Source: Bryum argenteum (taxonomy: Eukaryota; Streptophyta; Bryopsida; Bryales; Bryaceae). From it: a DNA stretch of 64,000 nt. Positions 1-64,000 of this stretch are shown one piece after another; the stretch's first letter is position 1, and the number at the start of each line of letters is the position of its first letter. The notes under the pieces were generated by a model. That model saw only the letters and a program-made list of their open reading frames with translations. It was not told the DNA's origin and did not search any database. Both the position numbers and the translations under genes were made by a program. The stretch is taken from assembly GCA_037043015.1 (NCBI GenBank), contig CM073321.1, forward strand, positions 41,994,420-42,058,419, in the 5' to 3' direction.

Positions 1-780
1 AGAGATGGATGGGCTTGTCATTGTTACATTCATGACATATTGGTGATCTCCAAAACGGCGGAAGTGCATGCACAACACCTTGCAATCGTGCTTGAAAAAC
101 TTCGGGACAATAAGTTACATGCAAATGGGGAGAAGAGTGAGTTTGGCTTGCAAGAGATTGAGTTCTTGAGACTCATTATGACGGGGCAAAGTGTCAAACC
201 GGACCACAAGAAGGTAGAAGCAATCAAGAAGGGGAGCCAACTCACTTCACAAAGGGAATTGAGGTCATTGTTTGAGTTGGCCTATTATGATGGGAGGTTC
301 ATAAAGAACTTCTCCAAGATTGTTAAGCCCATGTCCGGTTTGCTTAAGAAAAACTTGGCCTTGGATGGGACCGATTCATGTGTGCAAGCATTTGAAAAAC
401 AAACTCAAGGAGAAGCTCTCCTCCCCCGCCGGTATTAAAGTTCCCGGAGTTTGATAAGCCTTTTGAGGTGCACACCGATGGAAGTGACTTTGCCATCAGG
501 GAATTGCTTATGCAAGAAGGAAGGCCAATTGCATTTGAGAGCAAGAAATTTGATGGCACTTAAATCAATTGGCCAACGCATGAAAAGGAGATGGTTGCCA
601 TGGTGCATTGTTTGAAGACATGGCAACATTACCTTGGTCTCTATGAGATCAAGGTATTCACCAATAATGTTTCATTGAAGTACTTTGAAACATAAGCCTA
701 AGTTGCACCCAAGCAATTGAGGTGGCATGTTACCTTAGTGCTTATAAATGTGGAGTTGATTCACAAGCCGGGCCGAGTGA
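1..780 (+). pseudogene. Reverse transcriptase end and RNase H remnant of chromovirus pol
   Basis: Frame 1 reads through the end of the palm with the tetrapeptide YIHD at 25-36, where the family has YxDD; the first catalytic aspartate is histidine (CAT). It then continues through the thumb/connection region to a stop at 436. The RNase H part follows in another frame with HTDGSDFAIRE and THEKEMVAMVH. It is broken by TAA at 562, and a position that is usually TDN reads TNN near 662. Two catalytic residues are therefore lost besides the frame breaks. RT and RNase H activity from this copy is very unlikely. Confidence 0.85.
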
Positions 781-1725
781 ATGGGCGCCGGATGCACTAG
801 GTTGGAAGGTGAACATAAGTCAAATACTACGCAAGTCTTGAGAGTGATGTATGCGGGAGAAGGTGATTTGGCAAAGCGGATAAGGGAGGCATATATGAAA
901 GACCCCGAGGCTCAAAAGTTCTTAGATGAACTTAGGTGTGGCAAGAAGCCCAAAGGTATCCGGCTTCACCAAGGTATGATCAAGTTCAAGCAAAATAGGG
1001 TGTATGTTCCAAAGGGCAAGTTGAGGTTGAGTGTGCTCAAAGAGGAGCATGACAACCCCTTGGCCGGGCATAGGGGGGAGAAATCCACCATATGCTCGGT
1101 TTCAAAGAGGTTCTATTGGCCCGGGATGAAGGAAGACATTGCCCATTATGTGAAAACTTGTATTACTTGTCAAGCCAACCGGGCGTCATACCGAAAGCAA
1201 GTGGGTTTGTTAAGGCCTTTGCCTATCCCGAATGGTCCATGGGAGTGTGTCTCTATGGATTTCATTACAAGCCTTCCGGAGTCACGAGGGAGTGACGCCA
1301 TCTTTGTGGTGGTTGATAGGTTTAGTAAGTTGGCAAGGATGGAGCCAACAAAAGGGACGGCGACCGCCTTTGAAACCGCGGTGCTCTTTTTCAACGTTTG
1401 GTGGCGGCACCATGGATTGCCAAAGGTGATTGTATCCGATAGAGACCCCAAGTTTACAAGTGCATTTTGGAGGCACTTGTTTAGGAGGATGAAGACAAAG
1501 TTGACATTTAGTACGGCTTTTCACCCTCAAACCGATGGGCAAACGGAACGGGTGAATGGGGTCTTGAATCAATACCTTCGCAACTATGTGAGTGCAGACC
1601 AAAGTGATTGGAGTGAGTACTTGGGTTTGGCGGAGTTTAGCTACAATGCATCAAGGCATTCACTACGGGGCAATCGCCGTTCAAGGTGGCTTATGGAGTT
1701 GAGCCACTTATGCCCGCCGACCTAG
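781..1725 (+). pseudogene. Chromovirus integrase (zinc finger and DDE core)
   Basis: This 314-residue open stretch carries the integrase. The H2C2 zinc finger is visible as HDNPLAGH followed about 30 residues later by CITCQ. The RNase H-fold core has the three acidic residues in their usual settings: SMDFITSLP, SDRDPKF and FHPQTDGQTERVN (the E of TER). The core is intact in sequence. The reading frame goes wrong near 1660 after FSYNASRHS, so the last residues of this open stretch are out of frame and the true continuation lies in another frame. In a whole element this would insert the cDNA into chromatin. Confidence 0.88.
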
Positions 1726-1898
1726 CTTTGGAAGGATTGCAATCGGAGTTGGAACGAAGCCAAGTTCTTTGAAGACTTGGTGGCCAAGAGAGAGCAATTA
1801 CTTGAGAAGACCAAGTGGTACTTAGACAAGGCACAAAAGAGGTATGTGAAACAAGTTAACAAAGGGCGGCGCCATGAGGAGTATGAGGAGGGCCAAAG

Positions 1899-2354
1899 GT
1901 GTGGTTGAATGTGAAGAACTTCACCTTACCGGATGGCTTGACTCCCAAATTCATGGCAAAGTATGCGGGTCCATTTGTCATTGCAAAACGGTTGTTTGAG
2001 GATGTTTATAAGTTGGACTTACCACCGGAGATCAAGGTTCACCCCACCTTCCATGTGTCATTGCTCAAGCCATATCACGAAGATAAGGTGAGGCCGGAAC
2101 GCAAGCAAGTGTTGCGGCCTCCACCCGAACTAGTTGGTGATCACCTAGAGTTCGAGGTAGAAGGCATTTTGAAATGCCGGAACACCAAGAAGAAGGGCAA
2201 AGAATACTTGGTGAAGTGGCGGGGGTACCATGAGAAGGAAGCAACATGGGTTGAGGCCAAGTACATGGCAAATGCAAAGGAGATGGTGGAAAGGTATGAA
2301 AGCCAACGGAGATCCAAGACACGAGAAAGCATTGATGAGGACATCAACCTTTGA
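1899..2354 (+). pseudogene. Chromovirus integrase C-terminus with chromodomain
   Basis: This 151-residue open stretch follows the integrase after a frame break near 1890. It starts with the GPF/Y-like module (KYAGPFVIAKRL, then HPTFHVSLLKPY), as expected after a Ty3/gypsy integrase core. It ends with a chromodomain: LEFEVEGILKCR, EYLVKWRGY and ATWVE carry the aromatic cage positions. The chromodomain is known in chromoviruses to target integration to heterochromatin. The stop is at 2352-2354. The start is not a real initiation site; it is only where this frame reopens. Confidence 0.88.
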
Positions 2355-3198
2355 AGTGGGGGTGAATCACCACACTTGTATAGACTTGGCCTAAGTTTTG
2401 TCTAGTATTTGGTGCAAATTGCACATGTTGTAATACTTGGTTGACAATAAAGTTGCAAATTGAATGGCAAGTTTCCGTGATTGCATGTTGAATGTGAGAT
2501 GTGTCCTAGTCTCATGTTGGATTGCTAGGTTGGTTGAAAGAGGTTGAAGGATACGCGAAGCCAATACTTGGAATGCTGCAAAACAGGGACCTTGGCTTGG
2601 GAGTTGTGAGTGGGTGAATCCCCATGACTCTCAAGCTTAGGACTTGCTCGGGCGGGAGCAAGATAGTGGCACGGGCTCATAAAAGTGCCCTTTGCGGGTT
2701 GACCATTGTCAACAACGCATGGGTTGGCCATCCATGTCTCGGTAGGGTGAAGCAAAGGCTAGGTCGGGCGGGACTTAGCATTATCCCTAGGCGAGCAAAG
2801 TTCACCACTTGAGAGCCTAAGTGCTTAAAAGAGGGCTTGGTGTTGCGACCAAGAAAGTATTGGTTAGCCTTGAATTTATTCCTAAGTCATGTGAGTATAA
2901 TAGGCTAGTTGAGCCTAACTTGGGGCCATTGGGGCATTCCAAGTAAGTCTCAAAGTAGATAGGTCTAGATTTTATAGGTCCTTTGAAGGCAAACTCTAGG
3001 GTGCCAAGGACCTTAGACCTATCTAATGCCACCTTTGAGGACTTAGCCATTTTCTAAGTGGAAGGATGCTTAGAGCATTGCGGGGCTAGCTACCCTGGAA
3101 CGCAATGCAAGTGCCAAGGAGGAGGCTACCTCAAGAACTTGGTACGCCGACAAGAGAGATTGTCGATGAGGGCATCGACGCTGTTTGGTGGGGGTGAG
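2355..3198 (+). other. Non-coding 3' region of the chromovirus with polypurine tract
   Basis: About 840 bases lie between the pol stop and the presumed LTR, with no credible gene. A G-rich tract (GGTGGGGGTGAG) sits just before 3199 and suits a plus-strand primer. A similar tract (GAAGTGGGGGTGAA) lies directly after the pol stop at about 2352-2366, so the LTR could instead begin there. I prefer 3199 because TGTCACATCC is a common chromovirus LTR start. Confidence 0.5.
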
Positions 3199-4518
3199 TG
3201 TCACATCCCTTTCAAAAGGATGCCCGAACACCGTGGTGAGCCAAGAGGACCCCGGGAGTGACGTCCCGGGCTTGGCAAGAGACAAGGTGAAGTGACTAAG
3301 GGGAGTCCCGAGCAAACAGCACGCAATGGCGTCGTGCTCGGGACGAACTTGGTGGTGTGCCTTACATGGTTGGAAACCTTGTTCAAGCACGCACCCATAG
3401 GTCCAAAGAACGCGCGATTTGGAGTTGTGAGTCATGAGATATGGCTCTCCAAAGTTGGAGCGCGTTCCGGGACACTCCGGGACTCGGGAGTGTTACCTTT
3501 CGGGACTCGAAATGTCGTCCTTCTTGGATGGCGGCATGTTGCATGTCTTTGGAAAGCTCTGGACAAGAGCTTTCCAAAATGCTAAGGCTCGTGAGGAGCA
3601 AAGCAATGCTTTGGGAGATATGGCTCTCCAAAGCATCGGGACTTCGGGACTCCGGGACTGCTGCCTCCCGGGACTCCCGAATGTTCAAGGGAGCATAGCT
3701 TCCACATAGAAGCTCCGATTGGGACAAGTGAGGAGTCTATCGACATCTACTCAAAGAGTAGATGTCGAAAATGGGCTCACACATCCCATTTGGATAACTG
3801 AGCTACAAGTTAGCCCGAGAAGAAGATACGGCCCGTTTTTGAGGCTAAGGCAAAAACGGGTGGTCTTCCAAAACAAAAGTGTGTCACGGAAGGCCCCTCA
3901 ACACAAGAGGGGGGGGGCCTACCGAAGACTCAGAGAGTACTATGAGGAGGAGTGGTCTCCTCCTCACTTCCACATGGTGCCGAGGAGAGCCGGGGTGGCT
4001 CTAAGGGGTGAGGCTTGGGATGGAGCCTCACTCCCGCACCTTAGGCGCTATGGGATGCTTGTGGTGTGCATCCCGAAACATTGGGTTGGAAAAGTGTCCC
4101 GCTCCAAACTAGTCCCCGTGAAAAGTAGTGCGGTTTCCGGTAATGTCCCGAATGGAGAGTGTAGACATGAATGGAAGGGGACTAGTGGGGAGTTGGACAA
4201 TATGCAGGCGGTTAGCTCGGGGGTGAGTAGTGCCACCCTTGGGAGCTTGGACATGTGTGGAAGGCCGCCCCGTGTCACCAAGTGGCATGCCCATGTGTTT
4301 TGTGGGAGTCCCGGTTTACGGGTTCCGGGTAATGAGTTGGGGGAGTCAAGGTGGGTTGGACACCTTGACTAGAAAGAGTGCTAACATTGTGTGTGCTTGG
4401 CATGTGCAGTGTTAGCTAAGTTGTGGCCGGTTGCTACCAACAAAGTAAGTCGTGATTCCGCTACCAAGTAACGCTTACTTGAAGAAAAAGAGTTGGGAGT
4501 AATTAGGGCCGCGACACA
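3199..4518 (+). repeat. Presumed 3' LTR of the chromovirus
   Basis: It begins TGTCACATCC immediately after a polypurine tract and ends in ...GCGACACA near 4518, giving TG...CA ends and about 1.3 kb. The interior is GC-rich, with repeated CGGGACTCCGGG-type words around 3470-3680, and has no coding content of its own. The partner 5' LTR is outside the window, so identity and target-site duplication cannot be checked here. Confidence 0.55.
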
Positions 4519-4802
4519 CAATTCATTATGCATTCTCAAATATTGTTCATGAAGATTTGGAGATATTTCTATTGAAGGTAAGAAGTAATAAAATAAAATA
4601 ACAAACAATGGAGAAGAAGTCATTCATTAGAAACAGTGCAAGGTATATATAAACAAGAATGTACTTGAAGCCGATACATATAGAAGGCATGTAATACATT
4701 TTACTACAAAAAATTTGCCTACATCTACATCAGAACTTCAATGAAGAATCTAAAAATCTAATAAAGCCGCAAGAACTAAAAGAATTGCGCATAACTAATT
4801 TG
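4519..4802. other. Intergenic spacer, no gene seen
   Basis: AT-rich spacer between the LTR end and the kinase-like gene. It probably holds the 3' untranslated region of the minus-strand kinase-like gene. No repeat or gene was recognised. Confidence 0.4.
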
Positions 4803-6296
4803 CTAATCATACTTGGTGCGATAATGATCATTTGGCACCGGCCAATGGAATGATTCCATGAAGCGGTTGACAACGTGGGTCAACGTATACTTTGCATCAG
4901 CCACCATCTTCAAGTATTGGTCAAAAGCATTTGCCAAGTCTTGATTGCACCACCGGTCAGGCCCCGTTGTACTTTGGCAATTCTCGTAGGCCTTCGACAT
5001 GCTCTTCTTGAGGATGCGTTGTGCTATCCGTGCCGTAGCAAACTCCTCCGAAGCGCAATCAAGAAGGGGAATAACGTGAATGTCATCACTCCGTTTGTAC
5101 AAGTATGCCACCCGAGGATCTACCCAATATCGTGCTTGTAGAGTATCAATTCGCTCTTGGGGTTTTGTGAACGTATACAAGGACCTCATTTTATCATCTA
5201 TGCTCGTAGTTAGCCCCCAATCACATACTCCAATATACACCCGTGATTCATCTTGAGGGAAGTGAAGAAGTATGTTGTCTGGAGACACATCGTTGTGGAG
5301 GTAGTTCAACCGGTGGACTTCACACATGATATGCACTAAAGCCCAAGCAAGCTCTGTTCGTTTTTTGCGGAACCGGACCAACTGCCAAGCTCGAATAAGC
5401 TCATCATCAGAATGAGGTGAGAGTCCGATCTCTCCATGAACATCATCTCCATATCTTGCATCGAGGGCCAACATCGATCGAATCGTGCCGCCATTCCACC
5501 AATACGTATAGCCTTGGAATTTATTTGCATGAATGGCTATAAAACGAATAACACCTAGATGTTGTATCCTCACAGCAAGCGCCTCATTCTGATGCTCCAC
5601 CTTGGCCAAGTCTGGTCGTGTCACGGCATGGATGGGAGTCTTTGCAGCAAATTCCCAAAACTCTTCAATACCCACAACCCCTCTTATGTGAACTTTGGAA
5701 ATTGTGTCATATCCTCCCCTTAGAGTCCTCATCTCAAGCTCGATGATACGGGCCGTCATAGGAATTACTACCAAATTATTCGTACAAATTAACTCCATTA
5801 ACCTTCTTTGTTCCGTGCGCCACCATCCTATGGAACCAACCCAGTTTTTATTATTGGAATACGGCCTCATCGCTTCTTGAAAAGCCTCCGCCCTCAATAC
5901 CACATCCCTGAACTCCTCATCACCCGCTCAAGTGGTTCTCTCATACCTCTTCAATATGTCGACAGCATTCCAGAGAGCATCATTTAATCTATCCTCCATC
6001 CAGTCCGTAAAACCACGCTTCCATACCGGATCTGAGGTCCATACCGGATCTTGGAGCGCTTCCATCATGAGGTCCATCATTTCGTCCTTGAATTTGGCCA
6101 CAACTTCCTCTTTGTATCTCACGTATTTGCTGAACAAACGTGGAAGACTGTTAGCCTCATAAAATCGCACGATTACATTCTCCCGAAGAAAGTTCTTGCA
6201 CTTATTGGATGGGTGCTCCCACTTCTCTAAATGTCTGACAACCCTTGGTCTCCGGCCTCGATTCCCCCCACTGCCCCCAGCCCCATGTTTGGGCAT
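4803..6296 (-). pseudogene. Protein kinase-like gene with one in-frame TGA
   Basis: Read from 6296 to 4803, one frame gives about 497 codons broken only by a TGA at 5930-5928. The second part has kinase landmarks: HNDVSPDN near 5298-5275 matches the catalytic-loop pattern HxDxxxxN, and CDWG near 5226-5213 stands where DFG is expected. No clear glycine loop or APE motif is seen. The N-terminal 120 residues are basic, then helical, and unfamiliar. The ATG at 6296 lies about 165 bases downstream of a TATA box. The gene is divergent from the 7013-10230 gene set, with palindromic GC-rich blocks between. The single TGA could be a CGA-to-TGA change in a dying gene. A tiny intron is possible but no convincing splice pair is visible. 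Kinase assignment is moderately sure; activity is not. Confidence 0.6.
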
Positions 6297-6439
6297 CTTT
6301 GTGAAAAAAAAAGCAAAATCTCCCCCCTTACAAACGGAAAGACTTCTTTCCTCCCCAGGATAAGGAGCCAGTGGATGAAAATTAAAAAAATTTCCAATCT
6401 ACAGCTACTCCGCACCCTGAAAAGGAAGGAAAGAAGTGA

Positions 6440-6835
6440 GGAGAGTGGAGGACCGGTCGGCCTTATATAGGCCGCGGTCGCATGGCCGACCGGCGACCTA
6501 GATCGGACGGCCGATGGCCGACCGGCCCGACCGATCTGACGGCCGGCGCCGACCGGCGCGACCGATCAGCCGCGGCCGACCGACCGATCGGCCGGCCGGC
6601 GCCAACCCACCGGTCGCGGCCGATCGGACGGCCCGACGGAGACCGCGACCGATCGGTCGGCCGACGCCGACCGCGACCGTTCGGAGGACCGACGCCGACC
6701 GGGGCCTATCCGACGGCCGACCAAAACCGCGACCGATCGGACGGCCGGCGGCCGATCAAGCGACCGATCCGTCGGCTACGACCAATCCGGTCGGTCGGCA
6801 AGGCCAATCAGACGGTCCTGGGCCGCCCGATTGAA
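6440..6835. repeat. GC-rich palindromic array built on CCGATCGG/GGCCGACC
   Basis: About 390 bases are packed with CCGATCGG, GACCGATCGG and GGCCGACCGG words in both orientations. Many are exact palindromes such as CCGATCGG and GGCCGGCC. It contrasts sharply with the AT-rich surroundings and lies directly upstream of the kinase-like gene. The arginine-rich open frames through it are by-products. It resembles in position the palindrome arrays elsewhere in this window, but with another unit. Confidence 0.7.
6461..6471 (-). promoter_or_regulatory. TATA box of the kinase-like gene
   Basis: On the minus strand the bases read CCTATATAAGG, about 165 bases before the ATG at 6296. It sits at the edge of the GC-rich palindromic block, which would therefore be the upstream promoter region of this gene. 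Confidence 0.6.
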
Positions 6836-6945
6836 TCCAACGGTAATCACCTACACTCACAACACTATTTGAACGACTACGATGCGATTTTCAATACGAT
6901 CTGACGGTTAAAAAATTTACTACATGCATAGTAATTCCGATTTAC

Positions 6946-6986
6946 CTCCCGGACGGACGTCCGGACGGACGGACGTCCGTCCGACC
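6946..6986. repeat. Short block of GGACGTCC palindromes
   Basis: Several overlapping copies of GGACGTCC and GGACGGACGTCC form a small palindrome cluster just upstream of the coding frame that opens near 7013. The unit differs from the neighbouring CCGATCGG block, so two palindrome families meet in this divergent intergenic region. Confidence 0.6.
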
Positions 6987-7012
6987 AAAAAAACCCAAAA
7001 GACGTCCGGATT

Positions 7013-8201
7013 GACATCCCTGCTCAGGATGAATCGACTTTCGACAGCTCTGACTCATCCAACAATGACGATGTTGAGGGTGCGAGCGACGGCGATGACA
7101 GCAACGACGATGACCGCGCTGATGATGCTGACCCCGTGGCCATGACTTTAGGCAATAAGGTGGCTCCCGATCCATCCCACGACGAGACTATTTTGGTTGT
7201 GGCCCCTCCTATCGAGTCTTCTGCTCCCCAACGCCCGCAGATTGCCATCAGGAGGCAGATTGAGAAGGGGAAGTACGACAAATGGTTCGTGAAAGAATTG
7301 TGGAAGCCCGAGGACGAGCCGGAGGATAATAAAGTAATCCGGTATTACGACTTCTCGGAAGAGCCTAATTCTCCAAAGCCCAAGAGCGATGAGGATGATC
7401 CTCTTCTTCCTTTCGTGCCTATGCTCAGGGAAGAAGGAGAGCCTTCACAACCACCAGTAGAGCTCAAAATTGTTGTCGTTGTGCTCACAAAGGATCAGAA
7501 GCGTGCAAAGAAGCTGCAAGAGAAGGAGGCGCAGAAGGCTCGCAAGGCAAAGAAAGAATTGGAGAGAGAGAAGCAAAGCTTAGTAGACATTGCAGCCCAG
7601 AATGCACGAGTTGACAGATTGGAGTCTACATTCCTGAGCTCTAAGTCTGAAACCCGCATGGCACTGGGCAAGATGGAGCAGATGTTTCTTTCATTCGGGA
7701 ATATCTTATCCCAATTGCCTAATATTCCTCTCCCCATTGCCTCCATCAACCCTGATCAACCTCACCTCAGCATCTGTGACGCGAGTCTACTAGCCATCGT
7801 CGCGCCTCCACAACCTCCTCATGTTGCTGAACCAAAGATCGCACCCTGTCCCGTACCCCTCGAGATTTCGAATAGGCCTACACAAGATGATGATGTCCCG
7901 ACTCAGGTTACGGCAACGCCAACGCCGACGCATCACACCTCTGCTGTAGCATTGGATGTGCAGGAGCATGCAGAGGTTGTCCCTTTCCGTAACTCTCTTG
8001 TCGCTGCAATAAACACGGCTAAGACTTCACCAATCAATCCAGAGGTTAGTTACTATCCTTTCCTTCTCTTTGTGTTTGTGATCGTTGCTGGTGATGGCAC
8101 TTGCTCTGCTATTCTCTCATGTCTTGAAGTTTCCGCATTTAGTAATCTTAAAGTCGGCGTGCTTTGTTTGACAGGAGTCCGGCACCGATGGCGGCGAGTA
8201 G
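7013..8201 (+). CDS. Acidic coiled-coil protein, two exons, transposon-associated
   Basis: An open frame starts upstream of any good ATG (first ATG in frame at 7142) with a Ser/Asp-rich stretch, so the N-terminus is probably missing or spliced on. A lysine/glutamate-rich coiled coil follows (about 7490-7720: KDQKRAKKLQEKEAQKARK and onward), then a proline-rich tail. A clean intron (8045-8174, GTTAGT...ACAG, phase 0) joins the last codon GAG to a nine-codon final exon ending in TAG at 8199-8201. AATAAA at 8288-8293 suits its 3' end. It resembles the C-terminal acidic coiled-coil part of the minus-strand gene ending at 43738, including a KYEKGYW/KGKYDKW-type stretch before the coil and a following FCP1-like gene. 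Function unknown; it may be a truncated homologue of that fusion protein. Confidence 0.6.
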
Positions 8202-8287
8202 GTCAACGAGTAGTCTCCGAATTATTGGATGTTGTTTTGCTTTTTGTACATAATACACTTATAATCGTTGTACTTATTGAAACATTC

Positions 8288-8293
8288 AATAAA
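8288..8293 (+). terminator. Polyadenylation signal AATAAA
   Basis: AATAAA lies 87 bases after the TAG of the coiled-coil gene and before the next gene begins, which fits a cleavage signal. Confidence 0.5.
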
Positions 8294-8339
8294 ATTGAGA
8301 CTCTTTTTTTGTACATCACTTTTCGTCTTCAGTGAGTCT

Positions 8340-9404
8340 GCATCCTTCTCATCACAAGGCCCTAAACATCGTCCTTTTCTACCAGGCCTTTCTTACGAAT
8401 ACCTTGTTCCATTCGATTGCTTCAAAATCCCCCACCAACCACCTCATGTTACCTCTGGGTGTTGCGGTTCAATACCCAGTCAGTGCTGGCAGTTCTTTGC
8501 ATACTTCAGCATTTTGCAAGGTACACACCCTCTTGTTTTAATACCATTTGCCATTGTTACGTGTTCCCTCGCTGCAGGCAGAACCGTCCAAACATCCCAA
8601 ACAGCGTATCTTGCCCGAGCTACCCATTACGCATATCTCGCGCAGTCTTTTATGGTCCAAGCCCAAGTGGTTGAATGTGGTGTTGGAGTTGGACGGGGTT
8701 TTATGTTCCATAGCCTCTGTATCTACTCCAACGCTTGCAGAGTGCCTGTCTTTTCTGGATCCCAATAATCCTCCAGTCTTTTCCTCCACCGTCCCAGCCT
8801 TAATTGCCAGCAGAGTCGTCTACTGTCGTCCCGAGTTGACCGGGTTCCTTTGCTTATTAGATTTGTTTTGCCATATCCATGTCTGGAGTACCCTAGAGCC
8901 TAAGGTTGTCCATGGACTCTCCTCCTATTTGTTCCCAAAGTCAGACGTTGCCCCTAGACTTGTCTTAGCTTCCAACCAATGCGATAATCTGTTGTTGAAG
9001 AATTACGCATTGCCAAGTACCCCGGCACGACAAATCCCATCCTCTTAAAATATCCTCGGCGGCGGTTGTATCCTAGGAAGGGTGCCAATTTCAATGACGA
9101 TAACTTACTCATTGTTGATTCCAAGCCTGAGACTTGCATTGCAGTTCCCACAAAGAACACACTTTTCAGTGTTCCGTGGAACCATTCCTGTCTGGAGGCG
9201 CCAAAGTCCGAGTTATTTTAAAGGATAGGCGAGATATGTCCTGCCGTTCATTTGAACGGTCTTGAGAATTTTCACGAGACTATGCGCCATCGTAGATCCA
9301 CTCAGAATGAACTATCGAAGGACCCAGCGTTGTATATGCTCCTAAGCCGTAATCTTCCATATTTGTGGAATCAGGATCGAGTCACTCGGAAGAATTTGCC
9401 TTGA
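8340..9404 (+). pseudogene. FCP1/NIF-like HAD phosphatase-like gene
   Basis: After a short presumed intron (8521-8577, GTACAC...CTGCAG) the frame reads LNVVLELDGVLCS, then VVYCRPELTGFL and IHVWSTLEPKVV. Downstream, in another frame, it reads DDNLLIVDSKPE. This is the order of FCP1/small CTD phosphatases: DxDGT loop, RP-L-FL segment, W-S/T segment, and the LLIDDSP motif. The first aspartate of the nucleophile pair is glutamate (ELDG). A one-base frameshift near 9016 separates the halves. The final segment (NLENFHETMRHRR and on) closes with TGA at 9402-9404. It has a clear cousin at 42624-43320 on the minus strand. Either a decayed enzyme or a HAD fold kept for binding; the 5' boundary is uncertain. 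Confidence 0.6.
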
Positions 9405-9492
9405 ATACTTTCATCATTGGTATTTTTTCTGATTTTTACCCTAGGAACCTTATGTTTATCGGTTGCTTAGATGGAGATATATTGTAGATTGA

Positions 9493-10230
9493 TTGGTGAA
9501 TCCCCCCTCAACATACATGATTAAATGCGTTGTTATATTGTGTACCTTTTTCATTGCACTTAGTGTCATGGACTCACTTTCTAAAATGGGTGTGTTTATA
9601 AACCAAGTTGCTGCCGTTGGACGTCAGCTCTCTCCACTTCCATCATGTGCTTTGCAAGCAAATCTTGTAATTGGTCCTTCAACGATGTCCGATGCTTTTA
9701 TTACAAGTGAGGACTCCAAAACTTTCTCGGAACGAATGTGGGGACGGTTGATCTATTGTGCTCCGGACGACGCGTCGGCTGTAGATTACACGAAGGAGGA
9801 CATGGATAATGACGAGGACGGTGTAGTAGACAGTCCCCCTATTCAGACTCAACCAAGTATTGCAACCTGCCATGATCGAATCGGTGTCATGACCTCGGTT
9901 GCAGCGGCACCCCAAGGTGAAGCTGTATTTCGCAACTCCGTCGTAGATGGCCGTGCCTATTTAGCTCGATTCGAGCTAAATAGTTCCTCGCCGATTACTG
10001 TGGTTCATTGCTCCTTATCTCTTGGAGCACACACTCGCGTTCATCCAACACGATTTTCGTCTGAGACTCACTGTCTATTACGGAGACGTGCATCGAAGCG
10101 TCGTAGAAGTGGTGCGCTTATGGAGATGGACGAACCTGCCTTCTCTAAATACACACGTAGTGAGGAACCTGTATTCACTAAGAAAGATTCTTGTCGTGAT
10201 ACCTCCTCTCCGCCACGTCGTGATTGGTAA
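9493..10230 (+). CDS. Small transposon-associated protein sharing a DGVVDSPP motif
   Basis: The open frame ends at 10230 and is followed by AATAAA at 10298-10303. The start is uncertain; conservation begins around the ATG at 9684. The stretch SAVDYTKEDMDNDEDGVVDS, followed by PP, matches SAAIDYSKGHIEDGVVDSPP in the minus-strand gene at 41584-42357. Both are preceded by a hydrophobic CAPDDA/SVPYLL-type segment and end in arginine/serine-rich tails with PPRR. In both places the gene directly follows an FCP1-like gene, so it belongs to the same gene set. No known domain was recognised. The basic tail could bind nucleic acid. Confidence 0.5.
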   Translation: MVNPPSTYMIKCVVILCTFFIALSVMDSLSKMGVFINQVAAVGRQLSPLPSCALQANLVIGPSTMSDAFITSEDSKTFSERMWGRLIYCAPDDASAVDYTKEDMDNDEDGVVDSPPIQTQPSIATCHDRIGVMTSVAAAPQGEAVFRNSVVDGRAYLARFELNSSSPITVVHCSLSLGAHTRVHPTRFSSETHCLLRRRASKRRRSGALMEMDEPAFSKYTRSEEPVFTKKDSCRDTSSPPRRDW

Positions 10231-10593
10231 ATAATATAATGCCTACCTGTTGGAGGTCTACAATTACACCAATAAATTGTATTTGTGCTTTCATATCAAT
10301 AAAATTTTCTCTTGGGGGAGCAAGTTTCTTAGCTTGCATTATGATTTCCTTTCTCTTATTGTCTTTTATATTGAGAAAATTCATCATTATCAGTAAAAAC
10401 CTCGTGATTTGGTAACTAATCAGGTCAGAATCGATCTAAATGGAAGTCTCCCTAATTACCAAAATCAATATATATTCCCATTATAACAAATTAAGTGTTT
10501 CTAAAATATTTCAAAAATAATGAGAATACCAAATTTAAACCAAACATATTTGTAATTTGCAAAAAAAAGTAAACAACGTGATTTTTAAAATTT
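10231..10593. other. AT-rich spacer
   Basis: It holds the polyadenylation signal of the preceding gene at 10298-10303. Beyond that it is AT-rich with no feature seen. Confidence 0.4.
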
Positions 10594-10695
10594 AAATGGT
10601 CATGTGCATGGCCATGTACATGCGCATAGCAATCCGCATGACCATGCGCATGCGCAATAATCACGGCGGGGTCATGATGACCCTTGCGCCGTCAT
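10594..10695. repeat. CATG-rich dyad block
   Basis: CATG recurs every few bases (GTGCATGGCCATGTACATGCG and so on), followed by GGGTCATGATGACCC, an exact palindrome, and then TTGCGCCG. A closely similar succession (CATG palindrome, GCATGATGACCCC, GTTGCGCCG) occurs on the minus strand at about 50985-50870, so this is the end or leader of a repeated element. Confidence 0.55.
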
Positions 10696-12050
10696 TGCCC
10701 GGAAACATTGTTCCAAACTTCCTCCGAGTCTCGCGCGCCCGGTTTTTTTGCCGTTTGTCGTCTTCGCGTTTTCTCCTCCTCGGTGTCTGTCTTCAGTGCT
10801 TTGCTGCGGCCTCGTAGCTAGTGTTTCGTTGTCGGGATCCGCCGTCTCCGCCGTTGCTCGTATCTCGTTGCCGGTGTTCCGCAGCACAATCATGTTTTCT
10901 GCTCTTTGTCTGCGGTGAGTGTTGTTTTTTTGCTTTTGTTCCTTGTCATCGTTGCTCGTCGGCGTTGCTTTTCGCTTTTGTTGCTCGTTGCTTTTTGCTT
11001 TTGTTCCTCGTCGGCGTTGCTCGTCGCTTTGTTGCTCGTCGTCGCTTTGTTGCTCGTCAATTGCGCTCTGTCTTCGGCGGTGCTTGTTGTTTGTCTGTTT
11101 TTTGTTTCTTCTTGTTCTCCCTGCAATTTAGCTCATACTTTTGTTTTTTTTTAAGGTTGTTCGAGTTTTTTTGCCGGAGCGGGCTGGAGCAGTACTCGCG
11201 CTTAAAGTGGCTCTCTAGAAACGCGTGTGCTTTTCATGTAGGTTTTGGAGATTGAGCTGGTGGAGAGTCGGCAGAGTTCCTGCCTGGGAGTGGGAGTGCA
11301 TTAAAGCCAGAGAATCAACTTCGAACAGCTGCATTTGCGCTTAGCAACTTTCAGGTCAGGTTTAGTCCTGTCACTGATCAGCTTTTGCATTTCTGCATTG
11401 AAATTGCTTGAGGTTGCAATGAGCACTAAGCTCGCAGCAGGTGGCAAGTTCTGATCAGGTTGCAAGTTCTTTTGCATTTCAGATCAGCTTTTGCATTTCA
11501 AATTAGGTTGCAAGTTATTTTGCATTTTTGCATTTCTGCATTGAAGTTGCGCTTCTGCATTGAAATTGCTTGAGCTGTATTTATAGCGTCTTTTAGTTCA
11601 ACCCAATTTAGTAGCTGCGAATTGGTACAACTTAGGGATTCGGCTGATTCAGTCTTTTCTGTGGTTTGTCAGAAACTAGTGAGGGAAGTATGTGCAAAGT
11701 GCTGGATTCTGAGGTGTGGTGGAGAGAGTCGTAGTACACTCGATTAACGCTAGAGTTTTGAGGAACGGCTACTGTACTCACCGACAGCAGCCTGGACGCA
11801 CATCCAGCCTTCATTTCACGTTCTTTCAGGTGAACTCCGAATTCTATTTTCTTTGTTTTGATTGAAGAATTCATTCGAATTGATTGGGATTGTTGTTGAA
11901 TACTAAAATCTACGCCATATGTAGATAATGCTTCGTTTCACATGATTGCCAGTATGCCAATGCACTGAATTGAATGTAAGTAATGCCTTTAAATAATGAT
12001 ATTGTGATAAAAGAACCAGTATACTAGGTCAATTGTAGAATCAACCTCTT
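10696..12050. other. C/T-rich leader-like sequence, no gene
   Basis: From about 10735 to 11140 the plus strand is very pyrimidine-rich with TTGCTCGTCG-type repeats, which create spurious open frames on both strands. After that come repeated TTGCATTTCAG words (11380-11570). It looks like a transcribed leader or promoter region of a transposable element rather than a gene. Confidence 0.4.
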
Positions 12051-12055
12051 AGATT

Positions 12056-13116
12056 TTCTGAACGGCCGCTCAGAAAACTAGGTGTCTACGGCATTTTAGA
12101 AATGAAATGCGCGTCAGGATGCTAATTTTTCTGAACGGCCGCCCAGAAAATAAGCTGTCCTTGGCATTCAAGAAAAAAAATGCGCGTCAGGAGGCTAAGT
12201 ATTCTGAACGGCCGCCCAGAAAACTAGCTGTCCTCGGCATTTTAGAAATGAAATGCGCAAGTGAGGAGGCTAAATTTTCTGAACGGCCGCCTAGAATACA
12301 AGTTGTCCTCGGAAGTAGAAATGAAACGCAAATTTCAGGAGGCCAAGATATCTGATAATGCTTCGTTTCACGTGATTGCTAGTATGCCAAAGCTCGATTT
12401 TTCATGTGGGTTCCAAAATGCATTAAGAATGAAGAGACTAAAGTTTCTAAACGACAGTCCAGAAAAAAACATTGTCCTATGCAATTACGATATAAAACGC
12501 ACTAGTTAAGAGTAAGTTGTCGGAACTGGCTCCCAGAAGTCGAGTTGACCTAGTTCGTTGAGAAATTAAACTAACAAAAATACAAGTGGCTTAAATTTTC
12601 TGGGCGGCCGTCCAGAAAAATTCTATTCTCAATCTTTGTGAGAGAAATGATGCAGAAAGATAAGAAGAACTAAATTTCCAGAACGGCCGCCCACTAATTT
12701 CCTGAACGGCCGCCTAGAAAAAACTAAACAACAGTTGTGGTTAACACATTTAGAAATTATGTAAAGACTTCTTTCTCTAGACTGCCGCCCAGAAAAAACA
12801 GTCAATACCTGTTTGTCTGCGACAACTAAACAATGTCTATTAAAACATGTATTGTATTTCTGAACTGTCGCCCAGAAACAACAGCGGGGCAGGGCCGTTC
12901 AGGATTAATCGCTACAGAATCCAAAGAAGCTGTTGCAGTTTGTCTAGAAGAAAACAACAACCTTTGAAGTCCAACTAAACTTGGCTCTGACATTCCAAAC
13001 ATGCTAGATCTTTCTAAATGGCCGTCTAGAAATAGACTGTATAAGATAAGGTCTAGTACTCAGGTTGTCTAATTAAGGTAGTGAAAATAAATCTGGACGG
13101 CCGTCCAGATTTATTT
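12056..13116. repeat. Array of 20-bp palindromes TTCTGAACGGCCGCCCAGAA
   Basis: About twelve copies of an interrupted palindrome of form TTCTGRRCGGCCGYYCAGAA are seen. They lie at 12056, 12129, 12202, 12277, 12445, 12598, 12676, 12699, 12774, 12858, 13012 and 13091. The first four are 73-75 bases apart in a tandem repeat. The last lies in a perfect 32-bp palindrome at 13085-13116. The array directly precedes the gene fragment at 13171. The same layout with other palindromes is seen before the genes at 48625, 57803 and 34256. Confidence 0.85.
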
Positions 13117-13170
13117 AGTCTCTGCGCTTCATCTTTATAACGTAAGTGTCCACGTTTGAAGTGTGCACAG

Positions 13171-13590
13171 ATGGAGTCCTTTGATGAACTAGCGTCACCT
13201 CTAGTCGGTTACCTTAAAAAAGACAAGTCAAATCTAGGACAATGGAATGAACTGTTAGAAACGAAGGTTCCATTGCGTCTTGTATCTAAGAACAGTACCT
13301 GTTCCGTCAAAGTGCACGATGGAGAGGGATCTCCCTACTTCACTCTTTGCCTTGGCTTTAAAACCGCATCGATGTCTCATAAGTGGCGACAACTCAAAAT
13401 CATCACAATGATAGGAATGCATCTCCGCGAAAGTCACGTCTTCCTCGACGTTGTTAACATGGATGAAGGAGTCTGTGGTTGCATCATTCTCTATCCCGAA
13501 GACTGTGCTGAGTTTGACGTGTACTACCTACAGACATCCTCGAGGCTACTGAAGGATTGGGGAAAGTTGCAGCACGAGCGTAAAGCGTAG
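13171..13590 (+). CDS. N-terminal fragment resembling the methyltransferase-fusion protein
   Basis: The ATG at 13171 follows TGTGCACAG, a possible splice acceptor, and gives 139 residues. The middle (KWRQLKIITMIGMHLRESHV with a following CGCIILYPEDCAEFD) lines up loosely with WNHNEKVTIIKCHRDIYIVI...CHSIVIDTT near the N-terminus of the minus-strand gene starting at 48625. Both sit just downstream of a palindrome array. If right, this is the first domain of a related fusion protein, truncated after 13590. The resemblance is by eye and weak in places. No catalytic motif is present here. Confidence 0.4.
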   Translation: MESFDELASPLVGYLKKDKSNLGQWNELLETKVPLRLVSKNSTCSVKVHDGEGSPYFTLCLGFKTASMSHKWRQLKIITMIGMHLRESHVFLDVVNMDEGVCGCIILYPEDCAEFDVYYLQTSSRLLKDWGKLQHERKA

Positions 13591-13956
13591 AGCGTAGAGC
13601 GGTGAGCGTATTTTTTGGTACTTTTTCGTGAATTTCTCCGCTCGCTTTTCAATTTTTTTAGAAACATAAGGATCCTATTACCACTGATTCTGGTCCAAAA
13701 ATGTTTATTTTTAGCCAGAAGAATACCCCATTTCCGTGGAATAAGCTCCCACTGGCAAATAATTTATTTTACATAATATGAGAAATTGGGGCTAACGTCA
13801 TTATTTAATCGAAAGGATGATTTAAATAATGAGGATTTATTAAGGTTTAAGTTCACTTCACTTTTATAATATTAACAAAGTTTTTTTTGTCTTTATGTTT
13901 AGGGTGTAATTAGGGCTGACGTCATCATTTAATAAGAGTTACCTCGCTACAATTAT
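13591..13956. other. AT-rich spacer, nothing seen
   Basis: AT-rich sequence between the gene fragment and the left end of the MITE-like element. No gene or repeat recognised. Confidence 0.3.
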
Positions 13957-14779
13957 TTAACCCCTAAACTACCAAGGCCTCCGATTAGGAGATTTGCGAT
14001 TTCGGGCAGCCTAAGTTAAGATGTTAAACGTAATATTTTTGCTTAAGATTTTCACTGGATGTTCCCTATACTACAAGGTGGATGTGGGAAAATTTGCAAA
14101 GTCAAGCTCCACCTATGGAGTTCTTAAACGCAAATTTTAGTTTTCAGCCTTGGGGAAGGTAGAAAAAAACTTTTTATTTTAAAAATTATTTTAAAAATTA
14201 TTTGTTTGAAAATCTTTTCTTGATTGATCTTGTACTTCAAAATTTGCCAAAATTTGAGATTTTGGAGTTTTTTGAATTTCATTTTTCTTGAAATTCAAAA
14301 ACTCAAAAAGGTATATACTCACCGTTCATTTTTCCCATAAACCATATACAATAAACGTGGGAAGTGTTTTACCAAATGCTTGATTTCTACCTCCTTCTAG
14401 TAAATAAATTGCATGAAGGTTTAAAAAGCAAAATGAGTGTCTAAAATTTTTCATGCCCAACTTAGTTATATACATGGAAAAAAATATGAGCTAGATTTTT
14501 AAGGTAATAAGCATCACGTTTTCCTTTGCACCAAGGCGACTATGTTTGCTGAAGAAAAAAACTGCATCAACTTTGAATGTTACGATCTTACAAATGGCTA
14601 CGATCCAACGGATGAAATATCAGCCACTACCTGTAATAATAGATATCTTCAAGATCATACGGTTGAAAGTTTAAAAAAAGTGTAAAACATATTCTCAAAC
14701 TCCAATGTTTACAAGGTGGTATGGAATTGCAAATTAAGAGTTTGGAGCTCACAAAACACCTTGGTAGTTTAGGGGTTAA
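13957..14779. mobile_element. MITE-like element with perfect 21-bp terminal inverted repeats
   Basis: Bases 13957-13977 and 14759-14779 are exact inverted copies of each other; the core is CCCCTAAACTACCAAGG. They enclose 781 bases of AT-rich sequence without a gene. Size, TIR and lack of coding sequence suit a non-autonomous DNA transposon. I see no convincing target-site duplication. A related end (TTAACCCTTAAACGCC) occurs near 51235. Confidence 0.7.
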
Positions 14780-15051
14780 GTGGCCAAGTTTATATAATTA
14801 AAGTATGATTCACAGTTGTCTCATCGTGCCAAAGTTGTCTCATCATGCCAAAGAGAAAACAAATACACGTACAGAAATTTAAATATTGTTCTACAGAATT
14901 TGAATTGAAAATTCTTGAGCAGTGGTCATGTAGATGAAATAAAAATTAATAGAAAATATGGAAATATATTATGGTAGAACACATCATGGAGAAGAGGCGC
15001 TAGCGTGCCATAGCTGAAAAAAGTAAAACAATACTATATCTCAATTCCAAT
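14780..15051. other. Spacer, nothing seen
   Basis: AT-rich sequence with a short direct repeat (GTTGTCTCATCRTGCCAAAG, 14815-14851). No gene. Confidence 0.3.
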
Positions 15052-15922
15052 TCAAGGTGAACCGGCATCGAGACTCTCATCACACTGATCAGCCTCGATA
15101 TCGAGGAATTTAAGTACTGTAGAGCGGTATCGCTGACGTCGGCCATCTGAAAGGATTGTAGATGGTGCACGAATAAACTCTTGTGCTATATGCTCGGCAT
15201 ATGAAGGTAACGCAAACAGAATAGGAGGACTGAGGTAGAGATTGCGGTTTCGCTCCAATCGATCTTCGAATCCTATTATTCTAAACAAGAAAAAAAGTCA
15301 GTACAAGAATTACAAAAAATACACTTAGTTCAAGGGATAATAAAAGGCTGTTTTGAGACGTACCGTAGTATATGCGTCAAAACTTCTTCTTTGTTGGCGC
15401 CGCATGTTCTTTCGAATCAGAGTCGGTAGTAGAATCATCACGCTCCTCTGGTTCCGGTACCGCTTCGGAGTAAGGCTTCAAAACAGCCTCGAAGATTTCT
15501 TCGTCCGGCTCCACCGCAATGAGATGTCGATTTGAGCGTTGGCATGCAATGACAGAAGCACCTGTAGTTTGGCCAACAAAAATTAGGAAAGATTTGTTTT
15601 AAAACTAATATGGATTGACGAACGGTAGAGATAGAGAACCTGTACTAGGGCTCCAGTCGCAAATGATATCACGCTCGTCTGATAGACACTTGACGAAACA
15701 CTGAATAAAAGACGGTTCCTTCTGATAGGAGTCACGCCAAGGAAGCCCGCTAGGCTGCATAAGTTGCGTATTTGTTGTCGTGAAATTTGTCAATTCATCG
15801 TGTGCTTCGGGAAGGATGCAAACGACGAGTGCAGAAATTGGACCCCTTCCGGGCATAAACCTTGATGTAGAAGCTACGTGTCCGTAAAACAGGTCCAGAC
15901 AAAAATTTAGTACGAATTCCAT
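15052..15922 (-). pseudogene. DNA methyltransferase-like C-terminal fragment
   Basis: The exon at 15922-15639 ends with a good donor (CTACAG|GTTCTC). A second exon begins after CAAACTACAG. Spliced, the junction gives CDWSPSTGASVIACQRSNRH followed by LIAVEPDEEIF. This is the shape of the AdoMet-binding motif of amino-DNA methyltransferases (DPFxGSGTTxxAAxxxxRxxxGIE), with aspartate and glycines partly replaced. The preceding PSFIQCFVKCLSDERDIICD matches the pre-motif helix. The minus-strand fusion protein near 45.6-45.8 kb has the same arrangement. The frame then runs to a stop near 15372; a third piece (15288-15052) continues in another frame after a GTACGT...TTTAG intron. The left end is ambiguous. 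Catalytic competence is doubtful. Confidence 0.45.
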
Positions 15923-16099
15923 TTAGATTATTTTGCACATAATAACTATGCGATGTAGAGCAGTGCAATTGTTATCGATTTAAAATATAACTGAAAATTA
16001 CACCATACATACACGAATCCATTATCTTCCTTCCACACACAATTGTGTTTGCAAAGCTTTGCAACACCAAAACTAGAATTAAAATGAAATCTATCCCAA

Positions 16100-16165
16100 A
16101 TCCCTAAGACCCTAAACCCTAAATCCTAAACCCTAAACCCTAAACCCTAAACCCTATACCCTAGA
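16100..16165. repeat. Interstitial CCCTAAA (plant telomere-type) tract
   Basis: About eight imperfect CCCTAAA units in a row. This is the Arabidopsis-type telomere unit, so it supports a plant origin. It is internal and degenerate, not a chromosome end. Confidence 0.8.
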
Positions 16166-17830
16166 GGCCTAGATAGTAATTCATACATCTTAAACCAGAA
16201 ACTTAAATCCTATCCAAAAGTGATTTTATCCATTAAATACTGTAAATGAAGAAGTGATGGCTCTTCAAAATTTTCTATTTCCAAAGCAATCAATTGAAGT
16301 TTCTAATTCTACTATTGAGCTCTCGACCCGGTCTCTAATCAAATTCACTCTACACTTTTTACACAGCAATTGAAATTGCGACTCTTAAAGTTCACTTCCA
16401 TACAAATTTCATAGACATATGATAAAACTTTAAACATTGTCAAATGATTGGTCTCTCAACGCGAATTTACTTAATGGTACCTTGATAGCACTCGTCGAAC
16501 CTTTTTGGCGCACTGAGCCATCATCATAATTCCGGCCCATTATTGTTCTATGAACACCCACCGTCCTAGCATTTTGTCTATACCTTGAAGCCTTTGGTTT
16601 AGGTTTCTTGTTTCTCATCTTTTATGAATCTCTATAATCTTAGAGAAGGACAAGATCATGTATTTTCATATACTGAGAATCCCGGCTCTCTTAAATGTTG
16701 ATGAGTAATGTAATCGTCAAACTGGGAGCCTGCGTGATATCTTGCGCCTCTTCTATATGGTTGCTCTTACATTCACTAGATTAATCATGGGTATAGATTT
16801 AAGCCAATTTATATCTCCAACCAATCTAATATTATGCTTTCTACATTGCAGTCATTGCCTACTCTTTGATAATATTCTAGAGAATTTAATCAATTAAGAG
16901 TATTGATGTAGGATTAATACCGGACTTTTTTTCTTTCACGAAGGCTTTTAAGAAGTTATAACAAATTACTGAGAGATATAATCGTATTGCACTAGGCAAT
17001 CATGCTTTGATTCCTCTTGAACGTCATTTTGATGATACTTAGATTTGAAAAGATAAGCCAATCAGAAAAACATATGCTATTCAACGAAATATGAGCGTGA
17101 GCATAGGCTGGAGATATTTGTACCTCTACTCCAGGCAGCCACAATGTTTTACCGAGAGTAAACTTCCTTATTCATTGTTGCCAAAGTCACACCTTGGATC
17201 ACCTGTTATGCTTCCGATATACAGAACTTAGGGGAAGGCCATATTTACTGAGTCAGGTGTACTGGAACAAAATAATCAATAATCTCTCTAAAGGTCTTTT
17301 GTAATGATGTCCTGGCTCCTTTAGAAACTCAATGGAACACAAGTGTAGCAGAAAGTTCTAGACCACAAGTAGCAGGTTGGTTGGGCGCTATTCTGCTCCA
17401 AGAACAACTCCTACATTGAAAATTGGCTCTATAAAAAATTTTGACCACTTAGTTAACATCTTCATTTCTATATTCGTACTCAATCCCAATAGGCTGGGAA
17501 TGATTGAACTTAAGCGGCCTCGTGACAGTAATCTGGTGTCTCTTCTGAACAGCTACGTCTAGTTCTTTTTGCACAAAATGTTTGTATTTAATGATATAGC
17601 ATTTAGGACTACTTATATTGATACACCTTTGCATATGCTAAATATTTTGTAGATGAGGAACTTCAAACATCAATTAAAGTAACACTCAATACCTCGCTTT
17701 GTAATTATTGTGTTCATGTAATTCAGTGATAGTCAACTACTGGTCAATGAGTTATGAGCATCAGCAGAGTTGGCCAGGTACTTGAGTGTTGACAATAAAG
17801 TAATATTAGTTGATTCTCTGGGCATAAACA
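16166..17830. other. No gene seen; one small basic open frame
   Basis: A 62-codon minus-strand frame (16618-16430) begins with a run of Lys/Pro/Arg and could be a first exon of the methyltransferase-like gene downstream on that strand, but nothing confirms it. The rest is AT-rich. Around 17740-17810 it has the words GAGTTATGAGCATC and CTTGAGTGTTGACAATAAAG, shared with the repeats at 40.7 and 61.5 kb. Confidence 0.3.
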
Positions 17831-18785
17831 TGTGTACAGTCCCCTCCAGATGATTTACGAATTCAGCATTCAAGGACAATTTTCTTATCAACTTTGAACA
17901 TTGCTTGTACACTCAAAAATGATCCAGTTTCAAAACCGTGAAGTGCGTTGCAACCACAATGAAGACTACTACATCTTTGACATGATTGCACACATTCATC
18001 AATGAAAGGAATATAAACGATTAGAAATACTTCATACACTATCAACAAACAAGTGTTACCATTCTTTGCTTCAATTTGAATGTTCATATAAGCTTGCAAA
18101 TTTGAAATGAGCTTACAAGTTTGTTCTCTAGATGTTGTAGATCATTCTGATGCATGATTTGTATCACTTCTACTTCATGCTACAATCTGGAGCAGAGTCT
18201 TAAATATTCTTGATTATTAAAGAACTTCTTTTCAAAGCTTGTAGAAGCCCTTCCCACTCGTCAACAATGTTGCATTAGAAAGTAAAGGGTGGTGCATGAA
18301 ACATTGAGTGATATCTCTCATGAATTGATTACTAAGCTCAAATATGCTTGTCATTCTTGCAAGTTTTAAGGAATGACTTATCAATCTACTATAGATACTA
18401 TGTAATATCTTTACAAAAACTTCTCCACACCACAACACGAGAGGAAGAGATACAAATCATGCATTACGTATGAGCTACACTATCTAAAGAAGAAACTTGC
18501 AAGCTCATTTTAAATTTGCGAGCTTGAATGAACATTCAAATTGAAGCAAAGAATCGTAGCACTTGTTTGTCGATAGTGTATGAAGTATTTCTAATCGTTT
18601 ATATTCCTTTCATTGATGAATGTGTACAATAGTATTGGAGAAATAATAGTCTTCATTGCACTTGCAACCCACTTTACGGTTTTGAAATTGGATCATTTTT
18701 GAGTGCACAAGCAATGTTCAAAGTTAATGGAAAGCTTTCCCTCAATGCTGAATTTGTAAATCATCTGGAGGGTAGTGTACAATGA
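17831..18785. repeat. Large inverted repeat (foldback) with ~300-bp arms
   Basis: The left arm (about 17831-18170) and right arm (about 18445-18785) are inverted copies with scattered differences. For example CTCCAGATGATTTAC at 17845 pairs with GTAAATCATCTGGAG near 18757, and GATGCATGATTTGTATC at 18151 pairs with GATACAAATCATGCATTAC at 18449. The spacer is roughly 275 bases. There is no gene inside; open frames in the arms are mirror images. It is either a foldback transposon or an inverted duplication able to form a long hairpin RNA. Confidence 0.75.
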
Positions 18786-20870
18786 CTCCCATTCTACTTC
18801 AACAAACTTCACAAAGATTATCAAGAAAACAATGTGATAGTATTTTGTAATGCGGTTTATAGCCAATAATATATTAAGACAATAGTATGTTACAATATTA
18901 TATTAATAAGATAATATAAGTATTTTATTAATATTTGTAATGTTATAGTAATAATATATATATGTTTATTTAGACTATTGCTATAATAGGAATGTTCTTA
19001 TATTTAGCAGTTCATGAATATTCTTCTTTTTATTTGATTTCCATACGTACTTAGACAACAATTTATATGGTTAAGTATCCAATAATACCCTAAATTTTAC
19101 CATCTAGCTTATATAGAGTTAGAATTGTCATTTACTGGTCTAACACTAATTTCAAAAATCAAAATTAGGGAAATGCTTAAAAATTAGTATATCTAATACT
19201 AATTTTCAAATTTAGTGTAGTGTTGTGGTGGGCAATGAATGTTTGTTACGCTAGTTACAACATAATTTACACAAAGCAGAAATATATATTATTTGTAAAA
19301 ACTCTGAGCATGCATATAAAATTTCGTGCTGATACGGGAAGAACGAGCAGGTAGAGGCAGTCGCGTGAAGATATTGGACAAGTAGCTTAGAGCCAGGCAA
19401 AATTAGAAAGGCTAAAGAAGGCTTGAGGGTGGCACGGGCATGTGACCACCCAGACTGAGTAATTTGGGCACTAAATGAGGCGAGGGGTCTAGGGTTTAGC
19501 CCCCATTCTCTTTTCTTCTTCCTTGTGTTTTTGCTCGCCTCTACGCTATTGGTTTCTTTTGCTCCACCTTGCTTCATTCCATTGTATTTTTGCTCTCCTA
19601 CTGCGCCGTAGGTATCTTATAGTTTTGCACTTGCTTTAGGTTTTCTCTTGTTAAGTTCTTTTAGTTTCACTCTTGCATCAGTTTTGCGCTTATAATTTCC
19701 TTTAGTATTGCTATCATTTTCTTTAGTTTTGCTCTCACAGTGCGCCATACTCTCCCTCTTTAACACGTTGTGCTCTTCCTTGCTCCGTGCTCATTGCTTG
19801 GGACTTCTTTTATTGCCGCTATTTTTTACACTCTCTTTTGAAGCTTTTGCAATTCTAGAGATGTTGTGGGTTTGAAGAGCTAGTGCTGGGCTTCCACATT
19901 CATCAAGTCTTTGTAAGATATATGTTTTTTATTATTTTTTGGTTTCAGTCTCATTCATTCGTCATATGTAAGAGCTTCTCAGAAATGGCTACTCCAATTA
20001 TTTATGCTTTAGAGTTTCTGAAATGTAGTTGGACTTCTTCAACCATGGAGTAAAAGTTTTGAGTTTCAAGTTTTTAGTTTATGTTTTTAGTTTTCAAATT
20101 CTCTTTGTAGTTTATGTTTTCATTTGTCAGAGCTATTCAGAGCCTCCTGCTCAAATTCGACTAGCTTCACGGTTCCTTGAAATGGAGGGCACTGTAAGAG
20201 TCTAGCTGTCAAAACAAGCAAAAACTACAAAAGAAATATATTGATCCAAGACTTAGGTTTACAATGAATAAGAGTCCCTTATATACTAATCTCTTGGCTC
20301 AACTGCCGAGGCTATACTTTAGCTCTACTGCCGAAGTTCTATTTATAAAATTAATAGCGAGTGAACATCCGAGCTTATCAACGAGGCCTTGGCCCATGAC
20401 AGGCACCTCTTGAATTTGAGATGAGTACTTAATACGAATGATTAGGATTGATTTAGAATAGATGAGAAATCCTCTTACTTGCAACACTTGAGAGTATTTA
20501 GTGATATTCTTCTTATTGAATCTCAAAGATTCATGATGCTTATAATAGAGTTGGAGATGTGTAACTCAACAGTGAATTGCACTTCAATGAGAATTAGTTT
20601 ATGATTCTTTTCTTTGTAATTGATATGTAATATTCAAGTTTCTTTGAAAAAAAAAATTCTATCTCATTTATTCCACAATTCTCTTGCCCAAAAAACTATG
20701 CAATGATTCTTGCATTCCATTTCTGTTACATATAATCTTTGGATTCCTGAAATGAGACCTTTTCACGATTAGCCATACAAAACGCAAATTAATTGTGACT
20801 CAAATAAGTTCCGTGAATGAAGCTCGAAAAAGACCTTGAAAAAGTACTATGATAGTGATTGAAATTAGTC
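18786..20870. other. Repeat-derived non-coding region with leader-like segment
   Basis: At 18840-19240 the sequence is AT-rich and includes CGGTTTATAGCCAATAAT, also found near 39720. At 19380-20190 it parallels 61830-62550: both have GGGGTCTAGGGTTTAGCCCCCATT-like sequence, then a C/T-rich stretch, and both end with AATTCGACTAGCTTCACGG-like sequence and TCCTTGAAAT. These look like two copies of the same transposon leader. No gene is evident. Confidence 0.4.
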
Positions 20871-20879
20871 ATACATTAA

Positions 20880-21520
20880 CTTTGTAAAGACGACGACGGA
20901 GTTACATCTACTCGACTACTCCTAGTCACAAGTACCAAAACATCTTTTGAATGATATGACTAATTGGAGTAAGGTATTCATAGTGAACATAGAAACGGTT
21001 TTATCACTATGCATAGTAGTGTGGTTCTGACTACATTAAGTCATACATAGACTCGGTATAATATGACTGTATAAAGCTTCATTGAACTACACATAGTTTA
21101 CAATACTGAAATCATGATATCAAAATATGTAATTGTTGTAATTTATGAGTAAACATATCAATGTTTTGATCACTACACGTAATGATGTGATTGTGACATT
21201 ATTGCATCATACATAGACTTGAAATTATATTACTATGTAGAGTCAAATATACTTCACTACATATGGTCACCTATATTATCTGATGACTATATGGAGTCCT
21301 TCTATATTTGTTTTTTTTCACTACTAAGAGTCAATTTTTAGTCTTAAATCGGAGTTTTTGTGACTACGATATGACTGTCCATAGACTAATTTAAATGTAT
21401 GCCATGCCCTAGACTCTAGCGTTCTTACTGTCCTTAGTCACATTCTTCAATTTTGGATTAGAGTGCTAGTGAAGTCTAAAGACTATTAGAAGTCAAAAAT
21501 GCAGTTGTGAGCACTACATT
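20880..21520. repeat. Subterminal array of TGACTA/TAGTCA dyads
   Basis: Short dyads such as GACTACTCCTAGTC (20914-20927), CACTATGCATAGTAGTG (21007) and CATACATAGACTCGG recur many times here. They reappear inside the introns of the minus-strand gene at 22.1-24.8 kb, as in TGACTGTCTCTAGTCA at 22107, and at 27.3 and 28.4 kb. CACTACTAAGAGTCA at about 21319 would suit a CACTA terminus. Many short direct and inverted subterminal repeats are typical of CACTA elements, whose transposase-like genes lie just to the right. Confidence 0.6.
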
Positions 21521-21669
21521 ATGGCATTCATGTGATTTTACAAACAGTTCATAAAAAGAGAAAATTCTTCATCAAACATGATGCACTGCAACGCCAAATC
21601 CATTAGTCTAATTCGCTTGGGAGAAGAACAGATCACTCTCCATGAACTCCGTGGCCCGTGGGCCACAAT

Positions 21670-21912
21670 TCAAAGTGCCCTACTAGTTCTTACCAAGGTC
21701 ACGGGAGGATCATCTAGATCTACAGGTGCAAACAGGTTGTAGTTTTCATCTATGCTTTTCACCACTTCTACAGACACGGAACCTAAAAATATGGTTTTCC
21801 CGTGGAGAGAAGCCCCAACTACATTTTTCACCTTCCCAAGTGCCATGACTTTATCCTCTTCTCCATCTTCTAGTCCCTTGAATCTCACATGATCACCTTG
21901 TTTGAACTCCAA
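21670..21912 (-). CDS. Last exon of TNP1-like gene (DUF8039-like domain)
   Basis: This 80-codon stretch reads KQGDHVRFKGLEDGEEDKVM, then ALGKV-KNVVGASLHGKTIFLGSVSVEVV, and ends LVRTSRAL before TAG. The layout (a short glycine-rich barrel around a VVGxxLHG core) resembles the DUF8039 domain that accompanies plant CACTA-like transposon proteins. The plus strand at 21913-21950 is pyrimidine-rich in the sense of an acceptor on the minus strand, so this is probably the final exon rather than a gene of its own. The next exon upstream (22320-22231) repeats the KxGDFVRLK opening. Assignment is tentative. Confidence 0.45.
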   Translation of the reverse strand: MEFKQGDHVRFKGLEDGEEDKVMALGKVKNVVGASLHGKTIFLGSVSVEVVKSIDENYNLFAPVDLDDPPVTLVRTSRAL

Positions 21913-22228
21913 ATAATCCCTTTCTTCTTCAACCTATATTAGAAAAAAATATACACAGTCAATACAAAAATTAGTTAGGACTAAAATGCTCCCTTGATAC
22001 AAAGATGTACTTCTCCAAGTCTTATGGCACTTATTTACATTCCATGAGTGTGAAAAGTCACATATTCAAATCTCATCACTAATCTCAGTCACATATGCTA
22101 ACATCATGACTGTCTCTAGTCAATCATGGTCAATCCTCCATGTAAATGACTAAAAACACTCACAAACTTGGAATACCGAATCTGTAGAGAACTAAAACAC
22201 AACATTCCAAGATGTAGCTCATGGGCAC

Positions 22229-22322
22229 TTACAGCTGAGCTCATTGGTGCATCTACATTTTTTTTCAATCTCACAAAGTCACCCTTCTTTGACTTAGGGT
22301 CGGACGTTTCTTGTACAATCTA
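22229..22322 (-). CDS. Internal exon of TNP1-like gene
   Basis: Between an acceptor TTTATAG and a donor GT-AAGT on the minus strand, the frame reads IVQETSDPKSKKGDFVRLKK and on to the donor. KKGDFVRLK parallels KQGDHVRFK in the last exon. Too short to assign a role. It shows that the gene is split into many small exons. Confidence 0.4.
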
Positions 22323-23286
22323 TAAAAGCAAAAAAATACACATAACAAGAATCAACTCGGATTGAATTGGTGCTTTCAAAAATAAAAATGGGACTATATA
22401 ATGTTGACTACACATACATGTAAATGTACCTTCGCATTCACGTTGCTCTTCCTCTTCCCTTTTGCGTTCTATTGATTTTCAACGTTGCCTTCCTTGCTCT
22501 TTTCAGCTTTCTCTTTAGTTACTCCCCCACACTGCCTTTTCTTCCATTGTGTAATCGTGGACTTTCTTCAGCTTCTCAAGCTCTGTCAAACGCATTTTCT
22601 TTTGGCTGCGAGTGTCCTCCTTGCGGGCTTAGAGGCCCGCAAATTTTGAGATGTGTACACCAATGCGGCACGTCCTCCTGCCTCTACCATAGTCACAACA
22701 CTACAATCTGGAGTGGCTCCTGTAGGGTTGTTCAAATTTCTTGTTGTCTATGAGTTGTTCACATCACCTACTACAGGAATCTTCACTGCTTTCTCCAAAT
22801 CTGCAGGCTGCAATTTTCATCCCCTTGCTTCCTACAATCCCTATAAAGTACGGATGCAACACGTGAACAAGAATCTTTCTAGTCAGTGCTTCAAATTAAG
22901 AGCAATGTTAGTAATTCAGCTTAACATGGACACATCTTCTTCACGGCTCTAGTCACTTATTCAAATTCTATAACTAGAAGTAGTAATAATTTCAAAACTG
23001 GTGACTATGAGAAGTCATATATTCTAGCTTCATTCCTAATTTGATCACAACTGCATCAAGTCAACATTCTTACATATCAATTCTGAAGGGATCCTCTCGG
23101 TCATTTTTTTGAATTATAAGCAAAGTTAGTGATCCAGCTTAACATTGGGACATCTTCTTTACAACTCTGGTCACTTATTCAAACTCTATGATTATAAATG
23201 GTAATATTTTTTAAACTGGAAAGTCGTATATTTTAACTTTGTTACAGATATTGATCAAGACTACATCAAGTGAACATTTTCACATA

Positions 23287-24042
23287 CCTTTTCAAAAGGG
23301 TCGGAGCCGGTAGACTCTGAGCTGGAGCTACTCTTTTCACTTAATACTGCCTTCATGGGGGTAACAATGGGAATCTGCAGGTGGTGCATGATGCGTTCCA
23401 TGTCCTTCTCAATGGATTTCCGCCAATCACTGGAGAACTCTCGTTGACATCAGGTACTCAGCTCGTCGGGGAGGTTTCTTTTCCCGGAATGAGTCTATGA
23501 GGGGCATATTTAACCTGTGCAAGCTCCTTTTTAATTTCACCCCTAGTTGGGCTTCTCTCGAGCTCAATGGCTTGCACATGAGATGTTACATCAACTAGTT
23601 AGTGTGTTGACAGTTGGAATGATCGCGTTGAAAGACACAAAAACGTTTGAAGCAAAATCTTACCAATTTAGCTCGTACGTACTCTTCGTATATTCTGATT
23701 CTTGTTGTTTTTTCTCCTCCAAGATAAGTTTAGATAACTTCACCCAATAGTTGTCTTGAATATGCATAGGCTTGTTCTTCACTTCTTGCATTCTATTCTT
23801 CAAGTGATGTCTCTTGGTCTTCAATTGGCGCCTCAAATGCTATGAAAAGCCTCCTCTGTCACCTTACTAAGGCCTCCATAATAGTCAAAAGTATTGTCAA
23901 CTTTTTCCTGGATAGCGAGGAGCATAGAGGTGTTCAAGTTCTTATAATTGTCTTCCCTGAAATCTATGGCCTGCGCATGACCTTGAAGAGAAGTTAGTCC
24001 AAACGGTCGATTGTGTCCTTGCGGTTGTCCTCTTAGATCCAC
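23287..24042 (-). pseudogene. TNP1-like central exons
   Basis: Reading from 24042, the minus strand gives NTSMLLAIQEKVDNTFDYYG and then HHLKNRMQEVKNKPMHIQDN followed by YWVKLSKLILEEKKQQESEY. This is the pattern of the TNP1/En-Spm-associated domain, with a basic helix, then W, then a QxxSE-type helix. Farther on (about 23440-23287) it reads DWRKSIEKDMERIMHHLQIP and ends at a donor GTATGTG. A stop near 23460 and frame changes suggest decay or unrecognised introns. In CACTA elements this protein binds the subterminal repeats. Confidence 0.5.
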
Positions 24043-24200
24043 CTCAACAAGATGTTTTCAAGGCCCTGATGCGTCCAAAACTGTAACCTCCTGAGCTTGT
24101 TGTTGCTTCAAAACAACCCCTCATCTAGACTTCTGGTCTCTGGAATACAAAGGCTTACCAAAGCTATAAGTCATCTCTGATGGAGATGATGTGGAGGAGT

Positions 24201-24590
24201 TTACCACGGACCCCTGCAATTCCATTGCTCGCCTCCATTGCAATAGTTGCAGTTGCTTTCTACAATTTCGAGCTCCAAGTTGGTAACGGACTCACGGCGT
24301 GGAATAGGTGTAGGTAGGCCACGGAAAGGAGTTGTGCTACAACCTTGGTTAGGATATATCCCGGCTCCAACATCATTGTAGTAGTCGAAGGCTTCTCCTG
24401 ATAGTGAATCCTCTGACATGTTGAGATGTTTGATTTGTTGAGGTTGCGTTGCTTGCTGCACACTTAGACTTGTTGACCTGGGTTTGGGAATTCTAGGACC
24501 TATTGGACCTTGCTTCCGCACCTTCCACACGGATGGCTCAGGTGCCAATGCTCTGACCTGCACAATGCGTTCAGCAGTAATCATGGTCAT
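24201..24590 (-). CDS. TNP1-like upstream exon, proline-rich
   Basis: A 129-codon open stretch rich in Pro, Ser and Gln (PEPSVWKVRKQGPIGPRIPK onward) with no recognised fold. Position and strand place it in the same gene as the exons at 24042-21670. Typical of the disordered middle part of CACTA accessory proteins. Confidence 0.4.
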   Translation of the reverse strand: MTMITAERIVQVRALAPEPSVWKVRKQGPIGPRIPKPRSTSLSVQQATQPQQIKHLNMSEDSLSGEAFDYYNDVGAGIYPNQGCSTTPFRGLPTPIPRRESVTNLELEIVESNCNYCNGGEQWNCRGPW

Positions 24591-26465
24591 TGCTAAGTTT
24601 AGTCATTCTGAAACAAGCAAGGAAACACAAATCTCCCAATTGCAAAACAGTCATACATCTTGAGCATGATACAAGTTTTTTGGTCATATTTCTCATTCAT
24701 GTGACTATCAGGAGTCATACATCTTACAAACATGACTACAGACTCAATGCAAAATTATAACCACACAATCAAACACCTACCATCGCTCGCTGCAATATCA
24801 AGGAAGCAAACATGACGATAAATTCTAGCAAGCAAATACAAAATCTTAGGCACAAGTTCAAAATATACCATGTTAATAAAACTCAGTACTTATCTAGTCC
24901 ACATTCACCTAAGATTTTTGCACTCCTACGGGCAAGACCAAAACATCGCCATTGATATGATTGTCATCGTTCTCCGTGTCCGTACTCGCCAATTTCTCCT
25001 CTTTGTTATGCCACTCGTCGGAGCTACTCTTGACGCTCCTCACATCATTCTGCTTCTTTGCCCACTTCCGTAATCTTCCAAGCTTTGGTAGCAGTTGTGC
25101 AGTTTGCAAACTCTAACCCACTAGTTTTCTAGCGTAGCTGCAATTTGAGCATTCAAAAGCATCTTAGACCGGCGAGTGCATTCAATGGAGGAAATATTGA
25201 GGCTAATACAGAACCAAAAATCTTTAGACCATCCAAACGTACATTTCTATGCAATTTTTACCCTCATGCAACCTATAAAACCTTAAGAAATGCTTGAATT
25301 TCTACATAAAGGTAAGGTATGCTGAAATTCACATACAAAGGCGGGTTTTGAAATGAATTGAAGATCCGAACGGTGAGAAAAATCAATGGATTGAAGATCC
25401 GAACTGTGAGAAAAATCAATGGATTGAAGATCTAAACGGTAAAACCATGCCTTCATACCATATGTACATGAATGAAAAACATCATGCTACTACCAAGGAA
25501 TCAAGATGTTGCCTGGACAAGCGAAATACCAGTACAAGAGCAAGATTCGAAAAACAGAACATGATAATGCTAGCACAAAGGGCAAGCTTTGACATTTAGG
25601 ATAATTTTAGTAATAATTCAGCAATTGTATGCGATGAAGCCTTTAATATTGAAAAGATTTTCAACTAACTAGAACACTGAAGGTAACGATCCTGGACGGG
25701 CTGGTTCAGATAACAACCTCACTCTAGAGAGATGCACTCAATACAAATAGTCACACTGTGAATATCCACGGATACGAGACAAGTAAAAGTCAGAGCACAC
25801 ATCAGCAACTTTATGACACGGTTAAGGTGACGTGATCAATTTAGTTACTAAAATTCAGAGTATGATAATAAAGGCTCCCCACCTTCGTTTGGAAACACGA
25901 GATCAAAAACCTGAGCCATCTAACAGATTGGAACAGGTTCACTAATAGACTAAGTAACTGCACAACAAATCTACATGAACGTCCTTAGATCAATGGCACT
26001 ACCAGAGGCCCCCCAGTTACAATCGAAGCGATACAAAAATTCATCGTCGACATCGTCGACATCAGTATTTGAGTTACAAATAGAGATCATCATGAGAAGG
26101 CAGACGACCCTTTCATGCAACAACGCAGATACTGAAGTGATGAAGTACGAGTACTCTAAGAATGCAGACAAGTCAAGTCAACGCAAGTCAAGGCAATTCA
26201 AAACCATCAAGAATTAGAAATGTAGCTGCCAGTTATGGTCAACACTCTTAGGTTGTGACTTTTACTGACAGGCGGATATGGTCAACACTCCAGACATTAG
26301 CAATTTCATGACACGGTTAACGTGACGTGATCAGTTCTGTTACTAAAATTCCGAAAGAGAATGACGGCAAGAAGCGAAGGAGGTACAACTCTGAAATGCG
26401 GGGTTTGTGGAGTGTGGAACCTGAGGTGGGAGAACCCTAGCAATCACAGTATGAAATCACAAGGT
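24591..26465. other. Intron-like region without genes
   Basis: It contains further TGACTATC/GAGTCA dyads (24710-24750) and a 33-bp tandem repeat at 25358-25443. Near 25805-25865 and 26305-26350 a similar phrase recurs (ATGACACGGTTAA-GTGACGTGATCA), a diverged direct repeat about 500 bases apart. No gene seen. Confidence 0.35.
25358..25443. repeat. 33-bp tandem repeat, about 2.5 copies
   Basis: The unit TTGAAGATCCGAACGGTGAG... starts at 25358, 25391 and 25424, exactly 33 bases apart. Confidence 0.85.
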
Positions 26466-27079
26466 TTATCTTAGCTGTCTGAATTGCCTCGTTCGCTGCG
26501 CCCATGCCTTGTTCTGGTGCAGCAGGGGGACTCCGAGCCCCGGCGCCTTCGTTGCGAGACTATTGCGATACAGCCGAGCAAGTGAAACTCGAAAGAGATT
26601 GTCGGCTTTAGTGTTACCCAGGGGCATTAACGTGTTTGCTCGCGGCGCGAGCACCTCAGTGCTCTTAGTCTGTGTCTTTCCCTCTCCTCCCCCCTTCAAT
26701 GGTTGTTGCCTGTTTGAAGGATGCTGTCAACAACGGCACTCCGAGCTCGTGTAGCTTCAGGGAGTTCTTTTGCAAGTTCTCCTGCCGCATCCTCTCGTAC
26801 TCAGGCACATTCACCTCCTTGTTGTGTGGAATCTCTTCCTCCCCCCTTCAATGGTTGTTGCCTGTTTAAAGGATGCTGCTAACAACGGCACTCCGAGCTC
26901 GTGTAGCTTCAGGGAGTTCTTTTGCAATTTCTCCTGCCGCAACCTCTCGTACTCAGGCACATTCACCTCCTTGTTGTGCAGAATCTCTTCCTCTCGTTTG
27001 CAGCCTTCAGATTCGCAAGAGGAGGTGTCGCTAAGGGTTGCCAAGGGCGCTTCATCGTCGTTCGTGTGTATCGCCATTG
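26466..27079 (-). pseudogene. TNP1-like first exon with duplicated helix motif
   Basis: Starting with ATG at 27079 the minus strand reads MAIHTNDDEAPLATLSDTSS and then NKEVNVPEYERLRQEKLQKN followed by SLKLHELGVPLLAASFKQ. The YE-x-R-x-K-x-x-N-x-x-x-L-x-x-LG pattern is common in plant CACTA accessory proteins. The segment is present twice because of a 152-bp tandem duplication (26694-26997). As 152 is not a multiple of three, reading through both copies changes frame. It is divergent from the Tnp2 remnant at 28600. Confidence 0.5.
26694..26997. repeat. 152-bp tandem duplication
   Basis: Bases from about 26694 and from 26846 are the same for about 152 bases with few changes (CTTCAATGGTTGTTGCCTGT begins both). 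It lies within the TNP1-like exon and shifts its frame. Confidence 0.85.
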
Positions 27080-28599
27080 CTCGAGGTAGCAGCAGCAAAA
27101 ATGTGTGAGGCACCCGTTCGCCTTAGAAATCGCCATTTTAAAACCAAGGTACAATTCCACCGCTAGATTCAAAAACTTAATGCGAGTTAGTAGGAGAGTA
27201 GCTCCACCACAATAATAAGCTGCCAAACACTTTTGTAGAAATTAGCTCCGACTCCAAACTCTAAACCCTAAACGCTTAGTCATACGTCTCGTTCTTATGA
27301 CTATAAATAGTTACAACACCTAAAAACATAGTGAGATCTGCAGTCAGTGCTTTAAATCATGTGACAAAATAAAAGTAGAAATACATCTTGGCAAATGCAA
27401 GCGTGATTCTCGTAGTTTCTTCTATCGTTTGTAGTGTGAATAAGGTAGATTTTTACTTCACATGTAAGCGCGGTGCACTTGCCTTCTAGAATTTCAGCAG
27501 TGAGCCAGTGATCAACTCATGAGACTCAGATTTGATCCAATAAGATAAAATCTAGTTGAGTGTAGGTTTTAGTGAAGGAGTTGTTTGATGTTGTCCTATT
27601 TGAGACTTGTCGCCAAATTTGAGATGGTTATTCAAGATTGTCTATACTGTGCAGGTCTAAGTGCATTTTTGACAATGCCCATGGATGTGTTGAATCCCGA
27701 GCTCTAAATTCAAGGCTTTATCAAAAGGTTTGTGCTACGTGATGACTTTTCAAAATTCATATTCGTGCTTGCTCTAAGTTATTAACAGCTTTACTGACAT
27801 CTTCAAGCATTGAGTCTTTGTTCTATACATTAGTGGATTAGGGCACTGTAGAACTGTAAATTCATTGAATTTTATATAAAACTCATCTTTTCTGCGTAAT
27901 TTTGAAGTGATCTTGACCTTCACCCTCGATGGTAGCTTTAAAGAAGGTACTAAAAGACAAAATTGCGTCAGTGTCAATTCTAGGATGGTGTAACAAGGTT
28001 GCTGAAGTTTCAACCTGGGCATCTTCGATTGAAGTGTGCAAAATTATCCACATTGAAATAGTAGTGAGATTGTAAAGTGATGTTTTTCTTTGGTTTGTTA
28101 CTTATGCCTTTACATGCGATTTTGGGTTCTTCTGGTATTTCTCTCCGGTGATTGTTAATTTTTACTTGAGAGGATTTGATCCGTTCTAAATTGTATGTTT
28201 TGGTTTTGAGTTCTTCTCTTTGACTTTCTTCCCTTCAATTAGTGGATGTTTTGGGATGATCAAGCTCCTGCACATTTGTTGTTTCTAGCTGTTCAAGAGG
28301 TTGCAACGCCTGGTGAAGGACAATCAGACCAAGGTTATTCATAAGTTTGGTTTATTTGACGATACAAAGTCACAAAACTTCATCATATGGCGACTTCAAT
28401 AGTCAGTAATTTGGTTCATGTGACTGATGGCAATAACAGAGTTGAACATTTATGGTGAATTCAACTTTGAATGCAATATTGATGAAGGTACTAAGTTCAT
28501 ATGCTCAATTTTGTGTGCTTTGTATAGAGGAGCACGTGCCTCTCACCACTTTACATTGGCAAATGGCTAGTCATGGTGCGAGGGGGGCAAGCGACCTTA
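27080..28599. other. Divergent intergenic region of the CACTA-like element
   Basis: No gene is seen. It holds scattered dyads of the TGACT-AGTCA type (TATGACTATAAATAGTTAC near 27297, TGGCGACTTCAATAGTCAG near 28388) and one AAACCCTAAA word. It separates the minus-strand TNP1-like and plus-strand Tnp2 genes and so would contain both promoters. Confidence 0.35.
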
Positions 28600-30038
28600 A
28601 CCTCTAGGATTTGGAGGAGAGAGAAGCAGACAAGCGAGGCCTAACGAGCTACCCTTATCCATGCAAAAATTGTATGGGAGGTTGTTGCATCAACAAGACA
28701 ACCATTCAGAAGCATCTCAGCACTTTTGGAAGAGACCCTCAATTCAATGTGTTTATTTTGGTATGTCAATACTACGTATCGTAAGAAGCAAGTTCTTCGA
28801 TGTCTACTGGTGAAATTCTTTTAATGATTAATTCTAAAGGTATGTTATGCTCAGGCAGGTCTCGTGGATGGGGACAATGACCTTGTTGAAGAGGAGATCA
28901 GAGAAAGTCCTCATGCCCTTGACAATGACAATGACGGCATGGACGCAGTGAGAATGATCATGGAGTGTCTCTCTAGATACGATAACCTCGAGGACAAAGA
29001 CGGTGACGAATGTACTCCTACAAATTATGATGAAGAGGACAATGAAATCCCTTGGGAGGAAGGAGACAATACAACAAACATGATGGAGGAGTTACTGGAG
29101 CATTCTAGAACTCCTCTTTTTACAGGTGCTACAACAAGTCGGTTGGTATTAACTCTTTTGCTACTCAACTGTTATGCGGTCTTTCGAGTATTAAATGCTT
29201 TTGCTGACGAACTACTTCAATTGCTGCATATCCTCCTTCCAAGTGAAAATTACCCACCGTGTTCTCACTATGAAGCTCACAAGTGTGTTGGGAAGCTAGG
29301 ATTGTCTTATAATATTACACATGCATGTTGCAATGGATGCTGCTTGTTCAGGAAGGAGCTGCAGGTCGCGAAGTCTTGTCCGAAGTGCAACGCCTAGAGA
29401 TACAAGTCAGCGTCCAATCAAATCCCCTTCAAAATTCTACACCATTTTTCTTTGATTCCCCGTCTGAAGCCCATGCACCGATGTAAAAGATTGGCGGAAC
29501 TTAACAAATGGCACGCCAATCAGAAGAAAGAGGGAAGTAATGTGGATTGCGTCCCGGATTCAAAGGCCTAGGAGCACATTGAGTCATTGGATGCAAACTT
29601 TACAGCTGAGCACAACAACATACGCTTTGGATGGCTCTATATGGGTTGAATCTATTTGGAAACCAATCGCTCAGTCACTCGACATGGCCGGTTCTCCTAG
29701 TGAACTATACTTTGCCTACATGGCTAGTGACAAAGCAATTTTTCATCATGCTTCCATTGCTGATTCTATATAAAAGAGAGCGTGACCGCGGAGAACATTG
29801 TTGGGTACCTCACTCCACTAATTGAAGAGCTCTTGGAACTCTGGGAAGGAATTCCGGCCATAGATAAGTCTGAAGAGCCCTCTAGACAACATTTTAAATT
29901 GCGTGTTCTACTTCTTTGGTGTATTCACGACTTTCTTGCATACGGGCTAATATCTCGTCAAGTCACAAAAGGGTTTAGAGCGTGTATGGATTGTGGGTCG
30001 GATGAAAGCACACTAGGGTGGCACTCTTACGGCCACTA
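28600..30038 (+). pseudogene. CACTA (En/Spm) Tnp2-type transposase remnant
   Basis: The first exon encodes the transposase-associated zinc finger (YPYPCKNC...KTTIQKHLSTFGRDPQF) and ends at donor GTATGT after 28760. The next exon starts at 28859 with an acidic stretch, then TPLFTGATTSRLVLTLLLLN, HYEAHKCVGKLGLSYN and CCNGCCLFRKEL...CPKCNA. This is the classic Transposase_21 N-terminus. Reading on, PLKPMHRCKRL, SLDANFTAEHNNIRFGW, NLFGNQSLSHSTWPVLLVNY, FIMLPLLI and RVLLLWCIHDFLAYGLISRQ follow. TAG codons at 29395 and near 29570 and at least one frameshift break it. The catalytic C-terminal half is missing after 30038. This copy cannot make a transposase. Confidence 0.9.
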
Positions 30039-31429
30039 AAAAGTACTAAATAAGTACAAGTTTTTCAAGATTTTTAACCATTATTTGGCAAAAGTCAATA
30101 ATAATAAACTTTTTATGCAATTTAAAGATTTGGCCCTTATAAGTTAATCTTTGGTCTAAACACAATATTCATTAATTTGAGAGTTAATAATCCTCTCAAA
30201 TTGAAATTGAGAGGTTTTAGATTGAAGTTTTGTTGTACACAAATAACTTAGAAAGTTATAAATCATTCAATTTAAAGTATAATATGGGGGAAAGTTCGTG
30301 CATTGTGGACTTTCCAAGTCGGAATTCCAATTGATTAATATAAAGGCTGGAGTAATTTTATTATGGACACCAAGTCATGAGCTCAGTGGTTGGATGAGAA
30401 GGAGTCTTTGATTAACGAAGGTGGTCCGAGTACAATTCCGATCGGACTCGTTTGAGCAGCTAAAATGTACACATGACTTGGTATATAGATAGATAAGAAT
30501 TCCAATCTTCAAGTCGAAGATTGGCGTAAATATAGTGTCTGTTCGTAATGTCTTTACCTCAATCACCACAGGACAAAGAGGTAAAGGAACAAAACTACTC
30601 ACCCCTTACAGGAATAGACACTAAACTATACACGTAACTGAAACTGGACTAAACTAGAGTAACCAAGATAAAATTAAACTAGAGTAACCGAAATAGAACC
30701 ATTTGGGGTGCGAGTGTTTGGTGGTGCAATGGGTGTGTTAAGTGGAATTTTGGTGGGATAATAGTCACCCAGCCCTGCAGGACGATTGTAATCGTGCTGG
30801 ACCGAGTTCGAACCCCGACGGGCTCGTTTGAGCAGTACGCAAGGGTTGGGGCTCTCTGTGAGTATATGGGAGAAAAGTAGTATCAACCACCCGGCCCCTA
30901 CCCAGAACATGACTTGGTACTGCTAAGTGAGCTTCGGCGGGCAGGAAAATTTGTGCTACCAACCAGCCATGTACCATTAATTGTGACATGTATGACGCAC
31001 ATAAACATTAGTGGTGCTAACCACTACTACCTTTTAGAACAAGTTAAATACATGTTATCATTTTTAGTAACAGAGATCAATCGACAAAAGTATTAAATGG
31101 AAAGAACAAACCTACACTATGATATAATATAGAAATAGAATTTCATACATGCGTACAATACACTTTTGATTTCGAATGAAACCCAGTGCCACGATAAAGT
31201 GTTGCTCGAAGCAAGCTAAGTAACTTGAAAAACTCCATACCCTATCAATACTACCAACATCCCAAACCACACATCCTTGTAGATTATTTGGTCTAACATA
31301 TCTTCTATACTTTTAAATGCCTATAATCTTTTGAATTTGAAACAAAAGATTATTATTTCTAAGTCGTAAGACAAAGCCATGACTATGTACTTACAACACA
31401 CAAATACAAATTGAATACATATTAGACCT
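30039..31429. other. Truncated-element junction with SINE-like patch
   Basis: No gene. Near 30177-30215 there is an inverted AATTTGAGAG/CTCTCAAATT motif. A tRNA-like B box is seen near 30806 (see separate entry). The rest is AT-rich and includes the 3' flank of the broken transposase gene on the minus strand. Confidence 0.3.
30700..30925 (+). repeat. Possible tRNA-derived SINE fragment
   Basis: GAGTTCGAACCCC at about 30806 is a good RNA polymerase III B box, set in GGACCGAGTTCGAACCCCGA and followed by a non-tRNA body (GGTTGGGGCTCTCTGTGAG). A weak A-box-like stretch (GTGCAATGGG) lies about 80 bases before. It is not a foldable tRNA gene as far as I can see. A decayed SINE is the best guess. 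Confidence 0.3.
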
Positions 31430-34256
31430 TCAAGCATTTGAAAATTCAACTATAGTATCGTGAATGACTTTAATTTGATCCACCGGAATTTTTGAAGTGC
31501 ACTCGGTTGTATCCTTCTTGACCTTTGACTTCCATGAAGTCATCAATGAGGCTGTATTCACCCACAAAAGAGGTTGAGTATCATCAACCTTCCAACGCAA
31601 TCCTTTGTTTGAATCCCATCCATTGTAAGTCTCTTGCACATTTCGAACCCTGGATGTAGGCCGAAAGAATTGAATGAGGATGCAATTTGGCTGCTCGGGG
31701 TTTATGTTCGGATCTGACAAGGCTCGCGCAATCCACACTGGTCGCCAGTCACCATCAGCAGGCCGAATAGCAACAAAGTACCATTCATAAACATCATGAG
31801 CTACACAAAAAGATGGTTGAGAACGATCTCGGATCTCTCCAACATAGGCCTCATCTTCTCCAAACTCCTCGCGAAGTTCACCATCTTTACCGAATTGGTC
31901 CTCCAAAGTCGCATCTATTCTCGATAACGGACAAAATCTGTCCCGGAGAACATTCAATAGTTCAATGGGAACCTCTAATGCTGCCTTCACAGCCCGCAAA
32001 TACAACACAAGATGTTCATAGCGTCTTCTATACTCTCTAGTTCTATCTTCATCAGACATTGCCTCCCAGTACTTGATAAATCCAGATATGCCCTTCACAA
32101 TGTCCTCCACACTCCTCATTGCACAATGCGTCGTAGGAGTTGGATCACCACGCGGCCACAAAGAACGACCTTCCGAGTCCTCTCTCCACAACTGAATTCC
32201 GGTTGTATCATTTGGCAACCAATCTTCTGCTGTGCATGAAACCTTGTACTTCATCACGGGACAACCTATAGAATCCAAAAAAAACTTGAATTGTTGTGCT
32301 TTTGTAAGACCAGAGAGTGATTCCCCTCCATCCCTGATAAACCCATCGATAAATCCTTTAAAATCCGGCACCTCTTCAACAAGGTGGGGATGGCTGGAAT
32401 AGATTCCACGTCCATGAAAAATTTCATGAGTAACAGAATAGTGGGGAAATTTTCCTTTTTCAACAACATGCTCCAACTCCCAAACATTGCATCAATGTCA
32501 TCATGGGTATGCCCAACCAACATGATATTCACGTATACATCCCGAAAGATCTTCTTTGCGACAAGGAGAGACCAAAAACACAATACATATCTATTCTTGT
32601 TGTCACCTGCTGCATTGTCTATCTGAACATTGAGAAATGGCGGAAGAGGAATCCCTTGAAGTGGAAGAGCTGGTGTTGGACGGAGTGATGATATGCAAGT
32701 CTCTGCACCTTGGAGAACAGCATCAAAGATAGGTGCCGACCTCGACCCCACAAAAAGCTCTCTCGAAGAGTACTTTGGTGGCAACTCTATATCTTGGAGC
32801 AGCTTAGCAAAAGAGCCCACCGTATAATTTGAATCGTGTGCGAAAATATCTAGACCGAAATGCGCGTAGCGTACATCTCCGTGGCCATGAGCGAGCATTC
32901 CTGTGACGGAAAATGGTAGCTTCATCAAACCATCGAGCTCCTTACTCTTGTGAGAAAAGACAGGGGAAGCGGTCTTCGCATGATCCATTTTGTCATGCAT
33001 AATGGTCAAACACTCATGCGGGTAGGTTCTTGACCTATACCTGTTTGCATAATATAACTCCCGATGAGCACGGGCTGCAGCCAAGTGTACCTCGAGCTTC
33101 TATGCCCAAAGTTGTGCTTGTTGCAACCCAAAAAAAGAGCCACGACGGAGTGTGTGCAACCGATCACATTTGGAGCACCGAGCGAAGTTATCCCCGGGTT
33201 TCTTGGCATCAAATTCAGGAAAGTGTAACTTTTAAATTCTATTTAGAGAAGATGGTGAGACCATCTTCAAACCGAAGCCTTCATTTGCGGCGTTGATCTC
33301 CGGGATGGCACTCTTCCATTTCCATGTAGCGGGAAGAATCATGGATACAACCTTCTCTCCAGATTTTAATGTCCTCGTTCAGTGCGGAATGTGATCCGCA
33401 GAGTTCTCGAGGATGCAACGCAGGGTTGCAGTTGCCTAAAACGTGTGCTCAATCGGCTTAAGCAAAGACAAATTTCTATGGGAATGCGCCATGACGCCAT
33501 CGGCCACGTACGTTTGAAACCGATGGAAGGTTGCCTCGGACACTCCAGTAATATGTCTCCACGCAGGCAAGCAAACATCGATTCCCTCGATCGTGACCAC
33601 CCTCTTCCCGTCAGCATTCTGATGAACCTGCCTGAAAACGTCAAGCTTCATGTGAAACCTGAATTGGTAGGTCGTTCCACTATACATCCGCTCTCGGAAA
33701 CATCAGATCTTCTTCCTTGGGAAGGGCTGAATGCAGTTCCTGGTGCAGCAAACTTTGCTTGAGACAGAATTGATAGACTCTTGAGTTAATAATCCTTCGG
33801 ATTTGACTGATGTTTCACGAGGCGGGTTCCGAGCTGTATTGTTGTAACGTCCACTACAAGATGACTGAGGTCTCGCAAAAAGTGCTACACGAGAGTCATT
33901 ATCGTGTCTTATCTCATGGTCTCTGGGACTAGCCCCATTATAGAAGACTTTATCGAACGGCCAGCCCCTGACTGAGTATCTCCACTCATCTGGCACCACT
34001 GTGGCATCAAAGGTCTGCGACTCGAGAGTGCCCAAGTGGACCGTTGCTATCGAGAACGAGATCGTAACTGATGCTGTGACATAGGCCCTCCGCTACAGGC
34101 CGATTCTCGTCACAGTAAAGGGTAACAAACTTAGTAGCCCAAAGACGCCGGGGAATACCTTCACAAGTTTGAAACGTTTTCCAGCTCCTCCAATTGCATC
34201 ACAACATTCTCATCAGAGGAGTAATCACCAAGCATTTGAACATCATGAGCAGCCAT
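31430..34256 (-). pseudogene. Broken copy of large putative DDE-type transposase (DUF7869-like)
   Basis: Read from the ATG at 34256, pieces in changing frames match the plus-strand gene at 57803 from end to end. They are a WATKFVTLYCDENRPVAEGLC-like start, CCTRNCIQPFPR, FARCSKCDRLHTLRR, HDKMDHAKTASP, QIDNAAGDNKNRYVL, VGHTHDDIDAMFGSW and a C-terminal part ending at 31430. The cysteine patterns suggest zinc binding. The three invariant acidic/histidine stretches look like an RNase H-fold catalytic core, which is inference. Several frameshifts, for example near 34170, 33700, 33400, 33100 and 32450, disable it. Copies of a 21-bp palindrome lie just upstream, as for its relative. Confidence 0.7.
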
Positions 34257-34314
34257 GGTTGAGACTGAAAAATCATCACAAACGATAGCTTAGAAACAAA
34301 AGAATCGGTTGCGA

Positions 34315-34460
34315 TTCAACTTGAGTCAAGTTGAATACTCTATTGACTGAACATCCCCAGTTTTATATATTCGCTAATTCGATCCAAGAATCAAAAATAG
34401 AAGGAAATCCTTATGAAAAAGAAAAGATGTATGAATAGATTCAACTCGACTCAAGTTGAA
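34315..34460. repeat. Two palindromes of the TCAACTCGACTCGAGTTGA family
   Basis: Copies at 34315-34335 and 34440-34460 lie immediately upstream of the broken transposase gene. The rest of the array resumes at 37092, beyond an inserted block of a different repeat type. Confidence 0.8.
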
Positions 34461-34599
34461 ATCCCTCGAATAGTAATCCTACGATATTCAAAACAATCAT
34501 CATCGTAGAATCTAGTACTCAAGATACTTAAGGCGTTTCAAGTGGCCCGAGCGTCTCTATGAGTTAAGAAGAACTCATAAATTACTAGAGGAAAACAGT

Positions 34600-36900
34600 G
34601 TCCGGAGGGATACAATTTAACGTGCGTTTTAATGTAGTTTAACGCGGTTTAACACGGTCTATTATGTTGATGCAAAAATGCGCACTACGTCACGGACGTC
34701 TTTTGGGCTTGACGTTGCACGTCTAAACGTGTTAAACCGTTTAACATAACATGACGTGCTACGTCAAAACGCGTCATTTTAGGGCAGGTAAGTTACCTAG
34801 GGTCAAGTAACTTCCGAAGTAACTTAGTTTCCACGGTGGCTATGACATGGACATTTCTGATGTTTAATTTCCACGTAGGTTATGACGTGCACACGCCTCC
34901 GTCGTTTTGGATGGATGAAGAATTTGCTGATGTGGCAGATTCTTAATGGCTGAGATTTAGACACGTGGCGTGATCTTGGGTTTTGCGTATAATTTTGCAC
35001 TAGTATTTAGATATTCGTTATATACTTATATTGTATTAACGGTGACGCAGAGTGACGTGTTTCTGGAATGCGTCACCGACGTTAAATTTGACGTTGTTTA
35101 ACATTCTTAAATACAAATGTCATTTGTTTTAACGCGTTTCAGATGACATGTTTAGACGTAGGGTGACATTCGCGATATTGAGTTATGTGTCAATAGAAAC
35201 AGAGCCTCGTGTCAAAGTAACGTTAGATGACACAACATGACGGAAATGAAAACGTTAAAAGTGACGTTACATGACACAATTGATAAAGTAAATACAACGT
35301 CAAAAATAATACACTCTGACAGAAACATACACGAAATGGAGTGCAACATGAAGCTGGTCAGTGCTTTTGCTGTATTAGATGGAAAATTAGCTACTGATAC
35401 AAAGTCGCAAGTATTGAATAGCATAAAGCATAAAGGCTACATATATGTGCTATGTGCTAGGGTACTCCTTGCGTTATACTATGTCAAAAGTGACGCGCTA
35501 GCGTTAAACTTGCGTCAATAGTGACGCGCTAGCGTTAAACTTGCGTCAATAGTGACGCATTCAAGTACTCTATATGATGACGTCTCTAAAAACAACGTTC
35601 AACACAACCTATGTCACTTTTGACGGGCGCGTCACTTTTGACGCGCGCATCACTTTTGACCCGCGCATCACTTTTGACGTCGAAACCCTAGCCACCGTAG
35701 AGTGACTTTCTGGGTTCCCTCATGCTCGATTTTTCTTGATCTGCACAACACACATTACCACGGACACGTTGAGTTTAATAAGGCACGTCATGCAATGAAA
35801 TTGGGATGGAGATCATCACGATGCAACTCTTGAACAACCTAAGAATTGCAAAGAAAGAACAAAAACTTGTAAAACTCCAACACCTCTACAACTCATACTT
35901 TAAGAATCTAACATGTTAATCTCTAAAACTATAGAACTCTAACACAAAATGTGTAGAAATGAAAGCAAGAGTGAGATTCTAGCTTATATCTTCCTCAAAA
36001 GTACCATGACCTATCTATGGCGGCTAACCCTAGCCGCCTCTGTTTATCCACCCCGATGAAAGTCATCCTCAGGTTCACTAGTGACGCGTTTACGTTATAC
36101 TACGTCAAAAGAGACGCGCTGGCATTAAACCTGCGTCAGTAGTGATGCATTCACGTACTCTATATGATGACGTTTCTAAAAACAATGTTTGACACAACCG
36201 ATGTTACTTTTGACGCGCGAGTCACTTTTGACGCAGAAACCCTGGCCGCCGCAAAACCCTAATGCTCCACGCACTTTTTTGAAACGCGTTTCTTGAAACA
36301 CAGTTTAACTTAATCTATATAACTTCTGACACCTGCGTAACTATTGACAATCTTTAGAATCATTGACCAAGTCAAACCCTAACAGCCACGTCACCCTTAC
36401 TATAAATGCACTTGACACGTCAGCTATGTCATTACGTTTCCTTAAACACAAGTTTACACAATTTTGCGTCAAAAAGAACGCCAACGTCACTATTGACATC
36501 CCCTAGGACCAAACACCAACTTGTCCTTGTCACCCATATCCTCCACATAAGCTTTCCACGTCACCACGGCATTCCACGTAGGATTTAGGAATCTGTCAAA
36601 AGTATCACACTTGAACGTCGCCCATGTCACTTTAAACATCATTTGCTTTTTAAGAAACGTGCTGACATGGATCTAACTATATTTAATCATTAAAATATTA
36701 GTGGAGGGTAAAAAGCGAAGTGCTAAAGTTACCCCCCCAAGGGACGTACATGTCAACGTTGACGTGTTTTGTTATTTTTGACGCAAAACCGTTCTTCCAA
36801 AATCCCACCATGTCACTATTGGCACTCGCTGTTAAACGGACGTCAACAGTAAAGAAAGCATGTTAAACTGTTTAACATGCACTACGTCACTTTTTCCAAC
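34600..36900. repeat. Block of CGTCA/TGACG and GTTTAAC dyads with a direct repeat
   Basis: Words such as GTCACTTTTGACG, CGTCAATAGTGACG and GTTAAACCGTTTAAC recur dozens of times over 2.3 kb. Segments at about 35470-35700 and 36085-36265 are diverged direct copies, both running from GTGACGCG-type words through TACTCTATATGATGACGT to GAAACCCT. An unrelated 380-base piece (35705-36070) lies between. There is no credible gene. It sits within the TCAACTCG...CGAGTTGA array and appears to be a nested element of another family. Confidence 0.7.
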
Positions 36901-37091
36901 CTTTCCACACTAATTTCAACTAGTCTGGATATACGTCATTTCGAACGCAAAATAACAGTGGACAAATCATTGTTTTCCTCTAGTGAATTGACACCAATCA
37001 AAAACAAATATATGCGGTATATCGTATACGAGTTTATTTACACTAAATCGTGTCCTTAAGTTGCTTCTAGGTTGAAAATATATTTTTGAAT

Positions 37092-37784
37092 TTAACTCAA
37101 GTCGAGTTGAATATCCACAAATATTTAAAGCGAATCTATTCCACAGTTGAGTATATCTCTAACTATGTGAGATTTCTAATTTAACTCGAATCGAGTTAAA
37201 TATTACTGGGGTGATTAAAATATCATGTGGCACAGTCGGAAATCCACTTTGTGAATTTCAACTCAAGTCGAGTTGATCACTCGATTCCGGACAGAGATTA
37301 TCTTCTCACAAATAAACCAGAGGACTTGATGATGTCCAATTTAACTCAAGTCGAGTTGGATATTAACACCCAGGGATATTGCATTCTTGATACTGTGAAT
37401 ATTATTGATACTTAACGAATATATCTCCAATTTTGTGAAAATTTATATTTAACTCGATTTGAGTCAAATATAACTGGGCTGATTACAATATCAAGTGTTC
37501 CTGACGAATATCCACAGTCACCGTGAATTTCAACTCTGTCGACTTGAAATTCCACACCAATACAGGGAGCATCTCCATACTAATAATCCAACTGAAACTA
37601 GAGGATTTCCCATTTCAACTCGACTCGAGTTGAATATCAACACCCATGGATATATCATTCCTGATTCTGACACCATGCCTGATACTTGACGAATTACAAT
37701 TTAACTCGACTCGAGTTGAAATTGTACAGTTGAAAGTTGACATCTATACTACGGAGATATAATTTCAACTCGACTTGAGTTGAA
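37092..37784. repeat. Array of nine TCAACTCGACTCGAGTTGA palindromes
   Basis: Copies start at 37092, 37181, 37257, 37341, 37449, 37529, 37614, 37701 and 37764, mostly 76-89 bases apart. The perfect form at 37614 contains TTCAACTCGA facing TCGAGTTGAA. Sequence between copies is not repeated, so the palindrome itself is conserved. The same unit recurs at 34.3-34.5 kb and 63 kb. Confidence 0.88.
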
Positions 37785-39221
37785 TTCGTTCACTAAAGAC
37801 CCGTATGCTTGAACATTCTCCCAGAAATATTGGCGGTATTATGGACCTCAAAACTAGCTAACACTCGATATTATACAGTGACGTATAAGGTGCGGCGTGG
37901 ACCTCATCTAGTGATTGAGCACATATTCCAGGACATCATCCCCACAGACACAGAAAAGTTATCCACGACCCCTGGATAACGTGTATGCTATTAATAGTAA
38001 TTGTTGAAACAGTGAGGAATTGTGCATTGCACTCAATTTGCGAACCACGCTCACCTGCGATTTGCAGATTTCGAAAGGAAAAGTAGGGCTCGCAACTGAA
38101 GAAACCACGGACAACAATCAGTAGCTAATACAGAAGTCAAAAAATACATGACGGGCAATCGTCATAACTTGAAACAGAATCAAACTAATACATCATGCGT
38201 CTTTTCAACAACACTAAAACGTCTAAATGAGAAACTACATCGGACGCAGTCAGCACCAACTCAAACTCCTTCTACACAAACACGCACCGGAACAGAATAT
38301 TAAACTAAGCGCACCTCGGGAGCACGGGCGAGAGTGAGAGAAAATGAAAGGAAAGCTTGAGAGACTGACTGGCCCGACTCCAGCCCGACCTCAACAGCTA
38401 CATCGTGACAGTATCCTCAACGCCCAATATCGTGCGAAAAGCCGACACATTTTGTCACAACATGAACTTTGTCTTCATTAGACTCCGAAATAGGATTCCA
38501 CTTTTTAAAACGGGATTTTGAAAATATTAGGCGGCAAAGATGTTTCAGCAGGAAACTAATTTTGGAGGGAAACCCATTCATAAATATGGATTTTCTATTT
38601 TTTACAAACAATTGTATCTTAAATTTTTCTCTATAAAATTAAACATTTTATACATAACTATAAGTAGTGGGAAAAAAATACAAATTCGTATTAATATATT
38701 TATCGAATAAAATATAATAATTACAAAATTAGAATAACCAGAGTAATTGAGAACATTCTACTGACAAATCTTTACTTAATTAGGCACAATCAATGGAATC
38801 AAATATGTGGTACAGTACTTATAAAAATACCTTAAAAAACATAGAATATTAACATAGAATAAAAATAGCACAAATAAATGGGCATATAAATATAGAATGA
38901 AAAAAGCGCAAGTACATGCCCATGAGAGTACAAATCAATATAGGAATAAATAAACAAACAAATAAATATATACATATATATAGATATATATACGAGTACA
39001 AATGTATATGAATAAATACATAAGTATGTATATATACATAGATACTAGTATAGAAGTTAACTTCATAAGATCTTAATTCAATTATATTCGGTAATAACAT
39101 AAATTTGATTATATATTGAGCATTTATTATGCTATCTTAATATAGAATAAGGAAACCGCAACTATATGCCCATACGAGTTCAAATATGTATATATATAGA
39201 TAGATAAATAAATAAATACAC

Positions 39222-39222
<1 letters not shown>

Positions 39223-39286
<64 letters not shown>
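39223..39286. repeat. TA microsatellite
   Basis: About 32 uninterrupted TA dinucleotides, flanked by imperfect TATA/CATA runs. Confidence 0.95.
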
Positions 39287-39287
<1 letters not shown>

Positions 39288-39781
39288 GAGTACAAATGTA
39301 TATGAAAAAAAATAAATAAGTACGTGTATATATATATATACATAGATACTTATGTAGAAGGTAAATTCATAGAATCTTAATTCAATTATATTAATTCTAT
39401 GATAAAGTTGATTCCAAATCAAGAAACGAGGGTAATTCTCTCTAAATTTACTCTAGTTTGTTTAGTCATGTGTTTTTTGTTTTTAACGAAACATTACATT
39501 ATAATAATACATTAGCTATATTATTAGTATTCTAATATTATATTCCTAGTATAGAAGTTATAACAATTGTGCATGATCAACATTTATATATCATTTGAGT
39601 ATTGATAATTATGTTATATTTCATCGTTATATAGGTTCAATATATCTAAATTGACTCTCATTCTATTTGAAGTGACTTCTTGAAGACTATTAGAAGAATA
39701 TTGTGTTAGTGTTTGTAAGGCGGTTTGTAGCCAATAATCTACTTCTATAACATAGTACTGTTGGACGATCTTTTGGTATGT

Positions 39782-39960
39782 ATGATGTATGGCTATGGTA
39801 TGAATGATGTATGGCTATGGTATGAATGAAGTATGGCTATGGTATGAATGATGTATGGCGATGATATGTGTGATGTATGGCGATGATATGTGTGATGTAT
39901 GGCGATGATATGTGTGATGTATGGCGATGATATGTGTGATGTATGTCTATAGTATACATG
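39782..39960. repeat. 22-bp minisatellite, about eight copies
   Basis: Unit ATGATGTATGGCTATGGTAT plus two bases, with a shift to GGCGATGATATGTG in the later copies. Confidence 0.9.
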
Positions 39961-40559
39961 AAGTTTCTCAAAGATATCTTCTATCTATATACTTTCACTG
40001 TCTTATTTATATTGTCCAATATGTTCTCTCATATCTTCCTACCCACTTATGTATCTATCCAATAATAACATTAATATGTAGCCAATATTTTTGTTAATAA
40101 AATTTTATTTTGTAATAATATTAATATAATACTCATAATTTAATGATGATTTAATGTAATAGGAATAATATAGTAGTTATAGTAATAGTACAATACAGGC
40201 CAAATAAAATTTGCGAAAAAGTTATTCTAATTATAGTACCTAGGTCCAAGGGTTTAGAACAAAAATTGGTATCAATAGAACAAACAAGTGATATCATAGA
40301 CAGTGGTGGATGTGATATTAGAGTGATTTTCCATCTTCAGGTAATCGATCGATGTAATTGATGTTCCCCATCGTCGGAGGCCATGTCTACACGTATCCAT
40401 TTTAGCAATGGTGACTTTACTAGTATATATATCGTCACGGACATACATTAAAAACTTCTAGAAGATGGACAAGTGTCTCGGAGCGTCTCGGAAGGCACTT
40501 GAGAAGTCTCGGAAGTCGCTTGAGAAGTCTCAGAAGAAGCTTCCTATCTGGTAGTATAT

Positions 40560-40815
40560 ATAAGAGTTGACATAAATAAATAAAATGCAACAAGAAAATA
40601 AACATGCACACATAACAATAATAAGCTTCATAGTCTTTAAAAAGTTGGTAGATAGGAGATAGGTTTTTAGCTTCAGCGTCAAGAGGACAACGAGGACCTT
40701 ACTAGTTTAGGATTAGTTAAGAAATAAGTACTGAGATATGAGCATTATCAATGTTGAATTAATACTTGAGTGTTGACAATGAAATAATGTTTGTTTATTA
40801 TTGTTTGTATCTAAC
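40560..40815 (+). repeat. Dispersed repeat, also at 61.3 kb and partly at 17.7 kb
   Basis: Shared landmarks in order: AAGAAAATAAACATGCA, GTTGGTAGATAGGAG, GATATGAGCATTATCAATGT and CTTGAGTGTTGACAAT. The copy at 61340-61560 has the same order and strand. It lies just outside the left terminal repeat proposed for the 20-kb element. Confidence 0.65.
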
Positions 40816-41147
40816 TTATACAAAAACCTATAGACAATTACTTTGTGATTATCCGTTAACTCCTAATGATCTAAGATGACCAAATCAGGCTTTTGCTATT
40901 TTGGGTACCATAGATGAATAGGTTGAAAGTAATAGTTTAGTTTAAATTTTTTGATGGATGCTCCCTCTACTCCAAAGTTTATATGGTTAATTTTGCAAAG
41001 CCAATTTCGAATTTGTGAGTCTCCTCTCGTTTTTGAACTACGTATACTCGAGTAAAAAACAGATACATACATAATTATAATAAACATAGTATTGTTTGAA
41101 AGAATTGTAGAGACATGATACTTTTTTAGCTTCTACGTCTTGTATAA

Positions 41148-41173
41148 AAGGGCTTATTCATTAAATTGAGACA
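41148..41173 (+). repeat. Left terminal inverted repeat of the 20-kb element
   Basis: Contains CTTATTCATTAAATTGAGAC. The same sequence, inverted and with one mismatch, is at 61102-61127. A second, inverted half motif (TTTTGAGAC) follows at 41183. Confidence 0.65.
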
Positions 41174-41583
41174 AAATGTACATTTTGAGACTTTCAGAAA
41201 CAGATGTAGAAGTCTAGTGAATCAATAGTTGTTGAACCCAACGATATATAGAAGTGATGAGTTGGTAAATATTTAAATCTTGAACTGAAGAAGCTCAAAT
41301 TGACATTTATTGTTATTCATCTCCAGCATTAATAGTGTGCAGGTTGCATGAAACTGACATGCATCTATGAAACATAAATGAAACAATTGCTCATAGAAGA
41401 AAAAGTGAGTGCTTTTCAAAGAGGGTAATATATTTACTACGTAATTGTATACAAAAATAGCATTGCTGGAGGTCAACAAACATAGTAGACTTCAAAAGAA
41501 TTAATGTACGGGTATATACTACTACTAAACGATCTACATGTATAATCTTCTGCAACATGACTTCTACTGCCATAGTAGTTCAA
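41174..41583. other. Left flank inside the element, no gene
   Basis: AT-rich stretch between the left inverted repeat and the 3' end of the first minus-strand gene. It is probably the 3' untranslated and subterminal region. Confidence 0.4.
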
Positions 41584-42357
41584 TCAGCGCACATCCGATT
41601 TTGTGTCATTAAGTTGAGCTGCTTCTTGTGCTCTGAGCTTTGCAAGCCCTTTGAAAATATCGTCGCGTCGTGATCGATGGAGGGGCCCACTTCCCCACGA
41701 GCAGGCTTCGCTTGCGCTAACTTGTTCAGCTGCACAGACCTTCCGCTTCGACCTTCGAATTGGAGGGATGGTATCAGAGGGCCCACAAGCGGAGACGGAC
41801 CGTGATCTGCGAGGAGGTCGTCCGGAGTCTCTAGACACCGTTGTACTGGAAGTCTTTGTATTTGTGATCGGTGTTGCAGTTAATGTCGGAAAGTGAAGAC
41901 GACGCTCTGGCGAAACGCGGACACGATGTTGAAGTAGGCTCTCCGCACACTCCCCACTTGCTTCGCAGCTAATATCCTTTAAAATTTGAGCAGGACTTGG
42001 AGCGGCCACGAGGGGTTCAGGTTCGAGCGTCATAACAGGAAGGAGGACTAGTTTGCGAATTGATCCCTCACCAGTCCGAGCGATAGGCGAGAAGCAATTG
42101 TCTAAGGTCGGCAATGTCCGTTTCAGTGGAGAGGGAGAGCAAGTCAGAGTCCTCATGAATCCGCGACTCGGGGGACTGTCGACCACGCCGTCTTCGATGT
42201 GCCCTTTGGAGTAGTCGATGGCCGCAGATGTAGCGTCTGCGGCAGACCGGAGGAGGTACGGCACGGAGCAGACAATAGTGCCGCAACTGCCCCCCTCCGA
42301 CACAAACCCCGAGAGGAGGCTCGTGGATGGCCTCTGACGCGGCACAGCTACGCGCAT
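41584..42357 (-). CDS. Small transposon-associated protein sharing a DGVVDSPP motif
   Basis: The ATG at 42357 follows TGTACATAG, a likely acceptor, and gives 257 residues. SAAIDYSKGHIEDGVVDSPP matches the protein at 9493-10230. The rest is rich in Ser, Arg and Pro, with basic patches RPPRRSRS and RRSKRK near the C-terminus that could be nuclear localisation signals. It lies downstream of the FCP1-like gene, the same order as at 9.5 kb. No known domain. Intact frame. Confidence 0.55.
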   Translation of the reverse strand: MRVAVPRQRPSTSLLSGFVSEGGSCGTIVCSVPYLLRSAADATSAAIDYSKGHIEDGVVDSPPSRGFMRTLTCSPSPLKRTLPTLDNCFSPIARTGEGSIRKLVLLPVMTLEPEPLVAAPSPAQILKDISCEASGECAESLLQHRVRVSPERRLHFPTLTATPITNTKTSSTTVSRDSGRPPRRSRSVSACGPSDTIPPIRRSKRKVCAAEQVSASEACSWGSGPLHRSRRDDIFKGLAKLRAQEAAQLNDTKSDVR

Positions 42358-42623
42358 GCATTCATCCTATGTACACAAACATTCGTTACATAGAGAACCG
42401 CGTCAGGCAGGGTCAAACAAGAAGCATATTCCATCACAGTAGATTCAATGTTAGGAAATTCATCCATAGACAACCGATAGTAATAATACCAAGAATTAGG
42501 GGTAAATCCAACTCCTTTATTATTAACTTCCGGTAAATACATGGTGTACATCACGGTACAATAATTACAAAATGTAGATGGAAATGTCAAAATGTAGATG
42601 GATATGTAGATGGAGTAAGGAAG
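42358..42623. other. Spacer between FCP1-like and tail genes
   Basis: AT-rich. It probably holds the 3' end of the FCP1-like gene and a 5' intron or leader of the tail gene. No other feature seen. Confidence 0.3.
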
Positions 42624-43320
42624 CTACAGAAAGCCAGGTCTCCTAGTAAATGTGCGCCCATGTTCTATGACGAAGCCTATCCCCGGTAAACTAAATCGAG
42701 TCCCCATGGTCTGCGAAGACATCAACATGCCGGCGATGAGTTTCTTGGCGGTCGGGTCACCGGGACGCAACAGGTTTTGGCCAATGCGATTGTCCTCCAC
42801 GAATCGCTGCAAACGTCCCTCGTGGGAATCTAGGCGGTTTAGCCAAGGCAGAAGGTCTTCCATGAGGAAGTCGTTCTCGCCATCCCGGGGACTCCAGGTG
42901 CGAAGGAATAGAGCATTACCGTTCTCATTGCAGATACTCTTTTGGGGAGAGTCATCAATGAGAAGAGTATTGTCTGGGGAAAAGAACGTGTCACCACTAG
43001 GATTGCTGAACACAGCCTCCGAGAGCACTTTCATGTACACAACCTTGTGGCCGAGCTGAAAGGACTTCCCGTCGGGGAGCTGGATCGTGGTGCAATCCTT
43101 TTGGCAGAGGACATCGAAAGGATGTTTGCCACCGCCAAAGAGGTGGCCAACGACACCCTCAACATTATGCTTCATCGTCGAAGTCCACACTAAGACCTTG
43201 TCCGCGATGTCGGAAACCTGACGGAGAAAATCCCCGACATTTTTCCTCGCAAACACCACCTTAGAATCAATCAAAACAGTAAGGGTCAGAGGTCTGTACC
43301 TGGTCGTCTGCACTAGGGTC
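42624..43320 (-). CDS. FCP1/NIF-like HAD phosphatase-like domain
   Basis: Landmarks in order: KVVFARKNVGDFLRQVSDIA, KVLVWTSTMKHNVEGVVGHL, PFDVLCQKDC and NTLLIDDSPQKSICNENGNA with LFLRTW. This follows the FCP1/small CTD phosphatase order, including the late DDSP motif. The early DxDGT nucleophile loop is not visible; the frame reads LTVLIDSK where it should be. The frame is intact down to TAG at 42624. The upstream end joins an acidic leader (43716-43267) in an overlapping frame, so an intron or frame change lies near 43300. Compared with the cousin at 8.3-9.4 kb, both lack a canonical nucleophile. Phosphatase activity is therefore doubtful. Confidence 0.6.
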
Positions 43321-43716
43321 CTGAGAAGGAACTTCAGGAGCCGTTTGAAGTTCCGAGCTCCCAACCTCCAGGTCGTTAGCTCCCAACTCGTAGTCAACTT
43401 TCTCGACTTCGTCCTCCTCATCAGCATCGTCGGCTCGATGATCCAAGTCTGCGGGAGCATCTCCAGTTCTTGGCACGTGCTCAATACGAGGACTCGCTTG
43501 CAACTTGACATCAACATTATCGTCGTGGCGATGATGCTGTACGGCAGGAGATCCCAGTGGTGCAGCCGTCTCAGGCACCCAGAGGTTGACAGGCCCCTCA
43601 ACGGTAGATGGAATCGTTGACAACTGGCAGAGAGGAGTCGACTCTATGACGTCCTCGTTTGCAGAGGGAACTGCTCCACTGGTATCGTCGGCTCGACGAT
43701 GAGGAGACACAGCCAA
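43267..43716 (-). CDS. Acidic leader exon with palindrome-encoded peptides
   Basis: This 149-codon frame from the ATG at 43716 has no known fold. It is rich in Asp, Glu and Pro and contains HRRADDT and DHRADDAD. Both peptides are direct translations of the 19-bp palindrome family, at 43683-43701 and 43424-43442. It overlaps the start of the FCP1-like frame and likely forms its N-terminus through splicing. It could be disordered linker material. Confidence 0.45.
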   Translation of the reverse strand: MAVSPHRRADDTSGAVPSANEDVIESTPLCQLSTIPSTVEGPVNLWVPETAAPLGSPAVQHHRHDDNVDVKLQASPRIEHVPRTGDAPADLDHRADDADEEDEVEKVDYELGANDLEVGSSELQTAPEVPSQDPSADDQVQTSDPYCFD

Positions 43717-44507
43717 AGTTGGAGCAAGTTGAAGCGGCTAATGTTCTGTAGGAGGAGGTAGAGGTGCCGATGTGCAATGAGGAGGCGGGGGCATATTCAA
43801 GACCATGAGCTCAACAGGTGGGTGGGATGATGTCGACGCGGGAGGCATTAGTGTAGAGGAGGCGGATGTCAACGGAGGAAGCACTGGAGAAGACAGAACG
43901 GCGGCACCAAGATTGACTCCGGTCCGGCTCTGCAACAACAACTGCATCTCTGACATCTGAGCCTGCAGTTGTTCCACTATCTTGTCCGACTCGGCTTGCT
44001 TTTGAGCTAACCTCCTGTTTTCGCCCTTCACCTCCTCCTTCTCTTGTGCCCGCCTGATTCTCTTCGCCCTCCTTTCCTCGTCCTTCTCCCAATATCCCTT
44101 TTCATACTTGACCCGCAAGCCGTTGGGGGCCGTCGTGATTTTGTACTCCACAGCGTCCGGATCTACGGGTTCCTCGTCATCCTCGTCCGATGAGTGCGGT
44201 TTATCGAACTCGTCATCGCTAGGAAGATGAATGATCTCTGAGGGACTCGGCACCCGTTCTTCAACGACTTGGGTCACAACTACATCGTCATCGCCACCCA
44301 CGACTTCGCGAGCCTGCGACTTGGGATTGTCTTGTCCGCCCTCGCCAGTCGGACGACCTGTCTGCCTACGCCTACGGGTCGCCTGGTTTACCCTCGCCTC
44401 TGAAATGACCTGTCTGCTGCTGCTTGCAGACTTTCCTCTCAGCCTTTGCTCGCGCATGGCCCTGTCTGCCCTTGCATGTGTGGTGACTTGACTGCTCACT
44501 GCGTCCC

Positions 44508-44951
44508 GATCGTCGAGTCGACGATCCGCTGCATCTTGGCCTTCACCACGATCCGTTCCATCATGCAGAGGCTCTATAGCCTGGTCCTGTTCCACGTGTT
44601 CTACCCCTGCACCGTCATGTCGGGTATCAGCATCCTGATCTTGTCTATCGTCGGCACAACGATCGACCCTTCCATCCCCTGCACCGGCTTGAAGAGGATT
44701 CACAACATCCTCTTCCACATCGTCGGCACGACGATTGACCCCTTTACCCCCCGCACCGGCTTGACGGAGGTCCAACACATCGTCCTGTGCAACGTCGCTC
44801 CAACGATCCACACTTTCAACCCCCTTGCCGCCTAGACGAAGATCTTGTACTTCATCCTGTACATCGTCGTCCCGACGATGTGACCCCTGCTCTTGTTCCG
44901 GGTCAGGACCAGGTTCCTTGACAGGCTCCGCAGCATCGCCGGACCGACGAT
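44508..44951. repeat. In-frame palindromes within coding repeats
   Basis: Copies of the 19-bp palindrome at 44508, 44645, 44718, 44791, 44862 and 44933 are 71-73 bases apart (the first gap is double) and coincide with a 24-codon protein repeat. They encode RRLDD, RCADD, RRADD, RWSD, RRDDD and RRSGD in the coiled-coil gene. Confidence 0.8.
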
Positions 44952-45613
44952 CCTCGACATTCTGAGAACCGACTTGGGCGACCAGACCATGCTGTCCCAC
45001 CTCTCGCAGCCAGATCGATGACGACATCATCTTGGACTGCATTGTCATGATAGGAATCATGCTCGCCTTGATCCTGTGAGGGCAATTCTTGATCTTCCAA
45101 GGGGTTGACCTGCAAATGCACATTACCGTCCGCTTGTTCATCGCCCTCCGAATCCTCGTCATCTAAACGATAGTTTCGTTGCGCCTCGTACTCAGAATCT
45201 ATCTCCATGTCGATGGGATTCTGAGATGAACCGGCCCCCTGGTCATCTATTGGTGCAAGGGGGAAAGCTCGCTCAAAATTCATCCTCGAGCAGACTCGGA
45301 ATGTGTTCGTCCCGTATTGATCAATGCCCTGGATGCCCGGATCATTGGAAACATGCGCTCCTACTTCTTCAGGTTGGCGCACTACTCCGAACCCACCTTC
45401 GACATGAGAGTTTAGATTCATCGGTGGCGATGGAGGAGAGTCGGAGTGCACTATTACGGGACCCCGCGTGACCGGACGAACAAAATCTTTCGAATACGGC
45501 GAGTTCCAGTGCATAAAATCGTTCATGTCAAGCCGTTCTGCAAGAGCCGAGATTTTGATTTCGCTCTTCACGTCGTCACGATCTACAAACCCATAGTAAT
45601 GAGCTCCGAACAT

Positions 45614-45753
45614 CTGGCATATACATGTAACACTGTTAGATCACATTATCGTCGAGCCGACAATAATTCACACTACTATGAAGCACAAAGTTGAAATAAA
45701 GCTCTGGGTATCGTCGACCCGACCATACCAAGGAATAGTATACGAGTGGTTAC
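45614..45753 (-). other. Intron 2 of the fusion gene, carrying two palindromes
   Basis: Donor AAG|GTAACC and acceptor TGCCAG|ATG. It contains 19-bp palindromes at 45646-45666 and 45709-45727, both slightly decayed. Confidence 0.7.
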
Positions 45754-47079
45754 CTTAGAAGCGAGGAGGAATTTCGCGCCCGCGTGAATGCCAATGACAT
45801 TCTCCTTCACTGACGCGCACGCGGCAAGTATCTTGAAGTAGAACTCTATGCGAAGCTCAGTCGGATACACCCGCCATTTTGCCTCTGTATTTCTGGCGGC
45901 CTCTATATAGTACAAGCGATTAGCTGGTGTGTCATACCTCTTTCTGACACACTTCTTCGCATCCTTCGCTATTTCACTTCCGTTCTTAAACAGGAAGAGA
46001 AGTGTCACGTCCGGTGCGGTCTTCCTATTGCTGACGTTGTCCAGCATTTCCGCCTTACTTGGTACGTACGTGGAGAGAGACGGCTCATACTGAGGGAGCT
46101 CTCTAGCTGCAAACTTCGATGCAACCTTCTGGTCTTCCTTTCCAGACAAGACCATCAGCCAGACGTTCGGCTCCGAGATCTTGGGCTCTAGATGATGCCG
46201 CAGATAGTCCAGGAATGGGTCAACGGCTCCGCTCGTCTCGGTCACTTGCGATTGTGGGACATTGCGCAAGTCGAGTAGTGCCAGATTCACCTCGCGTGCA
46301 GTGTAGGTGTAATGGCTGCTCGTGACTAAAGCCTTTGATTTGAAGTCTAGCCCTCTGATCTGCACACTCTCAAGAGGCTCTTTCGGGCGGTACTTCAGCG
46401 TCATGAACCTCCTGTACATGTACACCACCTCTGGATGCTGCTGCTCCCACTCGACCGCATTTTTTGTCTTTGCCCCGTTGCGGAGGCGCTTCCTGTAGTA
46501 CTCCGCGCTGGGATACGACAAGAGAAAATCCCAGCTCGCCGACGTGAACCGGTGCCTAATCTTCCACGCCTTTCATGTGGCGTCAATGGTGTCGCCGCCG
46601 CCGTCGATAAGCTTGAGGGAGGGCTTGATTGAAATGATATCCTCAAGCACAACTTTCTTGCGCTTCCTTCTCGCCACCCAGTCGACGCACGCAAGGTTGT
46701 CTGCCACAAGTACGAGAGATTTCCCAACAGTGACTTTCGGATATGGTGCAGTCCGTCCCGGAGTTTCCCCAAGTAGACGCCTTGGCATGATGGTGAAGTC
46801 TGTGTCGGTGAACCATCCGCATCGCCTGAAGAACTCGCGTTTCAGCTTGTTACTCTTGGACTTGTAGGTCTTCGTCTTGTTGAAAGGCAATTTCAAGACG
46901 GGGTCAATTAATTCGCCATCAGCATGCTTCTGAAGAAACCTTTCCCAATAGTCGAACTTGTGGTCCGGTAGGGTGATGATTTGAATCTCATTCTTCAGAT
47001 TGGCTGCGGACTTTATCTGTGCCCCATCCCCTGTTGGATTGATGTTCGGGTATCTCTCCGTCACAGCATCCGTGAAGCT

Positions 47080-47182
47080 CTGCGTACGTTAATTAGCTCA
47101 GGTTAGCATTGTGAAGTAAGGTGAACGTCAGCATAAGAGGTATCGTCGATGCAACGATAGCCACTTGAGATCGAAACGTTAC
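47080..47182 (-). other. Intron 1 of the fusion gene, carrying one palindrome
   Basis: Donor AAG|GTAACG and acceptor TACGCAG|AGC. It contains one palindrome at 47141-47159 (TATCGTCGATGCAACGATA). Confidence 0.7.
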
Positions 47183-48625
47183 CTTGAACCTGACAACGTT
47201 GAGCACCGCCTTACTACCCCTCGTGACCGCTTCCGAAAATACATCATTTGGCCGCTTTAGGGCTATCCAAATATTTCTACACGCCACTACCTGGTTTCCC
47301 CATGACGGTTGTGCATGATCCAGGTGGTTTGTGATGTTGTAGAATTTTGATATCCCTCGAAGTTTAGTTGCGTCCAATGTCCAGATGATGTAAGCGTTCC
47401 ATTTGCAGAGCTCTTTGCGCCGAACCTCTCCACATCCTTCTTTTTGGAGCTGTTTTGATGCCCAAACACTATGCTGCCCGTTGATGATCATGAACTTCCC
47501 GTCCTTGATCTCATCCCAATCTTCTGGCTTGTTCTTTAGCAGCTTCTCTTTGGAATCCACTGGAGTTAGGCAGATTTTCTGTCTCTGCTTGACATCGATC
47601 ATCTGGACAAGTTCTCTGGCGACTCCTTCAACCATGTCCTGCTGCAGCGTTCGGATAACATACTGATCCTTGGCCAGTATGCACTGATCGATATCTACCT
47701 CCATCGGGTTCATGTTCAGCAAAAAGCAGTCCTTGTGGTTATCCCAAAACTCCTTCTGTAAGTTTGCGGTTTTCTCGAACTCCTCCAGATTCTCATCAGA
47801 AGTACCAGCTCTAGCGGTCACGTTTGTCAATGCTGACCCTGAACTCCCCATAGTTTGAGTCGGTACTATTGCAATACTTGGTGCGGCTGAAGCGGGTTTC
47901 TTGCGCTTGCGGCTCGACCTAGCTCCACCTGTAGAAGGTGGAGCTCTCTTCCTACCCTCCGACCGAGGCTGACTCGGTGTTACTCCTTTGCCTGCAGATC
48001 CGGAAGGGGTGGACGCCAAATTTAGGCGTGAAATCGATGCACCCCGATTCGGCTGCACTGGTGTTCGTCGCGCAGCGGGTTCTGAGCACACGTTTGCCAG
48101 GGCGTATCGATCGAGTGTTTGGAAGATCCTCATGAGTCGATTTGCGATGGACTTTGCAGAGCCACATTGTCCGCTCACATATCCCAACTTGATGAACTCG
48201 ATATTCAGGGAGGCCATTTCGGTACCCTCAAAGTACGTCATGAGGTCCTGAATGTCAAAAATTCCATGCTCCTTTGTTGTATCAATGACAATAGAGTGGC
48301 AGTGATCTTGCTCGAATCCATTCTCGTCCACTGCACGGAGCACGATGACGATGTAGATGTCTCTGTGGCACTTGATGATGGTGACCTTCTCGTTGTGGTT
48401 CCACGGCAGATAAGTAGATGATCCGTTCGCCTTGTATCGAATGAACACAAAATTCTTGAATTTGTTGACTCCAAAATTCCATGTTTGAATATGGGGCCTG
48501 AACTGCCATAGATCTCCATACGTCTCGGCCATTTTTTCAAAAAATGGCTCGTCTCCCAATGGATTCACGAACGGCTCGAGGTGATGCAGGGTGACTTTGT
48601 ACTCATATGCTTCGACTTCCGCCAT

Positions 48626-50035
48626 TTTATCTTTCTACATCAGCGTCACGGATTTGAGTTAGACGTTTCGTCGCTATGCAATTAGCTCTGAGCTGATTCT
48701 AAGGTACCAATCGTCTCTGTTATCTATCAGAAAATGGAAGAGATGAATCAATTGGTTTATATATTATTTCCATTGACAACGGTGATAGAAGGACGTATGG
48801 ATCATCTTTTGCCATACTCCTACATGAATATCCGTCATGAATATAACGCTAGAAATTTGTTAATTCTGTCCTTTAGGTGGTCCTTTAGCTCCAACATAGC
48901 TACCTTCAAACTCGGTATTGTCGGTTCGACGATAGCTACGTCAATGTCTGTTCTATTGCTTGGCTTCAGCGTCATGAATCTAGTAAGAAACATGTATGTT
49001 CATGATCTAGAATGTTTTATTTTTTATTACAGTACCTCTCACGATTTATGAAGCGTTGTATCGTCGACCTGACGATAAGGCTACTAGTGGCCTTGCATTG
49101 TCAAACCGACGATGCGGCTTTTGAAGCCTTTACCGTCGACCCGACGATACAACTTATGCTCTCTCAACTTCATTTGAAATTTGCTTCTCAACTCTACTTC
49201 TCTCGATAGAAACAAGTATATCTAGAGAAACTTGTAAATCTAGTATGAATTCGGTAATATATTTAAATGTCTAACCGCCGGCTCGACGATTACTTTCTGT
49301 TCATGATCTATAATGTTTTATTTTTATTACAGTACCTCTCACGATTTATGAAGCGTTGTATCGTCGACCTGACGATAAGGCTACTAGTGGCCTTGCATTG
49401 TCAAACCGACGATGCGGCTTTTGAAGCCTTTACCGTCGACCCGACGATACAACTTATGCTCTCTCAACTTCATTTGAAATTTGCTTCTCAACTCTACTTC
49501 TCTCGATAGAAACAAGTATATCTAGAGAAACTTGTAAATCTAGTATGAATTCGGTAATATATTTAAATGTCTAACCGCCGGCTCGACGATTACTTTCTGT
49601 TCATGATCTATAATGTTTTATTTTTATTACAGTACCTCTCACGATTTATGAAGCGTTGTATCGTCGACACGACGATACGGATATAGTTGCCTTGTATCGT
49701 CGACCCGACGATAAGGCTACTAGTTGCCTTGCATTGTCAAACCGACGATGCGGCTTTTGAAGCCTTTACCGTCGACCCGACGATACAAGTTATGCTCAAT
49801 CAACTTTATTTGAGATTTGCTTCTCAACTCTACTTCTTTTACAGTATTCTTATCCTCCTTTCTTGTGCTGTATCGTCGACCCAACGATATGGGGATTTGA
49901 ACCCTTGTATCGTCGACCCGACGATACAGGCCACTGCTCTCTAAACTGTGTTTGGAGTTGGTGGCTTTTTGATTTTATTATTAATTTTCTCAATACTACA
50001 TTCTATTGGTCTATCGTCGGCCCGACGATACTACC
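48626..50035. repeat. Palindrome array TATCGTCG-NNN-CGACGATA upstream of the fusion gene
   Basis: Copies begin near 48916, 49059, 49096, 49131, 49272, 49359, 49396, 49431, 49572, 49659, 49695, 49733, 49768, 49871, 49908 and 50012. Perfect forms such as TATCGTCGACCCGACGATA occur at 49695 and 49908. Spacings cluster at 35-38 bases and their multiples. The block lies in the promoter and 5' region of the minus-strand fusion gene. Open frames through it are by-products of the repeats. Confidence 0.88.
48999..49845. repeat. 300-bp tandem repeat, about 2.7 copies
   Basis: Bases 49021-49320 and 49321-49620 are practically identical at an offset of 300. A third, diverged and partial copy runs from 49600 to about 49845. 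Each unit carries four palindromes of the 19-bp family. Confidence 0.92.
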
Positions 50036-50924
50036 ATAAGATAAAGTATCGACGGATTCCTAAACCCTAAACGTAATTCTAAAACGTGCGATACTAAAAA
50101 ACAGTAAAAACCATACCTGCTCTTGAATGCTAAACGCTCCTAAACCCTAATTGCTTCGACTGCCGAAGTGCTCCCGTATCGTCCGAACTCCTCCCGAATC
50201 GCACGAAGTGCTCCCTGATATTTGAGATGCCCATACGAGCAATTAACAAACGCATCGCATCTAATTGGCGAAGAATCCACAACAAATAATCCATCTCGAG
50301 CTAGTTGCATGAGCTGCGCAGAATGAAAAAGCGGCATCAATCAAGCCATTGTTTCTACAAAAAGAAACAATAAAGGATGAGGGTCGATCGATTGATTACC
50401 AAATTGGCTTTCGCAGCATTCAAATACGCCTCTAGAGTGCGATCGCAGAGAGAAGTCAACAAGAAACTAGCTGCCAATGCACACGCTAGCACACAATCAC
50501 CATCTCTTTGTGGCCTTCTAAATCACTTGCCTCTCCGCATCGTAAGTAAGCACTGCACAAAAGTACACATACTCAATCGGCTTCTCTCGTGGAAGAACCG
50601 CCGCTTTAAATAATTCTCTCCGAAAACCTAACGTGCCTTTTCCACTCTTAACAAAACACAGACAATCGTTTGCTATTCGAGCTTGAGACCTGGTGGTAGA
50701 AGGTCACAAGCGGCGCACACAAAACAAGCGGCGCACACGAAACAAGCGGTGCACACTAAACAAGCAACGCGCAGGCGGCGCAACACGGAGAAGGGAAGAC
50801 AGAAGGTGGCGGAGCAAAAAACGGAGCTGCGAAAAGAGCCGACGACGAAGAGCAAGACAACAAGAATGAAGTGGAAAGGCGGCGCAACGGGGTCATCATG
50901 CCCCCCATGATGGCCACCATGCCA
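50036..50924. other. Leader-like region with A/G-rich stretch
   Basis: It contains TAAACCCTAA words at 50065 and 50140. On the minus strand from about 50870 to 50690 it has a pyrimidine-rich sequence with threefold GTGTGCGCCGCTTGTTT-like repeats. It parallels the leader at 10.6-11.2 kb in the opposite orientation. No gene I can support. Confidence 0.4.
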
Positions 50925-50986
50925 TGAAATTATCATGTGCATGGGCATGGTCATGCATGACCATGCCCATGCACATGATAATTTCA
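50925..50986. repeat. Perfect 62-bp palindrome
   Basis: The centre is between 50955 and 50956. Every base from 50925 to 50986 pairs with its mirror partner; the inner part is GCATGGTCATGCATGACCATGC. It is built of CATG words and followed by an A-run. A decayed cousin is at 10594-10660. Confidence 0.95.
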
Positions 50987-52379
50987 AAAAAAAATTTAAA
51001 AAAATTAGAAAACATAATATATAAAATTAACAAATTAAAATTTTAGAAAATTTAGAATACCAAACAAATTAAAAGTTTACAAAATTTACAAAACTATTTA
51101 TAGATCTCAAAATTACGCTTATGGTTTTGCGTTTATTTATTTTCATTCTAAATTTTGTTAAGTGTTAGAAAATTAATTGCTTCGACGCTGATTTTAGTTT
51201 TTTACATTTGTGTTGTCAAATGTTTGTTGCTACTTAACCCTTAAACGCCCGAGCCTATTTTTAGCATGAAAGCACATTTCCATAGAAATCGTCATATATG
51301 AAAATCAAGAGAAGCTATTTAGATTTAAACCGTAGAAACTTGTAATAGACTTATCCAAGATCATGTGGACCAAAATTTGAGTCATAAGGCCTTCTAGATC
51401 GGGAGATCATAACATATTAATATAAAAAACAAACTGCAAAGTTTCATCATTTTCACTTCGAGGTGGAAATGCTACCAATATACCTATTGCAATGAAAAAA
51501 TCACCAACTAGAAAGATGTTCACCTTCATCTTAATAAATCCTTTACCCAACAAAAATTCATCAAAAAACTTTCTTAGCTCAAATAAAAGCTATGCAAAGT
51601 GCAAACAAAAATAGAATGAGCTCTATAGCTTCTTATACCCTCTTATATGCCTTTTAGCATGCCCTACTGTTGAGACGACCCATACTAAGTTGTGCAACTT
51701 ACGAGACATGAAGTTTGACTAGTTATCACCAAAAGACAAACATGAGATAGAAGCAAAGGGCGACATCTAATTTTGGCACGAAAAGGCGACAACAAGCCAA
51801 TACATGTATGTCAGCTAAAAATGAAAATAACTATTCGAATCAAGAAATATAGCCTTATGTAGAAAGAAAAAATAAAGCAAGGTATAAATGAACATTGAAT
51901 TTGGAATAAATAAGAACAGAGTGTTCATCTAAACTCTAAATTCTTTAGGCTTGTAAAGTTTTGGATGATTACAAATTGCCAAAATTTTATGATGATTACA
52001 AATTGCCAAAAGGTTGATGTAAGGTTCACATTTGGCACATCTCATACTTTATATGTTGCCAATTAATTTTTAGTTTGCATCCCACATGTATGCAATAACC
52101 ACAATGCATGCCAGTGTGTGGGGTTGCAAAAATGAAAGGTTTGGAACGCATTAAGAACAACGGTTTCGTTAAAAGTGCCAATTGAAATGTGCACTTTATT
52201 TTTGGATTAATTCTTAATATTATAATCACAATTTTTTGAATGTATATGCAACAAGTTAACATTTTGGTTTAGTTTCAATTCAAATAATATTGATTCCAAA
52301 TAATTCCAAAAAAAACCATGCTCATTGTATATTTGTCATGATTACATTGTATTTTAACTTTTAATCTATGAATCTTCAG
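50987..52379. other. AT-rich region, no gene
   Basis: Mostly AT-rich. TTAACCCTTAAACGCCCGAG near 51235 resembles the TIR of the MITE-like element at 13957, but I found no matching partner end. Nothing else seen. Confidence 0.35.
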
Positions 52380-54475
52380 TGGGAGAGCAATGTGCCTCAC
52401 TTAAGTAAAGCGCAAACCAAATTTCAAGTATTAAAATAGGAGATAAATCACATGACAAACCTCCATGGTTTAAGTTTGAATATTTTAACAATCCACAAAG
52501 GGAATACTATACATGCCTTGTCCCAAACTTGTTGGAGCATACATATATAAGTTGGAACATTATGAAATGGGGTGGGACATGTGCCTCACACAAGACCTAC
52601 TCTTTCCCTATTATATTATTAGTATTTAAGAGAAATGCAAACTATAGAGTCTAATAAACCAAAAGCCAATAGTGAAGAAAAGTCTAACTTATCTAAAAGT
52701 TGGAATGAATTAAATATTTGTTCAGTATACTCATACATGGCTATGAAGCAAATAATTGGATAATTGATAAGTTACTATCTTAATAAAGATACAATGAGTT
52801 TGTTTTTTAATATGAATCAACAAATATTCACAAGATTCCAAAGTAAGTCATATACACTATCATGTATTTTAACCAAGTATTCAAGCACTTGCAAAATCTC
52901 AAATTTCAAATAGCGGTGAGGCAAATATTCCAACTCTAAATTAGTTTTCAAGTAATACATAAAAAAGTGTGACACATGTTTCACCCTAAGAACCACATTT
53001 ACCATCAACAAGTTATATAACCCTTAATTGACATCACTGGCCGTGCAAAGGCGCCTCACTGACAAATTTGGTCCGCTCTGTCAATAAAGGGATAAGAAGG
53101 AGAGGAATATGTGCCTCACTCAATACCTACACTTTATGATTTTGGTCCAATCTCAATCAAAAGATGAGAATTAATAATCCTTTTAAAATTCATGAATAGT
53201 CAATTCCTACCCATCAACTCTGTTAGCAACTTAAATATTTTTGTAATTCAAGTATGTCATTGTTAAATATGACGCTTTGCAAGTACTAGTAGCAATACCA
53301 TTTTGCGTAATACATATACATGCTAAAGAACATTATCATTTTGTTGTAATAACTCGAGAGCTTTTTTCGATGTCACTTTATAGCCAAATGAATCAACTAG
53401 AATGCTCCAACAGATAAAAATTCCAAAGGGTATTGGAAAACCGCTATAAATTTCTCATATGAGAAATTAGACTAGGTTTTGATACATTGTACTTTGTCAT
53501 TTTATATTATGGACATCAAATATGTGAATTTTGAAGTAAGGGGTGAGAGACATGCCATACACCATGCTTCAAATCATGAAAATTGCAAGAGCTTGAAGGG
53601 GTATGACATATGCCTCACCCCAAAACCCACATCTTGAAAATTCCTACATAAGCTTCTTTATATAAACTAGTTTTGGGTACTAAATCTTTTAGACCACATA
53701 TTCCTCACATACTGTATTTCACATTTCAAAGAGTTTAAGTTGTTAAATGATTTCATAAAAAAGAACACTACATGAATTCTTGCATACCCAAAAGATTCAC
53801 ATTTTGTAAATCTAAATCTTATAAATCACAACTTATAACATTCAAAATTATTTCATATTGGAATGAGACATGTGCCTTACTGAAGCCAAATATTCTTGCA
53901 ATTTACATGTATTTAACAAGAGGGTGAGACACATGCCACACCCTTGCTCTAAGTTGAAACCAAAATAATTTGGAAAAAATTCACAAAAAAAATAAAATAT
54001 AAGTGTCTATCTTATTAATCTCATTCTTAAATCGCTCGAGAGGTATTATAGAATTACAATAAGATTTAATTAAAAGGTTATGAAATCAAAGTTAAAAATA
54101 AAATGCATTTAAAGTTAGACCAAGTGCCATTAATGCAAATATACATGAAAATTGATTAGAAGTTAGATCAACTAGATTAATGAACCAACAAGTAGTAAAA
54201 GGAACCTTATAGTTCCCATTTTGCTCTTAGAAAAAGGTGTCAAGGTAATGGATAAAATTGTGACATAAGTCTTTTTATATTACTGTATTACATATGTAGA
54301 GAAACCTAAACTTTTAAGAAATACATCAACCTAATGTAGCATATGTTTCACCACAAAAACCACAAAATATATATGAAATTTCATACAATTGAATTTCATA
54401 CTCGTGGTTTCATAAAATGAAATTCCTACAATTGTAACATTTGGGTGAGACACATGTCTCACCCGTACATTCTCC
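52380..54475. repeat. Spaced dyads of the GTGAGACACATGTCTCAC family
   Basis: GTGCCTCAC, GAGACATGTGCCTCAC and GGTGAGACACATGTCTCACC-like words recur near 52391, 52575, 52915, 52970, 53050, 53105, 53550, 53605, 53865, 53930 and 54450. Some are near-perfect palindromes. The surroundings are AT-rich and gene-poor. This is yet another palindrome family, inside the part of the 20-kb element that lacks the TATCGTCG family, so it probably marks a nested insertion. Confidence 0.6.
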
Positions 54476-55970
54476 TTTAAAAAAAAAAAGTGTAGAGACC
54501 CTTTGTGAAAGTGCTCCGGATGAGGTCCTTTACGGTCAAGTGTGACACCTTGTTCAGCCATTTTTCTACTGTAATAAACCGACGAGGTCCTTTTTCATCA
54601 AGTTTGTTTCGCTGTTCAGCAACTCCAAGTTAACACCGACCGATGATGAATTTGGCCTCGGTGAATGCTGCAGTACAATTCTTGTATTGGATTGCATGTA
54701 CATGAGAATTCTTTGAACTGGAAAAGTGATCCATGAGGAGCAGCTAGAAGAGCTAGATACCAATATTTGTCAAAGGTTTTTTTTGAAAAATAATTTAATA
54801 CGAGAGTAGGATCTAGGTTAAGAAACTAGAATGTTGATGAGACTAAGAGATATTTTATAAGAAGAAGATACTATGAACTTTCAAAGGCACATAAACAACT
54901 ATCTTTTAGTAGTCTGAATTTAAGTTATTATTTATTATAAAATAGAAATAATAGAGAAAATATCATAATTGTCTTATAAGAACTGTTAGAGAATTAGTTG
55001 AGAAAATTATGAAAAAAAAATCTAGTTACTTAAGTAATTGTACATGAATATAACTTGTAACATAATTGTAACATCCTAGGACATCTTCTATAGGTTTATA
55101 GTTTTGTATCCTGGTTGAGCTATTAGGTATTTAAGAGAGAAGAGTTTGAAAGCTTTTAATAATACACTCACTCTATAAGTCCAATCTAGAATAGGTTGTA
55201 CTATAAAACTACATAAATATGCACTTTACACAATAACACAATTCAAATAAAGTTATGAAATTTGAAACTCTATGTAAAGTCGCTAACTATTGCATTTAAG
55301 TTTGATTATGTAGTCTCGTATGTAAAGTTAGAATATTTTTTATAATATACATTTTACTCATAATTATTGTATTCTATGGTTGATATTCAACCTACATTAT
55401 GCTACTTTAAGTATTTACAAACGTTCTTCTAACGCCAAATTTTAACAATCATATGTTATATATTGTAAATGTAAAATGGTGAATCAGTGATAACAATATT
55501 AGAAAATTTTACATTCGTTAACACCAAACAAAAACATTTACTTATAATTACATTCATTACATTATCTTTTAGAACTTTATCAACTATTTAAGCAAAAAGC
55601 TTATAGCCTTTACTTTAAAAATCCTTACATTAAGTTTACTAACCCCTAAAACCTTAAGCATTGACCGTAAACCCTAAATTCTTAACCATAAAATCCTAAA
55701 CCTTAAACCCTTAAACTCTAACCCCTAAAACCAAAACCCCAAATCCTAAACCCTAAACCCTGAGGTTTTATTTTTGTAAGCCTTTAATTATGAATTTGTT
55801 CACAAAGCGGATTTTCATAGAGGATGCTATTTGGGACGTATATTCGTTACCTAAGATCCTGCTAATAAGTTCGTTACGAAAGTCGTGGGTTCTCATTTAT
55901 TAGCCGGATCTTATCTTGAATATGTCTTATACGAAGATCCGTTTGAACAATGACCGTTTGAATTTCATTT
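54476..55970. other. AT-rich region; possible small exon and telomere-like words
   Basis: At 54570-54485 the minus strand has an acceptor-like TTATTACAG followed by a short frame (VEKWLNKVSHLTVKDLIRST) before a GT. It could be a lone exon of an unknown protein, but nothing confirms it. CCTAAACCCTAAACCCT occurs at 55645-55765. Otherwise nothing. Confidence 0.25.
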
Positions 55971-56496
55971 TTGGCGGCAAACTATTCCCGCTCTTTCCTT
56001 GCGCGCGGAATTCATCCATTGAATGTTGGTATTCTTCGCGTAAGGAACCGCCTTGGCTTTAATCACTGCTCTTTGTGTTGTGTAAACCCCGGTCAAGTTC
56101 TTGCGCTGCTCTTCCTTCGGCTTGAGGCGGTGCTCTTCCGCGCTTTCTCTCCTCCTCTCTTCTTCTCTTCTTTTCTATCAATTCTTGGGCGCTACTTCAC
56201 GGTGTTGGCTCTGAACTTCCGCCGCAGGTTAGCTAACATTCCACGACACTTCCTTTTGAGATTGTCTATAATGTATAATCCGCCTCTTATTGTCGAGCTG
56301 ATCGTCTTTGCTTCTGTTCATTGTTCGTCGTCTTTATTTGTGTTTATTGTTCTTCAATTTTTCTGTAGTATATCGGTTGAGTTTATTGTTGTTGTATCTG
56401 TGTTAAAGTTTGTTACCAAACCTGTGTTGGAAACGACTGCAACGTACATTGCGTCTTTTACGCCGAAAAATTCGGAAATGCCTTGGGATTTGTGCC

Positions 56497-57640
56497 ATCA
56501 TCGGATCGATGATAACCCTGAGGGTCGCCTCGGAGGGCGTAAAGTCTTCGAGGGGGCGTGCAGTCCTCGGGGGGCGTGCAGTATTTTTTTTGCCTGGTTA
56601 TCGTAGAGTCGACGATAACCATCATGATTACCAGTAGGTTCATTTCACATTTAAATGATTAGCATGCCAGGTTATCGTCGTGTCGACGATAACCCTGAGG
56701 GTCGCCTCGAAGGGCGTAAAGTCTTCGAGGGGGCGTGCAGACCTCGGGGGGCCTGCAATATTTTTTTTGCCTGGTTATCGTAGAGTCGACGATAACCATC
56801 ATGATTACCAGTAGGTTCATTTCACATTTAAATGATTAGTATGCTAGGTTATCGTCGTGTCGACGATAACCCTGAGGGTCGCCTCGGAAAGTCTTCGAGG
56901 GGGCGTGCAGACCTCGGGGGGCCTGCAGTATTTTTTTTGCCTGGTTATCGTAGAGTCGACGATAACCATCATGATTACCTGTAGGTTCATTTCACATTTA
57001 AATGATTAGTATGCCAGGTTATCGTCGTGTCGACGATAACTCTTATGGTATCCTCTTTTGATAACCTCTTTTGATAACCTCTTCTCTTAACCTCTATGAA
57101 TGTCAATTTATCGTCGCGTCGACGATCTCTATTATGTCGTCTGGAACTATCCCATTTATCATCGGGTCGACGATAACATAAATGTTATCCAATACGAGAG
57201 TGTAAACTGAAAATATTACTTCTATGACATGCTATCGTCGTGTCGACGATATCTTTCAAGCTGCACAAAAGGTAGTATATTATCATTAATGCTATTATTA
57301 CCATCTGTGGTTATCGTCGGGTCGACGATACCTCATCTATCCTCGGCCGGGGAGTACTTTATCTTAGTTATATGTGGTCGTCCGTCATGTTATCGTCGGG
57401 TCGACGATAACTTTGATTAATTGGGTTAATGGCTATCAAGATATACTCTATGTTGTTGTACGGACAACCTACTCAAATAAGTATGTTAGTTAGATTTGAT
57501 AGCCTCTGTCTGTAGAGGTGTAAGAAAACTATTAGTCAGTTGCTGTGGATATCGTCGGCTCGACGATTCGTGAGGATTCTTTCTTCACTCCACAGCTTGG
57601 AGACGGAAACTGTTAAGATGGTATAGTCGAGTCGACGATT
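56497..57640. repeat. Second TATCGTCG-NNN-CGACGATA array, upstream of the transposase gene
   Basis: Copies at 56497 (variant), 56599, 56673, 56776, 56850, 56946, 57020, 57109, 57157, 57233, 57312, 57391, 57550 and 57622; the common spacing is 72-79 bases. Here the flanks often extend the dyad to GGTTATCGTCG...CGACGATAACC. The first part is a threefold tandem repeat of about 175 bases with CTGAGGGTCGCCTCGG and a T-run. It is the 5' region of the plus-strand putative transposase. Confidence 0.9.
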
Positions 57641-57802
57641 CGTGTCCCTTATAGCGCTCTTCTTCTCGTCTTTATCATATTCATGATACACCGCTGTCAT
57701 TTTCGCCGGTGGACGGAATAAGCGTTTGACATGAAGAAGTGTTATTCTTTCAGTCATCGATCTGAACTTAATTTTGTTATATATTGTTGATTTTCTTGCA
57801 GG

Positions 57803-60659
57803 ATGGATATGCATCATCCAGAAGAGTTTGCAAGGTCATTGCCTACTTTGGCTCCTGGTGTCGCTGTCTGCGACGGCATTTCTCGGGCTAAATGGATCTT
57901 AAAAGTTGTGACCCTTCGTAACAATGAAGGTCTTGACGTGGCCAAAGCATTGTGCCAGAACCTGGATCCGGATGTGGATGACGGGATAGAAGGCTTAATT
58001 CTTGGTGAAAATCAGGTTATGGTGCAAATCGCGGAGTCCCTATCTGAGGAGCATTTCCCATCCGGACAGATGTGGTCCTTCCACGCATGGGACACAAAAC
58101 ATGTTTTGCTTGATGGCGTGAGTCTCTACGACCATGAGCAAACTCATAAGTACAAAGAGGCTATAAAAGCAGTTAATCGAAAAGGTCGGAAAGGTGATCG
58201 TTCATATGACTCTATACGTCATAGAGTAGAGAATGTTGCTCCACCCAAGAAAGATGCTTTGCTGGCGCCAGCATCTATCATTGCAGTCTCCACACAATCG
58301 TGTTGTGAGGCAAATTGCTTACAACTATTTCCCCGTGGACATATTCATGATATCCGCTCTCAACTGCATGTGAATGATGGGGTCTATGCTCGTAAGAAGT
58401 GTCTCCTTGAGGTCCATAGACAGATCCACAAGGACCTGGCAGGCTTGGAGTGGATCACCTTGAAAGGTAGAGAAGTGTGCCCTACTGCTTGGTGGATCAT
58501 TCATGGTATTTCTAGAGCTACATTCTACAGGTACAGGGAAATGTCCAAGAGTGGGAAACAAGCTGAGGGTCACGGGAATGTGGGGTTGAAAAAACCCCGA
58601 CTACATACGGTCCAAGCAGCAGCGACGCATCGTACGCTCATAGTTTCTGGTGCTGACAAAATGCCTCACAAAACAAGGACGCTCACGAACGGTGAAAAAG
58701 TCCCTGCCATGGTATTGCCATCTGCGTTCTGTTGGAGTGACAAGTTAGCTCACATCAATGAGATGAATGCAAGATTCGAGTTGTCGCCAATTTCCTCAAG
58801 TGGCCTGAGTAACATTTGGCGTTCTTCATTTCCAGAGTTTGCCCCAAAGGCCCGAGGTGATACTTTTTCTCGATGTGGCCTGTGTGATAGATACAAGCAA
58901 ATTCGAAGCGCTTGCACACCTCTATCGTATGCACAACAGAAGTGGTCAAATAAATTGGAAAGCCACCTCATCTCTCAAAGGGCACATAGAGAACTATACT
59001 ATTTCAATCGGACCGTTGTGGATGATTCTCCTCACAAGCTGCTGACGATCATCCATGATAAAATGGATCACTCCAAGACTGCGTCCCCACACTTTTCTCA
59101 CAAGACCAAGGCAACAAATTCCTACACAAAAATGCCTCTTGCAGTCACGGGAATGATTGCCCACGGTCATGGAGATGTTAAATACGCGCACTATGGTCTT
59201 GACATCTTCCCCGCAAATTCTAACTCAACCATTGGATCTCTTGCTAAGCTCCTACGTGATCTCGAAGGAGAACCTAGGAATTCATCTCGTAGGCTCTTTT
59301 CAAATGAGAATACTCGATCGACATTATCCAATGCAGTTCTGCAAGGTTCACATACATGCGTTGACTCCTTTCTTCCTCAACCTGATGCTCCTGTCCCTGC
59401 TCAAGCTTTGCCCCCTATACTAGTCTTGCAGCTAGATAATGCTTCAGGGGACAACAAGAATAGATGGCTTTTGGCCTTTTGTTCACTCCTTGTTTACAAA
59501 GGGATTTTTCGTGAAGTTTACATGAACTTCCTCATAGTTGGACACACGCATGAAGATATAGATGCCATGTTCGCCCGATGGAGCTCGAAGTTGAATACAA
59601 ATGACTATCCAACAATCCCACGACTTATGAAATCCTTCATGGACTGTGAAACACAACCTGTCATTCCCCATTTAATTGAAGAGGTTCCCGATTTCAAGGA
59701 ATTTTGCGATGGTTATGTGGGCACAGGCGGTGACTTTCTAGAGGGTCATTCCAAGGCAAAGCAATTTAAGTTCTGCATGGATTCGAATGGGTGGCCTATA
59801 ATGGAGTACAAGAATTTGTGTACTAACAAGGATTGGTTACCAGAGCATGGCAAAGGGATTCGCTTGTGGGGTGAAACTGAAGATGGTAGACCTTGTGTTC
59901 CATCTGGTTCACCGAAACCTGTCATCCTAGAACATAAAAGTTTACTCAATGATGTCAAGAAAGGGCTAGATGGGTACATTGCACATTGGACAGGAATGGC
60001 TGATGAGGATCTCTCTAGAGAATTTAGACGGCAAAACAATCCTTCAAGAGATTATTGGAAAGGTGTTCGAGCTGCTCTCGATGCATCGATCGAGCCACGT
60101 GAAAGTTTAGTTGATGGATTTTGGCCGGCTTCTAGAATTGTCCTTGACGAGATTGACTTCATGCATGGAGATGGCTTTCATGACAGGGGAAGAGGATGCG
60201 GAAGATGAACCCTTTGTAGGACGTGTCCGTGACCGTCCGCGTGCTTCATTCCGTGTAAATCGCGATACATTTGCAGGATATTTTGTTGCAGTGCGTCCCG
60301 CAGAGGATGATCCAAGGCCATTATGGCTTGCTAGAGCCTTAACAAATCCAAGTCCGGATCCCGGACATATGCATATGATCCAAATTCAATATTGGGCTCC
60401 CCGCACTAGAAAACATATCAATATGGACACGTATGTAGGATGGGACACAAAAAAAGGGACTGTGTGGCGGGAAGATCGAACAATGGATCCAACATGGTCT
60501 AACACATCATGTATCATGACAGCTTGGAAGCCAAGAGTGCGCGAATCAACTTCAGATCCCAAGATAGCTATACCAACGCCTCAAATTGACATCATCAAGG
60601 CATCAGTGAATGCTTTTACGACAAACTCTGAAGACGACGCATCTACTCCAGAAGGATGA
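57803..60659 (+). pseudogene. Large putative transposase (DUF7869-like), one frameshift
   Basis: The ATG at 57803 follows a clear acceptor (TTTTCTTGCAG, ending 57801), so a 5' exon or leader is spliced on. The 801-residue frame to 60208 has CCEANCLQLFP (about residue 166), CGLCDRYKQIRSAC (357), HDKMDHSKTASP (418), LQLDNASGDNKN (541) and VGHTHEDIDAMF (580). A one-base frameshift between about 60150 and 60205 leads to the final 150 residues (EEDAEDEPFVGRVRDRPRAS onward) in the next frame, ending at TGA 60657-60659. The copy at 31430-34256 shows that both parts belong to one protein. Family members I recall carry the name DUF7869. An RNase H-fold catalytic core with D, D and E/D in the last three motifs is inference. 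It lies divergent to the fusion gene and is preceded by the same palindromes. Confidence 0.65.
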
Positions 60660-61101
60660 TATATGCTTTCGATGTTGAAGATTCACATTGTAGAGTGTCT
60701 TAGTGTCTAAAGGGGCATTTCTTTGTTATAATATTGCAGGTAGGAAATAGATAGAATACTTTCCTTCATAGTTGTATTCTAGCTAGTAGATTGTGCAACG
60801 AGGACTTTGTCTTTACTTCATCTATCCAATTTGGAAATAAATAGCATATTATTCTAACTAAAACTTTACCTTTGAAAAGTTATTTTGAGAATCTCAATTT
60901 AATGGAATGTCTCAAATTGGTTCATCAAATAATCACTTTCTATTATGTATCATGGGATGTTTGATATTAACACTTTATCTATTCAAAAAAGAAATTTTCA
61001 ATCATCAAAACACTCAAAAGTATCAATTTAATGGAATGTCTCAATTTAATTTGCATATTTAGAAGTCTAATTATAGCAGAGATTAAATTGAGACTTCAGT
61101 G
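60660..61101. repeat. Right subterminal region with TCTCAATTTAATG repeats
   Basis: TCTCAATTTAATGGAATGTCTCAA occurs near 60893 and 61022, with single halves at 61038 and 61084 (inverted). These repeat the core of the terminal inverted repeat. No gene. Confidence 0.6.
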
Positions 61102-61127
61102 TGTCTCAATTTAATGAATAAGGCCTT
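61102..61127 (-). repeat. Right terminal inverted repeat of the 20-kb element
   Basis: On the minus strand it contains CTTATTCATTAAATTGAGAC, matching 41148-41173 with one mismatch in 26. Confidence 0.65.
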
Positions 61128-61299
61128 ATAAGAGAGTTGGGTTATCGGTGATAGATTTGGCGATCCTTCCTATCAACCTACGTAACTTTCTCGTACAAAC
61201 ATTCCTACCTATCTAGCTACCTATCTACCAACATACAAACGTACTTACCTACTCACCTACTTTTTATGTCTTTTGGATTACATAAAAACAAAAATGTCA

Positions 61300-61805
61300 A
61301 CGAAGCAAAAATAACAAACCGAAAAAAAAAAAAAAAAAAAAAACCATCAAGAAAATAAACATGCATGGATAAAAATAATGAGCATAACAACATCTTAGAA
61401 ATTGGTAGAGAGGGGATGCTTTTTTTAGCTTCCTTCTACAGTCAACAATGACCTTATTGGTTTAGAGAACGTTAACTAATGGGTAGTGGGATATGAGCAT
61501 TATCAAAGTTGAATTAGGGCTTGGGTGTTGACAATTAATTAATTATTATTTTTTGAGTTTGTATCTTATTTAATATATAACTACACACAACTTTTTAGTG
61601 ATTAAAACATGGTATTTCCGGTAACACGTTTTATCTAATACTACACGTACTATTGTAAAGTGTTGTAGAGCCTAAATTTATACGATACAATACATATAGT
61701 GTTAGAATAGGCATTTACTGAACTAATCATCTTTTCAAAAAAATAAACTTGAAAAAATAGTTAGAAATTAGTGAGAAATAGTATGGAATTTAGTGTAGTG
61801 TAGAG
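61300..61805 (+). repeat. Dispersed repeat, second copy
   Basis: Same order and strand as 40560-40815 (GAAAATAAACATGCATGG, TTGGTAGAGAGGGGAT, GATATGAGCATTATCAAAG, CTTGGGTGTTGACAAT). Its right part (ATTTAGTGTAGTGTAGAGAC) parallels 19210. It includes a run of about 21 A at 61322. Confidence 0.6.
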
Positions 61806-62957
61806 ACGGGTAGACATGAAAAGGGCAAGAAATTGATCCCCGGGGCAATATACGGCGGGGGCAGCGTGTAAGGCGGCCTGGGTAGGTAGGGGCAGTGCAA
61901 AAGGCGGCCCGGGCAAGATTAGAGGCAGCTCGCTCGAATTCTGGCCGGGAACGGAGAGTGGAGGGGCTAGGATTTGGCCCCCATTGTATTCTTCGTCTTC
62001 CTCGCTTCTGCGCTCCGCATGCTTGTTTTCGTCTGTCGGCGAATTACTTTGTGTTTTCTTGAATTCTCGCTATCGCTACCTTCTGGCCTCGAAAGTAGCT
62101 ATCTCCTGGCCTCGAAGGTCGTCTTTGTTCATGTTTATATAGTCTTTGTTATCTACTCGCTTGTCTTTGTACATTCTCCTAGACGCTTCTTGCTCTGCTC
62201 TCTGACGCTTTTTGCTTCTCTTAGCTATGCGCCTCGACCCTGTTAGCTTACAAAGGTGTAGACTTCTCTTGCGCGACACTATCGGTTTGTGAAGCTGTTT
62301 CTGCGCCTCGAAGTGTCTGTTTTTCGCGGCATCAAGTGGGTGGCTCGTTTCGACGGTGCTTTTGCAGATTTGGCAGCGCTCACCAAAGTTCCTGGACTTT
62401 ACAACCTTCTCTGTAAGTTAATTGCCACTGTTTGTAACTTTTGGTTTGCAATTTCGTTCTGTGGTGTTTGCTTATTTTGTTCATTTCTGTCAATTTTCCA
62501 AACTTTGGGAGTTGAATTTGACTAGCTTTCAGGATCCTTGAAATTTGAGTGACTAGTTTGGAAAAGATGAGGAGGAACTTTGAGTGTAGATGTCTGATTT
62601 AGGAAAAAAAGAGGAAACTGGCTTGCTAGAGCTAGTTCATAAAATTCCTGAACCCTAATTTTTAAGAGGAGCTCTGGAATTTGAATGTTGAAACAAAAAG
62701 GGTGGATTTTTTTGAGTTGTTTAGGGTTGATTCAGAGCATTTCACATATCCGTTCAATTGCCAATTGGTGAGAGTTGTCAATGAGGTTGTACTTAGTGAT
62801 TTTAGATAATTAGAATGCGTATGTTCACCTCCAGATCATCGATTTGTGAATCGATTGCAATTGAATTGGTCTACTATGTGATTCTTGCATACTTGAATCT
62901 GCGTTACCGTTGAGAATTTCGTGGATCACCGATTGAGGGGGAAGCCGGAAAACCGGA
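61806..62957 (+). other. Leader-like region of a further element
   Basis: GGGGCTAGGATTTGGCCCCC followed by C/T-rich sequence and later AATTTGACTAGCTTTCAGG with TCCTTGAAAT parallels 19480-20190. This suggests the promoter and leader of the element whose palindromes follow. Open frames here are low-complexity and not supported as genes. Confidence 0.4.
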
Positions 62958-63402
62958 TAATCCAACTCAACTGGAGTTGAAGTAGAAAGATTATGTACGT
63001 TTCTTCAAGCAGTTAAAAAAGCACCATAATATTCAACTCGACTCGAGTTGAATCATTTAAGCATAGGAATCACTAAATGCAGACATGGTATCCATATAGT
63101 TGAAACATGACATGACAAACTCAACTGAAGTATAGCACAGATCCTCTGACTAAATAAGACAGGAACATGAGTCTATACAATCAACTCGATTCGAGTTGAA
63201 TTGGAGAAGATTTATCTTCAAGTTTAATTCAACTCGACTGGAGTTGAAAGTATTCAAGCACTGTATGAGGAGATCAGAACACTCCTCGAAGGATACATTC
63301 AACTCGAATCGAGTTGAATTAATCTTCCGTGGACAGTTGCTAAAGATATTCGTAATGTAGTAGAGACGAATAGAATGCTATTTCAACTCGACTCGAGTTG
63401 AA
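62958..63402. repeat. Array of TCAACTCGACTCGAGTTGA palindromes
   Basis: Six copies from about 62961 to 63402, including perfect ones near 63032 and 63382, 49-149 bases apart. Same family as 34315-37784, downstream of a leader-like region, so it probably opens another element that runs out of the window. Confidence 0.85.
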
Positions 63403-64000
63403 TACTAATCCTTGCAATATGTTTAGATAAATACTCATTTGGCCCCTGTGTCTCATCAGGAGAAAACAATTCAAAGGAGAGGCTCTCTGCATTCTTCAAG
63501 TCCTATGTTCCTGATGGCAATAGCGAAGTCGCGGACCCATAAATATTTAGCGACATGTGGGTGCACACAGGGCTTCGGATGTTGAATGGTGGAGTATGCT
63601 CCTTACACCGCACACGCACAAGCTGGCTGTCGTCACCAAGTACAAGGGAGCAAAGTGCAACCTTCCTGTCAATTTGGAGAACATCATCGACGATGTCGTC
63701 GTCCACAACACGCCACGGGTAGATCACTTAATGTATTTTAAAAACAACGTGCGGGCTAATATAGAGAGGATTATATTCATTTGAAGTAAAAATTATAAAA
63801 GAATTCCAAATAATGAAGGGCTTATTAAATATAGACAATCTCATTATAAGTAATTTAGATAGACATAAAACATGGGCCATTACTTTTTTGTAAATTTAAT
63901 ATAGGGTGGAAAGATAAGGATCTTAGAAGGTTTCATTAGTATGCTGTGTAAATAGGTTAGGACTCACGGAAATGGTTTATTAGTCTAAAAATGGATGAAT
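63403..64000. other. No gene supported
   Basis: A plus-strand frame near 63557-63784 reads YKGAKCNLPVNLENIIDDVV but has no recognisable domain. It may be the first exon of the element whose array precedes it. The rest is AT-rich. Confidence 0.25.

Follow-up and report, generated by a model that had tools for sequence, protein, structure and literature searches.

How transposons escape silencing by their host is an open question, and the closest plant example, VANC, comes from one Mutator-like group. A 64,000-nucleotide stretch of DNA from the moss Bryum argenteum (contig CM073321.1; hereafter the window) carries a giant element with two gene sets and a family of palindromes, which raises the question of what kind of transposon this is and what the palindromes are for. 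We read it as a Sola-type giant cut-and-paste transposon with its own sequence-recognition module, in which the product of a left-hand gene (gene A) would bind the palindromes in a VANC-like anti-silencing role, and we give this reading a probability of about 0.55.

The whole transposon occupies positions 41148-61127 of the window (19,980 bp), with both terminal inverted repeats (TIRs) and flanking target-site duplications (TSDs). The 26-bp TIRs lie at 41148..41173 on the plus strand (AAGGGCTTATTCATTAAATTGAGACA) and at 61102..61127 on the minus strand and match in 25 of 26 bases, just as an earlier sequence-only reading of the window had it; the flanks read ATAA on both sides (41144..41147 and 61128..61131). 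That reading had also proposed to search the host genome with the TIR and to compare the ends and gene content of several copies, and these checks came out in its favour. The inner 20 bases of the TIR gave 85+79 matches in the host genome with at most two mismatches and 1+1 for the reversed control, a count that is far above the chance level. When 11 end pairs were compared, the termini were AAGG...CCTT and the 4-bp TSD was perfect in eight pairs, agreed in three of four bases in two and was missing from one, in which the right end is shifted; the duplicated words were ATAA, ATGT, AAAA, AGAA, AATA, ATTT and GTTG, together with one TTAA. Furthermore, in all nine copies that were fetched the same TIRs enclose the right gene and, from the left set, at least the outer gene(s), which rules out separate elements with a common TIR. 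Gene A is nearly complete in six of the nine, partial in one and absent from two (E5 and E6), which look like internal deletions. Among the loci scored, 27 of 28 transposase loci with gene A at most 25 kb away showed divergent orientation; because the partner counts cover 56 of 2439 candidates in one genome search and 89 of 971 in another, the absence of a partner is weak evidence.

The two gene sets enclosed by the TIRs are divergent, as had been noticed before, the left one being on the minus strand and the right one on the plus strand. The large D/D/E-like gene reported on the right proved to be an ORF of 801 aa (57803..60208, plus strand) with a DUF7869 match (E 4e-46) and a predicted RNase-H-like, DDD-type core at about residues 397-619. 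By structure comparison its predicted fold is closest to DDE/D transposases; Foldseek alone returned nothing below E 0.001 with the model, and a sequence search against the PDB gave no useful match. The DUF7869 protein is likely the transposase and would act catalytically at the TIR ends. In the window copy the frame is broken near the C-terminal end, and a C-terminal part in another frame (60111..60659, plus strand) matches the C-terminus of P0001. The matches listed include homologues from the mosses Ceratodon purpureus and Physcomitrium patens, five of them named, with 39-56% identity to the transposase; these are called only hypothetical or DUF7869 domain-containing protein, and the name DUF7869 is not mentioned in the literature searched. 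The family would gain a likely function for moss proteins that are now annotated as unknown.

The left set comprises gene A, gene B and gene C, all on the minus strand. Gene A was predicted to have three exons (47183..48625, 45754..47079 and 43267..45613) separated by two introns (47080..47182 and 45614..45753). By eye, exon 1 contains a ParB/DGQHR-like motif (INGQHSVWAS) and exon 2 is methyltransferase-like, and exon 3 is low-complexity/coiled-coil with palindromes in its coding sequence; the window copy has one stop codon, in exon 2, and at least one frame break, in exon 3. The FCP1/HAD-like gene of the earlier reading is confirmed as gene B (42624..43266), which is FCP1/NIF-like and phosphatase-like by profile match (PF03031, E 8e-9) and whose 5' exon is gone from the window copy through a deletion of about 660-700 bp at 43264-43271. 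The catalytic motif of the FCP1 type is D-x-D, and the gene B protein reads D-x-N at that position. The small tail gene, gene C (41584..42366), is indeed present as an ORF of 260 aa without a Pfam family above the cut-off (Tox-MPTase3 sub-threshold only, E 0.005), and it is retained in copy E1. The window copy looks fairly young and defective, and it would be mobilised, if ever, in trans. The module of transposase, gene A and FCP1-like gene B is conserved down to about 33-36% protein identity; the gene B pairing used 106 of the 150 gene B rows (the first 103 plus three lower-ranked ones, 44 being omitted), and none of these three formed a pair. The left-set genes look like core parts and not cargo, since they stay joined even where the classes have diverged deeply. 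A conserved companion of FCP1 type would not have been expected among the core genes of a transposon.

The palindromes are 21 bp long with 9-N3-9 symmetry, and their sequence differs by element class (TTATCGTCG versus TTATCCCCG). In the window element there are 35 sites with at most one mismatch, all within 43426-57639, against a chance expectation of 0.01. One array lies upstream of gene A (48917..50029; 16 sites at up to two mismatches, partly in 300-bp tandem repeats) and another upstream of the transposase gene (56600..57639; 13 sites at the same threshold), in agreement with the claim that both gene sets have one palindrome family. The other sites are in both gene A introns (one in intron 1, two in intron 2) and in exon 3. 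None was found in 41148-43266 or beyond 57639, nor in gene A exons 1-2 or the transposase ORF, and these repeats are not subterminal. Many palindromes are inside tandem repeats, with 300-bp and 170-177-bp units. Among relatives, in which intron palindromes were read from translations and not from DNA scans, a palindrome-derived peptide follows exon 1, in intron 1, in P0116, P0118 and the C4 relative, and none is visible there in the translation of P0117.

Three palindrome types, all with the 9-N3-9 symmetry, are present in one genome and two of them are matched to gene classes, which makes specificity switching directly testable. The palindrome class tracks gene A class and transposase class alike, as compared for the first 50 listed sites per type (all on C1, out of totals of 434 and 1062) with the C1 gene matches below about 6 Mb, the close class being defined by identities of at least 41% for gene A or 63% for the transposase and the deep class by at most 35% or 55%, respectively. 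Identity by itself is not a wholly reliable marker of class, since C-type sites also occur at two C8 loci whose partial gene A matches reach 41-45%. For the third type, a partner gene was not found within 7 kb to the right of the window. Between classes the sequence of the site has changed and its position and symmetry have been kept, and arrays differing in this way suggest a private DNA-recognition system.

With regard to its classification, the element is probably a Sola-type giant transposon, as judged from the described characters of that superfamily. The 4-bp TSD, the DDD type and the published Sola1 accessory genes speak against a new transposon class, and the undescribed or barely described class that had been put forward gives way to a fit with Sola. 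TTAA-targeting superfamilies, which include piggyBac and Kolobok, are also rejected, as TTAA was found in just one end pair besides seven other words. Mutator-like elements have TSDs of 7-12 bp and Ginger elements have TG...CA termini and TIRs of 40-270 bp (PMC10741241), and both are rejected by the 4-bp TSD and by the AAGG...CCTT termini and 26-bp TIRs, respectively. The Sola superfamily is described as having a 4-bp TSD, a DDD-type transposase and TIRs of 11-1124 bp, with most elements of 2-9 kb and some over 15 kb, and it is known in the moss Physcomitrella (PMC10741241). The present element is within this description in TSD, core, TIR and size, although it is larger than most members. Moreover, Sola1-1_Ec32 of Ectocarpus has 21.5 kb and an opposite-strand accessory gene with ParB-like and DNA methyltransferase parts (PMC12477816), and it is alike in its size of about 20 kb and in having an accessory gene that is encoded opposite to the transposase gene. 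The moss host, the lack of a Pfam match for the methyltransferase-like part of gene A and the regular FCP1-like gene B are differences, and palindrome arrays are unmentioned in the available part of its description (PMC12477816). Class-specific palindromes in intergenic, intronic and exonic positions, together with the three-gene module, appear to be what is new here; nothing on such palindromes in Sola elements was found in the literature searched, though no search named palindromes.

In the mechanism that we favour, the DUF7869 transposase would catalyse transposition at the 26-bp TIRs, each insertion producing a 4-bp duplication; the ends and duplications themselves are observed. The transposase gene and gene A would be transcribed divergently, each with a palindrome array upstream. 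A dimeric DNA-binding protein encoded by the element itself, most likely by gene A, would bind the palindromes, adjust how strongly both genes are expressed and protect the element against host silencing, as VANC does on VANDAL motif arrays. The product of the FCP1-like gene B, a conserved companion, might work alongside it, perhaps at the level of transcription.

Alternatively, the transposase itself could bind the palindromes, either to repress its own promoter or for assembly, with another role for gene A. This would account for arrays directly upstream of the transposase gene and for a palindrome class that follows the transposase as well as gene A. However, the window element has no palindromes near the TIRs, where the transposase must act, and the intronic and exonic ones are confined to gene A, which makes this explanation rather unlikely.

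Less likely still, gene A could encode a DNA methyltransferase, guided by a ParB part, which places 4mC or 6mA marks on the element that encodes it; the palindromes would then be sites of loading or methylation. Such a role has been put forward for the accessory protein of the Ectocarpus Sola1 element, and the gene arrangement is as in Sola1-1_Ec32 (PMC12477816). The gene A proteins carry a GQHS-type motif (INGQHS/IDGQHS), and hhalign placed the C-terminal stretch on motif X/I of methyltransferases from a phage collection in the expected register. However, the E value of 0.22 is inseparable from the control (0.48), the motif I aspartate position reads G, no catalytic DPPY-type motif was seen (the expected place reads LLDLRNVP) and the domain had no Pfam or PDB match; this part of gene A looks degenerate. 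The ParB-like domain had no match in Pfam, NCBIfam or the PDB, and the AlphaFold (AF2) model of exon 1 has a pLDDT of 39.5, too low for use. A PF01555 search of the element's own genome matched two other loci, neither gene A nor similar to it, and tblastn of gene A against phages gave no match; when the C7 protein was used to look for homologues of gene A, none was found, and another search gave only three exon-1 relatives. At the sequence level, the ParB and methyltransferase labels appear to be without statistical support. From the proposed fusion of ParB/DGQHR-like, methyltransferase-like and coiled-coil parts, a predicted three-exon gene and, by eye, the GQHS motif remain, and those two labels lack a profile match. 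Moreover, with neither a methyltransferase match nor a DPPY motif in gene A, and with D-x-N in the FCP1-like protein, a cargo of DNA-modification-like proteins is doubtful.

Finally, it is quite improbable that the palindromes have no binder and are neutral remnants of tandem repeats passed down within each element lineage. Although many are within tandem repeats, and repeats spread within lineages, the 9-N3-9 symmetry is retained in all three types with regular spacing, sites persist at intron positions and in the coding exon between classes whose proteins are about 33% identical, and in the window element neither exons 1-2 nor the transposase ORF holds any.

Anti-silencing through gene A and its palindromes, the reading that we prefer, has its parallel in the VANDALs, which are Mutator-like elements. 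In these, motif arrays are found in introns and upstream of the element's own genes, are enriched by family and differ between related families, the VANC21 motifs being short same-orientation words, YAGTATTAY (PMC5735166). By analogy, the palindrome layout resembles VANC/VANDAL anti-silencing, in that both kinds of element bear motif arrays specific to the family in their noncoding parts. Here, a coding exon also holds some of the sites, and the sites are 21-bp palindromes instead of short same-orientation words; the two are likened by layout and not by proteins. As a tentative possibility, this would be a moss Sola-type anti-silencing or element-identity system independent of VANC, in which a ParB/methyltransferase-derived dimer would recognize class-specific 21-bp palindromes with a CG-N3-CG core, with at least two specificity switches among the three types and sites even in a coding exon, and in which the D-x-N FCP1-type gene B partner would act on element transcription. 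A different type of transposon shows here a layout similar to that of the VANDALs, with element-specific arrays at its own promoters and in introns, but built with other proteins.

The 20-kb element at 41148-61127 is bounded by a terminal inverted repeat (TIR), AAGG(G/C)CTTATTCATTAAATTGAGACA, at 41148-41173 and its inverted partner at 61102-61127. In the genome searched (258.8 Mb in 25 contigs, including the window at C1:41994420-42058419), the inner 20 bases of this repeat occurred 85+79 times with up to two mismatches, versus 1+1 for the reversed control. Comparison of both ends of 11 elements revealed a perfect 4-bp target-site duplication (TSD) immediately outside AAGG...CCTT in 8 of them (ATAA in the window), and at least 8 of 11 would be expected by chance with a probability of ∼2e-17 given the window base composition. 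The TSD agrees at three of four bases in two further elements; in the last one the right end falls at a shifted internal repeat, and the TSD accordingly does not match. Paired ends span 11.8-23.8 kb. Genome search and copy alignment have provided the exact ends and TSDs that the sequence-only reading had called for.

Nine other copies (E1-E9), whole or nearly whole, were compared with the window element. All nine carry between their TIRs the right gene, encoding a DUF7869 transposase, together with the outer portion or more of the left set (genes A, B and C, minus strand), which supports the co-occurrence of the two gene sets that had been proposed. Gene A is nearly completely covered in E1, E2, E4, E7, E8 and E9, partial in E3 and absent from E6, which retains genes B and C, and in E5 the left set is reduced to the region of gene C, a 260-aa ORF; these reduced copies look like internal deletions. 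Where the noncoding spacer can be aligned, identity between the copies and the window is 83.7-98.5%, and the closest copies would be fairly young. The spacer also holds a perfect, spacer-free 31-bp inverted repeat (50925-50986) and degenerate telomere-like CCCTAAA repeats (55639-55757); GGGTTTA repeats are likewise present in the C4 relative, again within its spacer (L051:2188-2320).

These elements are concentrated on C1, which held 36 of the 40 copies scored in the left-end search and, among the matches listed, 43 of 56 merged transposase loci, that is, on 17% of the genome (44 of 259 Mb). Searched with gene A exon 1, the genome yielded 80 merged loci among the matches listed, 64 of which are on C1. 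Named transposase homologs come from two mosses, Ceratodon purpureus and Physcomitrium patens, in keeping with a moss host. Because the Ceratodon homolog KC19_VG078600 is apparently on the V chromosome, as its locus tag and 110 Mb contig suggest, C1 may be a sex chromosome. It may otherwise be a non-recombining region in which these elements gather.

Among the matches listed, gene A lies within 25 kb of 28 of the 56 transposase loci, divergently in 27. With 106 of 150 gene B matches used, 23 of the 27 divergent pairs have gene B downstream of gene A on the same strand, no more than 20 kb away, as do 8 of the 9 pairs whose gene A is at most 45% identical. On C1 there are 21 transposase-gene A pairs (shuffled mean 0.76, maximum 4) and 18 gene B companions (shuffled mean 0.39, maximum 3). 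This module persists down to ∼52% (transposase), 33% (gene A) and 36% (gene B) identity; therefore, the three genes look like core parts of the element and not casual cargo. A cargo of DNA-modification-like proteins had been suggested.

Gene A has three predicted exons with GT/AG borders; exon 1 carries an INGQHS motif and exon 2 terminates in a stretch resembling motif X/I of DNA methyltransferases. The ParB-like and methyltransferase labels were unsupported in Pfam, NCBIfam and PDB searches. A gene A profile aligned with four phage-collection methyltransferases over 51 columns in the expected register with an E value of 0.22 (unrelated control 0.48), and the methyltransferase domain, if real, looks degenerate. 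A PF01555 (N6_N4_Mtase) stretch, together with a DTPF motif, occurs at two nearly identical loci (L062, C4:20498341; L063, C7:9878472), which are dissimilar to gene A and perhaps represent a methyltransferase gene from another repeat family. The window gene A contains a stop codon and a frame break, and gene A copies of the close class (gene A at least 41% or transposase at least 63% identical to the window) are mostly decayed, 2 of 10 full-exon-1 genome matches being stop-free among the matches listed. In the deep class (gene A at most 35% or transposase at most 55%), open frames are still long in some relatives, reaching 996 aa on C7 and on C6.

Gene B is FCP1/NIF-like (PF03031; E 8e-9 in the window, 2.3e-14 in the C11 relative). 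The catalytic motif I of FCP1-type phosphatases is D-x-D, and phosphatase activity is doubtful because this motif reads DLN in E1 (translated by eye) and DIN in the C11 relative. The window copy lacks ∼660-700 bp including the exon bearing motif I. This segment is present in all seven copies retaining both junction sides (E1-E4, E7-E9), and an 8-bp repeat lies at the window junction (43264-43271), as in microhomology deletion.

Both gene sets share one family of 21-bp palindromes, TTATCGTCG-N3-CGACGATAA or close variants (G-type), as had been noticed from the sequence. All 35 window sites with at most one mismatch fall within the element (0.01 expected). With up to two mismatches there are 42, located upstream of gene A (16) and of the transposase (13), in introns (3), in exon 3 (9) and at the spacer edge (1), and none in gene A exons 1-2, the transposase ORF, or the outermost sequence (2.1 kb at the left end, 3.4 kb at the right). 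In the C4 relative (transposase 71%, gene A 52%) palindromes of this type flank the intergenic region on both sides. The C7, C11 and two C8 relatives (transposase 52-55%) contain instead arrays of TTATCCCCG-N3-CGGGGATAA (C-type) at a spacing of ∼45 or 62 bp. The C11 relative and one C8 locus have them on both sides, C7 and the other C8 locus on the transposase side, the gene A sides of these last two lying only partly within the scanned stretches; the window type was absent at up to two mismatches from the scanned C7 and C11 stretches. A third type, TTCAACTCG-N3-CGAGTTGAA, adjoins a second DUF7869 gene in the window, and the three types share the 9-N3-9 layout and a CG-N3-CG core. Genome-wide there are 434 exact G-type, 1062 C-type and 1053 third-type sites, each with a control of 0. 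Among the first 50 sites listed for the G and C types, all on C1, G-type sites are near close-class genes in 49 cases and nearest to deep-class genes in none, and C-type sites are near deep-class genes in 40 and nearest to close-class genes in none.

Exon 3 palindromes at 44509-44951, several of them 72 bp apart, encode RRADD-like peptides. Translations revealed DYPRAGDN and similar palindrome-derived peptides in exon 3 of the C11 relative. Following exon 1, such peptides were read in the C4 relative and in two of the three gene A relatives at ∼50% identity, with the C-type form in deep-class relatives. Palindrome DNA thus appears to shape the exon 3 peptide, which is DYPRAGDN in the deep class.

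The second DUF7869 gene (31433-34256, minus strand, frame broken) matches Ceratodon at 73%, Physcomitrium at 61% and P0001 at 46%. Third-type palindromes lie near it at 34316-37783 and again at 63033-63401, right of the 20-kb element, which is perhaps nested in an older element. Elsewhere, an ORF at 781-1725 (plus strand) with Integrase_H2C2 (above cut-off) and rve-like (slightly below) matches is part of a retrotransposon, and right of the window a 977-aa ORF without a Pfam match (L059:1791-4721) adjoins one of 362 aa; the two may belong to another mobile element.

Because the palindrome architecture is kept while its bases vary by class, and because the sites are symmetric, their sequences point to a putative operator read by an element-encoded dimer. 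The gene A product would be the first candidate, since sites lie in its own introns and exon and a ParB-like accessory protein has been described for an Ectocarpus Sola1 element (PMC12477816). The ends, the TSD, the gene module, the palindrome arrays and their class specificity come directly from the data; the identity of the binder, the effect on silencing and the role of gene B are what we infer here. The accessory-gene idea is already published; neither the class-specific palindromes nor the regular FCP1-like partner were found in the open literature, in a search not aimed at palindromes by name. Nor does the element seem an undescribed or barely described class, as it fits the published description of Sola (PMC10741241) in TSD length, DDD type, size and occurrence in a moss, a placement by description. 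The nearest working precedent for the arrays is VANC, in which arrays of family-specific motifs occupy introns and upstream regions and are bound by the element's own methylation-removing protein (PMC5735166). Together with the kept architecture and the class-specific symmetric sites, this precedent leads us to propose that the predicted dimer would bind the palindromes of its own class and, like VANC, could provide both autoregulation and anti-silencing of the element.
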